DNA from: Micromonospora mirobrigensis
Lineage (GTDB): Bacteria; Actinomycetota; Actinomycetes; Mycobacteriales; Micromonosporaceae
Reading direction: 5' to 3'
Length of the DNA stretch: 64,000 bases
Assembly: GCF_900091555.1 (NCBI RefSeq)
Contig: NZ_FMCX01000005.1
Coordinates: forward strand, 124,001 to 188,000
The position numbers and the translations under genes are program-made. The notes under the pieces are model-generated. The model was not told where the DNA came from. It did not search any database and saw nothing but the letters and a program-made list of their open reading frames with translations. This document shows, in pieces, positions 1 to 64,000 of the stretch. Positions within the stretch are counted from its first letter, which is position 1. Every line of letters starts with the position of its first letter.

Positions 1-86
1 AACCCGTCCGCCCGGATCAGGTCCACCACCTGGTTGATCGCCCGTGGTTGCGGGTTGTCCGGGTGCACGTCGAAGTACTTCGCCAT
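1..86 (-). CDS. Sua5/YrdC/YciO-family protein, 5' end only
   Basis: Only the first 28 codons are in the window; the gene runs off the left edge. The start is the ATG at 86 and the translation begins MAKYFDVHPDNPQPRAINQV. The pattern of an aromatic residue, DVHP, then NPQPRAI is how many actinobacterial Sua5/YciO/YrdC proteins begin. The full family makes L-threonylcarbamoyladenylate for tRNA t6A, or is the YciO paralogue of unknown role. No Shine-Dalgarno is evident before the ATG. The catalytic region lies outside the window, so the choice between the TsaC-like and YciO-like branches cannot be made here. Confidence 0.6.
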   Translation of the reverse strand, partial: MAKYFDVHPDNPQPRAINQVVDLIRADG

Positions 87-148
87 GCGCGGAGCTTAGG
101 AGGGCGGCCGGCGGCCCGCACGAGGCGGGCCCGACCTCACCCCTCGTG

Positions 149-1153
149 TCAGCCGGCCGCCGCCGCCGTGACGTCGACCGCCGCCACCCCGTCCGACCGG
201 AAGTGCGGGTTCCCGGCGGTCAGCCGCACGGTGAACCCGTCGGCGTCGCGGTAGTGGACGACGTGGTTGCAGGACTGGTGGGTGATCCACAGCCCCAGCC
301 CGCCCGCGGCGCCGTCGCCGGTCGGGAGCAGCCCGGCGAACGGGTACGCCGGGCCGGAACCCCGGTCGGTGACGGTGACGACGATCCGGTCCTCCCCGGC
401 CCAGAGCCGCAACCGCACCGACGGGCGACCGTGCCGCAGGCCGTTGGTGACCGCCTCGCTGACCGCCACCACCAGGTCCTCCGTCTCGCCGGCGGAGAGC
501 CGGCCCTGGTCGGCCGCGTACACCGCCCGGCGGGCCTCGGACGCCGTCGGGTCGGTCAGCTCGACCATCGGCGGGGTCAGTTGCAACGGGTCGGGCACCG
601 GTGGGCGGTTCTCCGACAGGTAGTCCGCCGGGTGGACGTAGTCCGGGCTGGGCACGTGCCGCCCCTCGGCGGTGGCGTACCGGGGATGGGTCCGGGCGAT
701 GTCGGCCTGCACGTGCGGCGGCGTGATCCGGGTGTCGTACGCGCACATGCTCCAGAGCGGGAAGTCGTCGTACGCGTGGTTGATCGCCGATTCGTACCGG
801 GCCCACCAGTCCCAGGTGACGCCGAACGCCGCCGGCGCCAGCTCGCCGATGATCCGGATCTGCCCGACGCCCTGCGCCACCAGGTCGGCGAGGAGCGAAC
901 GGTAGGAGCGGATCGCGCTGGTGGGACGGGCGTACATGTCGCCACCGGAGAGGAACTGGACGCCCGAATCGGCGGGCAGCGCGGACCGGACCAGGTCGGC
1001 GCTGCGCGGGCCGAGGGCGACCAGGGTCGGCTCACCGGCGGCCACCCCGTCGAGCAGGAACGGCACGGTGACGGCGAGCAGTTCGGCGTCCGAGCCGTAG
1101 CAGGCGGCCTCGTGGTAGTAGCCCCGGTGACCGGCGGCGGCTCCGGTCCTCAC
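149..1153 (-). CDS. MEDS-domain anti-sigma regulatory kinase (HATPase_c)
   Basis: A 334-residue protein starting at a GTG (1153-1151) that overlaps the stop of the upstream gene as GTGA, so the two are translationally coupled. Residues about 10-190 are a MEDS (DcmR-type) sensory domain, with the opening GYYHEAACYGS and the later WSMCAYDTR. Residues about 210-325 are an RsbW/SpoIIAB-type GHKL ATPase: N-box VSEAVTNGLRHG, DRGSGPAY as the ATP-lid Asp/Gly motif, and GGLGLWI. Such proteins bind sigma factors or phosphorylate STAS antagonists in the cytoplasm. The upstream partner carries the same sensor fused to a STAS-like domain, so the pair probably forms a partner-switching module. No sigma factor gene is adjacent. 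The family call is firm; the target is unknown. Confidence 0.88.
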   Translation of the reverse strand: MRTGAAAGHRGYYHEAACYGSDAELLAVTVPFLLDGVAAGEPTLVALGPRSADLVRSALPADSGVQFLSGGDMYARPTSAIRSYRSLLADLVAQGVGQIRIIGELAPAAFGVTWDWWARYESAINHAYDDFPLWSMCAYDTRITPPHVQADIARTHPRYATAEGRHVPSPDYVHPADYLSENRPPVPDPLQLTPPMVELTDPTASEARRAVYAADQGRLSAGETEDLVVAVSEAVTNGLRHGRPSVRLRLWAGEDRIVVTVTDRGSGPAYPFAGLLPTGDGAAGGLGLWITHQSCNHVVHYRDADGFTVRLTAGNPHFRSDGVAAVDVTAAAAG

Positions 1154-1986
1154 CGGGTCACCTCCACCCGCACGTCGGGCAGGCCCAGCAGCTCGACCAG
1201 CCGGGGCACGGCGGACAACGGCGTGTGCAGGACGGCGGTGGCGCCGCGGCGGGCGGCGTACTCCTGCAGGTGCAGCAGGCAGCGGTGGTCGATGAAGCGC
1301 AACCCGGGGGCGCAGAGCCGCAACCGGCCGTCGACCGGACGCAGGTCGGCCCGCTCCAGCGCGGTGGCGAACAGCTCGTGGTTGGACGGGTCCAGCTCGC
1401 CGGCCAGCACCGCGCAGTCGTCCTGCTCGTGGCCGCAGGCGGAGAGGGTGAACAGCAGCCCCGGGGCGTTGGTCCGCGGGTGCATGCAGGCCAGCTCGGC
1501 CACCGCCCGGTCGCCGAGCTGGCGCCGGTCGTAGGCGCACATCGCCGAGAACGGCCGGGCCCACATGTAGCGGTCGACCAGGTGCTCGTAGCGGGCGAAC
1601 AGGTCCCGCTGCTGCGGGGTGCGGGCCAGGTCGGTGGCCTCGGCGACCACCCGCAGCCCGGTGTAGCCCTCGGCCAGGGCCGCCTCGGTCGCCGCGGCGT
1701 AGGCGCGCACCTGGGCGGTGGGGTCGACCTTCTCGTCCTTGTCGTACGCCGAGTCGGTTGCCACGATCCGCACGGCGCCGCTGCGCAGCCCCTGGTCGAG
1801 GCCCGGCAGCTCGCCCAGGCGCATCCGGGCGGACTCGGCCCGCTCGGGCCCGACGTACCAGACCTGCTCGCCGTCGGCGAGGCCGCGGGAGAGGTACCGA
1901 CGGGCGGCGGCGTCGAACGCCGCGGGGTCGTCGTAGGACCAGCACACATGGTCGTGCGGCACGGCTGATCGCTGCGTGCCGCTCAC
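1150..1986 (-). CDS. MEDS-domain protein with C-terminal STAS-like domain
   Basis: A 278-residue protein. The GTG start at 1986 is chosen because GGGACGG lies just upstream and because the MEDS domain begins within ten residues (PHDHVCWSYDD). Residues about 8-165 are the MEDS sensory domain (MCAYDRR near its end). Residues about 185-278 look like a STAS anti-sigma antagonist fold: LDPSNHE, then GRLRLCAPGLRFIDHRCLLHL. The position that is normally a phosphorylatable Ser after FID is replaced by His-Arg, so ordinary RsbV-type phosphorylation is unlikely. It is the first gene of a two-gene operon with the MEDS-ATPase protein (4-nt overlap). The STAS assignment is by pattern only. Confidence 0.82.
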   Translation of the reverse strand: MSGTQRSAVPHDHVCWSYDDPAAFDAAARRYLSRGLADGEQVWYVGPERAESARMRLGELPGLDQGLRSGAVRIVATDSAYDKDEKVDPTAQVRAYAAATEAALAEGYTGLRVVAEATDLARTPQQRDLFARYEHLVDRYMWARPFSAMCAYDRRQLGDRAVAELACMHPRTNAPGLLFTLSACGHEQDDCAVLAGELDPSNHELFATALERADLRPVDGRLRLCAPGLRFIDHRCLLHLQEYAARRGATAVLHTPLSAVPRLVELLGLPDVRVEVTR

Positions 1987-2236
1987 GTGGTCCGTCCCAT
2001 GCGGGCCAGTGTAGGTGGGGTTTCGACGGCGGTCGACATCGGTGCTGCCCACGGGCCGGGCACACCGCCCGCGCGGACTCCAGCGCGTCCCGGAGCACCC
2101 GGATCCGCCGGGTGGCGTCGGCCCAGACACAGCTCCAGCGCCGCGACCATGACGATCATCCTGGGGGCGAGGTTTGCCGTCGCCGCCCGGCGGTACTGGT
2201 CCCAGGCGAGCAACCACGATCCGAAGGCGGTGCCCG

Positions 2237-2746
2237 GTGGACGTTCACGACCTGCTGACCGAGGTGTACGGGCGGCTGCCCGGCCTGGTCCGCGCCGCGG
2301 TGGACGGTCTCTCCGCCGAGCAGTTGCGCCAAGCCCCCGCGCCGGGGGCCAACCCGGTCGGCTGGCTGGTCTGGCACCTGACCCGGATCCAGGACCACCA
2401 CGTCGCCGACCTGCTCGGCGAGGAGCAGATCTGGGTCTCCGGCGACTGGACGCCCCGCTTCGGCCTACCGGCCGACCCGGACGACACCGGGTTCGGGCAC
2501 GGCCGGGACCAGATCGCGGCGGTGCGGCCGGAGGACGGCACGGCGCTGGTCGGCTACTTCGACGCGGTGGCCGACCGGACCGGGCGGTTCCTGGCCGGGC
2601 TGACCGCCGTCGACCTGGACCGGGTGGTCGACGACGCCTGGGACCCGCCGGTCACCCTCGGGGTCCGGCTGGTCAGCGTGGCCGACGACGACCTCCAGCA
2701 CGCCGGGCAGGCCGCCTACGTGCGCGGGCTGGTCCTGGCGGACTGA
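2237..2746 (+). CDS. DinB/DUF664-family protein
   Basis: A 169-residue protein. The GTG at 2237 begins VDVHDLLTEVYGRLPGLV, which fits the usual short N-terminus of the family. It reads as the DinB four-helix fold: a first helix with LTEVYGRLP, then PVGWLVWHLTRIQDHHVADLL, whose His residues match the metal-binding His of DinB/YfiT-like thiol transferases, and a final DDDLQHAGQAAYVRGL with the third ligand His. Some actinobacterial members are mycothiol-dependent transferases; the substrate is unknown. It is divergent from the MEDS operon across a 250-bp intergenic stretch and convergent with the dehydrogenase. Confidence 0.85.
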   Translation: MDVHDLLTEVYGRLPGLVRAAVDGLSAEQLRQAPAPGANPVGWLVWHLTRIQDHHVADLLGEEQIWVSGDWTPRFGLPADPDDTGFGHGRDQIAAVRPEDGTALVGYFDAVADRTGRFLAGLTAVDLDRVVDDAWDPPVTLGVRLVSVADDDLQHAGQAAYVRGLVLAD

Positions 2747-2764
2747 CCGCCGGCCGGCACCGGC

Positions 2765-3811
2765 TCACGGCACGATCACCGCGCGACCCTCCAGCGTGCC
2801 GTCGCGCAGCTGGTGGTAGGCGTCGACCGCCTGGTCCAGGCCGAAGGTGGTGATCTTCGGCTTGATCAGCCCCCGGGCGCCCAGGTCGAGCACCTCGATC
2901 AGCTCCGGCCGGCTGCCCCAGTAGACGGTCTGGATGCTCACCTCGTACGGCACCCCGAAGAACGACACCGGCAGGGTGCCGCCGCCGAGTCCGACGATGG
3001 TCAGGTCGCCCAGCGTCCGGGCCACCGACACGCCGAGCTTCAGGGTGGCGTCGGCGCCCACGAAGTCCAGCACCACGTCCGCGCCCCGGCCGCCGGTCGC
3101 CGCGCGGATCCGCTCGGCCGCGTCGGAGTCCGGGCGCAGCGTCAGGTCGGCGCCGTACTGGCGGGCCAGGGCCAGCGCGTCGTCGCGGGTGTCCACCGCG
3201 ATCACCCGGGCCGCGGTGGTCGCCTTGAGGATCTGCACGCCCACGTGACCGAGACCGCCCACCCCGATGACCAGGGCGGTGCTGTCCGGCAGCAGCTTCG
3301 GCAGGGACCGGCGGACCGCGTGGTACGGGGTCAGGCCGGCGTCGGTCAGCGGCGCGGCGGCCACCGGGTCGAGCCCCTCGGGCAGCGGCACCAGGTGCCG
3401 GGCGTCGGGCACCAGCAGGTATTCGGCCATCCCGCCGTCCAGGCCCAACCCGCCCCCGCCGCCGGGCACCGGCGCCGCGGCCGGGTTCTCGCAGTACGTG
3501 TCGACCCCCACCCGGCAGCGGGCGCAGCTCCCGCAGCCCCACGGCCCGTAGACCGCCACCGGCTGCCCCTCGGTCAACCCGGTCACCCCGGCGCCCAGGG
3601 CGTGCACCCAGCCGGCGTTCTCGTGGCCCAGGGTGAACGGCGGGTTCCACGGCACCGAGCCGGCCTCGAAGTCGTGCATCAGGTGCAGGTCGGAGTGGCA
3701 GGCCCCGGCGCCGCCCACCTTGATCACCACCTGGCCGGGTCCCGGCTCCGGCCGGGGTACCTCGACCAGTTCCGGCTCGGACTTCCAGTTCGGCAGTCGC
3801 AGCGCGCGCAT
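2765..3811 (-). CDS. Zinc-dependent NAD(P) alcohol dehydrogenase
   Basis: A 348-residue medium-chain dehydrogenase, normal length for the family. The ATG at 3811 is followed directly by MRALRLPNWKSEPELVEV, the usual first strand. Catalytic zinc ligands are visible as Cys38 (GACHSD) and His63-Glu64 (GHENAG). The structural zinc lobe is Cys93, Cys96, Cys99 and Cys107. The Rossmann dinucleotide motif is GVGGLGHVGVQ, followed by an Asp (VIAVDTR), which favours NAD over NADP. It oxidises alcohols or reduces aldehydes in the cytoplasm; the substrate cannot be read from sequence. It appears monocistronic, convergent with the DinB gene. Confidence 0.92.
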   Translation of the reverse strand: MRALRLPNWKSEPELVEVPRPEPGPGQVVIKVGGAGACHSDLHLMHDFEAGSVPWNPPFTLGHENAGWVHALGAGVTGLTEGQPVAVYGPWGCGSCARCRVGVDTYCENPAAAPVPGGGGGLGLDGGMAEYLLVPDARHLVPLPEGLDPVAAAPLTDAGLTPYHAVRRSLPKLLPDSTALVIGVGGLGHVGVQILKATTAARVIAVDTRDDALALARQYGADLTLRPDSDAAERIRAATGGRGADVVLDFVGADATLKLGVSVARTLGDLTIVGLGGGTLPVSFFGVPYEVSIQTVYWGSRPELIEVLDLGARGLIKPKITTFGLDQAVDAYHQLRDGTLEGRAVIVP

Positions 3812-3914
3812 CAGGTGAGCTCCCGTCGTGTCGTCGTACCTGCCGGCTGCGTGCCCGGCGAGGCAGCGGGCAAACGACCGGCCCCGCATCCCACAGCCGG
3901 CTGCCCGGTGGCGC

Positions 3915-4877
3915 TCAGCGGACGTCCAGCCGCCCGCCCGCCGCCGCGTACGCGAGCAGGTGGAACGCCTGTGCCTCGGCGGACGTGCCCGGGCCGGTGA
4001 AGTGCGGCGCCCCGCTCACCCCGGTGACCAGCCCGCGCCCGTCGACCCGGCGGGCCGCCGCGCCGAACAGCTCCCGCCCCAGCCGCGCGTACGCCGGCGG
4101 CAGCCAGCCGTCCGCGGCGCCGGTGAGCGTGGCGTACGCCAGCATCTGCGCGACGTTGGCCTCGCGGAACGAGCGCGGATCGTCCAGCACGTCGCCGAAG
4201 AGCCCGTCCTCCCCCCGGTACGCCAGGCAGGCGTCGATCACCTCCCGGGCGTGTCCGGCCAGCTCGCCCCACCCAGCCGGCCGGTCCGGCGCGAGCCGCA
4301 GCGCGCGGGCGATCCCGGCGACCACCCAGCCGTTGCCGGTGGCCCACTTCTGCGGCTGCTCCAGCCGCCCGAGGCCCTCGTCCCACCGGGCCGCGTAGAG
4401 GCCGGTGCCCGGGTCCCAGAGCCGCCGACGGTGCCCGGTCAGCTGCTCGACCGCCAGGTCGGCACGGCCGCAGGCGGCGAGCAGCGGCACCACCATGTAG
4501 ACCGTGTCGGCCCAGACCTGCCGGTGGGACAGCAGGTGGAACAGCGTCCCGTCGGCGGCCCGCGGGGCGCGGGACACCAGCCAGTCGAGCTGCCGGTCCA
4601 GCGCCACCGTCCAGCGCGGATCGCCGTCGAGCCGGGCGGCGTGCCGGACCAGCTCCCCGCAGGCCGCCCCGTTGACCGCGCCGTCCTCACCGCCGACGTC
4701 GCCCAGCCGGCCGTCCGGGTGCTGCCGGGTGACCGCCGCGTCGGCCAGCAGCAGCGCGGTGTCGGCGCACCCCAGGTCGAGCAGGGCGTGCCCGGCCACC
4801 CCCTGCTCCCAGGACTGCCGCTGCATGGCCAGCAGCGCCGTGAGCACCCGGTGCGCCGACGTCCCGTCCAGTCCCAT
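3915..4877 (-). CDS. GH88/GH105-like unsaturated glucuronyl/rhamnogalacturonyl hydrolase family protein
   Basis: A 320-residue protein with an ATG at 4877 behind GGGAGAGG. The translation has the alternating helix pattern and motifs of the (alpha/alpha)6-barrel YteR-type hydrolases: MQRQSWEQGVAGHAL near the N-terminus, RQVWADTVYMVVPLLAACG with the Asp-Thr pair, and KWATGNGWVVAGIARAL (the GNGW motif). Family members hydrate and cleave unsaturated uronyl residues left by polysaccharide lyases. There is no signal peptide, so it would act on imported oligosaccharides. No lyase or transporter is adjacent, so the substrate is open. Slightly short for the family (usual 350-380). Confidence 0.8.
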   Translation of the reverse strand: MGLDGTSAHRVLTALLAMQRQSWEQGVAGHALLDLGCADTALLLADAAVTRQHPDGRLGDVGGEDGAVNGAACGELVRHAARLDGDPRWTVALDRQLDWLVSRAPRAADGTLFHLLSHRQVWADTVYMVVPLLAACGRADLAVEQLTGHRRRLWDPGTGLYAARWDEGLGRLEQPQKWATGNGWVVAGIARALRLAPDRPAGWGELAGHAREVIDACLAYRGEDGLFGDVLDDPRSFREANVAQMLAYATLTGAADGWLPPAYARLGRELFGAAARRVDGRGLVTGVSGAPHFTGPGTSAEAQAFHLLAYAAAGGRLDVR

Positions 4878-5045
4878 CGCGCCTCTCCCGTCCCGGTCGT
4901 CCCGGTCCCGCTCTACCCGCGATCCCCGTTCCGACTCCTCCGTCGGGTCGTGCCCGGACCGGGATCACCCCCACCGGGTGAGCCGGGCTCACCCCCGGCC
5001 GGGGGACGCTGCGGGGACGAGCAAGCGTGGGAAGGGGCGGATTCG

Positions 5046-5423
5046 ATGGCCATGTCGGCGGCGGAGCACCTCGCCAGCCGGGTACCGGGTCGGCACCCCG
5101 ACCTGCCGGAGACCACGGCCGGGACGCTGCGGCTGGACATCCGGGAGGAGGGGTACACCGACCACTGGTACCTCACCATCGCCGACCAGAGCGTCGAGGT
5201 CAGCCGGTCGTACGAGGAGGCCGACCTGGTGGTGAGCGGGCAGCGCGGGGTCTTCGACCGGCTCGCCGCCGGTGGGACGCACATCGGTTCGGCGCTGCTG
5301 CGCAACGACGTGACCGTGCGGGGAAACCTGCGGCTGCTGCTGTCGCTGCGGCGGTTGTTCCCCGGCCCGCCGGACGCTCACCACCCGCGCGCCTACTGCC
5401 TGCACGGGAACGGGCGCCGATGA
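5046..5423 (+). CDS. SCP2-like sterol-binding domain protein
   Basis: A 125-residue protein starting at ATG 5046 behind GGGAAGGGG. The central segment GTLRLDIREEGYTDHWYLTI, then EEADLVVSGQRGVFDRLAAG and LLRNDVTVRGNLRLLLSL, matches the SCP2 fold: a strand describing a weakly conserved lipid pocket, and the ending in which a small residual signal (G-D-LRLL) is typical. The function in actinobacteria is uncertain (lipid or hydrophobic ligand binding). Its stop overlaps the start of the debranching enzyme gene as ATGA, so the two are co-translated; why a lipid-pocket protein would be tied to a glucan enzyme is unclear. Confidence 0.75.
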   Translation: MAMSAAEHLASRVPGRHPDLPETTAGTLRLDIREEGYTDHWYLTIADQSVEVSRSYEEADLVVSGQRGVFDRLAAGGTHIGSALLRNDVTVRGNLRLLLSLRRLFPGPPDAHHPRAYCLHGNGRR

Positions 5424-7495
5424 GGCAGGAACTGGTCCACGTGATGGCCGGCAACGCCTTCGCGATCAGTGACGCCCAGGGCGACATGCGGCCGGACCCG
5501 GCGGCGCCGACCGGCCTGTTCTCCTTCGACACCCGGTTCCTGTCGCACTGGGTGCTCACCGTGGACGGCAGCCCGCTCAACGCGCTGTCCCGCGACGACA
5601 TGACCTACTTCGAGGCCCGGTTCTTCCTGGTCCCCGGCACGGCCAGCCACTACGTCGACGCGGAAGTCTCGGTGATCCGGCACCGGTCGGTCGACGACGC
5701 CTTCCACGAGCGGGTCACCGTGCTGAACCACTCCGCGGCGCCCACCGACCTCACCGTCCGGATGCAGGTCGCCAGCGACTTCGCCGACACCGCCGAGATC
5801 GCCGCGCCACGCCGCCGCCCGGTCGCCGTCGACGCGGTGGCCGAGAAGAGCCAACTGCGCCTGCGCTACCAGCGGGACCGGTTCACCCGGGAGACCGTGG
5901 TCACGGCCACCACCCCGGCCGAGGTCGACGAGGAGGGGCTGACCTTCCGGATCCGGATCGAGCCGAACGAGTCGTGGACCACCGACCTGCACGTGGCCTG
6001 CGTCATCCGCGGCGAGGGGGCCCGTGACCTGCGCGCCGACCTGGAGGCCCACCAGCGACGGGTCCGCCACCACATGCGGGCCGACCTGCACGGCTGGCTG
6101 GACCGGGCGCCCGGGCTGATCTCCGGGCGACCGGCGGTCTCCGCGATCTACCGGACCTGCCTGACCGACCTGGCGGCGCTGCGCTACACGCCACTGGCGT
6201 ACCCCGACTCGGTGCCGGTGGGTGGGCTGCCCTGGGCGATGAGCCTCTACGGCCGGGACGCCCTGGTCACCTGCCTGGAGACGCTGCCGTTCACCCCGGA
6301 GCTGACACCGGCCACCCTGCGGATCCTCGCGGTGACCCAGGGCGGGCAGCTCGACGACCAGCACGACGAGGAACCGGGGAAAATCCTCGCCGAGACCAGG
6401 TACGGCGAGTCGGCGGCCTTCGGTGACCGGGAGACCTCGCTCTACTACGGGGCGGCGGACACCACCCCGCTGTTCGTGGTGCTGCTCGACGAGTACGAGC
6501 GGTGGTCCGGCGACGCGGAGCTGGTACGGGAGCTGCGCCACCCGGCCCGGATGGCGCTGGACTGGATCGACGAGTACGGCGACCTGTGCGGTGACGGCTA
6601 CCTGCGGTACCGGACCCGCAACCCGGACGGCGGCGTGCAGAACCAGTGCTGGAAGAACTCGCCGGACGCCATCCGGGACCGGCACGGCCGGGTGCCGGCG
6701 CTGCCCCGGGCCACCTGCGAGCTACAGGGCTACGCGTACGACGCGAAGCGGCGGGGTGCCCGGCTGGCCCGGGAGGTCTGGGGCGACCCGGAGTACGCCG
6801 ACCGGCTGGAGCGGGAGGCGGCGGCGCTGCGGGAGCGGTTCAACCGGGACTGGTGGCTGCCCGAGCGGGGGTACTACGCACTCGCGCTGGAGCCGGACGG
6901 CACCCCGGTCGACGCGCTCACCTCGAACGTCGGGCACCTGCTGTGGAGCGGGATCGTCGATGACGACAAGGCCGACGCGGTGGCCGCGAACCTGCTCGAC
7001 CCGCGGATGTTCTCCGGCTGGGGGGTGCGCACCTACGCCGAGGGGCAGCTGCCGTACAACCCGGTCGGGTCGCACCTGGGCGCGGTGTGGCCGTCGGACA
7101 ACGCGCTGGTCGCGGCCGGGCTGCGCCGGTACGGCTTCGACGTGGAGGCGGCGCGGATCACCGATGCCGTCTTCACCCTGGCCGAGACGCTGGGCGGCTC
7201 GGTGCCGGAGCTGGTGGCCGGCTACGACCGGCAGGTCACCCGCTATCCGGTGCGGCTGCCCGCGGCCGGTCGACCGCAGTCCTGGGCCGCCGGGGCGCTG
7301 CCGATGCTGCTCGCCACCATCCTCGGGTTGCGGCCCTGCGGGGACAACCTGCTGGTGGACCCGGCCCTGCCGGCCGGGTTCGGTCGGGTCGAGCTGCTGG
7401 ACATCCCGGGCCGGTGGGGGTACGCCGACGCGTACGGCCGGGACCGGGCCGCGGCGAAGGCCTCGCACGGCGAGGGTGTCCGTACCGCCGGCTGA
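5420..7495 (+). CDS. Glycogen debranching-type amylo-alpha-1,6-glucosidase
   Basis: A 691-residue protein. The ATG at 5420 overlaps the previous stop (ATGA). Residues about 1-200 match the bacterial glycogen-debranching N-terminal domain: GNAFAISDAQGDM, then LFSFDTRFLSHW. The rest is the six-hairpin (alpha/alpha)6 catalytic region, with GGLPWAMSLYGRDALVTCLE, then GEPGK-like EEPGKILAETRYGE, YGAADTTPLFVVLLDEY, and the closing NPVGSHLGAVWPSDNALVAAGLRRYG. Such proteins are annotated amylo-1,6-glucosidase or GH63/GH133-like; many actinobacterial homologues have unproved substrates. There is no signal peptide, so it acts in the cytoplasm. It is the second gene of a two-gene operon. Confidence 0.88.
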   Translation: MRQELVHVMAGNAFAISDAQGDMRPDPAAPTGLFSFDTRFLSHWVLTVDGSPLNALSRDDMTYFEARFFLVPGTASHYVDAEVSVIRHRSVDDAFHERVTVLNHSAAPTDLTVRMQVASDFADTAEIAAPRRRPVAVDAVAEKSQLRLRYQRDRFTRETVVTATTPAEVDEEGLTFRIRIEPNESWTTDLHVACVIRGEGARDLRADLEAHQRRVRHHMRADLHGWLDRAPGLISGRPAVSAIYRTCLTDLAALRYTPLAYPDSVPVGGLPWAMSLYGRDALVTCLETLPFTPELTPATLRILAVTQGGQLDDQHDEEPGKILAETRYGESAAFGDRETSLYYGAADTTPLFVVLLDEYERWSGDAELVRELRHPARMALDWIDEYGDLCGDGYLRYRTRNPDGGVQNQCWKNSPDAIRDRHGRVPALPRATCELQGYAYDAKRRGARLAREVWGDPEYADRLEREAAALRERFNRDWWLPERGYYALALEPDGTPVDALTSNVGHLLWSGIVDDDKADAVAANLLDPRMFSGWGVRTYAEGQLPYNPVGSHLGAVWPSDNALVAAGLRRYGFDVEAARITDAVFTLAETLGGSVPELVAGYDRQVTRYPVRLPAAGRPQSWAAGALPMLLATILGLRPCGDNLLVDPALPAGFGRVELLDIPGRWGYADAYGRDRAAAKASHGEGVRTAG

Positions 7496-7504
7496 CCGCC
7501 CGGC

Positions 7505-8221
7505 TCACCGCTTCGCCGGCGCCTCCACCGACGCGTCACGCCCGTCCACCGCGCGTACCGCGCCCGGCTCGGGGGACGGCGCCGGCTGCCGGGGGGTGCG
7601 CCTGCCGAGGAGCTGGTCGACGCCGACGAAGAGGAGGCCGAGCAGCCAGAACGCCAGCGCGAAGCCGACCGCGCTGACCGAGACGCCGTCGTAGCCGAGC
7701 TGCCCGGCGTCGATGAACGGGTACGGGTAGCGGTGCACCACCAGGCCCCGCAGCAACGCGAAGGCGAGGTACGCCAGCGGGAAGGCGAGCCACCAGGCGG
7801 CGTACCGGGGACGCAGTCGGCCGCGCCGGTCGAACAGGGCCCAGTCGGCGACGGCCAGCAGCGGCACGACGGTGTGCAGGAACTGGTTGCCGAGCGCCTC
7901 GGCCAGCGCCCGCTGCGGCTGGACCATCGCGAACGGGCTGGCCGGGTTGGCCAGCACCAGGTGGTAGACCACCCCGGTGATGGTGATGTAGAGGGTGACC
8001 GCGCCCTTGAGGGCCGACGGCGGCTCGGGTCGGTCCCGCCAGGCACACCAGGCGGCGTAGCCGGCGAAGATGCCGACCGCGACGTTGCTCTGGATGGTGA
8101 AGTAGGGCAGCAGGCCGGTGACGGTGGCCGGGCCGAGGGCGGTGAGCACGATCCCCGCCAGCACGCTGATCACGATCGCGAGGCGGAAGAGCATCGCCAC
8201 GCGTCGACGCCGCAGACTCAT
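7505..8221 (-). CDS. Pr6Pr-family integral membrane protein
   Basis: A 238-residue polytopic membrane protein, ATG at 8221. About six hydrophobic helices are visible, with a short basic N-terminus (MSLRRRR) and a charged, Pro-rich C-terminal tail. Conserved-looking blocks are YFTIQSNVAVG in the second loop, ITGVVYHLVLA and HTVVPLLAVADW, ending in YPYPFIDAGQLGY. These match the actinobacterial Pr6Pr (FAR-17a/AIG1-like) proteins. The homologous eukaryotic AIG1/ADTRP proteins hydrolyse fatty-acid esters of hydroxy fatty acids; whether the bacterial ones do is not known. It is convergent with the debranching-enzyme gene. Confidence 0.8.
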   Translation of the reverse strand: MSLRRRRVAMLFRLAIVISVLAGIVLTALGPATVTGLLPYFTIQSNVAVGIFAGYAAWCAWRDRPEPPSALKGAVTLYITITGVVYHLVLANPASPFAMVQPQRALAEALGNQFLHTVVPLLAVADWALFDRRGRLRPRYAAWWLAFPLAYLAFALLRGLVVHRYPYPFIDAGQLGYDGVSVSAVGFALAFWLLGLLFVGVDQLLGRRTPRQPAPSPEPGAVRAVDGRDASVEAPAKR

Positions 8222-8252
8222 CGGCGCAAGCTACCAGCCGCCCGGCGGGCGG

Positions 8253-8714
8253 TCACCAGCCCAGGGTGCCCGGGGCGCCCTTGAAGGGGCCGACCAGGTC
8301 GGCGGTGATCCAACCGCCGTAGAAGTCGCCCGGTTGGACCTGGACCCGCTCCCCGTCCACCCGGCACTCGTCGACCCTGCCGGGATAGAAGGCGACCGCG
8401 CCGGCCAGTTCCGCGTACGACGGGGCGGGTCGTTCGTACGACCAGGCGGCCTCGCGGATCCGGACGTCCCCGACGGCCAGGTCCCAGTAGCTGGCCTCGC
8501 CCTTCCACTCGCACCAGCTCCGCCGGTCGGTCGGGAGCAGCCGGGCGCCGGTGATCTCGGACCTGGGCACGTAGTAGACGGGTGGGTGGGAGGTCTCCAG
8601 CACCCGCCAGCAGCGGTCGCTGTCGACCACGGTCACCCCGGCGTGCACGACGGTGATCCGGCGGGGGGTGCGCTCCAGCCGGGGCGGACGTGGATAGTCC
8701 CAGACCGATTCCAT
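8253..8714 (-). CDS. DUF427 domain protein
   Basis: A 153-residue protein. I take the ATG at 8714 (MESVWDYPRPP) rather than an upstream in-frame TTG at 8732. The DUF427 signature is clear: ESVWDYPRPPRLE at the start, TSHPPVYYVPRSEI, then SWCEWKGEASYWDL and a final FYGGWITADLVGPFKGAPGT. The domain is a small beta-barrel of unknown biochemical role, common in actinobacteria. It is divergent from the small membrane protein gene, with two palindromes in the shared 103-bp promoter region, so it may answer to the same regulator. Confidence 0.9.
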   Translation of the reverse strand: MESVWDYPRPPRLERTPRRITVVHAGVTVVDSDRCWRVLETSHPPVYYVPRSEITGARLLPTDRRSWCEWKGEASYWDLAVGDVRIREAAWSYERPAPSYAELAGAVAFYPGRVDECRVDGERVQVQPGDFYGGWITADLVGPFKGAPGTLGW

Positions 8715-8757
8715 GCCCGCCACGCTATCCAACCGCCGTGGGCACCGGCACGGCCTT

Positions 8758-8771
8758 CCACCGTACGGTGG
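8758..8771. promoter_or_regulatory. 14-bp perfect palindrome, candidate operator 1
   Basis: CCACCGTACGGTGG reads the same on both strands. It lies just upstream of a TATGTT (8774-8779) that could serve as the -10 box of the membrane-protein gene, so a bound regulator would cover the -35/spacer. Its centre is 33 bp, close to three helical turns, from that of the second palindrome, and the two share a CCGTA/TACGG core. Confidence 0.5.
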
Positions 8772-8785
8772 CGTATGTTAACGTC

Positions 8786-8809
8786 CCTCCATACGCACCC
8801 GTATGGAGG
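8786..8809. promoter_or_regulatory. Inverted repeat (10 + 4 + 10), candidate operator 2 covering the ribosome binding site
   Basis: CCTCCATACG, four bases, CGTATGGAGG: two perfect 10-bp arms. The right arm contains the GGAGG Shine-Dalgarno of the gene starting at 8818, and the left arm contains its exact complement. The same bases could therefore act as a DNA operator over the transcription start, or as an RNA hairpin hiding the ribosome binding site. A TetR gene lies 600 bp downstream on the same strand. Confidence 0.6.
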
Positions 8810-8817
8810 TGGTCCGG

Positions 8818-9285
8818 ATGGACAGCCCGCACGTCGACACCCAGCCCCTCGACCGGCGGCTGCGCCGGGCGGTCCGGTTCGGCGCCGGCTGCCTCGTCCT
8901 GGTCGGCGCCGGCCACCTCGCGGTCACCGCCGCCGCCCGACGACGTGCCCCCTCGACCCGCGAGGTCGCCGCCCACCGGGCGATGCGGGCCGTCCCGGTC
9001 CGGCTGCTCGGCCACGGCCACGACATGGCGGCGCTGCACCAGGGCTTCAGCGTCACGATGGCGTTGCTGGCCGTCGGGTACGGGTCACTGAACCTGCTGG
9101 TGCTGCGCGCGGCACCGCAGGCGTACCAACGGGACCGGTCGCTGACCGCGCTCAACACGGCGGTGACCGGCGCCGGCTTCGCGATCTCGCTGACCGCGTT
9201 CCCGCTGCCGCCGGTGGTCATCTTCGGCGCGGGCCTGGTGGCGCAGCTGCGCGCCCTGGCCCTGACGCCGGGGCGGCGCGGATGA
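8818..9285 (+). CDS. Small membrane protein, probably TetR-controlled
   Basis: A 155-residue protein. An in-frame ATG exists at 8803, but it lies inside the inverted repeat; the ATG at 8818 is preferred because GGAGG sits eight bases upstream. Four hydrophobic segments are visible: one near residues 20-40 (CLVLVGAGHLAVTAAA), then FSVTMALLAVGYGSLNLLVL, ALNTAVTGAGFAISLTAF and PPVVIFGAGLVAQL. The loop carries GHGHDMAALHQGFS. This arrangement is seen in short actinobacterial membrane proteins of unknown function. The linked TetR gene suggests control by a small ligand. Confidence 0.7.
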   Translation: MDSPHVDTQPLDRRLRRAVRFGAGCLVLVGAGHLAVTAAARRRAPSTREVAAHRAMRAVPVRLLGHGHDMAALHQGFSVTMALLAVGYGSLNLLVLRAAPQAYQRDRSLTALNTAVTGAGFAISLTAFPLPPVVIFGAGLVAQLRALALTPGRRG

Positions 9286-9404
9286 GGGCGGGGGCACGGG
9301 GCCGCACCCTCATCCCGCGCCGTTCCGCCGCCGGCCACGGCTCCACCGCGCCGGGGCCCCGTGGGGCGCTCCGGGGCCGGCCGGCGGGACGGTACGTTAC
9401 GGCG

Positions 9405-9989
9405 GTGGGTGCGGACGGGCGACGGCGCCGCCTCAGCGTCGACGACTGGGCGCGGGCGGCCCTGGACGTGATCGGTGAGCAGGGCCTGGCCGGGGTGGCC
9501 GTCGAGCCCCTCGCGGTCCGGCTCGGCACCACCAAGGGCAGCTTCTACTGGCACTTCGCCAACCGCGACGCGCTGGTCACCGCCGCGCTGGCCCGCTGGG
9601 AGCGGGAGCACACCGAGTCGGTCATCGAGGCGCTCGGCGCCCCCGTCGACCCGGCCACCGCCCTGCGCCGGCTCTTCGCCAGCACCACCGCCGCCGCCGA
9701 CCAGCTGCCGGCCCGCACCGAGCTCAACCTGCTCGCCGCCGCCGACGACCCGCTGGTCGCACCCACCGTGCACCGGGTGGTCCGCCGGCGCGTGGACTAC
9801 CTCCGGGAGCTCTTCGGCGGCCTCGGCTTCGACGCCGACGAGGCGGCCCGGCGGGCCCTGCTGGCGTACAGCGCCCACGTCGGGCACCTGCAACTGCTGG
9901 TCCGGATGCCCGAGCTGGTCCCCGCCGACCGGGCCGACCGCTCGGCGTACCTCGACACGGTGCTGGGCGCGATCACCCGGCGGGACTGA
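9405..9989 (+). CDS. TetR/AcrR-family transcriptional regulator
   Basis: A 194-residue protein starting at GTG 9405. The N-terminal helix-turn-helix is standard: DWARAALDVIGEQGLAGVAV, then LAVRLGTTKGSFYWHFANRD, where the SFYWHF recognition element is diagnostic. The ligand-binding half is helical and ordinary in length. A TACGTT at 9393-9398 lies six bases before the start codon, so the mRNA may be leaderless. It follows the small membrane protein in the same direction, and the two palindromes upstream of that gene are the natural candidate targets. The ligand is unknown. Confidence 0.9.
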   Translation: MGADGRRRRLSVDDWARAALDVIGEQGLAGVAVEPLAVRLGTTKGSFYWHFANRDALVTAALARWEREHTESVIEALGAPVDPATALRRLFASTTAAADQLPARTELNLLAAADDPLVAPTVHRVVRRRVDYLRELFGGLGFDADEAARRALLAYSAHVGHLQLLVRMPELVPADRADRSAYLDTVLGAITRRD

Positions 9990-9991
9990 CC

Positions 9992-10135
9992 GTGCCCGCC
10001 GGTGACGGACTGCCCCCGGGGCAGCGCCCCGCCGAGCTGACCCGCTTCGGCCTGCCGTGGTTCGCCGGGGTGGAACCGGCGCCGCCGGCCCGGCCGGTGG
10101 TCACCGTCGGCGGCGTCGTACGCCGACCGACCCAG
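9992..10135 (+). pseudogene. Truncated sulfite-oxidase-like molybdopterin oxidoreductase (N-terminal remnant)
   Basis: Two bases after the TetR stop, a GTG opens a frame with good third-position GC for about 47 codons. It contains LPPGQRPAELTRFGLPWF and later PPARPVVTVGGVVRRPT. The LPPGQR...RFG...P...V.V.G pattern is how short (about 200-residue) bacterial sulfite-oxidase-like molybdopterin proteins begin. The frame then continues as unrelated low-information sequence antisense to the next gene, and no cofactor-binding domain follows. I read it as a decayed or deleted gene that was once co-transcribed with the regulator. The assignment rests on a short stretch. Confidence 0.5.
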
Positions 10136-10158
10136 GGCCCTGGTCGGCAACGCCCAGG

Positions 10159-10926
10159 TCAGTGGCTGCCGGGCCCCGGCGGCGCGGTGACCGCGGGGGA
10201 GGCGGGCCGCCCGGGCGGGGTCGACGGTCCGGCCGCCGGCCGATCCGGTCGCGCCGTCGGCTGCCCGGTGGGCTCGTTGCCGCCCCGCTGCGTCCCCGGC
10301 GGGGCCGACTCGGAGCGTCCGGAGTGCTCGGTGAGCAGCCGGTCGCAGTAGCCGGCGACCCGGTCCCGGCCCCCGGCGGAGGCGATCAGCCCGGAGAAGG
10401 CCGGGTTCTCCAGCGCCCGCCCGGGGTTGCCACCGGCGTCGGCGCGGTACGCCCGGCACAGTCCGGCCGTCGGCGCGGCGGTGGCGGGCGCCGACCGCGC
10501 CGGCGTGGCGGGCGGGGGTGCGCCCGGCCCCACCGCCGGTGCGGTGGGGCGCGCCGGCGTGCTCGTCGGGGCGGGCACCGGGTCGGGACGGTGTCGCAGC
10601 GGACCGGGCAGGTTGCCGCCGGTGGCGGCGAACGCCACTCCGCCGGTGGCCGTGACGGCGACGGCGATCGCGGCCACCCGCACGCCCAGTCGACCCGCCA
10701 GCCCGGTCCGGGGCGCCGTGACCGCGCGCAGCGGGACGGTCGAGCCGGCCTGGACCATCCGGTACGCCCGCAGCGCCTCGGCCTCTCCGCCCAGCTCGGC
10801 GGGACGCGGCGCGGCGCGGACCGCGGCCAGCAGCTGCACGAGTGCCGGGGGTCCGTCCACGGGATCGACGACCGGACCGACGAGCAGGCGCTCGACGGTT
10901 TCCTGGTCCATGCGATGTGCGTTCAT
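10159..10926 (-). CDS. Anti-sigma-factor-like single-pass membrane protein (orphan)
   Basis: A 255-residue protein. The ATG at 10926 (MNAHRMDQETVERLL) is preferred over an upstream in-frame start. Residues 1-75 are soluble and helical, with an N-terminal pattern like the cytoplasmic part of proteins encoded beside ECF or SigB-type sigma factors. Residues about 85-110 form one transmembrane helix (VRVAAIAVAVTATGGVAFAA). The outer part is Pro/Ala/Thr-rich, then a short Cys-containing region (GLCRAYRADAGG, AGYCDRLL), then a Pro-rich tail. No sigma factor gene lies beside it, so its partner is unknown. A secreted-domain sensor role is an inference. Confidence 0.6.
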   Translation of the reverse strand: MNAHRMDQETVERLLVGPVVDPVDGPPALVQLLAAVRAAPRPAELGGEAEALRAYRMVQAGSTVPLRAVTAPRTGLAGRLGVRVAAIAVAVTATGGVAFAATGGNLPGPLRHRPDPVPAPTSTPARPTAPAVGPGAPPPATPARSAPATAAPTAGLCRAYRADAGGNPGRALENPAFSGLIASAGGRDRVAGYCDRLLTEHSGRSESAPPGTQRGGNEPTGQPTARPDRPAAGPSTPPGRPASPAVTAPPGPGSH

Positions 10927-11028
10927 CTCGTGTCCCTCAGCGCCGCCGGGCGCCGGGACGTCACATCGGCGGGGGACAGGTGACCTGTGCCACCGGTCAG
11001 CCAAGACCGGTGGCACGGCCGGGCCGGC

Positions 11029-11535
11029 TCAGCCCATCGTCCTGGCTCCGTCGATGGACTCGCGGATGATGTCGGCGTGCCCGGCATGCTGCGCGGTCTC
11101 GGCGATGACGTGCAGCAGCACCCGCCGCACCGACCAGGCGGCCCCGGGCTCGAACCAGGGCGCTTCGGGCAGCGGGTGGCTCGCGTCGAGGTCGAGCGTG
11201 GCCACCAGGGCGTCGGTCCCGGCGGCGACCCGGTCGTACTCGGCGAGGAGCCCGGCGAGGGTGTCGCCCTCGGCCATCCGGAACTGGCCGGTCCAGTCGA
11301 TCGGGGTGCTCTGCATCGCCTCGGCGCCGCCGACGGCGAAGCGCGCCCACCGGTCCTCGGTGGTCGCCACGTGCTTGATCAGGCCGCCGAGGCAGAGCTC
11401 GCTGGCGGTGCTGCGCAGCGCGGCCTGCTCGTCGGTCAGCCCTCGGACGGTGTGGCGCAGGAAGCCGCGGTGCCGCTGGAGGACGGCCAGCAGATCGGCC
11501 CGCTCACCGGTGCGGACCTGGTCGGAGACGTTCAT
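11029..11535 (-). CDS. DinB-family protein (DUF664-like)
   Basis: A 168-residue protein, ATG at 11535 (MNVSDQVRTGERADLL). The DinB pattern is clear: LAVLQRHRGFLRHTVRGLTDEQA, then CLGGLIKHVATTEDRWARF with the first metal His, and RRVLLHVIAETAQHAGHADIIRE with the paired HAGH ligands. Proteins with this ending are annotated mycothiol transferases or DinB proteins of unknown substrate. It lies 120 bp from, and divergent to, the DUF72 pseudogene. Confidence 0.88.
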   Translation of the reverse strand: MNVSDQVRTGERADLLAVLQRHRGFLRHTVRGLTDEQAALRSTASELCLGGLIKHVATTEDRWARFAVGGAEAMQSTPIDWTGQFRMAEGDTLAGLLAEYDRVAAGTDALVATLDLDASHPLPEAPWFEPGAAWSVRRVLLHVIAETAQHAGHADIIRESIDGARTMG

Positions 11536-11655
11536 CGGCGCCCACCTCTCGTTCGTCGTCGGGCCGACCGTACGCCGAACCACCGACACTTTCCGGCGTC
11601 CACCCCGGACCGCCTCCGGTTGCCGACTCGCACCGATGGCGGTGAACTGAATTAC

Positions 11656-12481
11656 ATGGGTGTCATCAAGGTGGGGACGTCGTCCTGGGCCGACCAGATG
11701 CTGGTGCGCTCCGGGTGGTACCCGCGCCAGGTCAACAATCCGGCCGGCCGGCTGGGCTACTACGCCGACCGCTTCGGTCTGGTCGAGGTGGACACCTCCT
11801 ACTACGCGGTGCCGGCGCCGGAGACCACCGCCGGCTGGGTCGACGCCACGCCACCCGGGTTCACCTTCGACGTCAAGGCGTTCAGCCTCTTCACCGGTCA
11901 CCACACCCCGGTCGCGCTCCGAGACGTACGACGAGGTGTGGAACCGGTTCCGGGCGGCGCTGGAACCGATCGCGGCGGCCGACCGGCTCGGCGCGGTGCT
12001 GCTCCAGTTCCCGCCCTGGCTGGCCCGCGGCGAGGCCGCCCGCCGGCGGATCGCCGAGCTGGCCGCCCGGTGCCGGCCGTGGCGGGTCGCCGTGGAGCTG
12101 CGGCACGCCTCCTGGTTCGACGGCACGGCCGCGGTGGAGACCCTGACCTTCCTCTCCGAGCAGGGGCTCAGCTATGTCTGCGTCGACATGCCGCAGGGGC
12201 ACTCCTCGTCGGTGCCGCCGATCCTGGTGGCCACCGCCGAGCTGGCGGTGGTCCGGTTCCACGGCCACAGCACCGCCTGGGCCAGCGGGGACAAGCAGGA
12301 GAAGTTCCGCTACGCGTACGGCGAGCAGGAGCTGCGGGGCTGGGCAGTGCGCCTGACCGAGCTGGGCGAGCAGTCCACCGAGCTGCACGTGCTGATGAAC
12401 AACTGCTGCGGGGACCAGGCCCAGCGGGACGCCGCCCGGCTGGCCGAGCTGCTTCCGGAGGCGGCGCCGGCGGTCCCCTGA
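11656..12481 (+). pseudogene. DUF72 protein gene, frameshifted by an internal deletion
   Basis: The reading starts at ATG 11656 (MGVIKVGTSSWADQ, a perfect DUF72 opening) and is good through FDVKAFSLFTGHHTPVA near 11915. The remainder is in a different frame from about 11918: ETYDEVWNRFRAAL, LLQFPPWLARGEAAR, WRVAVELRHASWF, YVCVDMPQGHSSSVPP, RFHGHS and HVLMNNCCGDQAQRDA, ending at 12481. Relatives have some 25-30 more residues between those halves, so an out-of-frame deletion at 11911-11921 is the simplest explanation. The role of DUF72 (a TIM-barrel, YecE-like) is unknown. A sequencing error cannot be excluded, but it would not explain the missing residues. Confidence 0.8.
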
Positions 12482-12559
12482 CCCGGGGCGCGGCCCGGAG
12501 GGTTTCCGAGCCGCCCGGCCGGGTACCGGCGGTGCCGAGGCACGACGGAGGGGGAGCCG

Positions 12560-12754
12560 ATGAGCGACGTACCGCAGCGGGACCGGCCCGACGAGCCGGC
12601 GGCGCGGCCCGACGGCCGCGACCCGGAGGAGACCCGGGCGGCGGAGGAGGCGCACGGCGGCAGCATGGCGCCGGGCCTGGTGGACGACACCGGCCGTCCC
12701 GTCGTCGAGCCACCGGCCATGGGCGATCCGGGTGAGGACGGCACCGGGAGCTGA
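12560..12754 (+). CDS. Small acidic disordered hypothetical protein
   Basis: A 64-residue protein with ATG at 12560 behind a strong GGAGGGGGAG. The composition is Asp/Glu/Pro/Gly-rich with no hydrophobic core: MSDVPQRDRPDEPAARP at the start, and SMAPGLVDDTGRPVVEPPAM later. No family is recognised. It is not part of the preceding pseudogene frame and ends ten bases before a strong bidirectional hairpin. The good Shine-Dalgarno is the main support for its being translated. Confidence 0.55.
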   Translation: MSDVPQRDRPDEPAARPDGRDPEETRAAEEAHGGSMAPGLVDDTGRPVVEPPAMGDPGEDGTGS

Positions 12755-12763
12755 TCGGACGCG

Positions 12764-12799
12764 GGTGCGGGGTGGTGCCGACCGGCACCACCCCGCACC
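12764..12799. terminator. Bidirectional hairpin terminator
   Basis: GGTGCGGGGTGGTGCCG at 12764-12780 is perfectly complementary to 12783-12799, with a very short loop. It sits between two convergent genes ending at 12754 and 12816. There is no U-tract, as is common in high-GC actinobacteria. Confidence 0.75.
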
Positions 12800-12815
12800 T
12801 CTCGTGCCCGACCGG

Positions 12816-14435
12816 TCAGCGGGCGCCGATCAGCTTCTGCAGCTCCCGGCGGCCGAGGTCGCCCGCGGGCGCCAGGTTCGGCCCGGCGGAGCGGGCGGCG
12901 GCGCCGGCCGGAACCGGCCGCGGCACCGGGTCGCACCGCACGTCGGAGCGGCGGCCGTCGACCCGCTCCGGCAGCGCGCCGGTGGCCAGGTACGCGGCGA
13001 TGGTGTCGTCGGTGCAGGCCACGCCGCTCAGCGAGCCGGAGTGGGTGGTGCCGCCGACCCCCTCGACCAGGACGGCCTTCGGGAAGCGGCTGCGCACCTC
13101 CAGCGCGCCCGGGTACGGGGTGGCGGCGTCCAGCGTCTCGTTGATCAGCAGGATCCCGCCGACCTTGCCGCCGTCCACCTTCACCGGCTTGCCGACCTCA
13201 CCGGACCAGTACCGGCACGGGGCGTTGAACCAGGCGTTGCCCCAGGTCTCGAAGGGCGCCCTGAGGAACGTCCGCCAGTTGTCGACCCGCCACTTGTTCC
13301 AGCTCTTCGGCCACTGCACGTCGGTGCACTGGACGCCCAGGTAGACGGCGAAGCCGTTGTCCGCGCCGGGGCCCTGCGGGTTGCCGTCGTCGTACAGCTG
13401 CTTGAGGGTCTGCCAGTCACCGTCGTGCACCCAGCCGGCGAAGGCCTGCGCGACCTCCTCCCAGCCGTAGACGTAGTAGCCGGCCTGGAGGAAGATGTCG
13501 GACCACTCGTCCGGTCCGATCACCCCGCCGGCCGGGTGCCTGAGCAGCTTGAGCTGCTCGGCGTAGAAGCGCCGTTCGACCTTCGCGCCGGTGTTCCCCA
13601 GGTGGTAGATCGCGTCGTTGCCGGCGATCCAGTCGAAGTAGATCTTGATGTTGCGGTCGAAGGCGACGTCCTGGTTGAGGTTGGCGTCGTACCAGACGTC
13701 CCGCGGGTCGACGTTGCCGTCGAGCACCATCCGGCGGACCCGCTCGGGGAACAGGGTCGCGTAGACCTGGCCCAGGTAGGTGCCGTACGAGAAGCCGTAG
13801 TAGTTGATCTGCTGGCGACCGAGCGCCTTGCGGATGACGTCCATGTCCTTGACGGTGTCGGTCGTCTTCAGGTGGTCCAGCAGGTCGCCGCCGGCCGCCG
13901 TGCACGCCTTCGCGTAGCCCTCGGAGCGCTTCAGCCAGGTCCGCTCCAGCGCGGGCGTGACCGGCACGTAGTACGGCCGGTTGTAGCCGAAGTAGTCACC
14001 GTCGCAGCTCAGCGCCGGCTCGGAGGAGCCGACCCCGCGCGGGTCGAAACCGATCCAGTCGTACGCCTCGCCGGCGCCGTTCGGCACGTACTCGCCGAGC
14101 ACCGACAGGGTGAGGCCGGAGCCGCCGGGGCCACCCGGGTTGACCAGCATGACGCCCTGGTAGTCGGCGTCGGAGGTCTTGTGCGCGATCCGGGAGACCG
14201 CCAGCTTGATCTTCTGGCCGGTCGGGTGGTCGTAGTCCAGCGGCACCTCGACGAAGCCGCACTGCCCGCCCCGGCGGGCGAGGCCCGGGCTGACGCACTC
14301 GCCCCACGCGATCGGCGCCGGGTCGAAGGAGACCTGGCCTGCGGTGGGCCGGGTCTGCGGCGCCGCCTGCGTCGGCGCGCCCGTGCCACCGAGGATCAGC
14401 CCGGCGACCGCGGCGACCGCCACGATTCTCTTCAT
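12816..14435 (-). CDS. Secreted alpha/beta hydrolase, tripeptidyl aminopeptidase family
   Basis: A 539-residue protein, ATG at 14435 behind AAAGGGACGG. Residues 1-24 are a signal peptide (MKRIVAVAAVAGLILGGTG, cut after AQA). The body matches the SlpD/SlpE-type tripeptidyl aminopeptidases: MLVNPGGPGGSG oxyanion region, DWIGFDPRGVGSSEPAL, nucleophile motif YYGFSYGTYLGQVYA (Gly-x-Ser-x-Gly), the C-terminal TAP-like domain with LLINETLDAATPYPGAL, and the catalytic His in GTTHSGSLSG. It would release N-terminal tripeptides or small esters outside the cell. The length is normal. Confidence 0.92.
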   Translation of the reverse strand: MKRIVAVAAVAGLILGGTGAPTQAAPQTRPTAGQVSFDPAPIAWGECVSPGLARRGGQCGFVEVPLDYDHPTGQKIKLAVSRIAHKTSDADYQGVMLVNPGGPGGSGLTLSVLGEYVPNGAGEAYDWIGFDPRGVGSSEPALSCDGDYFGYNRPYYVPVTPALERTWLKRSEGYAKACTAAGGDLLDHLKTTDTVKDMDVIRKALGRQQINYYGFSYGTYLGQVYATLFPERVRRMVLDGNVDPRDVWYDANLNQDVAFDRNIKIYFDWIAGNDAIYHLGNTGAKVERRFYAEQLKLLRHPAGGVIGPDEWSDIFLQAGYYVYGWEEVAQAFAGWVHDGDWQTLKQLYDDGNPQGPGADNGFAVYLGVQCTDVQWPKSWNKWRVDNWRTFLRAPFETWGNAWFNAPCRYWSGEVGKPVKVDGGKVGGILLINETLDAATPYPGALEVRSRFPKAVLVEGVGGTTHSGSLSGVACTDDTIAAYLATGALPERVDGRRSDVRCDPVPRPVPAGAAARSAGPNLAPAGDLGRRELQKLIGAR

Positions 14436-14668
14436 ACCGTCCCTTTCGGTCTGTCGCGCCGCGGCGTTGCGGTGACCACGGCGCCGCCGCCGAGTCTGCT
14501 CCCCGCGACCGGGCGGAGGGAAGAGGTGGACGTCCAGCGATCTGTCGGGCACCCCCGACGTCCGGGGCTTGCGGCGCGGTGCGCCGCGACTGGTAGCGTG
14601 CCGGGTCGGTTCGATGTAGACATAGCGCGACCAACCGGTCGGCGGTCACGGTGCGGGAGAGAAGCCAG

Positions 14669-15271
14669 ATGGTGCAGTGGCAGGGCGAGATCCGGCGGGC
14701 GTCGCCGGACGACGCGAAGGCAGTCGGCGCGCTCCTCGGGGAGGCCTTCATGGCCGACCCGGTCAGCGGCTGGATCTTCCCGGACGAGCAGCACCGGGCC
14801 CGGGTGCACGCCGCGTTCTTCGGCGAGTTCGTCCAGCTGGCGCTGGACGGCGGCGAGGTCTGGCTGGCCGGTGACGGCGCCGGCGCCACGCTGTGGCTGC
14901 CGGTCGACGGCACCGACCACGGTGACGACGGCAGCGACCTCTACCGGTCCCTGGAGGCCGGGGTCGGGCCCGAGGCGATGAAGCGCTTCGCGGTCCTCGA
15001 CGAGCTGATGACGGCCAACCACCCGGCCGAGCCGCACTGGTACCTGCCGTTCATCGGCGTCCACCCGGACCACCACGGCCAGGGCGTCGGCAGCGCCCTG
15101 CTCCAGCACCAGCTGACCCGGCTGGACGCCGAGGGGCACGCCGGCTACCTGGAGGCCAGCTGCCTGCGCAACGCCGCCCTCTACGAGCGGCTCGGCTTCC
15201 GCCGTACCCCGGTCACGCTGGACCTGCCGGGCGGGCCCACCCTCTACCCGATGTGGCGCGACCCGGCCTGA
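14669..15271 (+). CDS. GNAT-family N-acetyltransferase
   Basis: A 200-residue protein. The ATG at 14669 is chosen over a GTG at 14651 because GGAGAGAAG stands six bases upstream. The GNAT acetyl-CoA motif A is LPFIGVHPDHHGQGVGSALL (HHGQGVGS is the pyrophosphate loop), and motif B is CLRNAALYERLGFRR. The N-terminal half, WIFPDEQHRARVHAAFF, is typical of the actinobacterial group whose substrates are unknown. It is followed by a strong hairpin. Confidence 0.9.
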   Translation: MVQWQGEIRRASPDDAKAVGALLGEAFMADPVSGWIFPDEQHRARVHAAFFGEFVQLALDGGEVWLAGDGAGATLWLPVDGTDHGDDGSDLYRSLEAGVGPEAMKRFAVLDELMTANHPAEPHWYLPFIGVHPDHHGQGVGSALLQHQLTRLDAEGHAGYLEASCLRNAALYERLGFRRTPVTLDLPGGPTLYPMWRDPA

Positions 15272-15279
15272 CGGCCGAC

Positions 15280-15310
15280 GGCGCCGTCCACCCATCGGGT
15301 GGACGGCGCC
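15280..15310. terminator. 14-bp perfect hairpin between convergent genes
   Basis: GGCGCCGTCCACCC at 15280-15293, three-base loop ATC, and the exact complement at 15297-15310. It lies nine bases after the GNAT stop and 69 bases from the end of the opposite gene, so it can serve both strands. Confidence 0.8.
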
Positions 15311-15379
15311 CGCGTCGGTGTGAGCCGGGCCACAGCGTCCCGCATGTCGGCACCGGACGGGTCCGGGCCGCGGCGGGGG

Positions 15380-16033
15380 TCAGCGGCGGACGGCCACCGT
15401 GGCCGCGTCGAGGGCGGTGACGACCGCCGCGACCAGACCGTCCAGCGGTGGGGGCAGGAACTTGCGGCAGTCCCGCATCTTGGCGGTGACCTGCTCGTCG
15501 AAGGCGACCTGACCGACCCCGACGGCCCCGGTGAGCGAGGCCAGCAGCAGCGTCTCCACGTCCAGCTGCTGCTGTTCGTGGCGCATCAGCAGCGCGGTGA
15601 GCCGGACCCGGGGCGCGGCCGCCTGGTTCGGGTCCACCGCGGGCCACCGCACGGTACGCCGCAGGCCCCGGCTCTGCTCCCGCCGGACCACCCCGTTGTT
15701 CACCAGCCGGGTGCCGACCCGTTCCCGGATCTGCTGGTGTTCGCGCAGGTAGCGGATCCACAGCCGGGTCGGGTGGGCGCCCTCCCGGCCGAGGATCTCG
15801 GTGACGATCAGGTCGGTCAGCGGCTCCTGCCAGAGCCGCCTGTCGATCGCGACGACGTTGCCGTTGTCGATGGTGATCCGGCGTTCGAAGATCAGCTCCG
15901 CCATCGCCGCGCCGGCCAACGCGAACTCCAGGCGATCGGTGGCGCCGTGGGGTTTGCCGGAGAACTCATCGTGCCCGATCAGGAACAGCGCATCGGCGAG
16001 TCGATACGCGGAGTGTGCACTGTGGTTGGTCAT
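15380..16033 (-). CDS. GPP34-family protein
   Basis: A 217-residue protein. Two nested ATGs exist at 16039 and 16033; the second fits a GAGG six bases upstream. The reading has the GPP34 (GOLPH3-like) layout: LADALFLIGHDEFSGKP at the start, LEFALAGAAMAELIFERR, and later AVDRRLWQEPLTDLIV, TRLVNNGVVRREQSRGLRR, then RLTALLMRHEQQQLDVETLLLASLTGAVG. Eukaryotic members bind phosphatidylinositol-4-phosphate; in actinobacteria, where they are common, the role is unknown. There is no signal peptide, and it is probably peripheral at the membrane. Confidence 0.85.
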   Translation of the reverse strand: MTNHSAHSAYRLADALFLIGHDEFSGKPHGATDRLEFALAGAAMAELIFERRITIDNGNVVAIDRRLWQEPLTDLIVTEILGREGAHPTRLWIRYLREHQQIRERVGTRLVNNGVVRREQSRGLRRTVRWPAVDPNQAAAPRVRLTALLMRHEQQQLDVETLLLASLTGAVGVGQVAFDEQVTAKMRDCRKFLPPPLDGLVAAVVTALDAATVAVRR

Positions 16034-16160
16034 GGGCATCCTCAGCCAGGCCGCTACGAGCGTCGACACGGCACGGTACGGCATGCACACGCGCTGTTCA
16101 ATTCGGGCGATCGCATGAACACCGGTGCAATGATCTCCGAAGTGGACTTGTGACGATCCG

Positions 16161-16197
16161 TGATCACCAATACCCTGCCACAGGATCTCTGATCACC
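16161..16197. promoter_or_regulatory. Direct repeat TGATCACC x2
   Basis: TGATCACC occurs at 16161-16168 and again at 16190-16197, 29 bp apart, in the short region before the permease gene. The first copy is part of GTGATCAC, itself a palindrome. It could be a regulator site but may be chance. Confidence 0.25.
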
Positions 16198-16228
16198 CCC
16201 TCGTACTTCTCGCCCCTCAGGAGAAAAG

Positions 16229-17743
16229 TTGTCCTCCGATCCGTTCTTCGACAGCGGCCTGCGCCGCGGTCGGCTCGGCACCGCACACCTCGTCTTCTTC
16301 ACCGTCGCCGCGTCGGCACCGCTGACCGTTCTCGGCGGCGGCGTCACCACCATGTACGCGGTCAGCGGCAACGTCGGCGCCGCGCTGAGCTTCATCCTGC
16401 TCGCCGCGGTGCTGGCGATCTTCGCCGTCGGCTACGCCGCGATGAGCCGGCACGTGGCCAACGCGGGCGCCTTCTACGCGTACATCGCCAACGGGCTGGG
16501 CCGGGCCGGCGGCGTCGCCGGCTCCGCGGTGGCGCTGGCCGCGTACAACGCGATCCAGATCGGCCTCTACGGCCTGTTCGGCGCGATCCTCAAGGACTTC
16601 ATGTCCAGCAAGTTCGACATCAACCTCCAGTGGTGGGTCTGGGCCCTGCTGGCCTGGGTGATCGTCGGCCTGCTCGGCATCCTGCGGATCGACCTGAACG
16701 CCACCGTGCTGGCCGTCCTGCTCGGCCTCGAGTGCGTCATCGTGCTCATCTTCGACGTGGTCTCCCTCGGCAACCCGGCCGGCGGCTCGATCACCTTCGA
16801 CGGCCTCGCGCCGGGCAACCTGTTCACCGCCGGCTTCGGCGCCGTCCTGGCGTTCGCCATCGCCTCCTTCACCGGCTTCGAGAGCGGCGCCATCTACAGC
16901 GAGGAGGTCAAGGACCCGCGTCGTACGGTGGCCCGGGCCACCTACATCGCGGTCGCCTTCACCGGCCTGTTCTACGCCTTCTCCGCCTGGGCGCTGACCG
17001 TGCTCACCGGCCCGGAGAACGCCGCCGCGGCCTCCGGCGAGGCGGGCGCGGGCGTCGTGTTCGGCGCTCTCGACCAGCACGCCGGCACCGTGATCGCGGA
17101 CATCGCCAACGTGCTGTTCATCACCTCGGTGCTCGCCGCGCTGCTGTCGTTCCACAACGGCGTGGCCCGCTACCTCTACGCCCTGGGCCGGGAGAACGTG
17201 CTGCCCCGCTTCCTGGGCGCCACCTCCAACCGCAGCGGCGCGCCGATCGCCGGCTCGCTGGTGCAGACCGTGCTCGCGCTCGTGGTCTTCATGGCCTTCG
17301 TGTTCACCGACCGCGACCCGGTGGTGGACCTGTTCACCTGGCTCTCCGGCGCCGCCGCGGTCGGCGTGGTGCTGCTGATGACGCTGACCTCGGCCGCCGT
17401 GGTCGGCTTCTTCCGGGGCCGGCCGGGCCCGGAGACGGCGTGGCAGCGGGTGATCGCCCCGACGCTGGGCACCATCCTGCTGGCCGCCGTGCTCGGTGTG
17501 CTGCTGGTGAACTTCGACTCCCTGCTGGTGCCGGGCAGCCCGTCGTACCTGAAGTGGCTGCTGCCGGCGATCCCGGTCGTCGCCCTGGTGATCGGCCTGA
17601 TCTGGGGCGTGGCCCTCAAGTCGGTCCGGCCCGAGGCGTACGCCCGGATCGGCCGGGTCACCGAGGAGGGCCTGCACGAGCCGGGCCTGCACCCGGTGCC
17701 GGACGCCGAGCGCGACGCGTGGGCCACCGGCCACCGCCGCTGA
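16229..17743 (+). CDS. APC-family amino acid permease
   Basis: A 504-residue polytopic membrane protein. It starts at a TTG (16229) with AGGAG at 16219-16223. About twelve helices can be seen. The first half opens LGTAHLVFFTVAASAPLTVLGGG, with the APC loop AGAFYAYIANGLGR, then GFESGAIYSEEVKDPRRTVARA (the Glu-Glu-x-x-x-P motif) and FHNGVARYLYALGRENVLPR. It is a proton- or sodium-coupled importer of an amino acid or amine in the cytoplasmic membrane; the substrate is not readable. It ends 14 bases before a strong terminator. Confidence 0.92.
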   Translation: MSSDPFFDSGLRRGRLGTAHLVFFTVAASAPLTVLGGGVTTMYAVSGNVGAALSFILLAAVLAIFAVGYAAMSRHVANAGAFYAYIANGLGRAGGVAGSAVALAAYNAIQIGLYGLFGAILKDFMSSKFDINLQWWVWALLAWVIVGLLGILRIDLNATVLAVLLGLECVIVLIFDVVSLGNPAGGSITFDGLAPGNLFTAGFGAVLAFAIASFTGFESGAIYSEEVKDPRRTVARATYIAVAFTGLFYAFSAWALTVLTGPENAAAASGEAGAGVVFGALDQHAGTVIADIANVLFITSVLAALLSFHNGVARYLYALGRENVLPRFLGATSNRSGAPIAGSLVQTVLALVVFMAFVFTDRDPVVDLFTWLSGAAAVGVVLLMTLTSAAVVGFFRGRPGPETAWQRVIAPTLGTILLAAVLGVLLVNFDSLLVPGSPSYLKWLLPAIPVVALVIGLIWGVALKSVRPEAYARIGRVTEEGLHEPGLHPVPDAERDAWATGHRR

Positions 17744-17757
17744 CCCGCTGGGACCAC

Positions 17758-17790
17758 AACGGCCCGACCGCCTCGCGCGGTCGGGCCGTT
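17758..17790 (+). terminator. 14-bp hairpin after the permease gene
   Basis: AACGGCCCGACCGC at 17758-17771 pairs perfectly with 17777-17790 over a five-base loop (CTCGC), and TTCGTCGTTT follows. It is placed between the permease stop at 17743 and the end of the opposite gene at 17811, so it is probably bidirectional. Confidence 0.8.
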
Positions 17791-17810
17791 CGTCGTTTCC
17801 GCCGGTCGGG

Positions 17811-18605
17811 TCAGCCGGTGACGGCGGTCAGCGCGGGCAGGTACGCCGAGGAGTGGCCGGCGGCCTTCGGGTGGTACGACTCGACCACCGGGAAGGTGGT
17901 GCCGTTGATCCACGGGGTGGCGGCGCAGACGCCGTGCCCGGCGAACCGGCCGCGGACGTCGGCGTAGCTGAACCCGGCCGCCGCGGCCCGCGCCGAGATG
18001 ACGCTCGAGATGGTGTCCGAGCCGCCGTTGAGCAGGCCGCGCTTGTACTCGTTGATGCTGCCGAAGCCGCAGTAGCCCAGCTCGAACAGGCGCGGGTAGC
18101 CGAGCACCACCACCCGGGCGTACGGCGCCCGGCTGCGGATCGCCCGGTAGGTCTCGTCCAGCCGCCCGGGCAGCGTCCCGGTGATGTACGACTTCGCGTT
18201 GTTCACCGCGGAAAGGCAGCCGCTGTCGGTGCCGAGCCGGCAGGTGGTCACCACGTCGGCGAAGCCGGCGTCGTTGCCGCCGATGCTGATGGTGACCAGG
18301 TCGGTGCCGGAGTTCAGCGCGCCGAGCTGGTTGCCGAGCACCTCCCGGGTGGTGGCTCCGGAGCAGGCGACGAACTGGAACGTCGACACGGTGTGGCTGT
18401 TCACCCAGAGCCGTGGGTACGCCTGCGGGCTGCGCAGGCAGGAGCCGCTGGTGCCGTCGTAGTTGTTGGTGCCGACGCCGGAGGAGTACGAGTCGCCGAG
18501 GGCGGCGTAGTCGGTGCCGGCCGCGGCGGCCGGGGTCGCCAGGCCGAGGGTGAGCAGCAGGCCGGCGACGAGTGCGCCGACGGTGGGGGAGACGCGGATG
18601 CGCAT
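17811..18605 (-). CDS. Secreted SGNH/GDSL esterase
   Basis: A 264-residue protein, ATG at 18605 with GGAGG nine bases upstream. Residues 1-29 are a signal peptide ending in PAAAA. Block I is ALGDSYSSGVG with the nucleophile Ser, followed by FVACSGATT (the oxyanion Gly region), ISIGGNDAGFADV (block III, Asn) and a final SYHPKAAGHSSAY carrying the catalytic His. Six Cys residues suggest three disulfides, as in the known Streptomyces secreted esterase fold. It would hydrolyse acyl esters outside the cell. The catalytic Asp three before the His reads Glu (VVESYH), a small departure. Confidence 0.92.
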   Translation of the reverse strand: MRIRVSPTVGALVAGLLLTLGLATPAAAAGTDYAALGDSYSSGVGTNNYDGTSGSCLRSPQAYPRLWVNSHTVSTFQFVACSGATTREVLGNQLGALNSGTDLVTISIGGNDAGFADVVTTCRLGTDSGCLSAVNNAKSYITGTLPGRLDETYRAIRSRAPYARVVVLGYPRLFELGYCGFGSINEYKRGLLNGGSDTISSVISARAAAAGFSYADVRGRFAGHGVCAATPWINGTTFPVVESYHPKAAGHSSAYLPALTAVTG

Positions 18606-18638
18606 CGGGGGGCCTCCAGGGGGATGGGGGCCCACTTC

Positions 18639-18667
18639 GTAACATGTGGTCTACTCGCTGGTAACAT
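18639..18667. promoter_or_regulatory. GTAACAT direct repeat upstream of the SGNH esterase gene
   Basis: GTAACAT at 18639-18645 and again at 18661-18667 (start-to-start 22 bp, about two helical turns) lies 34-62 bases before the start of the esterase gene. This is AT-rich for the region. It may be a binding site for an activator or repressor; no regulator is identified. Confidence 0.3.
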
Positions 18668-18898
18668 TCTCGGCGCTCGATCTGGCGCCTGGTGTGAATG
18701 TCGTCGCCCCCGCTTGCCATCGAGCGATAGATCGAAGATCATGGATGGGTTTGGGTCGACGGCGCCGAGGGTGGAAGCGCCGGGCGTGCCGAAGCCGCCG
18801 ACCAGGGCGATCTGGTCGGCGGCAGGCGTGTGTCGTTCACGTGCGGGCGGGCCGGGTCCCGGGCAGTTGCCCCGGACCCGGCCCGCCGAATCGTCCGC

Positions 18899-19276
18899 TC
18901 AGTCCCGGCTGACCCCCTCCGGGTGCATTCCGGTCGCCTCCTCCAGCGCGTTGTCCGGCAGGTCCCCGCCGGCCGCGTCGTCCGGGAAGGACCGGCGGGC
19001 GGGTGCCGGATCGGGCGGCGCCCCCGGACCGGCCTCCACGTGCCGGCCCGGCTCGACCGAGCCGAAGCCGTGCCGGCCCGCCGGACCGGTCGGTGCCGCG
19101 GGTTCCCCGGCCCGGCGTTCCCCGCGCCGCCCCGGCGGTACGGCGGACTCCTCGCTGCCCTCGCCCATCGGGTCGTCCTCACCCGCGCCCCAGGGCGGTC
19201 CGGCGTCGAAGCCGTCCGTGGTGCCCCACGGGCCGACGGACTCAGGTCCGCCGCGCGCTGCGTCGTTCGCCGTCAT
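18899..19276 (-). CDS. Low-complexity acidic hypothetical protein
   Basis: A 125-residue protein starting at ATG 19276 (MTANDAARGGPESVG), with GAGG six bases upstream of the adjacent TGAGG. Gly/Pro/Glu/Asp-rich, with no hydrophobic segment: WGTTDGFDAGPPWGAG, GEDDPMGEGSEESAVPPG, and the ending NALEEATGMHPEGVSRD. It looks disordered. No family is recognised; it may be a linker-like or stress protein of the kind common beside membrane genes here. Confidence 0.5.
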   Translation of the reverse strand: MTANDAARGGPESVGPWGTTDGFDAGPPWGAGEDDPMGEGSEESAVPPGRRGERRAGEPAAPTGPAGRHGFGSVEPGRHVEAGPGAPPDPAPARRSFPDDAAGGDLPDNALEEATGMHPEGVSRD

Positions 19277-19319
19277 CCTCACCTCGCTGGTCGTCGCCGA
19301 CCGCGGCCGGCGATCCGTT

Positions 19320-19946
19320 TCAGTGCGACATCGTCATCCGGCGCTTCATCCCGGCCATCCCCACGACCTTGCCGGCCGTCATCGGCGCGCTCAGCAGCCC
19401 GCCGGCCCGGCCCAGCATGCCCCGGAAGACCTGCCCCGGCTTCTGCTGCTCACTCATGTACGCGGTCACCACGACCAGCGCGCCGGTCAGCGCGGGGATG
19501 GTCCACTGCAACAACTTCATCTGCCGCTGCTGCGCCGCCACGTCCGACGGCGTCTGGTAGTTGGGCTCGGTGGTCCCATCGACCGACGGGTTGCCCGCCT
19601 TCTCCAACTTCATCCCGAGCAGCCGGCTGTAGCCGGTGACCGCCAGGGCGCCGACGGTCAGCGCCGTCTTCACCGCGCTCATCTTGGCCACCCCGCGTTG
19701 GGTCATCACCCGCGGGCTCTCGGTGGCCAGCTCGCCGACCGCGCCGGCCAGGTGCGCGCCGATCGCCGCCGCGTTCACCGGCGTCCACCGGGACCACCCC
19801 GCCGAGGCGACCGGAAGCCGCTGGGTCGAGTCGCTGATCTGGGCCGCCGCCCCGTTGACGCCGAGCGCCCCCATCAGCGAGCCGCCGAACCAGGCCGCCA
19901 GGCCCAGATCGTGCATGGAGCGCAAAGCGGTGTGCCGTTCGGACAT
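19320..19946 (-). CDS. Conserved hypothetical membrane protein
   Basis: A 208-residue protein starting at ATG 19946 behind GAGGGGGAAC. The sequence opens MSERHTALRSMHDLGLAAWFGGSLMGALG and has three or four hydrophobic helices: VNAAAIGAHLAGAVGELA, MSAVKTALTVGALAVTGYSRLLG and LLQWTIPALTGALVVVTAYM. A cytoplasmic loop contains EPNYQTPSDVAAQQRQMK. No domain with a known function is recognised. It is the first gene of a two-gene set with the low-complexity protein. Confidence 0.65.
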   Translation of the reverse strand: MSERHTALRSMHDLGLAAWFGGSLMGALGVNGAAAQISDSTQRLPVASAGWSRWTPVNAAAIGAHLAGAVGELATESPRVMTQRGVAKMSAVKTALTVGALAVTGYSRLLGMKLEKAGNPSVDGTTEPNYQTPSDVAAQQRQMKLLQWTIPALTGALVVVTAYMSEQQKPGQVFRGMLGRAGGLLSAPMTAGKVVGMAGMKRRMTMSH

Positions 19947-20186
19947 CTGTTCCCCCTCAACCGTGTTCGGGCGCAGCGGCATACCCACCGATCGCGCTGC
20001 TACGCCCCCGGGCCCCGAACGCTTCCGACGGCGACGTCCGCCCTGGTCCGGCGGGGTGCGGCAGGACTCCTCCGACGGCCGGCGGGTAGGCGGGGGCAGG
20101 GCCGAACGCGCCACGTCCGGCGCACCCGGGGGATTCGCCGGCAGCCCGGCGGGGCATCATCGGCGGCGATGATCGACAGGAGCGGT

Positions 20187-21971
20187 ATGGGCGGGGCGGT
20201 GGACGAGCCGGACGGCACGTCCGTGGTCGACCACGCCCTGCTGTTCCGGTCCACCCCCACGCCGTACCTGGTGCTCAGCCCCGACCTGACCATCGTCGAG
20301 GTGAACGAGGCGTACCTGTGGGCGACCGGACGCACCCGCGCGGAGCTGCTCGGCCGGCACGTCTTCGACGCGTTCCCCGGCAACCCGGACAGCTCCGACG
20401 CCAGCGGGGTGCCCAACCTGCGGGCCTCCCTGATCCGGGCCCGGGACACCGGCCGTGCCGACACGATGGCGTTGCAGCGCTATGACATCCCCGACGGCGC
20501 CGGCGGCTTCCTCACCCGGCACTGGAGCCCGATGAACGTGCCGGTACGCGACGAGGCCGGGCGCACCGTGCTGCTCGTGCACCGGGTGGAGGACGTCACC
20601 GACTTCGTCCGGGAGCGGGACCGCAGCCGCGCCGACCGGGCCCGGGGCGAGGACCTGCGCCGCCGGATGGAGGAGGCCGAGCTCGACCTGTACGCCCGGG
20701 CCCGGGAGCTGCGCGCGGCGCTGGAGTCGCAGGGCGTGGCGACCCGGCAGCTGACCACGCTGGTGGAGCTGGCCGGCCAGCTCGCCGGCTGCGAGACCGT
20801 GGCCGCGCTGACCGAGGTGGTGATCGACCGGGGGCTGGCCGCGTTGGGGGCGGACGGGGGAGCGGTGGGCGTCCGGGACCAGGGCCGGATCCGGCTGACT
20901 CTGACCGACAGCCTCGGCGGGCGCACCCGGGAGCGGTACGCGGACCTGCCGTTGGACGGACCGCTGCCGGCCTGTACGGCGGCCCGGCGCGACGAGGTCG
21001 TCCTGCTGCCCGACCGCGCCACGACCCTGGCCTGGTCGGACGAGATGGCCGACGTGCTCGACGACACCGGGCTGCGGCGGTGGGTCGCCCTGCCGCTGCG
21101 GGTCGGTGACCGGCTGCTCGGATCGCTGACCGTGGGCTGGCGCGACGACGCGCCGTTCCGGCCCCGCGAGGTGGAGCTGCTGGGCGCGTTCGCCGCGCAG
21201 TGCGCGCAGACCCTGGACCGGATCCGGATCCACCAGGCCCAGCGGCGCACCTCCGAGACCCTGCAACGCAGCCTGCTCACCGAGCCGCCGCCGACGGCCG
21301 GGCTGACCGTGGCGGTCCGCTACCACCCGGCCGCCGAGCACGAGCAGGTCGGCGGCGACTGGTACGACGCCTTCCCGGCCTCGGACGGGGCCGCCACCCT
21401 GGTGATCGGCGACGTGACCGGGCACGACCGGCGGGCGCTGGCCGCGATGGCGCAGATCCGCAACACGCTGCGCGGCGTCGCGTACCTGATGGGTGCGCCG
21501 CCGGCCGGGAGCCTGGCCGCGCTGGAACGGGTGCTGGCCGGCCTGAAGGTCGAGGCGCTCGCCTCGACGGTGCTGGTCCACCTCTGGGCGCCCGGCCAGG
21601 TCGGTGGCGACCCGCGGCGGGCCCGCCTGGTCTGGTGCAACGCCGGCCATCCACCGCCGGTGCTGATCGGCCCGGACGGCGCCGCCCGGCTGCTGAGCCG
21701 GCCGGTGGACCCGATGGTGGGGCTGGGGATCGGCCGGTCGCGCCGTGACCACCAGCTGCTGCTCGACCCGGGCAGCACGCTGGTGCTCTACACCGACGGG
21801 CTGGTGGAGCGGCGGCACGAGGTGCTGGACGAGGGGCTGGAGCGCCTGCGGGCGGCCGCCGCCCGTCTGCACCACCTGCCGGTCGAGGAGTTCGGCGACG
21901 CCCTGCTGGCCGAGCTGGCCGACGTGCCGAGCGACGACATCGCCCTGCTGGCGGTCCGGGTCACCGGCTGA
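20187..21971 (+). CDS. PAS-GAF-PP2C (SpoIIE-type) phosphatase
   Basis: A 594-residue protein. The ATG at 20187 follows AGGAGCGGT, so it is preferred to the in-frame ATG at 20169. Residues about 20-130 form a PAS domain (YLVLSPDLTIVEVNEAYLWATGR, then NVPVRDEAGRTVLLVHRVEDV). A coiled-coil linker runs from about 140 to 185 (RADRARGEDLRRRMEEAELDL). A GAF domain spans about 190-350. The C-terminal PP2C SpoIIE domain has GGDWYDAF, VIGDVTGHDRRA and the closing SDDIALLAVRV with the metal-binding Asp pair. These proteins dephosphorylate STAS antagonists and free sigma factors. No sigma factor is adjacent, so the target is unknown. It probably acts in the same general network as the MEDS pair near 1 kb. 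Confidence 0.93.
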   Translation: MGGAVDEPDGTSVVDHALLFRSTPTPYLVLSPDLTIVEVNEAYLWATGRTRAELLGRHVFDAFPGNPDSSDASGVPNLRASLIRARDTGRADTMALQRYDIPDGAGGFLTRHWSPMNVPVRDEAGRTVLLVHRVEDVTDFVRERDRSRADRARGEDLRRRMEEAELDLYARARELRAALESQGVATRQLTTLVELAGQLAGCETVAALTEVVIDRGLAALGADGGAVGVRDQGRIRLTLTDSLGGRTRERYADLPLDGPLPACTAARRDEVVLLPDRATTLAWSDEMADVLDDTGLRRWVALPLRVGDRLLGSLTVGWRDDAPFRPREVELLGAFAAQCAQTLDRIRIHQAQRRTSETLQRSLLTEPPPTAGLTVAVRYHPAAEHEQVGGDWYDAFPASDGAATLVIGDVTGHDRRALAAMAQIRNTLRGVAYLMGAPPAGSLAALERVLAGLKVEALASTVLVHLWAPGQVGGDPRRARLVWCNAGHPPPVLIGPDGAARLLSRPVDPMVGLGIGRSRRDHQLLLDPGSTLVLYTDGLVERRHEVLDEGLERLRAAAARLHHLPVEEFGDALLAELADVPSDDIALLAVRVTG

Positions 21972-21992
21972 CCGTACGCCCTCGGCGGCGGG

Positions 21993-22856
21993 TCAGCGTT
22001 TCGGCAGGGTCGCCGCGAAGGCGGCCACCCGGGCGGCCACCGGGCCGGCGGCGCGGACCCAGGTGAAGTGGTCCAGCGGGGTGCCCGCCTCGTCGACGGT
22101 GTACCGGTCCCGGGTCACCGGAGCGGCGGTCAGCTTCGCGCAGAGCGCGTCCATGGTGGGGTGCGGGGTGTACTGGTCGTCGTCGACGCTGACCGCCAGC
22201 ACCGGCGTCCGTACGCCTGCCACCGCCGCCTCCGTGTCCACCCCGTCCAGCCGGGGGAACCGCCCGGTCCGCGCGGTGTGCGCCCAGTCCCGGATCACCC
22301 CGCGGGCCTGCCGTCCGCCGAAACCCCAGCCCGGCCAGACCCGCAGCGCCGCGGCCACCGCCGCGATCCCCTGGGTGTACGGCAGCACCGCCCAGCCGCG
22401 TACGCCCGGGTAGTGCCGCCAGTACGGGATGCCGACCGCCACCAGGGCCAGCCCGTCGACCCGGCCGGTGTCGTGCAGGGCGAGGTGCAGCAGGGCGGCC
22501 TGCCCGCCGAGCGAGTGGCCGAGCAGCAGGGTGGTCCGCCCGTCCAGGGTGGGCTTGAGCGCGTCGAGCACCGCGCCGACGTCGGTGGCCAGTTCGGCGT
22601 AGCCGTACCGGCAGGCGCGGCCGGGGCGGGGGGTGCTGGCGCCGGTGCCGCGCAGGTCGGCGACGACCACGGCCAGCCCGGCCGCGCGCAGCGCCGCCGC
22701 GAACGGCCGGTAGTAGCGGGCCCGGACCCCCATCGCCGGCCAGATCACCACCACCGGCGCGCCGGTGACACCCTCGGGCTCGGGATAGCGCTGGACGCCG
22801 ATCCGCGCCCCGTCGACGTCGACGAACTCCTGCCGGTACTCCGGTTCCCCGTTCAC
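21993..22856 (-). CDS. Alpha/beta hydrolase
   Basis: A 287-residue protein starting at GTG 22856. The fold is clear: VVIWPAMGVRARYYRPFAAAL, AVVVADLRGTGAS, nucleophile elbow LLGHSLGGQAALLHLAL (Gly-x-Ser-x-Gly), acidic residue near VSVDDDQYTPHPTMDAL, and the closing His in TPLDHFTWVRAAG. It has no signal peptide. It starts 22 bases after the last gene of the heptose operon and may be the tail of that transcript, or separate. The substrate is unknown. Confidence 0.85.
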   Translation of the reverse strand: MNGEPEYRQEFVDVDGARIGVQRYPEPEGVTGAPVVVIWPAMGVRARYYRPFAAALRAAGLAVVVADLRGTGASTPRPGRACRYGYAELATDVGAVLDALKPTLDGRTTLLLGHSLGGQAALLHLALHDTGRVDGLALVAVGIPYWRHYPGVRGWAVLPYTQGIAAVAAALRVWPGWGFGGRQARGVIRDWAHTARTGRFPRLDGVDTEAAVAGVRTPVLAVSVDDDQYTPHPTMDALCAKLTAAPVTRDRYTVDEAGTPLDHFTWVRAAGPVAARVAAFAATLPKR

Positions 22857-22878
22857 CGGTCCAGCCTAGAACCGGAAG

Positions 22879-23853
22879 CTACCCGTGGGTAGCCACGGGG
22901 TCGGGTCGGCGGGGCCGTACCGGCCGGTGCGCGGTGGCCCGGTCGACCCGCTCCACCGCGGCCAGCACGGCCGGCACGTCCAGCGCGGCGAGCGCCGGGT
23001 GCACGCCGCCGTCGGCGGCCGGCGGGCGCGGGCCCACCCAGAGCGCCTGGTGCCGGGGCCGGTCCGGTGGCGGCCCCCACTGCGCGGGGGAGACCGGGCC
23101 GAAGAGCAGGACCGACGGGCACTCGTACGCGGTGGCCAGGTGCCCGATGCCGGTGTCGCCGCTGACCACCAGCCGGCCGTGGGCGACCAGCGCGGCCAGC
23201 TCACCGACGTCGGTGCGGCCGGCGAGCACCGCCGCGTCGGGCAGTCCCGCCCGGCGGGCCACCTCGACGGCGACCGGCCGTTCGGCGGCGGACCCGGTGA
23301 CCACCACCCGGTGCCCCCGCCGGGTCAGCTCCCGGGCCAGCGCCGCGAACCGGTCGGCCGGCCAGCGGCGCTGCACCGCCTTGGCCCCCGGGTGCACGAC
23401 GGTCACCCCGATGGGCAGCCCGGCCGGGTCCGGCCGGCGCAGCGCCAGGTCGGTGCGGTCGGCGGGGATCCCATACCAGGCGAGCAGCCGGCACCAGCGG
23501 TCCACCTCGTGCTCCTCGGCGAACCAGACCGGCCCGTCGTGATGCCCGGCGTCGGGGTTGGCGAAGGCGAGCATCCGGCGTGGTCGGGTGGTGCTGAGCA
23601 TCCGGTGCGACTGCGGGCCCCTGCCGTGCAGGTTGACGGCGATCTGCGGTGCCGGCCCGGTCCAGGGCAGCGGTCCGAGGCCGTCGGCGTGGATCCGCCG
23701 GTCGATGCCGCCGACCAGGTCGACCAGGGGGTCGAGCCAGGCCGGCGCGACCAGGGCGAGTTCCTGCTCCGGGTACGCGGTGCGCAGGGCGCGCAGCGCG
23801 GGGACCCCGGTGGCGAGGTCCCCGACGCCGAGCGCCCGCAGGACGAGGATCAC
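22879..23853 (-). CDS. GT9 (heptosyltransferase-like) glycosyltransferase
   Basis: A 324-residue protein starting at GTG 23853, which overlaps the stop of the SDR gene (GTGA). GT9 features: LVLRALGVGDLATGVPALRALR at the start, PGAKAVQRRWPADRFAALA in the middle, then VSGDTGIGHLATAYECPSVLLFGPVSPAQWGPPP, the ADP-heptose-binding region (GDTGIGHLA) of the LPS heptosyltransferase family. It is the last core gene of the heptose locus. The acceptor is unknown; since this is a Gram-positive, it cannot be LPS core. Confidence 0.87.
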   Translation of the reverse strand: MILVLRALGVGDLATGVPALRALRTAYPEQELALVAPAWLDPLVDLVGGIDRRIHADGLGPLPWTGPAPQIAVNLHGRGPQSHRMLSTTRPRRMLAFANPDAGHHDGPVWFAEEHEVDRWCRLLAWYGIPADRTDLALRRPDPAGLPIGVTVVHPGAKAVQRRWPADRFAALARELTRRGHRVVVTGSAAERPVAVEVARRAGLPDAAVLAGRTDVGELAALVAHGRLVVSGDTGIGHLATAYECPSVLLFGPVSPAQWGPPPDRPRHQALWVGPRPPAADGGVHPALAALDVPAVLAAVERVDRATAHRPVRPRRPDPVATHG

Positions 23854-24542
23854 GGGTACGACGACTCCTGCTCGGCGCAGACCACCATCTCCCGCACGGC
23901 GCAGCCGGCCGGCTGGGACAGCGCGAACATCACGGCCGCGGCAGTGTCGGCCGGATCGTTGAGGACCGCGTCCGGACCAGGCTTGTACGCCGCGTCCCGA
24001 TCGTCGAAGAACGCGGTACGCATCCCGCCCGGAATCAGCAGCGTGACGCCGACGGTCCCGGCGAGTTCGGCGGCGAGGGCGCGGGTGAAGCCGACCACCC
24101 CGAACTTCGCCGCGCAGTACGCGGTGGCGTCACTGACCGCCTTGACGCCCAACGTCGACGCCACCGTCACCACCGTGCCGTGCGAACGCTCCAGGTAGGG
24201 CACCGCCGCCCGGACCACCGCGGCCGTACCGAGCAGGTTGATCGCGACGATCCGGTCCCAGGTCACCCCCTCGACGTCGGCCAGCTTCCCCGGCACGTCC
24301 ATCCCGGCGGCGGTCACCACCCCGTCCAGCCCGCCGGCCTGCTCGGCCAGCTGCCGGGTGGCCTCCTCGGCGGCCCGGGTGTTCGCCAGGTCGCACTCCA
24401 GCCACGGCACCCCGTCGGCCGGCGCCTGCCGGTCCAGCACGTATGGTCGCCCGCCGGCCTTGGCCACCGCGGCCACCACGGCCGCCCCCAGCCCACTCGA
24501 CCCACCGGTCACCAGAACCGCCGAACCGTTGAGATCCTTCAT
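23850..24542 (-). CDS. Short-chain dehydrogenase/reductase (classical SDR)
   Basis: A 230-residue protein, ATG at 24542, two bases after the stop of HldE. The cofactor motif is TGGSSGLGAAV, then VVTVASTLG and the catalytic YCAAK (Tyr-x-x-x-Lys), followed by VTLLIPGGMRTAF. This is a classical short SDR, not the extended type of the ADP-heptose 6-epimerase HldD, so it is more likely to reduce or oxidise a sugar or an intermediate than to do that epimerisation. It is inside the heptose operon with tight spacing; its substrate is not readable. Confidence 0.86.
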   Translation of the reverse strand: MKDLNGSAVLVTGGSSGLGAAVVAAVAKAGGRPYVLDRQAPADGVPWLECDLANTRAAEEATRQLAEQAGGLDGVVTAAGMDVPGKLADVEGVTWDRIVAINLLGTAAVVRAAVPYLERSHGTVVTVASTLGVKAVSDATAYCAAKFGVVGFTRALAAELAGTVGVTLLIPGGMRTAFFDDRDAAYKPGPDAVLNDPADTAAAVMFALSQPAGCAVREMVVCAEQESSYP

Positions 24543-24544
24543 GC

Positions 24545-25957
24545 TTACACCGCTCCCTTGACGAGGTGCAGGCCGCGCTGACGCGCGGCGGAGATGGTGC
24601 CGGTGGTGGACCGGCCGGTCAGGTAGGGGACGGTGACGACCCGCCCGCCCCAGCGGTGGATCAGCTCGGCCTCGGGCAGCTCCGGGGCGTCCTCCCCGGC
24701 GTAGTCGCCGCCCTTGACCCAGACGTCGGGGCGCAGCCGGGCCAGCACCTGGTGCGGGGTGGGCTGGTCGAAGACCAGCACCGCGTCCACGCAGTCCAGG
24801 GCGGCCAGCAGCCGCGCCCGGTCGGCCTCCGGGTTGACCGGGCGCTCCGGGCCCTTGAGCCCGCGTACGCTGCGGTCGGAGTTGAGGCAGACCACCAGGC
24901 AGTCGCCGAGTCGGCGGGCCGCCCTCAGGGTGGCCAGGTGCCCGGCGTGCAGGATGTCGAAGCAGCCGCCGGTGGCGACGACGGTCCCGCCGTCGGCGCG
25001 TACCCTCGCCACCAGCTCCTCGGCGGTGCGGGCCGCGACCGGCGGGGCCGACCCGTCCCGCTCCCGGTGCAGGCCGGCCGCCCCACCCGCCGCCACGTAC
25101 GCCGACGCCGCGGCCACCGCGGCGCCGACCGCCTCGCCGGTCGAGGCGCCGTCGCCCAGCGCCAGGGCGGCGGTGGCCGCGAACCGGTCACCGGCGCCGC
25201 AGGTGTCCTCGACGTGCTCCAAGGCGTCCGGGGGCGGTACGACCAGCGGGGTGGGCCCGCCGTGGCAGAGCACCGCGCCGTCCGGGCCCATGGTCACCGC
25301 CACCGCGCCCGCCCGCCAGCGTCGACGCAGCTCGTGGCCGGCGCGGGTCGCCGTGGACAGCGCCGAGCCGCCACCGGCGTCCCCGGTGAGCTGGCGCAGC
25401 TCGCCGAGGTTCGGGGTGGCCAGCCGCGTGCCCGGCACCGCGGCCGGGCCGCGCGGGTGCGGATCCCAGACCACCGGCGCCGACGCACCGGCCAGCGCCG
25501 TGCGCAGGGTGGGCTGGCGCAGCAGCCCGCGGCCGTAGTCGCTGACCAGCACGGCCCGGGCCCGGGCCAGCAGCTCCAGCACCGCCTCCGGTGGCTCGCC
25601 GGGGGCCTGCGGGTCGCCGCCCCGGTCCAGCCGCAGCAGGGTCTGCCCGCCGGAGCGCAGCCGGATCTTCTCGGCGGTCGCGCCGGGCAGGTGCAGTGGA
25701 TAGACCTCCACCCCGGCGCCGGCCAGCAGCTCCGCCAGGCGGGCCCCGCCGGCGTCGTCGGCCAGCGCGGTGACCAGCGCCACCTCGGTGTGCTGCGCGG
25801 CGGCCAGCAGCGCGGCCAGCCCGGCGCCGCCCGGCCGGTCGGTGGCGTGCCGCTCGTCGAGCACCGGCACCGGGGCGTCCGGGCAGACCCGGCTGACCGC
25901 GCCGCTGACGTCCCGGTCCAGCAGCGCGTCACCGACCACCACCAGCGGCCCGGTCAC
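24545..25957 (-). CDS. hldE: HldE: D-beta-D-heptose 7-phosphate kinase / heptose 1-phosphate adenylyltransferase
   Basis: A 470-residue bifunctional protein. It starts at GTG 25957, overlapping the upstream stop (GTGA). Residues about 1-310 are a PfkB/ribokinase-type kinase: VCPDAPVPVLDERHATDRPGG, VLVSDYGRGLL, and the catalytic DTCGAGDRFAATAAL. Residues about 335-470 are a cytidylyltransferase-fold adenylyltransferase: GGCFDILHAGHLATL (HxGH), LNSDRSVRGLKGPERP, and the terminal TTGTISAARQR. The order kinase then transferase matches E. coli HldE. It converts D-glycero-D-manno-heptose 7-P to the 1,7-bisphosphate and, after GmhB removes the 7-phosphate, makes ADP-heptose. GmhA is directly upstream and the GmhB fusion is in the same operon. 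Confidence 0.93.
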   Translation of the reverse strand: MTGPLVVVGDALLDRDVSGAVSRVCPDAPVPVLDERHATDRPGGAGLAALLAAAQHTEVALVTALADDAGGARLAELLAGAGVEVYPLHLPGATAEKIRLRSGGQTLLRLDRGGDPQAPGEPPEAVLELLARARAVLVSDYGRGLLRQPTLRTALAGASAPVVWDPHPRGPAAVPGTRLATPNLGELRQLTGDAGGGSALSTATRAGHELRRRWRAGAVAVTMGPDGAVLCHGGPTPLVVPPPDALEHVEDTCGAGDRFAATAALALGDGASTGEAVGAAVAAASAYVAAGGAAGLHRERDGSAPPVAARTAEELVARVRADGGTVVATGGCFDILHAGHLATLRAARRLGDCLVVCLNSDRSVRGLKGPERPVNPEADRARLLAALDCVDAVLVFDQPTPHQVLARLRPDVWVKGGDYAGEDAPELPEAELIHRWGGRVVTVPYLTGRSTTGTISAARQRGLHLVKGAV

Positions 25958-26829
25958 GGCTCCACCCACCCGGTGCCGGTCGTGCCGTGGCCGTTGTGGG
26001 CGTGGCCGTTGTGGGCGGGGCCGTCCGGGGTCGCTCCGTCCAGGCCGGCGCCGCCGGTGCGGCGTCCGTGGCCGTTGGCCGGCCGGCCGATCCGGCCGCC
26101 CACCACGCCGGCGAGGACGTGCTCGTCCCAGCCGGTCCCGTCCCGGCCCACCGGCCTCCCGACGGCGGAGGCGACCGTACGCGGCGCCGGGGCGGCGGCC
26201 ATTCCTGGCAGGCTGCGGACCAGCGGCAACGCCTGGTCCACGTACTCGCAGAGCAGGTGCGAGGAGACCAGGTGCAGCTCCTGCACCACCTGGCTGTCCG
26301 GCGACGGCACCGCCAGCACGTCGTCGCAGAGCTCGGCCAGCGGGTTGGGGGCGGGACCGGTGAACGCCCAGGTGCGCAGGCCCGCGTCCCGGCCGGCGTG
26401 GGCGGCGGTGAGCAGGTTGGGGCTGGTGCCGCTGGTGGACAGGAGCAGGAGGATGTCGCCGGGTCGGCCGTGGGCGCGGACCTGGCGGGCGAAGACCTCG
26501 TCGTAGCCGTAGTCGTTGCCGATGGCGGTCATGGCGCTGGTTTCGGCGTGCAGGGCGATGGCGGAGAGTGGTTCGCGGTCGTGGCGGAGTTTGCCGACGA
26601 GTTCGGCGGTGAGGTGTTGGGCCTCGGCGGCGCTGCCGCCGTTGCCGGCCACCAGCAGCCGCCCGCCGGCCACCAGGGTGCCCGCCAGCTCCCGGCCCCA
26701 GCGGGCGAGCAGCCCCTCGCACTCCCGGTAGGAGAGCAGCGCCTCCGCCAGGTGGGCCAGGTGCGCGTCGAGCACCGACGGTCCCCGTCCGCCGTCGGCC
26801 GGCCGGAGGTCCGGCGACTGCGCCGTCAT
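25954..26829 (-). CDS. gmhA: GmhA: sedoheptulose 7-phosphate isomerase (SIS domain)
   Basis: A 291-residue protein, ATG at 26829, overlapping the GT4 stop by 4 nt (ATGA). Residues about 25-215 form a SIS fold: LLVAGNGGSAAEAQHLTAEL, AIGNDYGYDEVFARQV, LLLSTSGTSPNLL and the active-site helix QVVQELHLVSSHLLCEYVD. This fits GmhA, which converts sedoheptulose 7-P to D-glycero-D-manno-heptose 7-P. About 80 extra C-terminal residues are low complexity and His/Asn/Gly-rich (HNGHAHNGHG), not a usual part of GmhA. It is coupled to hldE downstream. Confidence 0.9.
   Translation of the reverse strand: MTAQSPDLRPADGGRGPSVLDAHLAHLAEALLSYRECEGLLARWGRELAGTLVAGGRLLVAGNGGSAAEAQHLTAELVGKLRHDREPLSAIALHAETSAMTAIGNDYGYDEVFARQVRAHGRPGDILLLLSTSGTSPNLLTAAHAGRDAGLRTWAFTGPAPNPLAELCDDVLAVPSPDSQVVQELHLVSSHLLCEYVDQALPLVRSLPGMAAAPAPRTVASAVGRPVGRDGTGWDEHVLAGVVGGRIGRPANGHGRRTGGAGLDGATPDGPAHNGHAHNGHGTTGTGWVEP
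25985..26022. repeat. Imperfect GGCCGTTGTGGGCG tandem repeat in the GmhA tail
   Basis: The unit GTGGCCGTTGTGGGCG occurs twice in tandem and trails into a third, partial copy. In the coding frame it gives the HNGHAHNGHG tail. The tail could bind a divalent metal or be a neutral expansion. Confidence 0.6.
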
Positions 26830-28046
26830 CCGGCGACCACCCGGGTCGGCCGGCGCACCGCGGTCACCTCGCCGTAGACCTCGGCGAGCTTCTCCGCCGT
26901 GGCGGCCCAGGAGTAGCACCGCCGGGCCCGGTCCAGCGCCGCGGTGGCGTACCCGAAGCGGCGGATCCGGTCGGTGAGCAGGCCCTGGACGGCGGTGCCC
27001 AGCGCCCGCGGGTCGCGGGCCGGGACCAGGTCGCCGGTGCGGCCGGGCACCACCGTGTCGGTGAGGCCACCGACCGCGGTGCCGATCACCGGGATGCCGC
27101 AGGCCATCGCCTCCAGCGGGGTGAGGCCGAACGGCTCGTACCAGGGGGCGGCGACCAGCACGTCCGCCGACCGGTACCAGGCGCCCATCTCCTCGCGGGG
27201 GACCGCGCCGACCAGCCGCACCCGGTCGGCCATCCCGCAGGAGGCGGCCAGGGCCCGCAACCGCCGGGCGTACGGGTCGGACTCCAGCAGGCCCGCGGGG
27301 GGACCGCCGACCACCACGCACTCCGCGTCGGGTACGTGGGCCATCGCCCGGATGACCGTCTGGAAGCCCTTGCGTTCCACCAGCCGGCCGACGGTGAGGA
27401 TCCGGGCCCGTCCCGGCACCCGTTCGGCGGCCGGCCCGAGCGGGGTGAAGGTGTTCAGGTTCACCCCGGACGGGATGATCGTCATCCGGGAGCGGGGCAC
27501 CCCCATCCGGACCAGCTCGCCGACCTCGTCGCGGCACTGGGCGACCACCCGGTCGACCGAGCAGCCCAGCTCCCGCTCGTAGGCGACCCGGCGGGCCGGG
27601 CTGGTGTCCTGCACCCCCTGGTGCCGGCGCTTGACCGTGCCCAGCGCGTGGTACGTCTGCACCACCGGCACCCCGGTCCGCCCGCCGGCGCTCAGCGCGG
27701 CCAGCCCGCTCATCCAGAAGTGCGCGTGGATCACCTCGGGCGTCCAGTCGCCGCCCCGCCACCGCTCCACCAGCCAGTGGCTGAACTCCCGCATGTGCGG
27801 CAGCAGCTCGTCCTTGGCCAGCGGCTCCGCCGGTCCGGCCGGTACGTGCACCACGTCGAAGCCGTCCGGGGCGCGGACGGTGACCGGCAGGTCGGGGGCG
27901 TCGCGGCGGGTGTAGACCCGGACCTCGTGGCCGGCGTCCACCAGGGCGGCGGCCAGCTCCGCGACGTGGGTGTTCTGACCGCCCGCGTCCTCCCCGCCGA
28001 GGACGGCGAGCGGGCTGGCGTGCTCCGAGATCAGCGCGACGCGCAT
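26826..28046 (-). CDS. GT4-family glycosyltransferase
   Basis: A 406-residue protein, ATG at 28046, inside the last 16 bases of the upstream gene, so translation is coupled. GT-B layout: EHASPLAVLGGEDAGGQNTHVAELAAAL at the N-terminus (the ADAGGQ loop resembles sucrose-phosphate-synthase/MshA-type transferases), PEVIHAHFWMSGLA, then PSGVNLNTFTP, ILTVGRLVERKGFQ, and the donor-site EPFGLTPLEAMACGIPVIGTAVGG with its Glu-x7-Glu motif. It probably adds a sugar from a UDP/GDP/ADP donor. It is placed between the other transferase and gmhA. Confidence 0.9.
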   Translation of the reverse strand: MRVALISEHASPLAVLGGEDAGGQNTHVAELAAALVDAGHEVRVYTRRDAPDLPVTVRAPDGFDVVHVPAGPAEPLAKDELLPHMREFSHWLVERWRGGDWTPEVIHAHFWMSGLAALSAGGRTGVPVVQTYHALGTVKRRHQGVQDTSPARRVAYERELGCSVDRVVAQCRDEVGELVRMGVPRSRMTIIPSGVNLNTFTPLGPAAERVPGRARILTVGRLVERKGFQTVIRAMAHVPDAECVVVGGPPAGLLESDPYARRLRALAASCGMADRVRLVGAVPREEMGAWYRSADVLVAAPWYEPFGLTPLEAMACGIPVIGTAVGGLTDTVVPGRTGDLVPARDPRALGTAVQGLLTDRIRRFGYATAALDRARRCYSWAATAEKLAEVYGEVTAVRRPTRVVAG

Positions 28047-29017
28047 ACTTCCTCCTCCAGCAGCCGGTCCCAGTCGGCGAGGAAACGTTCCAGGCCGTAG
28101 CGCTCCCGGGCCGCCGCCCGGGCCTGCGCGCCCGTGCGGGCGGCCAGCGACCGGTCCTCGACGAACCGCCGCGCGCCGTCGCGCAGGACGTCGATCCGGG
28201 TGGACAGGACGCCGGCCGGTGGCGGCACCGCCACCACGGCCTCGGTGGTGGCCAGCGCGACCACCGGCATGCCGATGGACATGGCCTCGATCAGGCTCAG
28301 CCCGAGCGAGGTCCACCGGCACAGGTGCAGGTACGCCCGCCGCCGGGCCACCTCCTCGTGCATCCGGTCCTGCGGCAGGTCGTCGTACCCGGTAACCGGG
28401 TGGGCGGTGGGCCCGCAGCGTTCGGCGAGGGCGGCCGGCAGCCCGGCCACCCCCATGCCGAAGACGTCCAGCGGGGCGACCTGCGCGAACCGTGGCATCA
28501 GGTCGGTGCCGGTGACCCGCCAGCGGCGGACCGGCTCGTTGGTGACCACGGCGAGCCGGTCCAGCTCGCCGGTCCACTCGACCCGGGGCGGGACGATGCC
28601 GTGCTCGACGACGGCGGTGCGGGTGCCGCCGTTGTCCCAGAACAGCTCGTTGAAGTGGGTGACGTGGACCAGCAGCAGGTCGTCCCGGTCGGCCATCGGG
28701 TGGCGGGTGTTGGGCACGTCGCCCTTGGGGGTGTTGTGCTCGACGTAGATCGCCGGCAGGTCCCGGCCGGGCCGCCGGCCGAGCCACTGCTCGGCCAGTT
28801 CCAGCTCGTCGGGGCGTTGCAGGATCACCAGGTCCACGTCGGCGCCGGCCAGTTCCTGCGGGGTCACCTCGACGGCGTTCTCCGGCCACGGATAGGTCCG
28901 CGCCCGGCCCAGCCCGTACGGGCCGCGGTCGGGGGTGACCGGCACCAGGTAGCGGTGCGGGCCGTGCACGAAGGACGTCGTCCAGGAGCCGTGCACGTGC
29001 CAGAGCAGGACGTTCAT
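28031..29017 (-). CDS. Glycosyltransferase (GT4-like)
   Basis: A 328-residue protein, ATG at 29017 behind GAGGAGAGAC. The N-terminus MNVLLWHVHGSWTTSFVHG, then VEHNTPKGDVPNTRHPM, the donor-side sequence GMGVAGLPAALAERCG, and the donor loop WTSLGLSLIEAMSIGMPVVALATTE (again a Glu-x7-type motif) fit a GT-B transferase. The HG-S-W start recurs in actinobacterial operons of this type. The substrate is not known. It overlaps the next gene by 16 bases. Confidence 0.85.
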   Translation of the reverse strand: MNVLLWHVHGSWTTSFVHGPHRYLVPVTPDRGPYGLGRARTYPWPENAVEVTPQELAGADVDLVILQRPDELELAEQWLGRRPGRDLPAIYVEHNTPKGDVPNTRHPMADRDDLLLVHVTHFNELFWDNGGTRTAVVEHGIVPPRVEWTGELDRLAVVTNEPVRRWRVTGTDLMPRFAQVAPLDVFGMGVAGLPAALAERCGPTAHPVTGYDDLPQDRMHEEVARRRAYLHLCRWTSLGLSLIEAMSIGMPVVALATTEAVVAVPPPAGVLSTRIDVLRDGARRFVEDRSLAARTGAQARAAARERYGLERFLADWDRLLEEEVCASR

Positions 29018-29065
29018 GTCTCTCCTCACACGGGGGCGGTCGGTCGGGACGAGGGCGGGTGGGGC

Positions 29066-30634
29066 TCAGCCCGGGGGCGGCGCGAGCAGCCGGACGGCGT
29101 CGACCACCTGGGCGGGGTCGACGCCGGCCAGGCAGGGATGGTCGGGCACCGGGCAGCGGGCCGCCCGGGTGTCCCGGCAGGGCGCCCCGGCGTCGCCGAG
29201 CCGGACGGCGGGCACCCGGTAGGGCCCCCACTGCCCGTACGGCACGGTGGGCGCGAAGAGGCTGACCACCGGGGTGCCGACGGCGGCGGCGAGGTGGGCC
29301 GGGCCGGTGTTGCCGACCACCAGGCAGCGCGCCCCGGCGATGATCCCGGCCAGCCCGGCGAGGTCGGTCCGGCCGCCGAGGTCCTCGCCACCGGCGGCGG
29401 CGACCCTGGCCGTCAGCTCCCGTTCGCCGGGGCCGCCGGTGACCAGCACCCGGTGTCCGGCGGCGGTCAGCGCGGCGACGATGTCGGCGCAGCGCTGCGG
29501 CGGGCAGGCCCGGGCGGGCACCGACGCCCCGGGATGCACCACCACGTAGTCGCCCCCGTCGGTGTCGGTCACCGCGTCGTCGCGCAGCCGCAGCACCGGC
29601 TGGTCGTGGTCGGCGAGGGTGAAGCCGGCTGCGGCGGCGAGGGACAGGGCGCGTTCGGGCTCGGGTACGCCGACCGGCACGCGGTGGCGGACGTCGAGGA
29701 GGCTGCCCGGGTAGTCGTCGCTGACCGCGCTGATCCTCGGCACGCCGGCGATGCGCAGCAGCAGGGCCAGGGGGAGAGCCGACTGGTGGAAGGACGTGAA
29801 GATGATCGCCTCGTCGGCGCCGACCCGGGTGAGCCGGTCGGTGAGGCGGCCCATGTCATCGGGGTCGACCGGCTGCGGGTCGCCGTCGATCCAGGGCAGC
29901 CGCCACTCGATCAGTTCGTCGACGCCGGGCAGGAGGTCGGCGGCGGCGCGGCCGCGGGGTCCGCAGAGCAGGACGACCTTCCGGGCGCCGGCGGCGACGG
30001 CGCGGATGGCGGGCCCGGTGACCAGGACGTCTCCGGCGGAGTCGCTGCGGACGACCAGGACGGTGCCGGCCCGGTCCCGGCGGGGGGTGGTCGGGCGGAG
30101 GGCGTTCTGGCGGCGCAGGATCTCGGTGACGGCGGCGGGCAGGTCCCGGGCCACGTGCGGGGCGGCGGCGACCTCCTCCGGCCGGGTGACCGGGGTCGGC
30201 ACCAGCATCCCGGTGGCCCCGGCGGCCAGCGCGGCCGTCACGTCCCGGCCGATGTCGCCGACCAGCACGCAGCGGCGCGGATCGGTGCCCAGCGCCCGCG
30301 CGGCGGCGTGCACCATGCCGGGGGCGGGCTTGCGGCACGGGCAGCGGTCCTCGTCGTCGTGCGGGCAGACCTGCCAGTCGTCGAACGGGCCGAGCAGCTC
30401 CTCGATCCGGGCGTGCACCGCGTGCATCTGCGCGGCGGTGAAGTAGCCCCGGGCCAGGCCCGACTGGTTGGTCACCACACCCAGCCGCAGGCCGGCCGCG
30501 CGCAACCGGTCCAGCGCCTCGCGCACCCCGGGCAGCGGGCGCACCTTCTCCGGGTCACCGTTGTAGGGCACGTCCTCGACCAGCGTGCCGTCCCGGTCCA
30601 GCAGCACCGCGTCGTACAGCGGGGAGGTGGACAT
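29066..30634 (-). CDS. Fusion: GmhB-type heptose bisphosphate phosphatase + GT9 glycosyltransferase
   Basis: A 522-residue protein whose ATG overlaps the GT2 stop by one base (TGATG). Residues 1-185 are a HAD phosphatase of the HisB/GmhB type: LLDRDGTLVEDVPYNGDPEKV, TNQSGLARGYFT, and the zinc knuckle CPHDDEDRCPCRKPAPGM (Cys-Pro-His, Cys-x-Cys), then VGDIGRD. Residues about 195-522 are a GT9 domain: VLVVRSDSAGDVLVTGPAIRAV, VVHPGASVPARACPPQRC, VVGNTGPAHLAAAVGTPVVSLF. The first part would remove the C7 phosphate of heptose 1,7-bisphosphate and the second transfer the activated heptose. In most bacteria these are separate genes. Both halves have full length and intact motifs. Confidence 0.9.
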   Translation of the reverse strand: MSTSPLYDAVLLDRDGTLVEDVPYNGDPEKVRPLPGVREALDRLRAAGLRLGVVTNQSGLARGYFTAAQMHAVHARIEELLGPFDDWQVCPHDDEDRCPCRKPAPGMVHAAARALGTDPRRCVLVGDIGRDVTAALAAGATGMLVPTPVTRPEEVAAAPHVARDLPAAVTEILRRQNALRPTTPRRDRAGTVLVVRSDSAGDVLVTGPAIRAVAAGARKVVLLCGPRGRAAADLLPGVDELIEWRLPWIDGDPQPVDPDDMGRLTDRLTRVGADEAIIFTSFHQSALPLALLLRIAGVPRISAVSDDYPGSLLDVRHRVPVGVPEPERALSLAAAAGFTLADHDQPVLRLRDDAVTDTDGGDYVVVHPGASVPARACPPQRCADIVAALTAAGHRVLVTGGPGERELTARVAAAGGEDLGGRTDLAGLAGIIAGARCLVVGNTGPAHLAAAVGTPVVSLFAPTVPYGQWGPYRVPAVRLGDAGAPCRDTRAARCPVPDHPCLAGVDPAQVVDAVRLLAPPPG

Positions 30635-31656
30635 CAGCCCACCGCTCCCGGCCGGGCCGCACGCACCACGTCACCGGCGCCGACGGCGCGGGCCCGCCGC
30701 CAGCCGCGTACCCAGTGCGCCACCGCCAGCGGCGGGATCAGCGCGCTGGTCACCAGCATGGTGGCCAGCTCGTCGGCGGTGCGCGGGCCGGGCGCGATCC
30801 GGGCCCGGGCGAACTCCGCGGTGCCCGCCGCCCAGGCCGCCCCGGCGACGGCCGCCGCGACGGCCGGCCACCGGCGGCCGGTGGCCGCGCGCAGCCCGGC
30901 GGCGGCCAGCGCCACCGTGCCGGCCGCCGCGACCGCCACGTGCCGGGGTCGCCGGCCCGGCGGCAGCTCCAGTTCGCCGCGCCAGCGCGGCCCGTAGAGC
31001 CGGCGCAGCAGCGCGTCGTCGGCGTTGCCGCGCTGGGTGCGCAGGCTGATCCAGCGCCCCTCCGGGCGGACCGGATGGGTCACCCGCCGCCGGCCCCGGC
31101 GCAGCGCGAAGCCGGCCCGGCGGACCCGGTGGGCCAGCTCGGCGTCCTCCCGGTAGGCGCGGGGGAAGCGCTCGTCGAAGCCGCCCACGGCGGCCAGCGC
31201 CGACCGACGGTAGGCCATGTCCGCGGTGATCCAGGCGCCCTCGGCCAGCCCGGCGGTGCCGCGCTCCCAGTCGGTGGGGCGCCGGTCGGCGGGCAGCGGC
31301 ACCTCGACCACGCCCTGCACGCCGCCCACCCCCGCCGGCACGGCCAGGTCGTCGACCAGCCGCCGCGCCCAGTCCGGCGCCGGCACCACGTCGTCGTCGA
31401 GGAAGACCACCCAGGAGCCGCGGGCCGCCGCCGCGCCCAGGTTGCGGGCCGCCGCCGGGCCCGCGCCGCGCCCGGTCAGCACCTTCGTGTACGCGGCCAG
31501 CGCACCCGGCACCGCCAGCTCGCCGCCCTCGTGCCCACCCCGGTCGTCGACCAGCAGCACCTCCACCTCGGGCAGGGTGTCGAGCTGCCCGGCGAGGGCG
31601 TCGAGCAGCACGGCCAGGCTGGGCCGGCCGAGCGTCGGCACCACCACGCTGATCAC
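30634..31656 (-). CDS. GT2-family glycosyltransferase with a membrane tail
   Basis: A 340-residue protein, GTG start at 31656 overlapping the upstream stop (GTGA). The GT-A fold opens MISVVVPTLGRPSLAVLL, then LLVDDRGG and the metal motif VVFLDDDVVPAPDW, then FPRAYREDAELAHRVRRAGF (the ED motif of the acceptor/base region). After residue about 225 there are hydrophobic segments (HVAVAAAGTVALAAAGLRA, VAAAVAGAAWAAG, and MLVTSALIPPLAVAHWVRG) that could anchor it in the membrane. It probably starts or extends the glycan of this locus. Confidence 0.87.
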   Translation of the reverse strand: MISVVVPTLGRPSLAVLLDALAGQLDTLPEVEVLLVDDRGGHEGGELAVPGALAAYTKVLTGRGAGPAAARNLGAAAARGSWVVFLDDDVVPAPDWARRLVDDLAVPAGVGGVQGVVEVPLPADRRPTDWERGTAGLAEGAWITADMAYRRSALAAVGGFDERFPRAYREDAELAHRVRRAGFALRRGRRRVTHPVRPEGRWISLRTQRGNADDALLRRLYGPRWRGELELPPGRRPRHVAVAAAGTVALAAAGLRAATGRRWPAVAAAVAGAAWAAGTAEFARARIAPGPRTADELATMLVTSALIPPLAVAHWVRGWRRARAVGAGDVVRAARPGAVG

Positions 31657-33305
31657 CGGTCACCGGCCAGCGACCGGCGGTGCACCGCGAACGGGCCGAG
31701 GGCGAGCAGGTCCACCGGCGCGGAGCCGAACAGCTCCATCGCCTCGCGCGGGGTGTCGACCATCGGCCGGCCGGCGGTGTTCAGCGAGGTGTTCACCACC
31801 ACCGGCAGGCCGGTACGCCGCTCGAACTCGGCGAGCAGCTCGGCGACCAGCGGTTCGGTGTCGGTGTGCACGGTCTGCACCCGGGCGGTCCCGTCGACGT
31901 GGGTGACGGCCGGGATGCGGTCCCGCCACTGCGGCTTCACCTGGTGCACGAAGAGCATGTAGCGGCTCGGGTAGACCCCGTCGAAGATGTCGGCGAAGCG
32001 TTCCGCGCGGACCATCGGGGCGATCGGGCGGAACTGCTCCCTCCCCTTGACGTCGTTCATCCGCCGGGTGGTCTCCGGGTCGCCGGGGTGGGCCAGCAGC
32101 GACCGGTGACCCAGCGCCCGCGGGCCGTACTCGCTGCGCCCCTGGTACCAGGCGACGATGCCGTTGTCGGCGAGCACCCGGGCCGCCTCGGCGGCGATCG
32201 ACTCCGGCCTGGTGTACGGCAGCGCCGCCCGGCGCAGCTCCGCCTCCAGCTCCTCGTCCGACCAGCCTCGGCCCAGGTCCGCCCCGGTCATCGGGACCGA
32301 CCGGTCACCGAGGCCGGTGGCCACGTGCAGGGCGGCGCCCAGCGCCGTGCCCGAGTCGCCGGCGGCCGGCTGCACCCAGACGTCCCGGTACGGCCCCTCG
32401 GCGGCGATCCGCGCGTTGGCCACGCAGTTCAACGCCACCCCGCCGGCCATCGCCAGCGTCGACGGGCCACCGGCGGCGTCGTACAGCCAGCGGGACAGGT
32501 CGAGGATGACCTCCTCCAGCCGGGCCTGCACGCTGGCGGCCAGGTCGGCGTGCTCCTCGGTCAGCTCACCGTCGGGCGGGGTCGCCTTGGCCAGGCTCGC
32601 CCAGTCGATCCGGTCGACGTGGAAGCCACCCTCATCGGTGACGGTTACCAGCTCGCGCAGCAACCCGAGGTGCTTCGGCCGGCCGTACGAGGCCAGGGCC
32701 ATCACCTTGTACTCGTCGCTGGAGTGCATGAACCCGAGGTGCCGGGTCAGGTCCTCGTAGAGCAGGCCCAGCGAGTGCGGCAGCTCCTGGGAGTACAGCG
32801 ACGACAGCTGCCCGTCGCGGTAGACGCCGGACAGGTGGCTGGCCACCTCGCCGCGCCCGTCCAGGACCAGCACGGCGGTGTCGTCGCCGGCCGGTGGGGC
32901 GGCCAGCCCGGCCGAGGCGGCGTGCGCCACGTGGTGCGGTACGAAGTGGACCTTCTCCGGGTCGAGGCCGGGCAGGGCGGCGGCCAGGAACTGTGGCGCC
33001 CGCCGGGCGTAGTCGACCCGCAGCCAGTCCCACGGGTCGGCCAGGCCGAGGTCGCCTGCGTCGCGGCACAGCCCCGGATCGAAGGAGTACGCCACCGCGT
33101 CGATGCCGTCGACGTCCAGGCCGGCGGCGTCCAGGCACCAGGCGGCGGAGAGTTCGGGCAGTTCCCAGGCGGAGAAGGGCACCGGGCGCTTGCCGTGCTT
33201 GCGGCGGCTGAACCGTTCCTCTTCGGCGGCGGCCACCACCCGGCCGTCGACCACGACGGCGGCGGCGGGATCGTGGAAGATCGCGTTGATTCCGAGGACG
33301 CGCAT
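31653..33305 (-). CDS. Carbamoyltransferase (NodU/CmcH family)
   Basis: A 550-residue protein, ATG at 33305. The N-terminal Kae1-like half has LGINAIFHDPAAAVVVDG, AAEEERFSRRKHGKRP, the metal-binding VPHHVAHAASAG, and LDGRGEVASH; the C-terminal YrdC-like half has WYQGRSEYGPRALGHRSLLA, then VKGREQFRPIAPMV and NTSLNTAGRPMVDTP. Such enzymes transfer carbamoyl from carbamoyl phosphate through carbamoyladenylate onto a sugar or antibiotic hydroxyl. It is the first gene of the operon, so carbamoylation of the sugar is an obvious guess; the acceptor is not known. Confidence 0.93.
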   Translation of the reverse strand: MRVLGINAIFHDPAAAVVVDGRVVAAAEEERFSRRKHGKRPVPFSAWELPELSAAWCLDAAGLDVDGIDAVAYSFDPGLCRDAGDLGLADPWDWLRVDYARRAPQFLAAALPGLDPEKVHFVPHHVAHAASAGLAAPPAGDDTAVLVLDGRGEVASHLSGVYRDGQLSSLYSQELPHSLGLLYEDLTRHLGFMHSSDEYKVMALASYGRPKHLGLLRELVTVTDEGGFHVDRIDWASLAKATPPDGELTEEHADLAASVQARLEEVILDLSRWLYDAAGGPSTLAMAGGVALNCVANARIAAEGPYRDVWVQPAAGDSGTALGAALHVATGLGDRSVPMTGADLGRGWSDEELEAELRRAALPYTRPESIAAEAARVLADNGIVAWYQGRSEYGPRALGHRSLLAHPGDPETTRRMNDVKGREQFRPIAPMVRAERFADIFDGVYPSRYMLFVHQVKPQWRDRIPAVTHVDGTARVQTVHTDTEPLVAELLAEFERRTGLPVVVNTSLNTAGRPMVDTPREAMELFGSAPVDLLALGPFAVHRRSLAGDR

Positions 33306-33332
33306 GAGACGTTGCTACCCCCGGTTCGCCGA

Positions 33333-33362
33333 ACTAACCGGAGATCATCGACTTCTCGCCAA
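33333..33362 (-). promoter_or_regulatory. Candidate promoter of the heptose operon
   Basis: On the minus strand TTGGCG (33362-33357) and GTTAGT (33338-33333) are 18 bases apart, and the start codon of the first operon gene is 28 bases further on. It is the best sigma-70-like pair in the 137-bp gap to the flavohemoprotein gene, but by eye only. Confidence 0.4.
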
Positions 33363-33442
33363 CGTCCTGGCCTGCACTGATATGTCGGTTGTGGAGGGAG
33401 TTCCGGCGGCGGGGTCCGGGCGCCCCCGCCGCCGTCGGGCGG

Positions 33443-34660
33443 TCAGACCCCGCCGCGCAGCATGCCCGGACCGAACACCTCGTACGCGATCCGCTCCACC
33501 GGTACGCCCCGGCGTAGCAGGCCGCCGCGGACCTGGTTCATGAACGGCAGCGGTCCGCAGAGGTGCACGTGGGCGTCGGGGGAGAGCGGGATCAGGTCGG
33601 GGTCGATCCGGCCGGTGGCCACCTCCGCGTCCGGGGTTTCCCGGTCGTCGGCGCCGGCCCGCTCGTACCAGAGCTTCAACCGGAGGTTGGGCAGCCGGGC
33701 GTGCAGCCGGGACAACTCGTCACGGTGGGCGTGCGCCGCCCCGTCCCGGTCGGCGTGGGCCAGCACCACCGGCCGTTGCGGGGCGGTGGCGGCGAGGTGT
33801 TCCAGCGCGGCCATCGCCGGGGTGAGGCCGATGCCGGCGCTGACCAGCACCAGCGGCCCGTCGCCGGTGACCGCGCTGACCTCGCCGAAGGGTGGGCTGA
33901 GCCGCAGCACGGCGCCGGGGGCGACCCGCTCGTGCAGGAAGGTGGAGACCAGGCCGTCGGGGGCGCCGCCCTCACCCCGGACCCGCTTGACGGTGATCCG
34001 CCAGTGGTCGGCGCCGGGGCGTCCGGAGAGGCTGTACTGCCGGATCTGCTGGCCGAGCCCTCCGTCCAGGTCGACCGCGACGGAGACGTACTGGCCGGGG
34101 GTGAAGCCGGGGACCGGGCCGCCGTCGGCCGGGACCAGGGTGAGCGAGACGACGTCGGTGGCCTCGACGGTCACCCCGGTGACCCGCCAGTCCCGCCAGA
34201 CCGACCCGCCCTCGGCGAGTCCCGCCTCGGTGTAGAGCCGGGCCTCCCGGGCGATCAGCTCGCAGGCCAGCAGCCAGTAGACCTCGTCCCAGGCGGCGGC
34301 GACCTCTCGCGTGACGGCGTCGCCGAGCACCTCGCCGATCGCGGCCATCAGGTGCCGCCCGACGATGGTGTACGAGGTGGCGGTGATACCCAACGACGCG
34401 TGCTTGTGCGCGATCCGGTCCAGGATCGGCCCCCAGGGCACGCCCGGTTCTCCGGTCAGGTGCGCGGCGTACGCCACGACGGCCCCGGCCAGCGCCGCCT
34501 GCTGCGCCCCGGTGGCCTGGTTGCCCCGGTTGAACAGGTCGAGCAGCTCCGGGTGGGCGGCGAACATCCTCCGGTAGAACCGGCCGGTGATCTGCTCGCC
34601 GTGCTCCTGCACCACGGGCAGGGTCGCGGTCACCACGGCCTTCGACGATTCCGACAGCAC
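33443..34660 (-). CDS. hmp: Flavohemoprotein, nitric oxide dioxygenase
   Basis: A 405-residue protein starting at GTG 34660 with GGAGG seven bases upstream. Residues about 1-135 are the globin: Tyr-B10 in GRFYRRMFAAHPELL and the proximal His in IAHKHASLGIT. Residues about 150-255 are the FAD domain with RQYSLSG (Arg-x-Tyr-Ser) and PGQYVSV. The rest is the NAD domain with SAGIGLTPAMAAL and HLCGPLPFMNQV. It oxidises NO to nitrate with O2 and NAD(P)H. An NsrR-type regulator is divergent from it, with a candidate operator between. Confidence 0.94.
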   Translation of the reverse strand: MLSESSKAVVTATLPVVQEHGEQITGRFYRRMFAAHPELLDLFNRGNQATGAQQAALAGAVVAYAAHLTGEPGVPWGPILDRIAHKHASLGITATSYTIVGRHLMAAIGEVLGDAVTREVAAAWDEVYWLLACELIAREARLYTEAGLAEGGSVWRDWRVTGVTVEATDVVSLTLVPADGGPVPGFTPGQYVSVAVDLDGGLGQQIRQYSLSGRPGADHWRITVKRVRGEGGAPDGLVSTFLHERVAPGAVLRLSPPFGEVSAVTGDGPLVLVSAGIGLTPAMAALEHLAATAPQRPVVLAHADRDGAAHAHRDELSRLHARLPNLRLKLWYERAGADDRETPDAEVATGRIDPDLIPLSPDAHVHLCGPLPFMNQVRGGLLRRGVPVERIAYEVFGPGMLRGGV

Positions 34661-34697
34661 GGCGTCCTCCTTCTGCGTTGCCTTCCGATCACACTTA

Positions 34698-34720
34698 AAC
34701 AGGAGTCCTGGATTCCTCTT
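34698..34720. promoter_or_regulatory. Candidate NsrR operator (23 bp)
   Basis: This stretch begins AACA and ends CTCTT around the perfect palindrome CAGGAGTCCTG (34700-34710). It lies 37 bases before the hmp start, near where its -10 would be (TTTAAG on the minus strand), and is the most AT-rich part of the shared region. The layout is like known NsrR sites of streptomycetes in length and ends, but no alignment was done. Confidence 0.5.
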
Positions 34721-34808
34721 CAGGGCCGAAGGTCCCGGGTCGGTTGTTGCGCAGGTCACGGGACCTCGGGCCCTGTCCGGCGACGGGCGGCGTGGCTAGG
34801 GTCGGGTC

Positions 34809-35240
34809 GTGAAGCTCAACCGGTCCACCGACATGGCGCTGCGGATCGCCATGTTCACCGCGCCCGCGTCAGCTCGGACCACCGTGGACGAGCTGGCGCT
34901 GCGGCTGGACCTGCCCCGCAGCCACGTGGCCAAGGTGGTGCAACGCCTGCAACGGATCGGCGTGCTGGTCACCATCCGAGGACGCTACGGCGGTGTCGCC
35001 TTCGCCGAGGACGCCGAGCTGATCACCGTGGGCCGGGTGGTACGCGCCTTCGAGGGCGAGGACGAGGTGGTGGCCTGCGAGGAGTCCGGCTGCACGCTGC
35101 GCGCCGGTTGCCGGCTGCGGGTCCAGCTGCGCCGGGCGCAGGAGGCGTTCCTCGCCGTTCTGGACGGCGTACGCCTCGGCGACCTGGTCGACGACCCGGC
35201 CGGGCCGGTGCCGCTGACCCTCGGGATCGCCGCGCGCTGA
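34809..35240 (+). CDS. nsrR: NsrR-type Rrf2 regulator (NO-sensing iron-sulfur repressor)
   Basis: A 143-residue Rrf2 protein starting at GTG 34809. The winged helix opens MKLNRSTDMALRIAMFTAP and has DLPRSHVAKVVQRLQRIGVL as the recognition region and RGRYGGVAFAED as the wing. The cluster cysteines are Cys90, Cys95 and Cys101 (C-x4-C-x5-C), the same spacing as E. coli NsrR. It would hold a [4Fe-4S] cluster that is damaged by NO, relieving repression of hmp. TAGGGT at 34797-34802 stands six bases before the start codon, so its mRNA may be leaderless. The divergent hmp gene supports the role. Confidence 0.93.
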   Translation: MKLNRSTDMALRIAMFTAPASARTTVDELALRLDLPRSHVAKVVQRLQRIGVLVTIRGRYGGVAFAEDAELITVGRVVRAFEGEDEVVACEESGCTLRAGCRLRVQLRRAQEAFLAVLDGVRLGDLVDDPAGPVPLTLGIAAR

Positions 35241-35267
35241 AGCGCCGCCCCGGCGGGCCGGCGCCGC

Positions 35268-35273
35268 TAGGCT
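35268..35273 (+). promoter_or_regulatory. TAGGCT -10-like box before the methyltransferase gene
   Basis: TAGGCT lies 27 bases before the ATG at 35301, a spacing that fits a short leader. No -35 match is clear upstream. A weak call. Confidence 0.35.
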
Positions 35274-35300
35274 GAGCGTCCCCGTCGATACGGAGCGCCG

Positions 35301-35945
35301 ATGCCACCCACCCGGGTCTCCCACCCGATCTTCGCCCGGCTCTACGAACGGGCCAGCGTCTCCCTGGACCAGGCCGGTGTGGCCGAGCACCGGCGCCGGC
35401 TGGTCGCCGGCCTGCGCGGCCGGGTGGTCGAGGTCGGCGCCGGCAACGGCCGGATGTTCCCGCACTACCCGCCGGCGGTGACCGACGTGCTGGCCGTCGA
35501 GCCGGAACCGCGGCTGCGGGCCGCCGCCACCACGGCCGCCGCCACCGCCCCGGTTCCGGTCACGGTGGTCGACGGGGTGGCCGACGCGCTGCCGCTGCAC
35601 GACGGCGCGGTCGACGCCGTCGTCACGGCGCTGGTGCTCTGCACGGTGCCCGACCAGGCCGCCGCGCTGCGCGAGGCGTACCGGGTGCTGCGCCCCGGCG
35701 GCGAGCTGCGCTTCTACGAGCACGTCCAGGCCGAGTCGCCCGGCGGGCTGCGCCGGGTCCAGCGGGCGCTCGACGCCACCCTGTGGCCGCTGTTCTGCGG
35801 CGGCTGTCACACCGCCCGGGACACCGTCGCGGCGATCGTCGCGGCCGGCTTCGAGATCACCGAGCTGGACCGGTTCCGCTTCCCGCCCGGCTCGGCGCTC
35901 ACCCCCGCCTCGCCGCACGTCCTGGGCGTCGCCCGCCGGCCCTGA
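35301..35945 (+). CDS. Class I SAM-dependent methyltransferase
   Basis: A 214-residue protein, ATG at 35301. Motif I is [17 protein letters not shown], then the acidic [11 protein letters not shown]; motif II/post-I is [29 protein letters not shown]; motif [23 protein letters not shown]. The block [17 protein letters not shown] is typical of the Methyltransf_11 proteins annotated as phosphatidylethanolamine or demethylmenaquinone-type methyltransferases. The substrate is not identified here. Confidence 0.88.
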
Positions 35946-35990
35946 GCGCGGCGCCGCCGCCCACCGTCGGGCGGGCGGCGGCGGGTGCGG

Positions 35991-37247
35991 TCAGCTCACC
36001 GTGACCGTGCCGTCCGGCGCGCGTACGCAGGTCACCGCGCGGGCGCTGGTCGCGGCCGCGCCGGTCAGGCAGCGGGCGAGCACGCCGTGCCCGGCGGCGT
36101 TCGGGTGCCACGACTCCTGGCAGGTCTGGAAGTACGTGCCGCAGGTGTTGGCGATCCGCTGGATGTCCAGCTTGTCGTACCCGGCGAGGCTGGTCACGAA
36201 GACGCCGGACGGCCCGTCCATCGACCGGATCGGGGTGGCCAGCGCGCCGGTGGGGCTGCCGGACTGCTCGCAGAGCCGCGCCCCGTCGAAGGCGTGCTGC
36301 ACGTTGACGTAGACCAGGTCGGCGGTGGGGAACTCGGCGGCCATCGTGGCGCGTACCGAGCCGACCAGGGTGCCGAGCCGCTGGGCGAAGCGCTGGCCGG
36401 TGCCGAGGCTGGCCCGGTGGATCGGGCAGCCGGCCGCGTACCGCTCGGCGCCGAGGGCGCGGAACTTGTCGCGGGTGTCGTCCCGGTCGTCCTCGGTCCA
36501 GAAGTTCGTGGCCAGCTCCGCCGGGAGCGGATCGGTGTAGTCCTGGAAGACGACCCGGTGCTGCCCGTCCGCGTCGACCTCGTCGAGGGTGGTGAGCAGC
36601 TGCCGTACCGCCGCCGTGGTCTCCGCGGTGGCGGCGCTCAGCTGCGCGGCGGTGGCCAGGTCGTCGTCGGTGCACGGATCCTGCTCCACCGGCCCGCCCA
36701 GGTAGGCCCAGAACTCCCACCAGCCGGTCCAGGCGTCGGCGATGAACCGGTTGGCGCACTCCTCGGCGACCTTGCCGAAGGTGAAGGAGCTGTTGTTCGA
36801 GCCGAGGCCGACCAGCACCAGGTCGATGTCGTGGGTGCGGGCCACCGCGCGCAGCTGGTCGAGCTGCGCGGTCACCTGCCGGCCGTTGGCCCGGCTGGCC
36901 GAGGCGTTGGCGAAGTCGTAGGGCTGGCCGCCGGAGCAGGCCAGGTTGAACCGGTCGGCGATGCCGGGCAGGTCGGCCCGGTTCAGCGAGGCGTTCGGCG
37001 AGCGGTGGCAGAAGTACGCGTTGGAGTTCGGCGCCGACCAGCCCGGGAAGGACTGCGCGACGCCGGCGACGTCGACCACCGGGGAGTACGCCCCGGCGCC
37101 CTCGCCGCTGATGAAGCTGTCGCCGAGCGCCACCGCCGCGGTGGGCAGCGCCGCCGCGGCCGGGGCGGGCAGGGCCACCGCCGTGGAGAGGGCGGCGGAC
37201 GCGACGGCGAGCAGGGTGCTCAGGGCGGTACGACGGAACCTGGACAT
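35991..37247 (-). CDS. Secreted SGNH hydrolase (GDSL family), large form
   Basis: A 418-residue protein, ATG at 37247 behind GGGGGACG. A signal peptide covers about residues 1-33 (LSTLLAVASAALSTAVALP, cut after AAAA). Block I is AVALGDSFISGEGAGAY, the oxyanion/Gly block FNLACSGGQPYDF, block III LVLVGLGSNNSSFTF, and the closing WHPNAAGHGVLARCL with the catalytic His. Ten Cys residues suggest disulfides. It is larger than the SGNH enzyme at 17.8 kb and not a close copy. It acts outside the cell on an unknown ester, and is divergent from parE. Confidence 0.9.
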   Translation of the reverse strand: MSRFRRTALSTLLAVASAALSTAVALPAPAAAALPTAAVALGDSFISGEGAGAYSPVVDVAGVAQSFPGWSAPNSNAYFCHRSPNASLNRADLPGIADRFNLACSGGQPYDFANASASRANGRQVTAQLDQLRAVARTHDIDLVLVGLGSNNSSFTFGKVAEECANRFIADAWTGWWEFWAYLGGPVEQDPCTDDDLATAAQLSAATAETTAAVRQLLTTLDEVDADGQHRVVFQDYTDPLPAELATNFWTEDDRDDTRDKFRALGAERYAAGCPIHRASLGTGQRFAQRLGTLVGSVRATMAAEFPTADLVYVNVQHAFDGARLCEQSGSPTGALATPIRSMDGPSGVFVTSLAGYDKLDIQRIANTCGTYFQTCQESWHPNAAGHGVLARCLTGAAATSARAVTCVRAPDGTVTVS

Positions 37248-37585
37248 ACGTCCCCCATCCGGCCAGCTGAATGTGAAAGATCCTCCGGTGCCCGCGATCA
37301 GACCACCTCGCTGTGACGGACGTCAATACTTCGCAGCAGGTTCGTCACCGGACGGAAACACCCGGATCGCTCGCCCCCGGCCGCCGAGGGGGAAGAGGCC
37401 GACCGCCCGACGCGTTGTCGCTCGGGTGGCCCGGACCGGCACCGCCCCGGCGGGTCGCGCGGCCCTGCGCCGTTGTGTCGGAGCGTCCGACTAGGCTCGC
37501 CTCGGCGCGCCGCGCGTAATGATCAAGACGGTGAGATCAAGACGGTGAGCGGCACCACACCGCCGAGACCTGGGAGTACGACCAG
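37248..37585. other. Divergent intergenic region before parE
   Basis: A 338-base region between an SGNH gene (leftwards) and parE (rightwards). It holds a TAGGCT (37493-37498) that could be a -10 box for parE, and a perfect tandem repeat at 37521-37548 (see separate entry). No open frame in it looks coding. Confidence 0.6.
37521..37548. repeat. Perfect 14-bp tandem repeat in the parE leader
   Basis: GATCAAGACGGTGA is present twice in direct succession (37521-37534 and 37535-37548), 38 bases before the parE start. It may be a recent duplication or a paired site. Confidence 0.85.
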
Positions 37586-40500
37586 TTGACCGCAGAGCCT
37601 GAGACCCTGTACGGGGCCGACGACCTGACACACCTGGAGGGCCTGGACGCCGTCCGGAAGCGCCCAGGTATGTACATCGGCTCCACCGACAGTCGTGGCG
37701 TGGGTCACCTCGTCAACGAGATCCTCGACAACTCCACCGACGAGGGGGTCGCCGGCCACGCCACCCGCGTGGAGGTGATCCTGCACGCCGACGGCTCCGT
37801 CCAGGTCGACGACGACGGTCGGGGCATCCCCACCGACGTGCACGCCAAGTCCGGCATCTCCGGCGTCGAGCTGGTGCTCACCCGGCTGCACGCCGGCGGC
37901 AAGTTCGGCGGCTCCGGCTACAAGACCTCCGGCGGCCTGCACGGCGTGGGCGCCTCCGCGGTCAACGCGCTGTCCCGCCGCTTCGACGTCACCGTGCGCC
38001 GCAGCGGCAAGGTGCACAGCATGTCGTTCCGCCACGGCGTACCGGGGATCTTCGACGGCGACGGCCCCGACGCCCCCTTCACCCCCGGCCCGGGCCTGCA
38101 GATCGTCGGCGCCATGAAGCGCGGCCAGCGCACCGGCACCTCCATCCGGTACTGGCACGACGCCCGCTACTTCGAGACCGGCGCCACCCTGGACGCCGAC
38201 GCCGTCCGGCTCAAGCTGCGCAACACCGCGTTCCTCGTCCCCGGCGTGACCTACCTGCTGCGCGACGAGACGGCCGCCGAGCCGGCCCGGGAGACCTTCC
38301 ACTTCCCCAACGGCCTGACCGACATGGTGGAGTTCCTGGCCCCGGCCGGCGACCGGCCGGTCTCCGGGACGCTGCTGGTCACCGGGGAGGGCACCTACCG
38401 GGAGAACGCCGCCGACGCCAACGGCGTCATGCAGTCCAACGTGCAGCGCAGGGCCGAGGTCGAGGTGGCGTTCCGCTGGGGCACCGGCTACGAACGCACC
38501 GTCGAGTGCTTCACCAACACCATCCGCAACGCCCACGGCGGCACCCACCGCAAGGGCTTCGAGCGGGCCCTGGCGCGCACCCTCGCCGACGCCGCCCGCA
38601 ACACCCGCGGCCTGCTCAAGCCCAGGGAGGACGCGCCCACCCTGGACGACGTCCTGGAGGGGATGACCGCGGTGGTGCACGTGCGGATCCCCGAGCCGCA
38701 GTTCACCTCGCAGACCAAGGACGAGCTCTCCACCGCGGGCATCACCAAGGTGATCCAGACCCAGGTGGAGCAGCACCTCAAGGCCTGGCTGGAGGACCGC
38801 CGGACCAAGGCCGAGGCGCGGACCGTCCTCCAGAAGATCGTCGACGCGGCCCGGGTGCGGCTGACCCAGAAGCAGCAGAAGGACGCCGCGCGCCGCAAGA
38901 CCGCCCTGGAGGGCGCGTCGATGCCGGCCAAACTGGTCGACTGCCGATCCAATGGAGTGGAGCGCAGCGAGCTTTTCATCGTGGAGGGGGACAGCGCCCT
39001 CGGGTGCTTCACCGGGGACACGATGGTCGCCCTAGCCTCCGGCGAGAGCCGATCGTTCGCCGACCTCGCGGCGGACTGGGCCCAGGGGGTCAGGCACTTC
39101 GGCTACACCACCAACAAGGCCGGCCGGGTGGTGCTCGCCCCACTCGTCGAGCCGAGACTGACCAAGCGCGCCGCCCCGTTGGTGCGGGTCACCCTCGACA
39201 ACGGCGAGTCCGTGCGCTGCACCCCGGATCACCTGTTCCGGCTCCGCGACGGTTCGTACCGTCGGGCTGATGCGCTCACCGCCGGCGACTCCCTCATGCC
39301 TCTTTACCGCACCCTCTCTCGCAAGAGCCAGGGACAGAATCTCGAGGGGTACGAGCGCGTCTGGATGAACGACCGCGAGGAGTGGGTCTACACCCACTAC
39401 CTCGCCGACGCCTGGAACCTGCGTCACGGCCGGGACAGTGCCGCCAACGGCAACGTGCGCCACCACATCGACATCAACAAGCTCAACAACGACCCACGCA
39501 ACCTCCGGCGGATGACCTGGGCCGACCACTCGGCGCTGCATGCGGCGATGATGGGCGAGCACGTGCAGGCCGGCTGGCGGGAGTGGTTCGCCAACGGCGG
39601 GCGGGAGTTCCGCTCGGCAATGTTGACGGCCCAGTGGCAGGATCGCGCCTTCCGCGAGGCATGCCTGGCCCGCCTCTTCACGCTCAACGAATCGCCCGCG
39701 TTCCGGGCCAAGATCGAGGCCGCTTTCCAGGACTGGTATCACGGCCTCGACGCTGAAGAGCAGCACGCCTACGCGGAGCGGATGCGGGTGCGGCAGGCCG
39801 AGTACTGGGCTCACCCCGAGCACCGGGCAGCGGCGGCCGAGCGGGTCAGAAAGTATTTCGACGATCCCGCTCGCCGCGCCGAGTGGCGGGAGCGTTCGGT
39901 GCGGCAGTGGCAGGATCCGGAACTCCGCGCCTGGCGTTCCCGGCAGACCACCGAGCAGTTCGCCGACCCCGCGGAGCGGGACCGGCAGCGCAACGCGGTG
40001 CAGGCATGGCATCGGGACAATCCGGAGTTCGGCGAGCGGCACTCGCAGTTGATGCGGCAGCGCATGACGGATCCCACCATTGGACAGCTTTCAAAGGCCC
40101 AGGCTGGCCGGGCCCGCTATGTCGCCACCACGCCCCGCGACGTCCGAGTCGGGAGGCAGCACGAGGGCCGCAAACTCGCAGCGTTGCGTCGCCTCCCCCC
40201 GCTCCTGAGCCTTCCCGACGACGAGTTGCCGGAGGCCTACGAGGCTCACCGGATGCAGCACGCCCGTACCGGCCTTCGCTTCGACCGTCTCCTCGCCCTC
40301 TACGACGGCGACTTCGGTCGTCTCCGGCAGGCTGCCTCTCTGGTTAACCACAAGGTGCTTTCGGTCGAGGCGCTCGACGAGACAGCGGACGTGTACGACC
40401 TGACCGTCGAGGGCTACCACAACTTCGCCCTCGAAGTCGGAGTGTTCGTCCACAACAGCGCTCGGGTCGCCCGCACGGCCGAGTATCAGGCGCTCCTGCC

Positions 40501-41095
40501 GATCCGCGGCAAGATCCTCAACGTGCAGAAGGCCAACCTCCAGCAGGTGCTGGACAACGCCGAGTGCGCGGCGATCGTGCAGGTCCTCGGGGCCGGCTCG
40601 GGGCGTACCTTCGACCTCTCCGCGCTGCGCTACGGCCGGGTGCTGATCATGGCCGACGCGGACGTCGACGGCGCGCACATCCGAACCCTGCTGATCACCC
40701 TCTTCGCCCGCTACATGCGGCCGCTGATCGAGGCCGGCCGGCTCTACGCCGCGATGCCGCCCCTGCACAAGATCACCACGAGGGGGCGCAACCCGCAGAC
40801 CATCTACACCTACACCCAGGCGGAGATGGAGGCGGCGGTCCGCAAGCTGGAGAAGGCCGGCAAGCAGATCGTCACCCCGATCCCGCGCTTCAAGGGTCTG
40901 GGCGAGATGGACGCCGACGAGTTGTGGGAGACCACGATGAACCCGGCCACCCGGGCGGTCCGCCGGATCACCCTCGACGACGTCGACGCCGCCGAGCGGA
41001 TCCTCGAACTGCTGATGGGCGAGAAGGTCGAGCCGCGCCGCAACTGGCTGATCGACTCGGCCGACCGGGTCGACCGCGAGGCGATCGACGCATGA
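37586..41095 (+). CDS. parE: Topoisomerase IV subunit B (ParE) interrupted by an intein
   Basis: 1169 codons from a TTG (37586, GGGAG upstream). After removing the intein (residues 474-957) the host protein is 685 residues, normal for ParE. GHKL ATPase: KRPGMYIGSTDSRGVGHL, EILDNSTDEG, DDDGRGIPTD, GGLHGVGASAVNAL. TOPRIM: ELFIVEGDSA, then after the intein SARVARTAEYQALLPIRGKI and MADADVDGAHIRTLL (Asp-x-Asp). It forms a heterotetramer with ParC (32 bases downstream) and decatenates chromosomes. I prefer ParE to GyrB because of the absence of a GyrA box in its partner. The gene cannot give active enzyme unless the intein is spliced out, since the insertion splits the TOPRIM site. Confidence 0.93.
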   Translation: MTAEPETLYGADDLTHLEGLDAVRKRPGMYIGSTDSRGVGHLVNEILDNSTDEGVAGHATRVEVILHADGSVQVDDDGRGIPTDVHAKSGISGVELVLTRLHAGGKFGGSGYKTSGGLHGVGASAVNALSRRFDVTVRRSGKVHSMSFRHGVPGIFDGDGPDAPFTPGPGLQIVGAMKRGQRTGTSIRYWHDARYFETGATLDADAVRLKLRNTAFLVPGVTYLLRDETAAEPARETFHFPNGLTDMVEFLAPAGDRPVSGTLLVTGEGTYRENAADANGVMQSNVQRRAEVEVAFRWGTGYERTVECFTNTIRNAHGGTHRKGFERALARTLADAARNTRGLLKPREDAPTLDDVLEGMTAVVHVRIPEPQFTSQTKDELSTAGITKVIQTQVEQHLKAWLEDRRTKAEARTVLQKIVDAARVRLTQKQQKDAARRKTALEGASMPAKLVDCRSNGVERSELFIVEGDSALGCFTGDTMVALASGESRSFADLAADWAQGVRHFGYTTNKAGRVVLAPLVEPRLTKRAAPLVRVTLDNGESVRCTPDHLFRLRDGSYRRADALTAGDSLMPLYRTLSRKSQGQNLEGYERVWMNDREEWVYTHYLADAWNLRHGRDSAANGNVRHHIDINKLNNDPRNLRRMTWADHSALHAAMMGEHVQAGWREWFANGGREFRSAMLTAQWQDRAFREACLARLFTLNESPAFRAKIEAAFQDWYHGLDAEEQHAYAERMRVRQAEYWAHPEHRAAAAERVRKYFDDPARRAEWRERSVRQWQDPELRAWRSRQTTEQFADPAERDRQRNAVQAWHRDNPEFGERHSQLMRQRMTDPTIGQLSKAQAGRARYVATTPRDVRVGRQHEGRKLAALRRLPPLLSLPDDELPEAYEAHRMQHARTGLRFDRLLALYDGDFGRLRQAASLVNHKVLSVEALDETADVYDLTVEGYHNFALEVGVFVHNSARVARTAEYQALLPIRGKILNVQKANLQQVLDNAECAAIVQVLGAGSGRTFDLSALRYGRVLIMADADVDGAHIRTLLITLFARYMRPLIEAGRLYAAMPPLHKITTRGRNPQTIYTYTQAEMEAAVRKLEKAGKQIVTPIPRFKGLGEMDADELWETTMNPATRAVRRITLDDVDAAERILELLMGEKVEPRRNWLIDSADRVDREAIDA
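39005..40456 (+). mobile_element. Intein with HNH homing endonuclease (within parE)
   Basis: 484 residues, Cys1 at 39005-39007 to His-Asn at 40451-40456, next residue Ser. Block A is CFTGDTMVALASGE, block B has CTPDHLFRL (Thr-x-x-His), block F/G is VYDLTVEGYHNFALEVGVF then VHN. All four splice-critical positions are present, so it is likely active. The endonuclease domain is HNH (39458-39545; VRHHIDINKLNNDPRNLRR, then WADHSALH), not LAGLIDADG. A string of short repeats follows. It is inserted after EGDSALG of the TOPRIM, an insertion point used by other GyrB/ParE inteins. Codon choice is visibly less G/C-biased than in parE. Confidence 0.95.
39630..40115 (+). repeat. Array of about 17-residue D-P repeats in the intein
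   Basis: At protein level at least six units follow each other with the pattern aromatic-x-Asp-Pro-x-x-Arg: YWAHPEHRAAAAERVRK, YFDDPARRAEWRERSVRQ, WQDPELRAWRSRQTTEQ, FADPAERDRQRNAVQAW, HRDNPEFGERHSQLMRQ, RMTDPTIGQLSKAQ. Weaker copies precede them (WQDRAFREA, NESPAFRAK). Such short modules beside an HNH domain resemble NUMOD-type DNA-binding helices. I infer that they extend DNA target contact. Confidence 0.8.
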
Positions 41096-41127
41096 CCACC
41101 GGGTTCCTTGGAAGGGAAAGCTGAACC

Positions 41128-43617
41128 ATGGCACGCCGTAGGGACGACCGCGCCCGCGCCGACCTGTCCGCGTTCGACCAGGCCGGCGCCCGGGTCTTCG
41201 ACAACCCGCTGGTCACCGAGGTCTCCGACTCCTACCTGGAGTACGCCTTCTCGGTCATCCACTCCCGGGCCCTGCCCGACGCCCGGGACGGGCTCAAGCC
41301 GGTGCACCGGCGCATCCTCTGGTCGATGCACGAGGCGGGCCACCGCCCCGACCGCAGCCACGTGAAGTCGGCCCGGATCGTCGGTGACGTGATGGGCCGC
41401 TACCACCCGCACGGCGACACCGCGATCTACGACGCCATGGTCCGGCTGGCGCAGGACTTCTCGCTCAACGCGCCGCTGATCGACGGGCATGGAAATTTCG
41501 GGAGCCCGGACGACGGACCGGCCGCGGCGAGATACACCGAGGCCCGGATGTCCCGGGAGGCGATGCTGCTCGTCGGCGAGCTGGGCGAGGACACCGTCGA
41601 CCTGGAGCCGAACTACGACGGCTCGCTGAGCCAGCCGACCGTGCTGCCGGCGGCGTTCCCCAACCTGCTGGTCAACGGCGCGTCCGGGATCGCGGTCGGA
41701 ATGGCCACCAACATGATCCCGCACAACCTGGGCGAGGTGGTCTCCGCCGCCCGCTGGCTGATCAACCACCCGGACGCCACGCTCGACAAGCTGATGGAGT
41801 TCGTCCCCGGGCCCGACCTGCCCACCGGCGGCGTGCTGCTGGGCCTGGACGAGGTGCGCCGGGCGTACGAGACCGGGCGCGGCGTGGTGCGGATGCGCGG
41901 CAAGGTGGAGATCGGTCCGCTGGAGGGCAGCCGGGGCCGGCAGGCGATCACCGTGGTCGAGCTGCCGTACGGCGTCGGCGCGGAGAAGGTCATCGCGGCG
42001 ATCACCAACGAGGTGACCAAGACCAAGCGGCTCACCGGGATCGCCGACGTCAAGGACCTCACCGACCGGGAGAACGGCACCCGGCTGGTCATCGAGTGCA
42101 AGGTCGGGGTCAACCCACAGGCGCTGCTCGCCGACCTCTACCGGCTCACCCCGCTGGAGCAGTCCTTCGGCGTCAACAACCTGGTCCTGGTGGACGGGCA
42201 GCCCCGTACCCTCGGGTTGAAGGCGCTGCTGGAGGTCTTCCTGGCCCACCGGTACGAGGTGGTCACCCGGCGCACCTCGTACCGTCGGCGCAAGCGTGAG
42301 GAGCGGCTGCACCTGGTCGACGGCCTGCTCGTCGCCCTGATCGACATCGACAAGGTGGTCCGGCTGATCCGGGCGGCCGACGACGCGCAGGCGGCCAAGG
42401 ACGGCCTGATGCGTCAGTTCAAGCTCTCCGAGATCCAGGCCACCTACATCCTGGACACCCCGCTGCGCCGGCTGACCAGGTACGACCGGCTGGAGCTGGA
42501 GGCCGAGCAGGAGAAGCTGCGCGCCGAGATCGCCGAGCTGTCCACCATCCTGGACGACGAGAAGGTGCTCAAGAAGCTGGTCTCCGACGAGCTGACCGCC
42601 GTGGTCAAGCAGTTCGGCGCCCCGCGCCGCACCACCCTGGTCGACGGCGACCTCAAGGAGGTGCTGGCCGCGTCCGTGCCGGCCGGCCCGCTGGAGGTCG
42701 CCGACGACCCGTGCCAGGTGATCCTCTCCGCGACCGGCCTGGTGGCCCGCACCGCGGCCGAGTCGGAGGAGGCCGCCGAGGCGCGCCGGCGCAGCGGCCG
42801 GGTCAAGCACGACGCCGTACGCGCGGTGGTCCACTCGACCGCCCGCGGCCGGGTCCTGCTGGTGACCAGCGCCGGTAGGGCGTTCAAGATCGACGTGTTG
42901 CCGTTGCCGGTGCTGCCCGAGCAGTCCGGCACGGTGTCGCTGCGCGGCGGCATGTCCGCCGCCGAGCTGGTGCCGCTGGAGCCGGGGGAGACGGTGGTCG
43001 GCCTGGCGCCGCTCGGCCCGTCGGTGCAGGGCTCGCCCGGCCTGGCGCTCGGCACCCGACAGGGCGTGGTCAAGGTCTGCGCCCCGGAGTGGCCGGTCCG
43101 CTCGGACGAGTTCGAGGTGATCTCCCTGCGCGAGGGGGACGAGGTGGTCGGGGCGACCTGGCTCACCGACGGCCAGGAGTCACTGGCCTTCGTCTCCTCG
43201 GAGGCGTCGCTGCTGCGCTTCGCCGCCTCGGTGGTACGCCCGCAGGGCGTCAAGGGCGGCGGCATGGCCGGCATCAACCTGCCGGCCGGCGCCCGGGTGG
43301 TCTGGTTCGGGGCGGTCCGCACCGACGATCCGGGGCACGGGGAGCCGATGGTGGTCACCTCGACCGGCGCCACGGTCAAGGTGACGCCGTTCAAGGCGTA
43401 CCCGGCGAAGGGCCGGGCGACCGGCGGCGTGCGCGCGCAGCGGTTCCTCAGGGGCGAGGAGGAACTGGCGGTGGCCTGGATCGGTGCCCGTCCGGTGGGC
43501 GCGACGGCGACCGGCGAGGCGGTGGAGCTGCCGCCGGCCGACCCGCGCCGGGACGGCTCCGGGTTCGCCGTGATGCTCGGCCCGACCGTGGTCGGCCACC
43601 AGATCGAACGCGACTGA
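41128..43617 (+). CDS. parC: Topoisomerase IV subunit A (ParC)
   Basis: An 829-residue protein, ATG at 41128, 32 bases after parE. The catalytic Tyr is Tyr136 in AARYTEARMS; the helix region of quinolone contact is RYHPHGDTAIYDAMVRLAQ with Thr98 where E. coli GyrA has Ser83 and Asp102 at the Asp87 position. The body has PNLLVNGASGIAVGMATNM and a C-terminal beta-pinwheel with blades (GRAFKIDVLPLP, GTRQGVVKVC, GVKGGGMAGIN, and GGVRAQRFL). No GyrA box of the QRRGGKG kind is seen; the nearest, RRRSGRVKHD, is degenerate, which supports ParC rather than GyrA. Confidence 0.92.
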   Translation: MARRRDDRARADLSAFDQAGARVFDNPLVTEVSDSYLEYAFSVIHSRALPDARDGLKPVHRRILWSMHEAGHRPDRSHVKSARIVGDVMGRYHPHGDTAIYDAMVRLAQDFSLNAPLIDGHGNFGSPDDGPAAARYTEARMSREAMLLVGELGEDTVDLEPNYDGSLSQPTVLPAAFPNLLVNGASGIAVGMATNMIPHNLGEVVSAARWLINHPDATLDKLMEFVPGPDLPTGGVLLGLDEVRRAYETGRGVVRMRGKVEIGPLEGSRGRQAITVVELPYGVGAEKVIAAITNEVTKTKRLTGIADVKDLTDRENGTRLVIECKVGVNPQALLADLYRLTPLEQSFGVNNLVLVDGQPRTLGLKALLEVFLAHRYEVVTRRTSYRRRKREERLHLVDGLLVALIDIDKVVRLIRAADDAQAAKDGLMRQFKLSEIQATYILDTPLRRLTRYDRLELEAEQEKLRAEIAELSTILDDEKVLKKLVSDELTAVVKQFGAPRRTTLVDGDLKEVLAASVPAGPLEVADDPCQVILSATGLVARTAAESEEAAEARRRSGRVKHDAVRAVVHSTARGRVLLVTSAGRAFKIDVLPLPVLPEQSGTVSLRGGMSAAELVPLEPGETVVGLAPLGPSVQGSPGLALGTRQGVVKVCAPEWPVRSDEFEVISLREGDEVVGATWLTDGQESLAFVSSEASLLRFAASVVRPQGVKGGGMAGINLPAGARVVWFGAVRTDDPGHGEPMVVTSTGATVKVTPFKAYPAKGRATGGVRAQRFLRGEEELAVAWIGARPVGATATGEAVELPPADPRRDGSGFAVMLGPTVVGHQIERD

Positions 43618-43631
43618 CCGATCCGTGACAT

Positions 43632-43664
43632 GACGGGGGCCGGCGATTCTCGCCGGCCCCCGTC
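43632..43664. terminator. 15-bp perfect hairpin after parC
   Basis: GACGGGGGCCGGCGA at 43632-43646, loop TTC, complement at 43650-43664. It ends the parE-parC transcript and also stands at the tail of the convergent permease gene (43707). Confidence 0.85.
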
Positions 43665-43706
43665 GTGGGCCGCCGCGCGCGGCGCGGGGACGGGGAGCGG
43701 GGTGGG

Positions 43707-45053
43707 TCAGAGTTCGGGTTCGGGGCCGCGCCGGGTCTCGGCGCTGGTACCGCGCAGCCGGGCGATCAACCGCATGCCGTGGTAGATCACCAGGGCGGCG
43801 GCGGTGCCCAGCGCGATGCCGTTGAAGGACAGGTCACCGGCGACGACGGTGTAGTTCGCCGCGCCCACGATCAGCGCCACGGCGGCGGTCATCAGGTTGA
43901 CCGGGTCGTGGAAGTCGACCCGGTTCTCGATCCAGATCCGGGCGCCGAGGACGGCGATCAGGCCGTACAGCGCGGTGGTGGCGCCGCCGAGGACCCCGGC
44001 CGGCACGGTCAGGATCAGCGCGCCGAACTTCGGGCTGAGCCCGAGCAGCACGGCCGCCACCCCGGCCACCCAGTACGCGGCGGTGGAGTAGACCCGGGTC
44101 GCCGCCATCACGCCGATGTTCTCGGCGTACGTGGTGGTGCCGGAGCCGCCGCCGGAGCCGGCGAGGACGGTGGCCAGCCCGTCGCCGAGGAACGCCCGTC
44201 CCATCTGCCGGTCCAGGTTGCGGCCGGTCATCGCGGCGACCGCCTTGACGTGCCCGGCGTTCTCGGCGATCAGCACCAGGATCACCGGGATGACCAGCAC
44301 CACCGCGCGCAGGCTGAAGCTGGGCGCGTGGAACTGCGGCAGCCCCACCCAGTCGGCCTGCCGCAGCGCCTCGACGGCCTTCGGGTCGAGGTCGCCGAGC
44401 GCGGCGGCGAGCAGCCAACCGACCACCACCCCGAGCAGGATGGAGAGGCGGGCCAGGAAGCCGCGGAAGGCGACCGTGGCGACCAGGATCGCGGCCAGGG
44501 TGACCACGGCGATCAGCGGCTGGGCACGTACCCCGGTGCCGCTGCCACCGCCGTCCCAGGCCACCGGCGCGAGGTTCAGGCCGATCAGCGCGACGATGGC
44601 GCCGGTGACCACCGGCGGCATCAGCGCGTCGATCCACCGGGCGCCGGCCAGCTGCACGACCAGGCCGACCAGGGCCAGCACCGCGCCGGCCACCACGATC
44701 CCGCCGAGCGCCGGACCGATGTCACCGCCGGCCTTGGCGGCCAGCACCGGGGCGATGAAGGCGAAGGACGAGCCGAGGTACGAGGGCAGCCGGTTCCTGG
44801 TGATCAGCAGGAAGAGCAGGGTGCCGATGCCGGAGAAGAAGAGTGTCGTGGCCGGCGGGAAACCGGTGATCAGCGGCACGGTGAAGGTGGCGCCGAACAT
44901 GGCCACCACGTGCTGCACGCCGACGCCGAGGGTGCGCGGCCAGGAGAGCCGTTCGCCCGGGTGCACCACGTCGCCCGGTCGGATCGACCGGCCGTCGCCG
45001 TGCACGGCCCACGGCGACCGTCGGGGACGCGGCTCGGTGGGGGTCTGGGTCAT
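43707..45053 (-). CDS. Uracil/xanthine permease (NCS2 family)
   Basis: A 448-residue membrane protein, ATG at 45053. It opens with VVHPGERLSWPRTLGVGVQHVVAMFGATFTVPLITG, has LPSYLGSSFAFIAPV, the NCS2 signature QAPxxT-like ILVLIAENAGHVKAVAAMTG and AGSGGGSGTTTYAENIGVMAATRVYST, then VPAGVLGGATTALYG. These are the motifs of UraA-type nucleobase:proton symporters; uracil is the best guess, because of the AENxGH and TTTYAEN motifs, but xanthine is not excluded. About 12-14 helices. Confidence 0.93.
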   Translation of the reverse strand: MTQTPTEPRPRRSPWAVHGDGRSIRPGDVVHPGERLSWPRTLGVGVQHVVAMFGATFTVPLITGFPPATTLFFSGIGTLLFLLITRNRLPSYLGSSFAFIAPVLAAKAGGDIGPALGGIVVAGAVLALVGLVVQLAGARWIDALMPPVVTGAIVALIGLNLAPVAWDGGGSGTGVRAQPLIAVVTLAAILVATVAFRGFLARLSILLGVVVGWLLAAALGDLDPKAVEALRQADWVGLPQFHAPSFSLRAVVLVIPVILVLIAENAGHVKAVAAMTGRNLDRQMGRAFLGDGLATVLAGSGGGSGTTTYAENIGVMAATRVYSTAAYWVAGVAAVLLGLSPKFGALILTVPAGVLGGATTALYGLIAVLGARIWIENRVDFHDPVNLMTAAVALIVGAANYTVVAGDLSFNGIALGTAAALVIYHGMRLIARLRGTSAETRRGPEPEL

Positions 45054-45147
45054 GGGACGCCCTTCGCTCGTCGGATGACGGGGGCGTGGTCGACCCTGGG
45101 AGTTGTTTCTAGCACGAGCCGGACCGGCCGGATCGACAGCCCGCCGG

Positions 45148-45777
45148 TCAGGCGACCCCGGCCGGGCGGAACTGCACGCTGACCCTCGGGCCGACCGGGC
45201 GGGCGGTCTTGGGGATGGCGTGCTCCCAGGTGCGCTGGCAGGAGCCGCCCATCACCACCAGGTCGCCGTGGCCGAGGGGGAACCGCAGGGTCTCCCCGCC
45301 GCCCCGGGGCCGCAGCATCAGCGGCCGAGGCGAGCCGAAGGAGACGATGGCGACCATCGTGTCGGTGTGCGCGGAGCGGCCCAGCGTGTCGCCGTGCCAG
45401 GCCACGCTGTCCCGCCCGTCGCGATAGAGGCACATCCCGGCGGTGACGAACGGCTCGCCCAGCTCGTCGGCGTAGTGGGCGGTCAGCGCCGTCCGGGCCG
45501 CCGTCAGCACGGGGTGGGGGAGCGGACGGTGGCCGGCGTACCAGCAGAGCAGGCGGGGCACCTCGACCTCGCTGTCGTACATGGTGCGGCGCTCGGCCCG
45601 CCACGGCACGTCGTGCAGCAGGGTGTCGAAGACCGCGTCGGAGCCGTGCACCCAGCCGGGCAGGTGGTCGACCCAGGCGCCCCGGCTCAGCTCGTGCCGG
45701 CGCAGCCCGGCGAGCGGGCCCAGGCCGGGCTCGTCCTGCAGATCCAGCATCGAGGGCTGGTACGCGACGTCGGACAC
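45148..45777 (-). CDS. AlkB-like 2-oxoglutarate/Fe(II) dioxygenase
   Basis: A 209-residue protein, GTG at 45777. The iron ligands His and Asp are in WHGDTLGRSAHTDT, with AIVSFGSPRPLMLRPRGGG and HGDLVVMGGSCQRTWEHAIPK giving the third ligand (His in WEHAIPK). RVSVQFR has the 2-oxoglutarate Arg. The nucleotide-recognition region RRTMYDSEVEVPRLLCWYAG is like AlkB repair enzymes. It would dealkylate 1-methyladenine or 3-methylcytosine in DNA or RNA. It is near the acyltransferase but not linked to any other repair gene. Confidence 0.92.
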   Translation of the reverse strand: MSDVAYQPSMLDLQDEPGLGPLAGLRRHELSRGAWVDHLPGWVHGSDAVFDTLLHDVPWRAERRTMYDSEVEVPRLLCWYAGHRPLPHPVLTAARTALTAHYADELGEPFVTAGMCLYRDGRDSVAWHGDTLGRSAHTDTMVAIVSFGSPRPLMLRPRGGGETLRFPLGHGDLVVMGGSCQRTWEHAIPKTARPVGPRVSVQFRPAGVA

Positions 45778-45814
45778 GCCCCGATCCTACCCCTCCGGTC
45801 GAACAGGCGTACGA

Positions 45815-46480
45815 CTAGCCGGCCTTGGGGCTCGTGGCGTTGTGCCTGGCCACCAGGCCGGGCAGCTCGTCCAGCGAACCGATCCGGAACAGGCACCGCT
45901 GCGCCACGGCCGGGTCGTCGAGGATGTGCCCCCACGGTCCGCGCCGGATCAGGCAGGCCGGCATGCCGGCCGCCATCGCGGGACGGGCGTCGTTGTCGGG
46001 CCGGTCGCCGACGTACAGGATCGTCGACGGGTCACCGCCGCCGGCGCGGACGACCCGTTCGAAGAAGGCCGCCGCCGGCTTCGTCACGCCCCAGCCGGCC
46101 GAGGTGCCGATCGCGTCGACGGGGAGGTCGAGGGCGCGCAGGGTCGCCTCGGCGTGCGGCGGCTGGTTGCCGGCCAGGCCCACGAACAGGCCCTGCGCCT
46201 TGAGCGCGGCCAGGCAGGGCCGGGCGTCGGGGTGGAGATCCTCCTCGCCGAACGTCTCCGGTACGCCGGCGTCCGCCCGCCGCTCGAGTTCGGCGGCGAG
46301 ATCGAAGTCGGGCCGGAAGGTCCGGAACGCCTCCTGGTAGTCCTGGCCCCTGGCGATCACCGCGCCGAAGACCGCCGAGAACGTGTGCCGGGGGACGCCG
46401 AGCCAGTCCGCCCAGTCCGCGAACTCCCGGGTCTCGTCGAGGATCGTCCCGCCGACGTCGAAGAAGACCGCCTCGATCAT
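45815..46480 (-). CDS. HAD-family hydrolase
   Basis: A 221-residue protein, ATG at 46480 (MIEAVFFDVGGTIL) behind GGGGGAAC; an upstream in-frame start lacks conserved sequence. HAD motif I is FFDVGGTIL (Asp-x-Gly; the second Asp is Gly), motif II is GLAGNQPPHA, motif III is KPAAAFFERVV (Lys), motif IV is ILYVGDRPDNDARPAMAAGM. The subfamily is the HAD-IA type; the substrate is unknown. The second nucleophile Asp, needed as acid/base in phosphatases, is replaced by Gly, which is seen in some members with unusual substrates. Confidence 0.85.
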   Translation of the reverse strand: MIEAVFFDVGGTILDETREFADWADWLGVPRHTFSAVFGAVIARGQDYQEAFRTFRPDFDLAAELERRADAGVPETFGEEDLHPDARPCLAALKAQGLFVGLAGNQPPHAEATLRALDLPVDAIGTSAGWGVTKPAAAFFERVVRAGGGDPSTILYVGDRPDNDARPAMAAGMPACLIRRGPWGHILDDPAVAQRCLFRIGSLDELPGLVARHNATSPKAG

Positions 46481-46644
46481 GTCCGTTCCCCCGTCACCGT
46501 CGCGCCGGGTCCCCGCCCGGGCCGTGCACCCGATCATGCGCCATGGAGCCGGCAGGCGGGGGGACGGAGGTGGGGGCGGGGGCCGGTAGGGTGCCCCGGG
46601 CGGTGTCGCGGTGGACGACGCCCCGGTCGAGGAGGAGACGAGAC

Positions 46645-47895
46645 GTGCCGGTGGATCCGACGGTCGCCGATCCCGGGACCGGCGCCCCGGCCGGTACGCC
46701 CGCCGTCGACGCGCCGCCGAGCCGGCTGCCGTCGCTGACCGGGCTGCGGTGGATCGCCGCCCTGCTGGTCTTCGGCTTCCACGCCGCCACGATGGGCATC
46801 GTCGCCGAGCCCGCGCTGAAGGCGGTGCTGGACAAGACCTTCGCCCTGGGTCTGTCCGGGGTGGAGTTCTTCTTCGTGCTCAGCGGCTTCGTGTTGGTCT
46901 GGTCGGCGCGTCCGGGCCAGCGGCGGCGGGACCTCTGGCGCCGCCGGCTGGCCAAGATCTATCCGAACCACCTGGTCACCTGGGCGGCGGCGCTGCTGGT
47001 CGGCTGGTGGTTCGCCGACCCGCTCCCGCTGCGGGCCACCGTGGAGAACCTGCTGCTGGTGCAGGCCTGGGACCCCACCCCCGGTCACTTCTACAGCGTC
47101 AACACGGTGAGCTGGTCACTCTCCTGCGAACTGTTCTTCTACCTGGCGTTGCCGTTCGCGCTGCCGGTCGTACGCCGGATGCGCCCGGCCGCCCTCGCGG
47201 CCGTGGTGGTCGCGGTGCCGCTGCTGATCGTGGCGCTCTGGCCGGTGCAGCAGCTGGTGCCGGAGTCGGACCGTTGGTGGTTCACCCAGATCTTCCCGGT
47301 GGTCCGGTCGATGGAGTTCTGGCTCGGGGTGGCCGCCGCCGAGCTGCTGCGCCGCGGTCGCTGGCGCGGGCCGGGGCTCGGCGTCGCCAGCGGCCTGTTC
47401 GTGGTCACCTGGCTGGTGGCGGCCCGGTGGGTGCCGGCCGAACTCTGGGCCGGCCTGATGGCCGCGGCCTACGTGCTGGTCATCCCGGCGGCGGCCCGCG
47501 CCGACGTGCAGGGCCGGCCGACCCCGTGGCGGGGCCGCCGGATGCGTTGGCTCGGCGAGGTCTCCTTCGCCTTCTACCTGGTGCACGTGCTGGTGATGGT
47601 GACCGTGCTGCGGCTCACCGGGCTCCGGGGCGAGGGGCTGCCCGGCTGGTGGGGGCCGGCCGCCGTGCTCGGCTTCCTGCTGGTCAACCTGGTCCTCGCC
47701 GGGCTGCTGCACCGGTGGGTGGAGACGCCGATGATGCGCCGGCTGGCCCCGCCCCGCCGCCGGCCGGCGGTCGGGTCGCCCACCGCGCCGGAGCCGGCCG
47801 CCGCGCCGCCGGGGTCCGCCGCGCGGGTGCCGGCGCCGCGCTCCGGCGACCCCGACCAACCACTGGCGTACGTGGGCCGGCGCGACCCGGTCTGA
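46645..47895 (+). CDS. Acyltransferase 3 family membrane protein
   Basis: A 416-residue protein. The GTG at 46645 has GGAGGAG seven bases upstream; a longer in-frame reading begins at 46543 but would overlap no conserved sequence. About ten helices. The family signature is LPSLTGLRWIAALLVFGFHAA, then FALGLSGVEFFFVLSGFVLVWSARP (the FF.LSGF block), SVNTVSWSLSCELFFYLALP, and the final FAFYLVHVLVMV. Such proteins acylate exported sugars or peptidoglycan on the outer face. The C-terminal 50 residues are Pro/Ala-rich and poorly conserved. Confidence 0.88.
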   Translation: MPVDPTVADPGTGAPAGTPAVDAPPSRLPSLTGLRWIAALLVFGFHAATMGIVAEPALKAVLDKTFALGLSGVEFFFVLSGFVLVWSARPGQRRRDLWRRRLAKIYPNHLVTWAAALLVGWWFADPLPLRATVENLLLVQAWDPTPGHFYSVNTVSWSLSCELFFYLALPFALPVVRRMRPAALAAVVVAVPLLIVALWPVQQLVPESDRWWFTQIFPVVRSMEFWLGVAAAELLRRGRWRGPGLGVASGLFVVTWLVAARWVPAELWAGLMAAAYVLVIPAAARADVQGRPTPWRGRRMRWLGEVSFAFYLVHVLVMVTVLRLTGLRGEGLPGWWGPAAVLGFLLVNLVLAGLLHRWVETPMMRRLAPPRRRPAVGSPTAPEPAAAPPGSAARVPAPRSGDPDQPLAYVGRRDPV

Positions 47896-47989
47896 GCTGC
47901 GTCCATCCTGGTCGGTGCGGCCCGGCGTGCCGGCCACGACACGCCCGGCCGCCGTGCGGGTCGGGGGTGGTCGACGGTAGCGTGGTGCC

Positions 47990-48493
47990 GTGCTTCCCGT
48001 CGCGCTCACCGGTCCGCTGTGGTGGGTGGCGCGCTGGACGTGGCGGCTGCTGACCAGCCTGGCCCTGGCCGTGGTCTTCTCTACCGGCGCCGTGCCGCTG
48101 CCCGCCGGGCCCGGCCCCTCGGTCGCCCTCGGCCCCGGTCCGGCCGACCCGGCTTCCGCCCCGCTCGCGGCGACCGCGGTCGGCCTCCGACCGGCCTCCG
48201 TCCCGCTCGCGGCGACCGTCGGCCTCCCACCGGCATCCGCCCCGTTCGGGGCGCCCGGCCGGGCCACCTCGGCCGGGCTCGACGCCACCGACCGTCCGGG
48301 GGTCGAGCTCCGGGCGGTCGTCACCGGCTCCGACGCGACGCGCGGCGACGTCACCCCCGTGCACCTTCTGCTTGTCGCCGGCGGCCCGGTCGGGGCGGCA
48401 CCGGTCGGCCCCACGGCCGAGGCCGGGTCCCGACCCGTGCCGGCCGGACGGCCGGTGGCGGCCACCGGGCCTCGTGCCCCGCCCGTGGCCTGA
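47990..48493 (+). CDS. Hypothetical membrane protein with Ala/Pro-rich tail
   Basis: A 167-residue reading from GTG 47990. Residues about 5-40 are hydrophobic (PLWWVARWTWRLLTSLALAVVFSTGAV) and would be a signal anchor. The rest is Ala/Pro/Gly-rich and contains a tandem imperfect repeat (48165-48250) that gives LAATAVGLRPASVP and LAATVGLPPASAP. No family. Good third-position GC and a plausible start favour it being real, but it might be a fortuitous long ORF. Confidence 0.4.
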   Translation: MLPVALTGPLWWVARWTWRLLTSLALAVVFSTGAVPLPAGPGPSVALGPGPADPASAPLAATAVGLRPASVPLAATVGLPPASAPFGAPGRATSAGLDATDRPGVELRAVVTGSDATRGDVTPVHLLLVAGGPVGAAPVGPTAEAGSRPVPAGRPVAATGPRAPPVA

Positions 48494-48642
48494 CGGATCC
48501 GCGGGCCACGCGCCCGCCACTCTTCCTCGACCTGATCACCGCAAGCCCGCCGGCCGGCGGTCGTGGCGCCCGCGACGGCGCCCACCCGTCCGGCGGCAGC
48601 GGTTCCCCGCTCCACCGCGTCCGCTCCCCGCGAGGTGCCGTC

Positions 48643-49413
48643 ATGAACATCGTCCTCCAGCAGTTCCTGATCGAGGTCCCGCAGGCCGTCGCCATCTGGT
48701 CGGCGCTGCTCGTGCTCTCCCTCTCCGTCCTCGCCGTGCTGGTCGCCCGCCCAGACCGGGACCGGGCGCCCGACGAGGAACCCGCCCCCGGCTCGTCCGC
48801 CGCCCTCGCCGCCGCGGCGGCGGCCGACCTGCGCCGGTACGCCGACGAGGTCGCCGTGGCGGCGACCGGCGCTACCCAGACCGCCCGCCGTCGGCGGTCG
48901 GAGTGGCTGGCCGCCCAGGCGGAGGTCGACCTGGCCTGGCAGGCGTACGACGAGGCGGAGACGGCCGCCCGCCGGTTCACCGGCGCCGACGCGATGCCGA
49001 CCCCGCGTACCCCGCGCACCCCGGCCGAGTACGCGCAGCGCGAGCGCTGGCTGCACCAGGCGGCGATGGCGGCGCACTGGCGCGGTGAGTTGACGGCCCG
49101 CCAGCTCAGTGACGTCTTCGGCCACCGGGACGGGTGGGATCCCCGCCGGCACCCGGCGGAGCAGGAGGTCACCCTGGCCCGGGCGGTCCGGGACGGGCGG
49201 CTGGCCGGCTACCGGGGGGCCGCCGAGCGGGAGCGGTCGGCGTGGCGGGCGGCCGAACTGGCCGCCGAGTCGGCCCGTGCCCTCTCGGCCGAGGCGTACG
49301 CCGCGGCGCAGCGGCTCCGGGTCGCCCCGGCGTCGCGGCCCCGCACCGTCCCGGCGTCGACCTCCACCCCGGCGCGTACGGCCACCCGGTGGCGCCCGGC
49401 CCGGGTCGGCTGA
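48643..49413 (+). CDS. Hypothetical single-pass protein with long helical domain
   Basis: A 256-residue protein, ATG at 48643, with CGAGGTG upstream. One N-terminal transmembrane helix (QAVAIWSALLVLSLSVLAVLV), then an Ala/Arg/Glu-rich, probably coiled-coil helical body (AALAAAAAADLRRYADEV, SEWLAAQAEVDLAWQAYDEAE), then a conserved-looking stretch, AAHWRGELTARQLSDVFGHRDGWDP, and a Thr/Pro/Ala-rich tail. No known family. The topology (short outside, long inside) suggests a membrane-bound scaffold. Confidence 0.6.
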   Translation: MNIVLQQFLIEVPQAVAIWSALLVLSLSVLAVLVARPDRDRAPDEEPAPGSSAALAAAAAADLRRYADEVAVAATGATQTARRRRSEWLAAQAEVDLAWQAYDEAETAARRFTGADAMPTPRTPRTPAEYAQRERWLHQAAMAAHWRGELTARQLSDVFGHRDGWDPRRHPAEQEVTLARAVRDGRLAGYRGAAERERSAWRAAELAAESARALSAEAYAAAQRLRVAPASRPRTVPASTSTPARTATRWRPARVG

Positions 49414-49633
49414 CCAGCTGCTCAATTTGCGTGACGCCGGTCACTCGGCAGTGGAAACGGTCATCGGGCGCGTGTCGGGCCAGCCCGGAGATCGACTGGG
49501 GGAATTCGGTCACCGGCCGTCCCGTTCCGGCCTTTCCGGGCCGGGAGGAACCGTCGTCCCCATTGAGTACGGTCAGTGCTCCAACGCGGAAAGCGTCGCC
49601 GGTCCGGGCGGGGTTTACGCAGCTCGCGGGGGG

Positions 49634-49662
49634 TTGGCAGGCCAGTGACCGACAAGTAGTGT
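49634..49662 (+). promoter_or_regulatory. Sigma-70-type promoter, TTGGCA-17-TAGTGT
   Basis: TTGGCA at 49634-49639 and TAGTGT at 49657-49662 are exactly 17 bases apart. The start of transcription would be near 49669, about 40 bases before the riboswitch. This is the best sigma-70 match in the window. Confidence 0.55.
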
Positions 49663-49711
49663 CGGCGCGGTCCGGAGCGGTTCTCGATCGCAGGTGGCGA
49701 CGCCGCTCGGA

Positions 49712-49842
49712 CCCGCCGAATCGTGTTCACGAACCGGGGACCCAGGTACGTCGGGGTGAATCCGCAGGGCCACGGCCCGCGGTAGGGCGCTCTTCCCGCC
49801 CGAATCCGTCAGCTAACCCGGTAGGCGGTCGCGGAAGGAGCT
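49712..49842 (+). ncRNA. ydaO-yuaA c-di-AMP riboswitch
   Basis: The segment has the conserved core words of the ydaO-yuaA element in actinobacteria: ACGAACCGGGGACCCAGGTA at the start, GGGGTGAATCCG, then GGTAGGGC, CTCTTCCCGCCCGAATCCGT, CAGCTAACCCGGTAGGCGG and GGAAGGAG. In actinobacteria this riboswitch usually precedes cell-wall hydrolases and transporters. Here it lies 230 bases before a C39-like secreted peptidase. High c-di-AMP normally turns expression off. The hairpin at 49948 could be the switch point. Confidence 0.93.
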
Positions 49843-50071
49843 CCACCCGTGCCCGAACCCACCCCTCGAATGTTCCGCCTTCACGGTGCCGCGGTGCCGT
49901 CGCTCGCCCCCGCCGGGCGCGCGAGCTGAGCGCCGCGTTCGACCTTCCGCCCGGCTGACCGGGCGTCATCCCCGCGAGCGGCCGCCCTCGGCCGACGTCC
50001 CCTGCTGCGCGTGAGTCCTCCGCGCCTCGGTGGGGTGCGCCGCTCTCCCCCCGTACCGTGGAGGAAAAGAC

Positions 50072-50959
50072 GTGAAGCACCACCTCAAGCGACAGCTGCG
50101 GCGCCTCGCCACCGAACGTCCCTACCAGGTCGTGGCCGCCTCGGCGGCGGCGCTGGTGGCGGCCTCCGCCACCGGTGCGCTGCTGGCCGGCCCCGCCGAG
50201 GCGCCGGCCCGCCAGGAGGCCGCGGCGGTGGCCGAGGCCGCACCGCGCCTCGACGACGCCGCCACCCGTGGCCAGGCCCGGATCGCGGCCGCCGCGCCGG
50301 TCAGCCCGCCGGCGTCGCCGTCGGCCACCGCCACCCCGGACCCGGACCTCACCGGCAACCCGGCGGCGAAGAAGGTCACCGCGACGAAGGCCGCGACCAA
50401 GAAGGCCGCGACCAGGAAGGCCGTGGCGGAGAAGCCCGCGGCGAAGAAGCCGCCGGCGACCAAGGTGCTCGACTACACCTACGAGGCCCAGTCGACCTAC
50501 TACAACTGCGGCCCGGCCGCCGTGCGCAACGCCCTGAGCGCCAGCGGCGTCGAGGCCACCCAGGAGGGCCTCGCCGGCCCGCTCGGCACCACCGAGATGG
50601 GCACGAACTCCGCCGAGGACACCACCCGGGTGCTCAACCAGATGGTGAAGGGCTCCCCGTACCGGACGACGATGTTCGCCGGCAGCCCGTCGTCGGCGCA
50701 GATCGAGCGGCTCAGCGCCGACGTGGTCAGGGCCGTCAGCAACGGTCGCGGCGTCGTGGCGAACATCGCCGGGGACGCCACCGACACCCAGGGTGGCTGG
50801 CACTCCTTCCCCGGCGGCCACTACATCGCGGTGGTCGGCTACCAGGACAACGGCCGGACCCTGCGGATCGCCGACTCGGCCGACCCGTCGCTGCCGGCGT
50901 ACTGGATCAGCGCCGCCGACCTGGCGAACTGGATCGCCACCCGCGGCTACTCCGCCTGA
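50072..50959 (+). CDS. C39-like peptidase, secreted, under c-di-AMP riboswitch
   Basis: A 295-residue protein. GTG at 50072 with GGAGGAAAAG upstream. The N-terminus is basic (VKHHLKRQLRRLATERPY), then a hydrophobic signal region (VVAASAAALVAASATGALLAG). Residues 45-130 form an Ala/Lys/Pro-rich linker (KKVTATKAATKKAATRK). The catalytic domain has Cys146 in TYYNCGPAAVRNAL, His250 in GGHYIAVVGYQD and Asp268 in RIADSAD, the triad of the C39 peptidase fold. It may cleave a wall or signal peptide outside the cell. The basic linker suits a wall- or nucleic-acid-binding tether. Confidence 0.85.
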   Translation: MKHHLKRQLRRLATERPYQVVAASAAALVAASATGALLAGPAEAPARQEAAAVAEAAPRLDDAATRGQARIAAAAPVSPPASPSATATPDPDLTGNPAAKKVTATKAATKKAATRKAVAEKPAAKKPPATKVLDYTYEAQSTYYNCGPAAVRNALSASGVEATQEGLAGPLGTTEMGTNSAEDTTRVLNQMVKGSPYRTTMFAGSPSSAQIERLSADVVRAVSNGRGVVANIAGDATDTQGGWHSFPGGHYIAVVGYQDNGRTLRIADSADPSLPAYWISAADLANWIATRGYSA

Positions 50960-50977
50960 CCCATACGACGAACCGAC

Positions 50978-51013
50978 CGGACGCCGGCTCCCCACGGGGG
51001 CCGGCGTCCGTTT
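50978..51013 (+). terminator. Hairpin followed by TTT
   Basis: CGGACGCCGGC (50978-50988) and GCCGGCGTCCG (51000-51010) form an 11-bp stem, with CCCC/GGGG pairing inside the loop, followed by TTT. It lies 19 bases after the C39-like gene. Confidence 0.8.
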
Positions 51014-51065
51014 CGCGTACGGCGGGCCTCGCGCGCCGTGTCCGACCGGTGGCAGACTGCGCACC

Positions 51066-51800
51066 ATGGTCGACGGGACGCGGGACCGCCCCCTGCTGCT
51101 GCTCCTGCACGGGATGGGCGCCACCGGTGAGGTGTGGCTGCCGTGGGCGCCCCTGCTGGAACGCGACTGGCCCGGCCGGTGGCTGGCGCCCGACCTCGCC
51201 GGTCACGGCTGGTCGCCCGGCCTGCTCCGGTACTCCTTCCGCGGGCTCGCCGACCAGGTGGCCGGCGGGCTCGACGGCCGGGACCGGCTGGTCGTCCTCG
51301 GGCACTCGCTGGGCGGGGTGGTGGGCCTGGCGCTGGCCGCCCGGACCGCCGGGTTGCCCGTCGCCGCGGTGGTCGGGCTCGGCATCAAGGCGGTCTGGTC
51401 GCCGGCCGAGCTGGCCAGGGCCGGGGAGCTGGCGCAGCGGCCGGTCACCTGGTTCGCTACCCGGGACGAGGCGGCCCGGCGCTACCTGCGGGTGGCCGGT
51501 CTGACCGGGCTGTTCGCCCCGGACCACCCGGTGGTCGACGCGGGCCTGCGCAGCGCGGACGGGCGGTGGCGGCTCGCCATGGACCCGGGCGCCTTCGCCG
51601 TCGGCGCGCCCGACCTGACCGCCCTGCTGGCCGCCACCGACGCCCCGGTGCTGCTGGCCCGGGGCGAGGACGACCCGATGGTGACCGACGCGCAGCTCGG
51701 CGGGTTGGGGGTGCCGGTGGTGACCCTGCCCGGGCTCGGCCACAACGCCCACGTGCAGGACCCGGCGGCGGTGCTGGCACTGGTCGAGGCGTACCGCTGA
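51066..51800 (+). CDS. Alpha/beta hydrolase
   Basis: A 244-residue protein, ATG at 51066. LLLLHGMGATGEVWLPWAPL is the oxyanion opening, APDLAGHGWSPG the second loop, VVLGHSLGGVVGLALAAR the nucleophile elbow, LLARGEDDPMV the acidic residue region and LPGLGHNAHVQDPAAV the catalytic His. Typical small hydrolase with a cytoplasmic location; the substrate is unknown. It ends 22 bases before the next gene on the same strand. Confidence 0.9.
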   Translation: MVDGTRDRPLLLLLHGMGATGEVWLPWAPLLERDWPGRWLAPDLAGHGWSPGLLRYSFRGLADQVAGGLDGRDRLVVLGHSLGGVVGLALAARTAGLPVAAVVGLGIKAVWSPAELARAGELAQRPVTWFATRDEAARRYLRVAGLTGLFAPDHPVVDAGLRSADGRWRLAMDPGAFAVGAPDLTALLAATDAPVLLARGEDDPMVTDAQLGGLGVPVVTLPGLGHNAHVQDPAAVLALVEAYR

Positions 51801-51822
51801 ACGGAGCGGCGGCGGCCGTAAG

Positions 51823-53751
51823 ATGCCACGGGTGACGGAACGCCAGTCCAGCCTCGCCCCGACCGACGCCGACACCACCCCCGTCGACACCACCCGCACC
51901 GACGCCGCCGGTCCGCCCGGCACGGTGGCCGGGTCGTCCGGGGCCGGCTCGGTGGCCGGGGCGGGCGCGGCCGACGGGAAGGACCCGGCGCAGCGGCAGA
52001 CCCCGCCGGACGCGGACCGGACCGGGCGCCGACCCGGGTGGCGGTCCGTGCTCTTCGCGGCGCTGGCCTACCTCGCCGCGGCCCTCGTGGTGACCTGGCG
52101 TGGCTGGGCCGACCCGAACGGCGTCTTCCTCGGCACCCGCCCCGGCGACCAGAGCTTCAACGAGTGGATGCTGGCGTTCGACGCCCACGCAACCACCGGA
52201 CTGGACAACCCGTTCTTCACCACCCTCCAGAACGCCCCGGACGGGGTGAACCTGATGACCAACGTCGGCATGCAACTGCCCGGCCTGCTGCTGACCCCGG
52301 TCACCGTGTTGGGCAGCGCGGCCCTGTCGTACCTGGTCTTCATCACCCTCAACCTGGTCGCCACCGGCCTGGCCTGGTACCTGGTGCTGGCCCGGCACGT
52401 GGTCACCTCCCGGGTCGCGGCGTTCGTCGGCGGGCTGGTGCTGGCCTTCGCCCCGGCGCTGGTGTCGCACAGCAACGGTCACCCGCACATCACCGCCCAG
52501 TGGCTGGTGCCGTTCCTGCTCTGGCAGGTCGTCCGGCTCACCCGGCCGGGGCACACCGTCCGCGACGGGCTGGTGCTCGGCGCGCTGGTCGTCGCCCAGT
52601 TCTACATCGGGCTGGAGATCCTCTTCCTGGTCGCGGTGGGCTGCGCGCTGGCGGCACTGGCGTACCTGCTGCTCAGCCCGCGCCGGGCGGTGCGGGAGGC
52701 GCCCCGGACGCTGGGCGGGCTGGCGGTCGCCGGAGTGCTGGTGGCCGTCGCCACCGCGTACCCGCTCTGGATGCAGTTCGCCGGGCCGCAGCACCGCACC
52801 GGCCACCCCGGCGAGCACGACGTGTACGCGTTGAAGCTGGCCTCCTTCGCCGCGTTCGCCACCCGCACCGTCTTCGGCGGCGACACCAAGGGACTGGTCG
52901 CCAACACCACCGAGGAGGCGAGCTTCTTCGGCCTGCCCGCGCTGCTGCTGGCGCTGGTCGCCGCGGTGGCGCTCTGGCGGTTGCTGGTCGTACGCATCCT
53001 GGTGGTCGTGGGCGTGGTCACCGCGCTGCTCTCCCAGGGGTCGACGTGGGCCTGGGGTCGGGAACGCACCGACACGCCGGCGCCGTTCGCGCTCCTGGCG
53101 CACCTGCCGGTCTTCGACTCCATGGTGATCGCCCGGTTCGCGCTGATCACCACGGTGGCGCTGGGCCTGCTGCTGGCGATCTGGCTGGACCGGGTGCTCA
53201 CCGCCACCACGGGTGCCGGTGGCCGCCGGTTGCCGCTGCGGCTGGCCGCCGCTGCGGCGCTGGTCGCCGGGCTGCTGCCGATGGTGCCCACCCCGCTGCC
53301 CGCGCAGGCCCGGCCACCCGTGCCGGAGTTCGTCACCTCCGGCGCCTGGCGCGAGCACGTCGCCGAGGGGCGCACCCTGGTGCCGGTGCCGGTGGACAAC
53401 TTCTCCTCCATCCGCTGGGGTTCCGCCGCCGTCGCCGGGTTCGCCGTGCCGCAGGGCTACTTCCTCGCCCCCACCTCGCCCACCGACAGCACCGGCCGGT
53501 GGGGGGTCGAGCCCCGACCGACGGCGGCGCTGCTGACCGCGGTCGCCGCCGGCACCCGGGGCACCGCGGTGACCGCCGCCGACCGGGACCGGGCGGTGGC
53601 CGATGTCCGGCACTGGAAGGCGGACGCTCTGGTGCTGCCCGCCGGCCATCCCCGGGCGGCGGCGCTGCGTACCGTCCTGGACGCCTGCTACGGCCCGGGA
53701 CGTCAGGTGGACGACGTGTGGGTGTGGGACGTCCGTCCGCTCACCCGCTGA
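51823..53751 (+). CDS. Large integral membrane protein, glycosyltransferase-like (GT-C)
   Basis: A 642-residue protein, read from ATG 51823 (GTG at 51832 is an alternative). The first 70 residues are hydrophilic Ala/Thr/Asp-rich. About ten helices follow. The first luminal loop LGTRPGDQSFNEWMLAFDAHATTG has an acidic Asp-Gln motif, and GVNLMTNVGMQLPGLLLTPV and LAFAPALVSHSNGHPHITAQWLVP are typical of actinobacterial GT-C proteins that use polyprenyl-phosphate sugars. The C-terminal domain (VPVPVDNFSSIRWG) is outside. The sugar and acceptor are unknown. Confidence 0.7.
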   Translation: MPRVTERQSSLAPTDADTTPVDTTRTDAAGPPGTVAGSSGAGSVAGAGAADGKDPAQRQTPPDADRTGRRPGWRSVLFAALAYLAAALVVTWRGWADPNGVFLGTRPGDQSFNEWMLAFDAHATTGLDNPFFTTLQNAPDGVNLMTNVGMQLPGLLLTPVTVLGSAALSYLVFITLNLVATGLAWYLVLARHVVTSRVAAFVGGLVLAFAPALVSHSNGHPHITAQWLVPFLLWQVVRLTRPGHTVRDGLVLGALVVAQFYIGLEILFLVAVGCALAALAYLLLSPRRAVREAPRTLGGLAVAGVLVAVATAYPLWMQFAGPQHRTGHPGEHDVYALKLASFAAFATRTVFGGDTKGLVANTTEEASFFGLPALLLALVAAVALWRLLVVRILVVVGVVTALLSQGSTWAWGRERTDTPAPFALLAHLPVFDSMVIARFALITTVALGLLLAIWLDRVLTATTGAGGRRLPLRLAAAAALVAGLLPMVPTPLPAQARPPVPEFVTSGAWREHVAEGRTLVPVPVDNFSSIRWGSAAVAGFAVPQGYFLAPTSPTDSTGRWGVEPRPTAALLTAVAAGTRGTAVTAADRDRAVADVRHWKADALVLPAGHPRAAALRTVLDACYGPGRQVDDVWVWDVRPLTR

Positions 53752-53760
53752 CCGGCCGAG

Positions 53761-55008
53761 TCAGGGCGACGACGTCCAGACCAGCATCAGGTAGCCGCCG
53801 CAGTAGGCGGAGATCGCGGTGAGCAGGATCAGCACCGGGTACGCCCGGCCCCGCCGGGCGCCCGCCAGCGCCCCCGCCACCGGCAGCAGCAGCGCGAACG
53901 CGGGCAGCAGGAACCGGCCCTTGGAGTGGTAGTAGCCGGCGGCGCCGATCGTGGTGACCAGCAGCAACCCGCTGTAGAGCAGCAGTGGCCACGGCTGCCG
54001 GTCCATGATGCTCAGCACGAACAGGGTCAGGGCGGTCAGCAGGACCAGCACCACCAGGTAATGCGCCAGCCGGGACGGGTGGTCGAGGACGTCCCCGGTC
54101 CGGCTCCAGGTGAACGCGCCCCCGTCGAACGACGAGTTCCAGCCCTTGCCCTGGATGAGGAACCAGCCGTCCGCTCGGCCGGTGCGGTCGGCGACCCAGG
54201 CGACGAAGGCCAGCCAGCCCAGCGGCGCCAGGAGCATGGCGACCAGCGGCCGCCACCACGGCCCCCGCCGTCGGATCAGCGCGACCAGGGCGGCCAGCCC
54301 GACGACCGCCACCAGGGACGACGCGGTCGGGCGGGTCAGCCCGCCGATCAGGCAGAGCACGCCGGCGGTGAGCCACCGCTCGGTGAGCACGGCGTACAGC
54401 GCCCAGGCGGCGAAGGCGGTGAAGATCGCCTCCGTGTAGGCGAGGTTCTCCACCACGGCGTGCGGGACCACACCCCAGAGCACCGCGAGCAGCACCCCGG
54501 TCCGGCGGTCCTGCAGGTGGTTGCCGATGGCGAAGAGCCCCCAGGCCGCGGCGAGGGCCGCCACCCAGGACACGGTGATGGCCGCCTGGCGCAGGTCCAT
54601 CGCCCAGGAGTCACCGAAGAACGCGACCAGCCCGGGATAGAGCGGGAAGAAGGCCATGTTGCTGTGCAGGTTCTCGGCCCGGTCGTAGCCCAGCGTCGCG
54701 ATCTGGAGATACCACCGGCTGTCGTAGCGATCGGTGAGCAGGGCGTCGAACGACAGGCCCCGCGCCTCCGCCCAGATCCCGAGCACCACCAGGCCGACGG
54801 CGCGGACGGCCGCGTACCCGAGCAGGGCCGGCCAGGCCAGGGCCAGCGCCCGGAGCGGCCCGGAGCGGGTCGGCCGGTCGGTGGTGGTCGGGTCGGTGGT
54901 GGTCGGGTCGGTCCGCTCGGGCCCGGTGGGCACCCGCCGACCGTCGGTCACGGGAAGGGAACCGGGGGAAGTCCTCTCGTCGCGACCGTCTTCCGCTGCG
55001 ACGTCCAT
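53761..55008 (-). CDS. PIG-V/GT-C-type mannosyltransferase-like membrane protein
   Basis: A 415-residue protein, ATG at 55008. The first 50 residues are hydrophilic with a DPTTTDPTTTD repeat. About nine helices follow. The first loop carries DALLTDRYDSRWYLQIATLGYD (DxxW-type acidic motif), then ENLHSNMAFFPLYPGLVAF, YTEAIFTAFAAWALYA and LTRPTASSLVAV. This is the pattern of the PIG-V-like mannosyltransferases found widely in actinobacteria. It would use polyprenyl-phosphate-mannose on an unknown outside acceptor. It is convergent with the preceding gene. Confidence 0.78.
   Translation of the reverse strand: MDVAAEDGRDERTSPGSLPVTDGRRVPTGPERTDPTTTDPTTTDRPTRSGPLRALALAWPALLGYAAVRAVGLVVLGIWAEARGLSFDALLTDRYDSRWYLQIATLGYDRAENLHSNMAFFPLYPGLVAFFGDSWAMDLRQAAITVSWVAALAAAWGLFAIGNHLQDRRTGVLLAVLWGVVPHAVVENLAYTEAIFTAFAAWALYAVLTERWLTAGVLCLIGGLTRPTASSLVAVVGLAALVALIRRRGPWWRPLVAMLLAPLGWLAFVAWVADRTGRADGWFLIQGKGWNSSFDGGAFTWSRTGDVLDHPSRLAHYLVVLVLLTALTLFVLSIMDRQPWPLLLYSGLLLVTTIGAAGYYHSKGRFLLPAFALLLPVAGALAGARRGRAYPVLILLTAISAYCGGYLMLVWTSSP
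54889..54918. repeat. 15-bp tandem repeat coding TTTDP x2
   Basis: GGTCGGGTCGGTGGT occurs twice in direct succession and gives the Pro-Thr-Thr-Thr-Asp repeat in the N-terminal tail of the PIG-V-like protein. It is likely to be a slippage product. Confidence 0.6.
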
Positions 55009-55189
55009 ATCCTGTTCCTCTTCGGCGCAGCCCGGCCGACCACCGGCGGGACCGGTGGGCCGGGGCGTCTGATGATCCGAAACCGCGCGGGCAGCCTAAC
55101 AAGGGCAGCATCACCCGGTGCGCCCGACGCGCCTCTCCCGGGGGATAGCCCGGGTCACTGTCGGACACCCGACGGTGTGCGCGCTCCGG

Positions 55190-55528
55190 TCAGGGCAGCA
55201 GCGCCGCGACCGCGTCCGCCGCCGGCCGGTCCACCGGCAGGGCCTCCGCCACCACCACCGCGTCGACCGGCAGATCGCCGTAGAGGTGCGGGAAGAGCGC
55301 GCCGCCGCGGGACGCCTCCCAGCGCAGGGCGGCGCCCAGGCGGGCCGGGTCGACGGTCAGCAGGGTCAGCCCGGTCGCCCCGCCGAAGTGCCGCCGGGCC
55401 GTCTCCACCACCTGGTCGGCGGCCGAGAAGTGCAGGTAGCCGTCCTCGCGGTCGACGGCGGACCCGGTGAACCGGCCCCGCTGACAGGCGGCGTCCCATT
55501 CGGTCGTCGGCAGCAACTTGTAGATCAC
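55190..55528 (-). CDS. DUF952 domain protein
   Basis: A 112-residue protein starting at GTG 55528 (VIYKLLPTTEWDAACQRG). The DUF952 pattern is complete: an N-terminal IYKL, W-AA--G-F-GS, EDGYLHFSAADQVVETARRHF, then LLTVDPARLGAALRWE, and FPHLYGDLPVDAVVVAEAL at the end. The function of the domain is unknown (ADP-ribosylation-like fold has been suggested for relatives). It is divergent from the response regulator, 104 bases apart. Confidence 0.88.
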   Translation of the reverse strand: MIYKLLPTTEWDAACQRGRFTGSAVDREDGYLHFSAADQVVETARRHFGGATGLTLLTVDPARLGAALRWEASRGGALFPHLYGDLPVDAVVVAEALPVDRPAADAVAALLP

Positions 55529-55632
55529 CGCACCAGCGTACGGTCCGGTGCCGCCGACCGACCGGCCCTCCCGCGGGGCCGGTGCGTCTGCCACCATTCC
55601 CAGGGCAACGGACCGACGAACGGGGGGTAGAG

Positions 55633-56289
55633 GTGCGCATCCTGCTCGTCGAGGACGACCGTCGGGTGGCCGCGGCCCTGTCGTCGGCGCTGAGCCGGCG
55701 CGGCTACGAGGTGGAGCACGCGCCCACCGTCGCCGCCGCACTCTCCGCCGCCCCCTGCGACCTGGTGCTGCTCGACCTGACGCTGCCCGACGGCGACGGC
55801 ACCGACCTCTGCCGGGAGCTGCGCCGGCGCAGCAGCCAGCTCGGCATCATCGCGGTCACCGCCCGGGGCGAGGAGCGCGACCGGGTGCTCGGCCTGCGGC
55901 TCGGCGCCGACGACTACGTGGTCAAGCCGTTCTCCATGGTGGAGTTGCAGGCCCGGATCGAGGCGGTGCTGCGGCGGGCCGCGCACACCCCGCCGCAGCG
56001 CAGCGCGATCGAGGTCGGCGCGGTACGCATCGACGTCGAGGGGCGCACGGTCACCGTCCACGACCGGCCGGTGGCGCTGACCCGCAAGGAGTTCGGCATC
56101 CTGCTCTCGCTCGCCCGGCAGCCCGGGGTCGCGGTGCCCCGGGACCGGATCCTGCTCGACGTCTGGGGCACCACCTGGGCGGACCGGCACACCGTCGAGG
56201 TGCACGTGGGATCGTTGCGCGGCAAGCTTGGCGACTCCACCCTGGTGGAGACCGTACGCGGGGTCGGCTACCGGCTGCGCGGCGAGTAG
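55633..56289 (+). CDS. OmpR-family response regulator
   Basis: A 218-residue protein starting at GTG 55633 (VRILLVEDD). The receiver has Asp8-Asp9, the phospho-acceptor Asp48 in LVLLDLTLPDGDG, Thr76 and Lys98 in DYVVKPFS. The winged-helix output has ALTRKEFGILLSLARQPGVAV and HTVEVHVGSLRGKLG with VRGVGYRLRGE. The histidine kinase gene follows 11 bases later with a GAGGAGG between. The regulon is unknown; the TAXI lipoprotein at the far side of the kinase is a candidate. Confidence 0.95.
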   Translation: MRILLVEDDRRVAAALSSALSRRGYEVEHAPTVAAALSAAPCDLVLLDLTLPDGDGTDLCRELRRRSSQLGIIAVTARGEERDRVLGLRLGADDYVVKPFSMVELQARIEAVLRRAAHTPPQRSAIEVGAVRIDVEGRTVTVHDRPVALTRKEFGILLSLARQPGVAVPRDRILLDVWGTTWADRHTVEVHVGSLRGKLGDSTLVETVRGVGYRLRGE

Positions 56290-56300
56290 AGGAGGCCGGG

Positions 56301-57785
56301 GTGCGTCGTCGGCTGGTGATCAGCTACCTGCTGTTGATGGTGCTGGTGCTGCTGGCGCTGGAGACCCCGCTCGCGGCGACCCTGGCCACCCGGGAGACCG
56401 ACCGGGTCCGCGCGGACCGGTTGGCCGACGCCACCCGGTTCGCCTCGCTGGCCCGACCGGCGCTGCGCAGCGGCGCCCCCGGCTCGCTCGGCAGCGAGCT
56501 GCGCGCCTACCACCAGCTGTACGGCATCGGCGCGGTCGTGGTCGACCGGGAACGCCGGACGGTCGCCGCGTCGGCCGGCTGGCGCGGCGGGTCGGGCAGC
56601 GCGGTGGCGCTGGACACCGCCCTGTCCGGCCAGCAGTTCAGCGCGCCCGAGCTGGTCTGGCCGTGGGCGGACGGGCCGGTGGTGGTGGCCGTGCCGATCA
56701 ACGACGGCGGTGAGGTGCTCGGCGCCGTGGTCACCGCCACGCCGGCGGACCGGGTCCGGCGTACCGTCACCACCTGGTGGCTGCTGCTCGCCGGGATCGG
56801 GATGGTCGCCGTGCTGGCCTGCGTGCTGACCGCGTTCGGGCTGGCCGGCTGGGTGCTGCGCCCGGTCACCGAACTGGACGCCGTCACGCACGAGATCGCC
56901 GAGGGTCGGCGTACCGCCCGGGTGCGGCCCCGGCTCGGCCCACCCGAGCTGCGCCGTTTGGCGGCCAGCTTCAACGACATGGCCGACGCGGTCTCCGACG
57001 TGATGGACCGGCAGCGCGCCTTCGTGGCCCACGCCAGTCACCAGCTGCGCAACCCGCTGACCGCGCTGCGGCTACGGGTGGAGGAGCTGGGCCCCGGCCT
57101 GACCGACCCGGACGGCCGGGCCGAGCACCGGTTGGCGCTGGAGGAGACCGACCGGCTGGCGCAGGTGCTCGACGCCCTGCTCACCCTCGCCCGGGCCGAA
57201 CGGGCGGAGAACGAGCGGGTGGTGGTGGACGCGGCTGCCGTCGCGGCCTCCCGGGTCACCGCGTGGCAGCCGCTGGCCCGGCACCGGTCGGTGACGTTGC
57301 GGCTGGCCGTCGGGACCACGCCGGCGTACGCCCGGACGGTGCCCACCGCGATCGACCAGTCCCTGGACGCGCTGATCGACAACGCGGTCAAGTTCAGCGG
57401 GACCGGGGGAGAGGTGACGGTGACCGTCCGCCGGGAGGACGGCGGCATCGCGGTGGAGGTGCGCGACACCGGCCCCGGCATGACGCAGAGCCAGTTGGGG
57501 CAGGCCACCGAGCGGTTCTGGCGGGCCCCGGAGGTGCAGAACGTCGACGGCGCCGGGCTGGGCCTGACCATCGTGGCCGTGCTGGTGGACGCCTCCGCCG
57601 GCCGGCTCACCATGCGGGCCGTCGAGCCCCGGGGCCTGGCCGCCGGCCTCTGGTTCCCGGCGCCGCCGGCCCACCCGGCCGAAGCTGTGGACCCGGCCGA
57701 AGCTGTGGACCCGGCCGAAGCCGCCGCGGATCCCGCTCCGGCGCCGGCGGTGGACCCCGCCCCGGCCGTCGTCGAGCCCCGCTAG
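56301..57785 (+). CDS. Sensor histidine kinase
   Basis: A 494-residue protein starting at GTG 56301 with GAGGAGG six bases before. Helix 1 (VISYLLLMVLVLLALETPLA), an extracellular domain of about 120 residues, helix 2 (WWLLLAGIGMVAVLACVLTA), then HAMP (GWVLRPVTELDAVTHEIAEG), H-box FVAHASHQLRNPLTALRLRV, N-box DQSLDALIDNAVKFSG, and DTGPGM and GAGLGLTIVAVLV. The C-terminus adds an Ala/Pro/Asp/Glu repeat tail. It probably phosphorylates the upstream regulator. The stop overlaps the last four bases of the opposite TAXI gene. Confidence 0.94.
   Translation: MRRRLVISYLLLMVLVLLALETPLAATLATRETDRVRADRLADATRFASLARPALRSGAPGSLGSELRAYHQLYGIGAVVVDRERRTVAASAGWRGGSGSAVALDTALSGQQFSAPELVWPWADGPVVVAVPINDGGEVLGAVVTATPADRVRRTVTTWWLLLAGIGMVAVLACVLTAFGLAGWVLRPVTELDAVTHEIAEGRRTARVRPRLGPPELRRLAASFNDMADAVSDVMDRQRAFVAHASHQLRNPLTALRLRVEELGPGLTDPDGRAEHRLALEETDRLAQVLDALLTLARAERAENERVVVDAAAVAASRVTAWQPLARHRSVTLRLAVGTTPAYARTVPTAIDQSLDALIDNAVKFSGTGGEVTVTVRREDGGIAVEVRDTGPGMTQSQLGQATERFWRAPEVQNVDGAGLGLTIVAVLVDASAGRLTMRAVEPRGLAAGLWFPAPPAHPAEAVDPAEAVDPAEAAADPAPAPAVDPAPAVVEPR
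57677..57730 (+). repeat. 18-bp tandem repeat in the kinase tail
   Basis: CCGGCCGAAGCTGTGGAC is repeated twice exactly, with a third copy starting the same, and gives PAEAVD. The tail is beyond the kinase domain, so it is probably free to vary in copy number between strains. Confidence 0.75.
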
Positions 57786-58750
57786 GGCTTGGTCTCGCGG
57801 TACCAGTCCGCCGCCCCCGGATGCAACGGCAGCGGGTCGGTGGCGATCGCCGACCGGGGGCTCATCCGGCCGGCAGCCGGATGCGCCCGGGCCAGCTCGG
57901 CCCGGCGGTCCATCAGCAGCCGGGTCACCTCCCGCACCAGCGGCTCCGGCAGGTCCGCCCGGACGATCAGGTAGTTCGGGTTCGCCACCGTGCTCACCGG
58001 ATCGGTGTTGTACGCCGACCGGGGGATGTCCCGGGTGACGTACACCTCGCCGTGGGCACGGCGCAGCGGCTCGGTCCACTCGCCCAGGTCGACGATCCGG
58101 GTGGCGGTGCTGGCGGCCAGCTCCTCGACGGCGCGTACCGGCAGGCCGCCGGAGAAGAAGAAGGCGTCGATCCGCCCGGCCCGTAGCGCGGCCACCGAGT
58201 CGTCCAGGCCGAGCTGCTGCCGTCGTACGCCGTCGGTGAGGTGGGCGACGTCCAGCAGCCGGCCGGCGGTGGTGGCGGTGCCGGAACCGGGCGCCCCCAC
58301 CGACACCCGGTGCCCGCGCAGGTCGGCCAGCCGGCGTACCGGGCCACCGGCCAGGGTGACCAGGTGCAGCAGGTCGTCGTAGACCCGCGCCACGGCCAGC
58401 ACCCTGGACTGCCCGACGACGTCGGCGGTGAGCACGTCGGCCTGGGTGAAGCCCAGCTCGGCTTCGCCGGAGCCGACCAGCCCGACGTTGGCCTGGGAGG
58501 CGGCGGTGACCAGCACGCTGGCCCGGACCCCGGGCAGTTCCCGGTTGAGGATGGTGGCCAGCGACTCGCCGAAGGCGTGGTAGACGGCGGTAGGGCTGCC
58601 GGTGGCGATCCGGATCCGCACCGGCTCGGCGGGCTCGTCGCGGCAGCCGGCGAGCCGCGGCAGGACGGCGGTGACCAGCAGCGCGAGCAGGGCCAGCCGG
58701 GCGAGGTGCCGGCGGCCCGGGACAGACCGGCCACGGTTCACAGGCTGCAC
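57782..58750 (-). CDS. TAXI-family TRAP transporter solute-binding lipoprotein
   Basis: A 322-residue protein, GTG at 58750 (a GTG at 58741 is also possible). Residues 1-36 are a lipoprotein signal: ARLALLALLVTAVLPRLAGC, the lipobox Cys being residue 36. The mature part opens RIRIATGSPTAVYHAFGESLA, then VLVTAASQANVGLVGSGEAELGFTQADVL, VSVGAPGSGTATTAGRLLDVA and FFFSGGLPVRAVEELA, the TAXI signature. Such proteins bind organic acids or similar for TRAP transport, but no TRAP membrane subunits are near. Convergence with a sensor kinase hints that it may be its ligand-binding partner. Confidence 0.9.
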   Translation of the reverse strand: MQPVNRGRSVPGRRHLARLALLALLVTAVLPRLAGCRDEPAEPVRIRIATGSPTAVYHAFGESLATILNRELPGVRASVLVTAASQANVGLVGSGEAELGFTQADVLTADVVGQSRVLAVARVYDDLLHLVTLAGGPVRRLADLRGHRVSVGAPGSGTATTAGRLLDVAHLTDGVRRQQLGLDDSVAALRAGRIDAFFFSGGLPVRAVEELAASTATRIVDLGEWTEPLRRAHGEVYVTRDIPRSAYNTDPVSTVANPNYLIVRADLPEPLVREVTRLLMDRRAELARAHPAAGRMSPRSAIATDPLPLHPGAADWYRETKP

Positions 58751-58789
58751 TCTGCGCCGGTGACGCCGGCCGTCGCAACCCGCGTCCGG

Positions 58790-59491
58790 TCAGTCCTGCC
58801 CGGCGTCCAGGTCCGGTGGTGGACAGACCGGCGCGGGGGCCGGGGCGAGGGCGGCGTTGTCCAGGATCCGGCGCCGGTCCGGGCCGTCGGCGACGCAGAC
58901 CACGAAGCAGCCCGCCCCGGGTCGCAGCAGCGCCGGGACGTCCAGCAGCGCGGCGCCGCGGACCAGGACCGCGGCCAGCTCCCGGTCGGCCAGCCGGACG
59001 CCGAGGATGTGCCGGCGTACGTGCCGGCCGCCGGCCAGCAGGGCGGAGCGCCAGGCCGCGGCGGCCAACCGGGTACGCCAGAGCCGACGCGCCGCCGACG
59101 CCCCGGGGACCGGCCCGCCGAGCAGCTCCCGGCGACCCTGCCGCCAGCCGGCCTCGACCAGCCGCGCGTACGCCGGGCGGTGCTCCCGGGGCACCTCCAG
59201 CCGGTGCAGTTCGTAGCGGCGGCGCAGCCCGCCGGTGGTGACCTGGTGTTCCACCGGCACGTCCAGCCGGGTGAGCAGCTGGCGCATCCGGTGCGCGGCC
59301 TCGGGGCGGTTGAACTCGACCGGCGCCCCCCGGTACGGCTCGGCGCCGCCCCGCCGGCCGTCGACCGGGTGCGCCGGGGCGCAGCGGACCAGGCAGGCGA
59401 TCTCGAAGGCGTCGGCGAGGGTGAGCCAGTCCAGCGGGGGCGGCGTCGACGGCGGCCGGTGCCGGTCGAGCAGCATGGTTTCGGGGGCCAT
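58790..59491 (-). CDS. Hypothetical protein (Arg/Ala-rich)
   Basis: A 233-residue protein starting at ATG 59491 behind AAGGAG. It opens MAPETMLLDRHRPPSTPPPL, has DAFEIACLVRCAPAHPVDG, then many basic residues, LRRRYELHRLEVPREHRPAY and RRHILGVRLADRELAAVLVRGAALL. No family is recognised. It lies between the lipoprotein and the YaaA gene, all on the same strand. Confidence 0.6.
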   Translation of the reverse strand: MAPETMLLDRHRPPSTPPPLDWLTLADAFEIACLVRCAPAHPVDGRRGGAEPYRGAPVEFNRPEAAHRMRQLLTRLDVPVEHQVTTGGLRRRYELHRLEVPREHRPAYARLVEAGWRQGRRELLGGPVPGASAARRLWRTRLAAAAWRSALLAGGRHVRRHILGVRLADRELAAVLVRGAALLDVPALLRPGAGCFVVCVADGPDRRRILDNAALAPAPAPVCPPPDLDAGQD

Positions 59492-59586
59492 GTCGGTGCT
59501 CCTTGTCGCACGTCGGGTCCCCTTACCGTCACCCGCCGCCGGCCCGGAGGAAACCGGTCAGGCCCAGCCTTGAGGAAAACTTGCGC

Positions 59587-60384
59587 CTACAGCTCCGTGA
59601 CCACGACGTCGACCTGCCGGGGCCGGCCGGGCGGCGTCGGCTGCTCCAGCACCGGGTACTTCAGGTCGCGCAGGGCCGTCACCAGGCCGGCCGCGGTGCG
59701 GGGCCGGGCGCCGGCGGTGAGCAGCTCCCGGACCAGCCGGCCCTTGGTGGCCTTGTTGAAGTGGCTGACCACACTGCGCACCGGCACCCCGTCCACCTCC
59801 CGCTCGTGCAGCACCCGCACCGTCACCGTGCGGGCGGCCAGCTCCCCGCGGGGCGCCCAGGTCGCCGCGTACGCGCCGGAGCGCAGGTCCAGCACCGGCC
59901 GGTCGCCGGCCGCCTCGGTCAGCGCCGGGGCCAGCGTCCGCCGCCAGTACGTCGACAGCGCACCCACCCCGGGCAGGCGCGCCCCGATCGGGCAGCGGTA
60001 CGGCGGGATCCGGTCGGTGAGGCGTACCGCGCCCCAGAGTCCGGAACTGATCAGCACCGACCGGCGGGCCAGCCGCTCGGCGGCCGGCGGGAGGGTGGCC
60101 AGGTCCAGCGCCTCGTAGAGCACCCCGGTGTAGATCCGGCCGGCCGGGGCGGTGGCCGCCGTGCGGAGCCGGGCGTTGCGGCGCAGCTCGCCGCGCTGCC
60201 CCTCGCTCAGGCCCAACGCCGCCAGGGTCGCCGCCTCGTCCGGGTCGGTGCTCGTGGTGACCAGCGCGGCCAGCACCTCCTCCCGGGCGTGGGTCAGCTC
60301 CGGCAGGCTGAGCCGGGACAGGTCCAGCCGGCGGCCGGTCCCGGCCTCGGCCTTGCCCTCGGAGGGCGGCAGCAGGATGAGCAC
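59587..60384 (-). CDS. yaaA: YaaA-family peroxide stress protein (DUF328)
   Basis: A 265-residue protein. The GTG at 60384 (VLILLPPSEGKAEAG) is the usual YaaA start; the in-frame codons before it are not conserved. Family motifs: LPPSEGK, RIYTGVLYEALD (Y-G-LY-AL), ISSGLWGAVRLTDRIPPYR, then VLDLRSGAYAATW and VVSHFNKATKGRLVREL with the DNA-binding-like HxNKxxKG. E. coli YaaA lowers iron-driven DNA damage under peroxide stress. The actinobacterial protein is usually annotated the same way. Confidence 0.92.
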   Translation of the reverse strand: MLILLPPSEGKAEAGTGRRLDLSRLSLPELTHAREEVLAALVTTSTDPDEAATLAALGLSEGQRGELRRNARLRTAATAPAGRIYTGVLYEALDLATLPPAAERLARRSVLISSGLWGAVRLTDRIPPYRCPIGARLPGVGALSTYWRRTLAPALTEAAGDRPVLDLRSGAYAATWAPRGELAARTVTVRVLHEREVDGVPVRSVVSHFNKATKGRLVRELLTAGARPRTAAGLVTALRDLKYPVLEQPTPPGRPRQVDVVVTEL

Positions 60385-60407
60385 GTCGGAAAGCGTACGG
60401 GCCGGCC

Positions 60408-62078
60408 TCACCGCCAGGGCCGCACGGCCGTCTCCGGGTGGTACACGCGATAACCGCCCAGCTCGGCGACCTTCGCGTCCTCGGCCCGGTCGCCGAGCAG
60501 GGCGCGCAGCCGGCGGTCAGCCGGGGAGTCGACCGCCAGCACGTAACCCGGGCGGGCCGCCCGGCCCACCCGCGCCCAGTACGGCCGGTAGCGGTTGAAG
60601 CCCGGCGTCAGCTGGCCGTCGACGACCGCGCAGACCACCTCCTCGCCGGTGTTGAAGGTCAGCCGGTTGCAGGTCCAGTACTCCCCGTACACCTCGCGCA
60701 GACCCAGCCGGCGTACCTCGTCGGCGAGCCGCTGCGCCTGCCGCTCCTGCTCGCGCAGCCCGCCGGAGGTGGCCAGGAAGCCGACGGTGGCAGCCAGGGT
60801 GGCCACGGTCAGCACGGCCAGCGCGCCGGCGGCCAGCGCGCCGCCGATCCGGCCGGCCACCCCGGCGGTACCCCGTCGGGCGTGCGCGGCGGCCAGCCAG
60901 AGCGGCCAGAGCACCGCCGGCAGGGAGATCTGCAACACCGACAGGTAGCGGGCGTTGCCGAGGGGCTCGATCGCGGCGAGCGGGCTGCGGACGTACGCGA
61001 GCAGGGTCAACCCGGCGCCGGCGAGCAGCGCGAGGTGGGTCAGCGGCCGGACCCGGATCCCGGCCGGGCGACCTGCGGCCCGGCGGTAGGCGACCACTGC
61101 GAGCACCACGGCGCCGACCAGCAGCGGCAGATAGAGCAGCCCGTACCAGATGGTTGCGCGGGCGCACCCGTAACCGGGGCAGAGCCCGGCGGCCAGCGGC
61201 ACGCTCTCCAGCAGCCCGCCGGCCAGCCGGGCCGGCCAGGTCGGGTGGGCGCCCGTGCCGGCGTTGACCTCGCGCAGCACCGACAGCGAGCCCTGCCCGG
61301 GCGGCGCGACCAGGTTGTCGTGGATCAGCGGGGCGGCCCCGAGGAGGAATCCGCCGACCAGCAGCACGCCGGCCCAGCCCACCAGCTCCCGGCCGGACAC
61401 CCGCAGCAGCAGCAGGCCGGCCACCGCCAGGTACGGCAGGACCAGCCAGTCGGACCAGACGGCCAGGCCGGCGAGCAGGCCGAACAGCCCGACGGCCAAC
61501 CGGCGGTGGTGGATCCGGCGTTCCGCCAGCCCCACCACGATCAGCAGCATCAGCACCACCGCCGGTTTCGCCTCGGGCCGGCCGCCGACCGCGGTCAGCT
61601 GGTCGCGCACCACCCGTTCCGAACCGAGCGCCAGCAGTCCGACCATGAAGGCGGCGAACCAGGGCGAGCAGATCCGCCGGGTCAGCAGGTACAGCAGCCA
61701 CACGAAGACGGCGTGCAGGACCAGCACCGGCAGCCGCAGCGCCGGCCAGCTCGGCCCGGCCACCGCGATCAGCGGCGCGGCCAGGTACGCCTCCGCCATG
61801 CCCATGTAGCGCTGCCCGTAGAGGAAGACGGGGTGCTCCCGGCCGGCGGCGATGTGCATCGCGGCCAGACCGAACGTCGCCTCGTCGCTGTTGGAGGTCG
61901 GCAACGTCAGCAGCGTCAGGACCAGCCGGTAGCCGAGCCCGGCCAGCCCGAGCAGCAGCGCGACCAGCGCCGGAGCGTCCGGACGCGGTCGCCACCGTTT
62001 CCGGCGCCCCTGCGCGGTCGACACGTCCACGCCCCCGTCGTCGTCCCGCCTGTCGTCGCGCTCACCCTCGGCGCGCAT
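60408..62078 (-). CDS. GT-C-type membrane glycosyltransferase-like protein
   Basis: A 556-residue protein, ATG at 62078 (MRAEGERDDRRDDD); a GTG (VDVSTAQGRR) slightly further in is an alternative. About eleven helices. The first outside loop has TLPTSNSDEATFGLAAMHIAAGREHPVFLYGQRYMGMAEA, with the Asp-Glu pair expected at a GT-C/GT39-like active site. A C-terminal domain of 110 residues (VYGEYWTCNRLTFNTGEEVVCAV) is outside and contains Cys. The donor and acceptor are unknown. An ORF in the same frame extends far upstream, but that part is antisense to the App1-like gene. Confidence 0.78.
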   Translation of the reverse strand: MRAEGERDDRRDDDGGVDVSTAQGRRKRWRPRPDAPALVALLLGLAGLGYRLVLTLLTLPTSNSDEATFGLAAMHIAAGREHPVFLYGQRYMGMAEAYLAAPLIAVAGPSWPALRLPVLVLHAVFVWLLYLLTRRICSPWFAAFMVGLLALGSERVVRDQLTAVGGRPEAKPAVVLMLLIVVGLAERRIHHRRLAVGLFGLLAGLAVWSDWLVLPYLAVAGLLLLRVSGRELVGWAGVLLVGGFLLGAAPLIHDNLVAPPGQGSLSVLREVNAGTGAHPTWPARLAGGLLESVPLAAGLCPGYGCARATIWYGLLYLPLLVGAVVLAVVAYRRAAGRPAGIRVRPLTHLALLAGAGLTLLAYVRSPLAAIEPLGNARYLSVLQISLPAVLWPLWLAAAHARRGTAGVAGRIGGALAAGALAVLTVATLAATVGFLATSGGLREQERQAQRLADEVRRLGLREVYGEYWTCNRLTFNTGEEVVCAVVDGQLTPGFNRYRPYWARVGRAARPGYVLAVDSPADRRLRALLGDRAEDAKVAELGGYRVYHPETAVRPWR

Positions 62079-62192
62079 GCCGTTTCGTCCCGGAGTCTCG
62101 CACGCGGCGGGGGCGGCGCGGGGTCGATCGGCGCAGGCCGGTCGGAACCGGCTCGCCTGGCCGGTGCGGGCAGGTTGTGGCAGGGTGGCAGC

Positions 62193-63236
62193 GTGCCAGC
62201 ATCGCCACCCACCGGGGAACTCGCCATCCCGACCCTGCACCGGGCCGCGCGGATCGAGGACGCCGTCCACCAACTGGTCGAGCGCCGGCTGCGGCGCACC
62301 GGGTGGCAGATGAAGATCGTCGCGTACGCCGGTTACGGCGCGCCCGGTTGGGCTCGGGTGATGTGCCGGGTGCTGCTCGGCCGGCCGGAGGTCCGCGCCA
62401 AGGGCAAGCCGGAGAAGGTGCGGGGGTGGCGCAGCTTCGCCACCCTGCCGGCCAAGCACGTGCGGGTGACGATCGAGGCCGGCGGGGTGGTGCACGAGGC
62501 GTGCGCCGACCGCAGCGGCTTCGTCGACACCGTGGTCGAGGCCGACCTGACCCCGGGCTGGTCGTCGGTACGGCTCACCGTCGCCGACGCCGAGCCGGTG
62601 GAGGCGCTGGTCCGCATCGTCGACCCGAGTGTCCGGTTCGGCATCGTCTCCGACATCGACGACACGGTCATGGTGACCGCGCTGCCCCGGCCGATGCTGG
62701 CCGCCTGGAACACCTTCGTGCTCGACGAGCACGCGAGAAACGCGGTGCCCGGCATGGCGGTGCTCTACGAGCGGTTGGCCACCGCCCACCCCGGGGCGCC
62801 GGTGTTCTACCTGTCGACCGGGGCGTGGAACGTGGCGCCCACCCTGACCCGGTTCCTGTCCCGGCACCTCTATCCGGCCGGGCCGCTGCTGCTCACCGAC
62901 TGGGGTCCGACGGCCGACCGGTGGTTCCGCAGCGGCCGCGAGCACAAGCGGGCCACCCTGGCCCGGCTGGCCAGGGAGTTCCCGGACGTCCGCTGGCTGC
63001 TCATCGGCGACGACGGCCAGCACGACCAGGAGATCTACCGCGAGTTCGCGGCCGCCCACCCGGAGAGCATCGCCGGGGTGGCGATCCGCCGGCTCTCGCC
63101 CACCCAGGCCGTGCTCGCCGGTAGCCTGCCCGCCCCGGCCGGGTCGTCGTCCTCGGGCCCGGTGGGGCAGAAGTGGCTCTCCGCCCCCGACGGCGCCGGG
63201 TTGTGGAAGCTGCTGCGGGACGCGGGCCTGGTCTGA
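62193..63236 (+). CDS. App1-family (DUF2183) phosphatase
   Basis: A 347-residue protein starting at GTG 62193 (VPASPPTGELAIP). The signature is the HAD-like FGIVSDIDDTVMVTALPRP (Asp-x-Asp-x-Thr), FVLDEHARNAVPGM, VFYLSTGAWNVAPTLTRFL, LLTDWGPTADRWFRSG, then HKRATLARLAREFPDVRWLLIGDDGQHDQEIY. The yeast homologue App1 is a phosphatidate phosphatase; the substrate of bacterial members is not established. It has no signal peptide. It is divergent from the GT-C-type gene. Confidence 0.92.
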   Translation: MPASPPTGELAIPTLHRAARIEDAVHQLVERRLRRTGWQMKIVAYAGYGAPGWARVMCRVLLGRPEVRAKGKPEKVRGWRSFATLPAKHVRVTIEAGGVVHEACADRSGFVDTVVEADLTPGWSSVRLTVADAEPVEALVRIVDPSVRFGIVSDIDDTVMVTALPRPMLAAWNTFVLDEHARNAVPGMAVLYERLATAHPGAPVFYLSTGAWNVAPTLTRFLSRHLYPAGPLLLTDWGPTADRWFRSGREHKRATLARLAREFPDVRWLLIGDDGQHDQEIYREFAAAHPESIAGVAIRRLSPTQAVLAGSLPAPAGSSSSGPVGQKWLSAPDGAGLWKLLRDAGLV

Positions 63237-63309
63237 CTGTGAGGCTGGCTTGCTCGACCTGGCCTGATCTGCACGTACGTCTGACCGGCCCGCGCCCGCC
63301 GCTGCCCGC

Positions 63310-64000
63310 TCAGTCGGTGGTGTGCGCCACCTCGCCGTCCGGTACGCAGGCCGGCACGCGGGGATCGGCCACCCGGTGGACCGTGACGCCTCCGGCCGGC
63401 TCTTCCTGGGCCGCGGCTCCGAGCGTGCCGGCCCCGGCCCCGCGCTGTCCCTGACCTCGGTCCTGTCCCTGCACCTGGCCCTGGCCCTGGGCGGCCTGGT
63501 CCCTGGCGGCCTGGCGGGCTGCCCGGATCTGCTGCACGACTGCCCACAGTTGCTGGATGCGGGCCCGGATCTGCTCGATCCTGGCCGCCACCCGGGCACC
63601 CGCGCGTTCCTGCTGCCCACCGACGGCCTGCTGACCGCCGAGGCCGTCGCCGCCGGCTGCGGCCTGCTGGTCCCCGTTGCCACCGTTGGCCTGCTGGCCA
63701 CCGGCCTGCTGGCCACCGGCCTGCTGGCCGACCGCTTGCTGGTCGCCGGCCTGTTGGGCTGCTGCGGCGTCGCGGGCAGCCCGGGCCGCCTGCACGATGC
63801 CGGCGATCTGTCCGATCAGCCCGCCGACGGCGTTGATGATGCCCGCCGCCCGACCGGCTCCGCCGCCACCGCCCGCCGCGCCACCGGCCGTGCCACCGCC
63901 GTTCGACGCGCCGCTGGCCGCGCCGATGCCCGCCCCGCCGCCGTTCGCAGCGCCGCCGCCCGCCGCGTCGCCGCCCGCCGCGTCGCCGCCCGCACCGGCC
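63310..64000 (-). CDS. Gly/Ala/Gln-rich repeat protein, 3' part (5' end beyond window)
   Basis: The frame is open from the right edge to the stop at 63310. The visible part is 229 residues. From its N-terminal side it is Gly/Ala/Asp-rich with GDAAGGDAAGGGAANGGG, then a short hydrophobic stretch (GRAAGIINAVGGLIGQIAGIVQ), AAR repeats, a Gln-rich repeat QQAGGQQAGGQQANGG, an amphipathic helix (RIEQIRARIQQLWAVVQQIRAA), a QGQGQVQGQDRGQG segment, and a closing domain with HRVADPRVPACVPDGEVAHTTD. No family is recognised. It could be a surface or sporulation-associated protein. Confidence 0.65.
   Translation of the reverse strand, partial: AGAGGDAAGGDAAGGGAANGGGAGIGAASGASNGGGTAGGAAGGGGGAGRAAGIINAVGGLIGQIAGIVQAARAARDAAAAQQAGDQQAVGQQAGGQQAGGQQANGGNGDQQAAAGGDGLGGQQAVGGQQERAGARVAARIEQIRARIQQLWAVVQQIRAARQAARDQAAQGQGQVQGQDRGQGQRGAGAGTLGAAAQEEPAGGVTVHRVADPRVPACVPDGEVAHTTD
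63660..63730. repeat. Tandem 15-bp repeat (GGQQA coding) and 15-bp GDAAG repeat near the edge
   Basis: CTGCTGGCCACCGGC is repeated from about 63690 to 63725 and codes GGQQA units; CCGCCCGCCGCGTCG is repeated at 63957-63993 and codes GDAAG. Both sit in frame in the same gene. Confidence 0.75.

Follow-up and report, generated by a model that had tools for sequence, protein, structure and literature searches.

Heptose normally serves to build the outer membranes of Gram-negative bacteria. Enzymes of NDP-heptose synthesis outside the Gram-negatives have been reported earlier (Tang 2024 Science, as cited in excerpts of PMC11461863 and PMC11573728), and in the excerpt of PMC11573728 their use by the producers outside LPS was called an open question, with conserved neighbour genes suggested as a lead. 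The question raised by the present locus is what such enzymes, encoded in one operon of a Micromonospora, a soil actinobacterium, would make there.

Gene content of the operon

In the window (the whole stretch of 64,000 nucleotides analysed), the operon runs on the minus strand from 33305 to 22879 in the order carbamoyltransferase (CarbT), GT2, GmhB-GT9 fusion, GT4-like GTx, GT4, GmhA, HldE, SDR, and GT9 (Table 1). The nine-gene operon of the initial annotation was recovered in full, with all domain types confirmed by Pfam; neighbouring genes overlap by 1-16 bases or are separated by gaps of 2-36 bases, and their third-position GC is 0.92-0.97.

Table 1. Features of the operon and its surroundings, numbered from the first nucleotide of the window.
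Feature	Position	Strand	Basis or remark
CarbT, O-carbamoyltransferase, first operon gene	31653..33305	-	Pfam and PDB
GT2 glycosyltransferase	30634..31656	-	Pfam Glycos_transf_2, 58 bits
GmhB-like HAD phosphatase fused to GT9 domain	29066..30634	-	Pfam and PDB
GTx, GT-B-fold GT4-like glycosyltransferase, module signature gene	28031..29029	-	Pfam, AlphaFold, Foldseek
GT4 akin to sucrose-phosphate synthase (SPS) and MshA	26826..28046	-	NCBIfam and PDB
GmhA, sedoheptulose-7-phosphate isomerase-like	25954..26829	-	PDB 2xbl phosphoheptose isomerase, E 3.5e-42
HldE, heptose-7-P kinase / heptose-1-P nucleotidyltransferase-like, C-terminal end GRSTT	24545..25957	-	Pfam, NCBIfam, PDB
Classical SDR oxidoreductase, not HldD	23850..24542	-	Pfam adh_short, 125 bits
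GT9b, second heptosyltransferase-like protein	22879..23853	-	Pfam and PDB
Alpha/beta hydrolase after operon	21993..22856	-	17 loci, all Micromonospora operons close to the present one
PAS-GAF-SpoIIE phosphatase, convergent neighbour, association only	20169..21971	+	Pfam SpoIIE, 130 bits
Tract near-identical to second operon copy	26435..28434	-	98-100% identity per 200 bases
Putative SigB/SigF-type promoter GGTTAG-N13-GGGTAG	33315..33339	-	9 bases before CarbT ATG
Conserved box GAAGTCGATGATC just upstream of promoter	33343..33355	-	Upstream-region search, 121 loci

Isomerase, kinase, phosphatase, and nucleotidyltransferase domains of the ADP-beta-D-manno-heptose pathway were all detected (Pfam, PDB): HldE comprises PfkB and CTP_transf_like, GmhA is SIS_2, and HAD and Glyco_transf_9 lie within a single protein, which matched D,D-heptose 1,7-bisphosphate phosphatase (4pnh, E 1e-24), HisB (2fpr, 1e-13), and, in its GT9 part, heptosyltransferase I (about 5e-9). 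None of the heptose-specific NCBIfam models reached its curated cut-off, the scores being 273 bits against 521 for HldE (PRK11316), 134 against 345 for rfaE_dom_I, 176 against 181.5 for rfaE_dom_II (about 5 bits short), 158 against 209 for gmhA, and 130 against 178 for GmhB (PRK08942); the HAD domain passes the broader histidinol-phosphatase-domain and HAD-IIIA models. Because these cut-offs were missed, the set is named heptose-pathway-like and its activity is what we infer. The motif of STTR5 nucleotidyltransferases, defined in the excerpt of PMC11573728 as (F/L)XXGRSTT, reads YLTGRSTT here, with the arginine kept and Y at the first position; GRSTT was found in 95 of 122 HldE relatives and other residues in 9, and the search pattern was unmatched in 18. 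No HldD 6-epimerase was recognized among 15 epimerase-type matches in the genome, the best reaching 110 bits against a cut-off of 274.6. By their similarities, the operon enzymes very probably make ADP-heptose.

Both Glyco_transf_9 domains pass the Pfam gathering score (93.5 and 79.0 bits against 22), and GT9b, the carrier of the former, matched heptosyltransferase II (1psw, E 2e-16); transfer of heptose by GT9 into a glycoside is thus suggested with good confidence. CarbT scored above the cut-offs for NodU/CmcH/TobZ carbamoyltransferases (Carbam_trans_N, 184 bits; Carbam_trans_C, 219 bits), with 7xb6 (282 bits) as the best PDB match, followed by decarbamoylnovobiocin carbamoyltransferase, TobZ, and GdmN, and the product is probably carbamoylated. 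GTx gave 29 bits with Pfam Glycos_transf_1, and its AlphaFold model (mean pLDDT 87.8) was matched by Foldseek to TarM, BshA, SPS, and further GT4 enzymes at probability 1.0. GT4 scored 251 bits with NCBIfam MshA (cut-off 462.5), 213 bits with 6kih, and 189 bits with 3c4q/3c48. The most hydrophobic stretch (KD-19) was 1.69 in GT2, 1.81 in GTx, and 1.77 in SDR, a value non-discriminating as a membrane test.

A second operon copy in the genome has seven genes and lacks carbamoyltransferase and GT2; the near-identity of the two copies over 2 kb points to gene conversion. A third HldE-like locus (L011; 674-aa protein with GT2 and GT9 nearby) was placed outside the module by gene content.

Distribution of the module

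HldE relatives were found in 93 of 394 Actinomycetes genomes, in many genera. The initial annotation had proposed a search for the same gene order in other actinobacteria, and the association proved stronger than chance: in 80 named loci found via HldE similarity, the genes present keep order and strand (carbamoyltransferase or GT2 being visible in 24, with many loci cut by contig ends), and in 40 distant loci, which are mutually related and were hand-picked from the 93 genomes, the order is often rearranged. HldE, GmhB, and GT9a occur together in all 40 distant loci, accompanied by GT4 (39), GTx (37), GmhA (37), GT2 (29), and CarbT (27), and the alpha/beta hydrolase in none. These genes form an old biosynthetic module, of which the present operon represents one copy. 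Flavohaemoglobin, present in 6 loci only, was not adopted as a member; an aldehyde dehydrogenase was seen in 9 of the 40 distant loci, 7 of these without CarbT.

Outside Micromonosporaceae, a UDP-xylose-synthase-type gene (UXS, UDP-glucuronate-decarboxylase-type) accompanies 26 of 27 carbamoyltransferase operons; over the 40 distant loci, CarbT and the UXS-family gene are both present in 26, both absent in 11, and discordant in 3. Linked UXS was found in none of 81 Micromonosporaceae loci, and the UXS and GT2b homologs of the present genome are unlinked to the operon. Whether the product contains xylose is evenly poised.

A homologous cluster with UXS and without GmhA or HldE was present at all three Burkholderiaceae megaplasmid loci examined (B. 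multivorans NZ_CP020399, P. sprentiae NZ_CP017563, and B. cenocepacia NZ_CP091014), and none of the literature titles and abstract openings retrieved describes it. All three share GmhB-like, two GT9, CarbT, GT2, GTx, GT4, UXS, and GT2b genes, with identities to the operon of 47-48% (CarbT), 38% (GT2), 37% (GTx), and 43-46% (GT4), whereas GmhA and HldE were unmatched within 30-33 kb of each locus. SDR occurs in two of the three, the B. multivorans homolog being 36% identical and sharing the C-terminal end E-[ST]-S-[YW]-P. A PIG-L deacetylase and an MsbA-like ABC transporter adjoin all three clusters; the transporter, which has an extra C-terminal part, scored 409 bits against the MsbA cut-off of 602. 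The clusters retain the GmhB-like gene although the LPS pathway should supply ADP-heptose, an observation that counts against the explanation preferred below.

Upstream region and probable stress regulation

The putative promoter agrees with the SigB consensus (GTTTAA-N12-14-GGG(A/T)A(A/T)-like, as cited in the excerpt of PMC8346170) at 4 of 6 positions in GGTTAG and 5 of 6 in GGGTAG; a SigF consensus was taken from the excerpt of PMC7693655. When 12 Micromonospora carbamoyltransferase operons were aligned on GGGTA, GGTTAG stood at the same spacing in all 12, with 12 of 13 spacer positions variable; among 11 other Micromonosporaceae carbamoyltransferase operons, GGGTA was found in 11 and GGTT in 3. 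The first pattern, GTTT-N12-17-GGGTA, was not enriched (6/135 against 63/733), and outside Micromonosporaceae the best of four patterns gave 7/65 against 4/228, the other three being not enriched. A wider pattern, picked after the results of these four, matched 63 of 117 upstream regions, mostly of Micromonospora (shuffled mean, 1.6). The pattern alone is not rare, with 2 matches in the window where 0.49 are expected.

The box GAAGTCGATGATC, allowing one mismatch, lay upstream of CarbT in 21 of 121 loci, and no other gene had it within 150 bases; the same search gave 9 further places, none upstream of a gene. In the genome it occurs at 50 places against 1 for a reversed control pattern, and among 30 of these 50 only the present operon showed a narrow version of the box pattern with the promoter after it.

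Stress-sigma genes were found near 10 of 40 distant clusters and 0 of 20 control regions, the controls being shorter (12 kb). In a Pfam tally of random proteins below 700 aa from 20 of the 40 distant loci (148 of 164) and from 20 hand-placed 12-kb controls (148 of 170), sigma-70 regions appeared in 5 of the 148 neighbour proteins, and the 25 families listed for the 148 control proteins did not include them. A sigma-70 and terminator scan found nothing. A salt-induced 'ADP-heptose:LPS heptosyltransferase' of Frankia (CCI6_RS17915) is reported in the excerpt of PMC5563000; the excerpt of an M. smegmatis SigF regulon paper (PMC4694148) does not mention heptose, heptosyl, or carbamoyltransferase. 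Stress regulation of the operon in Micromonospora appears fairly likely from its upstream region, if somewhat less so in view of the promoter counts in other genera.

Predicted product and known systems

The preferred explanation, put forward with moderate confidence, is a stress-induced pathway that would make ADP-heptose and assemble a carbamoylated heptose oligosaccharide or glycolipid. The chain is probably begun on a small acceptor by GT4, an enzyme of the SPS/MshA kind, the two GT9 enzymes would attach heptose, GTx and GT2 would attach further sugars, among them perhaps a xylose whose donor, UDP-xylose, would come from genes at another place in the genome, the carbamoyltransferase would cap a hydroxyl, and in Micromonospora a SigB/SigF-type stress sigma factor probably switches the operon on. 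Gene content, conservation, co-occurrence with UXS outside Micromonosporaceae, and promoter conservation within Micromonospora were read directly from the sequences; enzyme activities, sugar order, acceptor, sigma factor, and biological role of the module are what we infer. The carbamoylated heptose glycan or soluble heptoside suggested in the initial annotation is borne out in outline; that annotation had passed over a second copy of the operon, a probable xylose branch, a cluster found across phyla, and a stress-type promoter that is conserved.

A surface heptose glycan attached to lipid or wall, as opposed to a soluble solute, falls just short of an even call. The MsbA-like transporter of the Burkholderiaceae clusters argues for it, as do the three genes after the unlinked UXS of the genome, which we take to resemble LytR-CpsA-Psr ligases; however, the nine genes include no initiator phosphoglycosyltransferase, Wzx/Wzy, or transporter (Pfam), transporter matches beside actinobacterial clusters cover only about 200-300 residues, and GT4 resembles soluble-acceptor enzymes. 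A heptoside or oligosaccharide that is soluble, resembles mycothiol or sucrose phosphate, and serves as a stress protectant is a plausible but tentative reading: SPS and MshA as best GT4 matches, the stress-type promoter with sigma neighbours, and the PIG-L deacetylase are consistent with it, but for a small solute the number of glycosyltransferase domains, four to five, is high, and the GT4 acceptor class is predicted from similarity. A secreted natural product with aglycone genes elsewhere is improbable: bleomycin and septacidin clusters do contain carbamoyltransferase or heptose genes, but the window ORFs include no NRPS/PKS-sized gene, no aglycone gene recurs among distant-locus neighbours as far as sampled, and the module spans many genera and Burkholderiaceae. 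Equally doubtful is that HldE and GmhA use another sugar phosphate outside a heptose pathway, for which the scores below heptose-specific cut-offs speak, but against which GmhA-, HldE-, GmhB-, and GT9-type genes stay together and Burkholderiaceae, whose LPS pathway makes ADP-heptose, carry the cluster without GmhA and HldE.

Extending the preferred pathway, we suggest tentatively a general-stress-response glycan, namely a so far undescribed carbamoylated heptose-xylose oligosaccharide built from in-house ADP-heptose under SigB-type induction. It would occur in many genera of actinobacteria and also in Burkholderiaceae, where LPS synthesis would lend the heptose nucleotide. If true, heptose would serve a purpose beyond the outer membrane, and stressed Gram-positives would contain a cytoplasmic NDP-heptose pool. 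NDP-heptoses are ALPK1 ligands, and their Gram-positive occurrence is therefore relevant to innate sensing. The module offers conserved neighbours and a regulator that can be tested, and it predicts heptose, perhaps xylose, and a carbamoyl group as constituents of the product; among the matches listed in a search of open-access papers, no title or abstract opening describes it.

Bleomycin and septacidin clusters are known for sugar carbamoylation or ADP-heptose use. Septacidin is a heptose user according to the excerpt of PMC11461863. These clusters carry aglycone genes, whereas none was evident beside the operon (window ORFs, with selected neighbours Pfam-scanned), as the initial annotation had noted, and bleomycin-type identity was rejected because of this. 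The Gram-negative LPS-core pathway shares the GmhA-HldE-GmhB-GT9 logic, but the operon has additional CarbT, GT4, GTx, and SDR genes, and LPS-core membership was rejected because the genome has no HldD over cut-off. The LPS core of Pseudomonas aeruginosa contains 7-O-carbamoyl heptose (excerpt of PMC7168646), a parallel in that a glycan is carbamoylated in its heptose region, but LPS-linked. Instead of the bleomycin-type clusters proposed initially, the nearest parallels found were the homologous actinobacterial and Burkholderiaceae clusters. Partial plasmid clusters of Streptomyces fungicidicus (EPIM, CarbT, GT2, GT4, GmhA, and HldE; GT9 and GTx unmatched in 25.6 kb) and Clavibacter (GTx present; GT9 and epimerase matches weak) weaken a strict definition of the module. 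Plasmid p65_CHABEC of Streptomyces sp. CA-256286 carries EPIM-CarbT-GT2-HAD-GT9-GTx-GT4-SIS-rfaE2-GT9 in one row, differing from the operon by the lack of SDR in the row and by a linked UXS-type gene and two GT2b genes, and has SigB/SigF, STAS, CBS, and CsbD genes nearby.

Operon genes and their distribution

The nine tightly packed genes described in the initial annotation were confirmed on the minus strand by gene coordinates and domain matches, and are arranged, from first to last, as carbamoyltransferase (CarbT), GT2, GmhB-GT9 fusion, GT4-like glycosyltransferase (GTx), GT4, GmhA, HldE, SDR and a second GT9 (GT9b). Solved relatives in the PDB included phosphoheptose isomerase 2xbl for GmhA. 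The two domains of HldE matched heptose-7-P kinase 4e84 and putative cytidylyltransferase 5x9q, the GmhB domain matched D,D-heptose bisphosphate phosphatase 4pnh, and the GT9 domains matched heptosyltransferases I and II. GT4 was related to SPS and MshA, and CarbT to carbamoyltransferases of the TobZ/GdmN type. The Pfam match of GTx was weak, and its AlphaFold model (mean pLDDT, 87.8) showed a GT-B fold whose top matches were GT4 enzymes, TarM and BshA among them. Because every heptose-specific NCBIfam model fell under its cut-off on the operon proteins, and the HAD domain was over the cut-off in broader models only, the enzyme activities are given as predictions.

HldE relatives (E <= 1e-50) were detected in 93 of 394 Actinomycetes genomes (45 of 137 genera). 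In 40 distant loci (outside Micromonosporaceae; HldE match with at most 20 kb of surrounding sequence; genomes hand-picked across families from the better matches), tblastn detected GmhB, the fusion-type GT9 and HldE in 40/40 each, GT4 in 39/40, GTx and GmhA in 37/40 each, GT2 in 29/40 and CarbT in 27/40, and ORF assignment gave SDR in 30/40 and GT9b in 33/40. The core genes stood together in these loci; order and strand varied, and GmhB and GT9 were often separate genes. On an HldE tree of 75 rows, six changes were needed to explain the presence of CarbT or GT2, and this part was therefore gained, lost or exchanged several times.

A UDP-xylose-synthase-type (UXS) gene, with UDP-glucuronic acid decarboxylase 1 as best PDB match (309 bits; next family, 121), was present together with CarbT in 26 of the distant loci, both were absent from 11, and three were discordant (Fisher p 4e-7 for 40 related, not independent, loci). 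UDP-glucose dehydrogenase comes after one locus of family f2, L186, and a similar-sized gene takes that place in L177, L179 and L194. No linked UXS gene was found in 81 Micromonosporaceae loci; the genome of the window carries a 56% identical homolog, unlinked, on another contig (C18). From the co-occurrence we infer UDP-xylose as a second donor, less directly for the window operon than elsewhere.

Second operon copy and putative promoter

The window spans G000:C14:124001-188000, with Micromonospora as its nearest named relatives. A second operon (L009), located ~172 kb away in the same genome, contains seven of the nine genes, without CarbT and GT2. Compared per 200 bases, the two operons were 98-100% identical within a 2-kb tract, which begins in the latter half of GTx, spans GT4 and ends inside GmhA, and 46-98% identical elsewhere. 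Window GT4 was 70-74% identical to GT4 of the remaining Micromonospora operons of the same type (84% for the hybrid L079) versus 75-92% for the CarbT-less type, and the tract was therefore probably copied from the second operon into the window operon. The identical tract may, alternatively, be an assembly error. L079, from Micromonospora sp. KC606, has CarbT and GT2 ahead of genes of the other type. Partial HldE matches like that of a third locus (L011) recur within the family.

Coordinates of features in the window and in related loci
Feature	Location	Coordinates	Remark
Tract, probable recent gene conversion	window	26435-28434	two paralogous heptose operons, one genome
Second operon	L009	7430-15358	partner of the tract
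Putative promoter	window	33315-33339	GGTTAG-N13-GGGTAG, immediately before CarbT ATG
Flavohaemoglobin gene and Rrf2-type regulator	window	33443-35240	upstream of operon
Third HldE-like gene	L011 (G000:C7)	4665-9022	674 aa; GT2 and GT9 near; separate locus
MsbA-like ABC transporter with extra C-terminal part	L197	6219-8963	adjoins Burkholderiaceae cluster
Same	L200	5661-8351	same
Same	L230	~8041-10760	same

When all 12 Micromonospora CarbT loci were aligned on GGGTA, which is thereby invariant by construction, GGTTAG was found at equal spacing in 12/12, with 12 of the 13 spacer positions varying; among 11 loci of other Micromonosporaceae, GGGTA was kept in 11 and GGTT in three. The box GAAGTCGATGATC lies ahead of CarbT in 21 loci, including Actinoplanes, and the second operon type has two different sites of SigB/SigF-like kind. 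The putative window promoter resembles the SigB consensus cited in PMC8346170; its likeness to the SigF consensus of mycobacteria (PMC7693655) is smaller. Outside Micromonosporaceae, one of four promoter patterns was mildly enriched (7/65 vs 4/228) and the other three were not; strict GTTT-N12-17-GGGTA was not enriched overall (6/135 vs 63/733). SigB-like genes occurred in 10/40 distant loci (up to 20 kb) versus 0/20 control regions (12 kb each, from 20 of the same genomes), and a PAS-GAF-SpoIIE phosphatase gene adjoins the window operon.

The 13-base box ahead of CarbT (up to one mismatch) occurs at 50 places in the window's genome, far more commonly than its reversed control. The palindrome GAGAAGCGCTTCTC, flanked by GTTT/GTTC-like and GGTAG/AGTAG-like elements, lies upstream of CarbT in L184 and L193, and similar ones were seen by eye in L182 and L195 (actinobacterial family f19). 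The flavohaemoglobin gene and Rrf2-type regulator are perhaps a nitric oxide response pair.

Plasmid relatives and proposed pathway

All three Burkholderiaceae plasmid loci examined contain homologs of a GmhB-like gene, two GT9, CarbT, GT2, GTx, GT4, a further GT2 (GT2b) and UXS; SDR is absent from one, and no GmhA or HldE match was found in any. These Burkholderiaceae hosts make ADP-heptose for LPS, a supply that would render GmhA and HldE of the cluster dispensable, although retention of the GmhB-like gene is left unexplained. Their CarbT is 45-47% identical to that of the window, against 38-40% for the next best plasmid matches (among 40 of 143 records listed), and 9 of 10 Burkholderiaceae records with GTx have a CarbT match within ~4 kb (among the matches listed). 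One named Streptomyces plasmid cluster gave no GT9 or GTx match, and one Clavibacter plasmid had little besides GTx.

Most likely, sedoheptulose 7-phosphate would be converted to ADP-heptose, GT4 would prime a small acceptor, the GT9 pair would transfer heptose, GTx and GT2 would extend the chain, and CarbT would add a carbamoyl group. The HldE C-terminal GRSTT, present in 95 of 122 relatives and given as a motif in PMC11461863 and PMC11573728, points tentatively to CDP- or UDP-heptose in addition. The product may be a soluble protectant or a surface glycan. The interpretation first placed on the operon was supported in part and extended. No earlier description of the module, an apparent variant of ADP-heptose glycoconjugate synthesis, was found among the titles and abstracts listed from the open-access literature.
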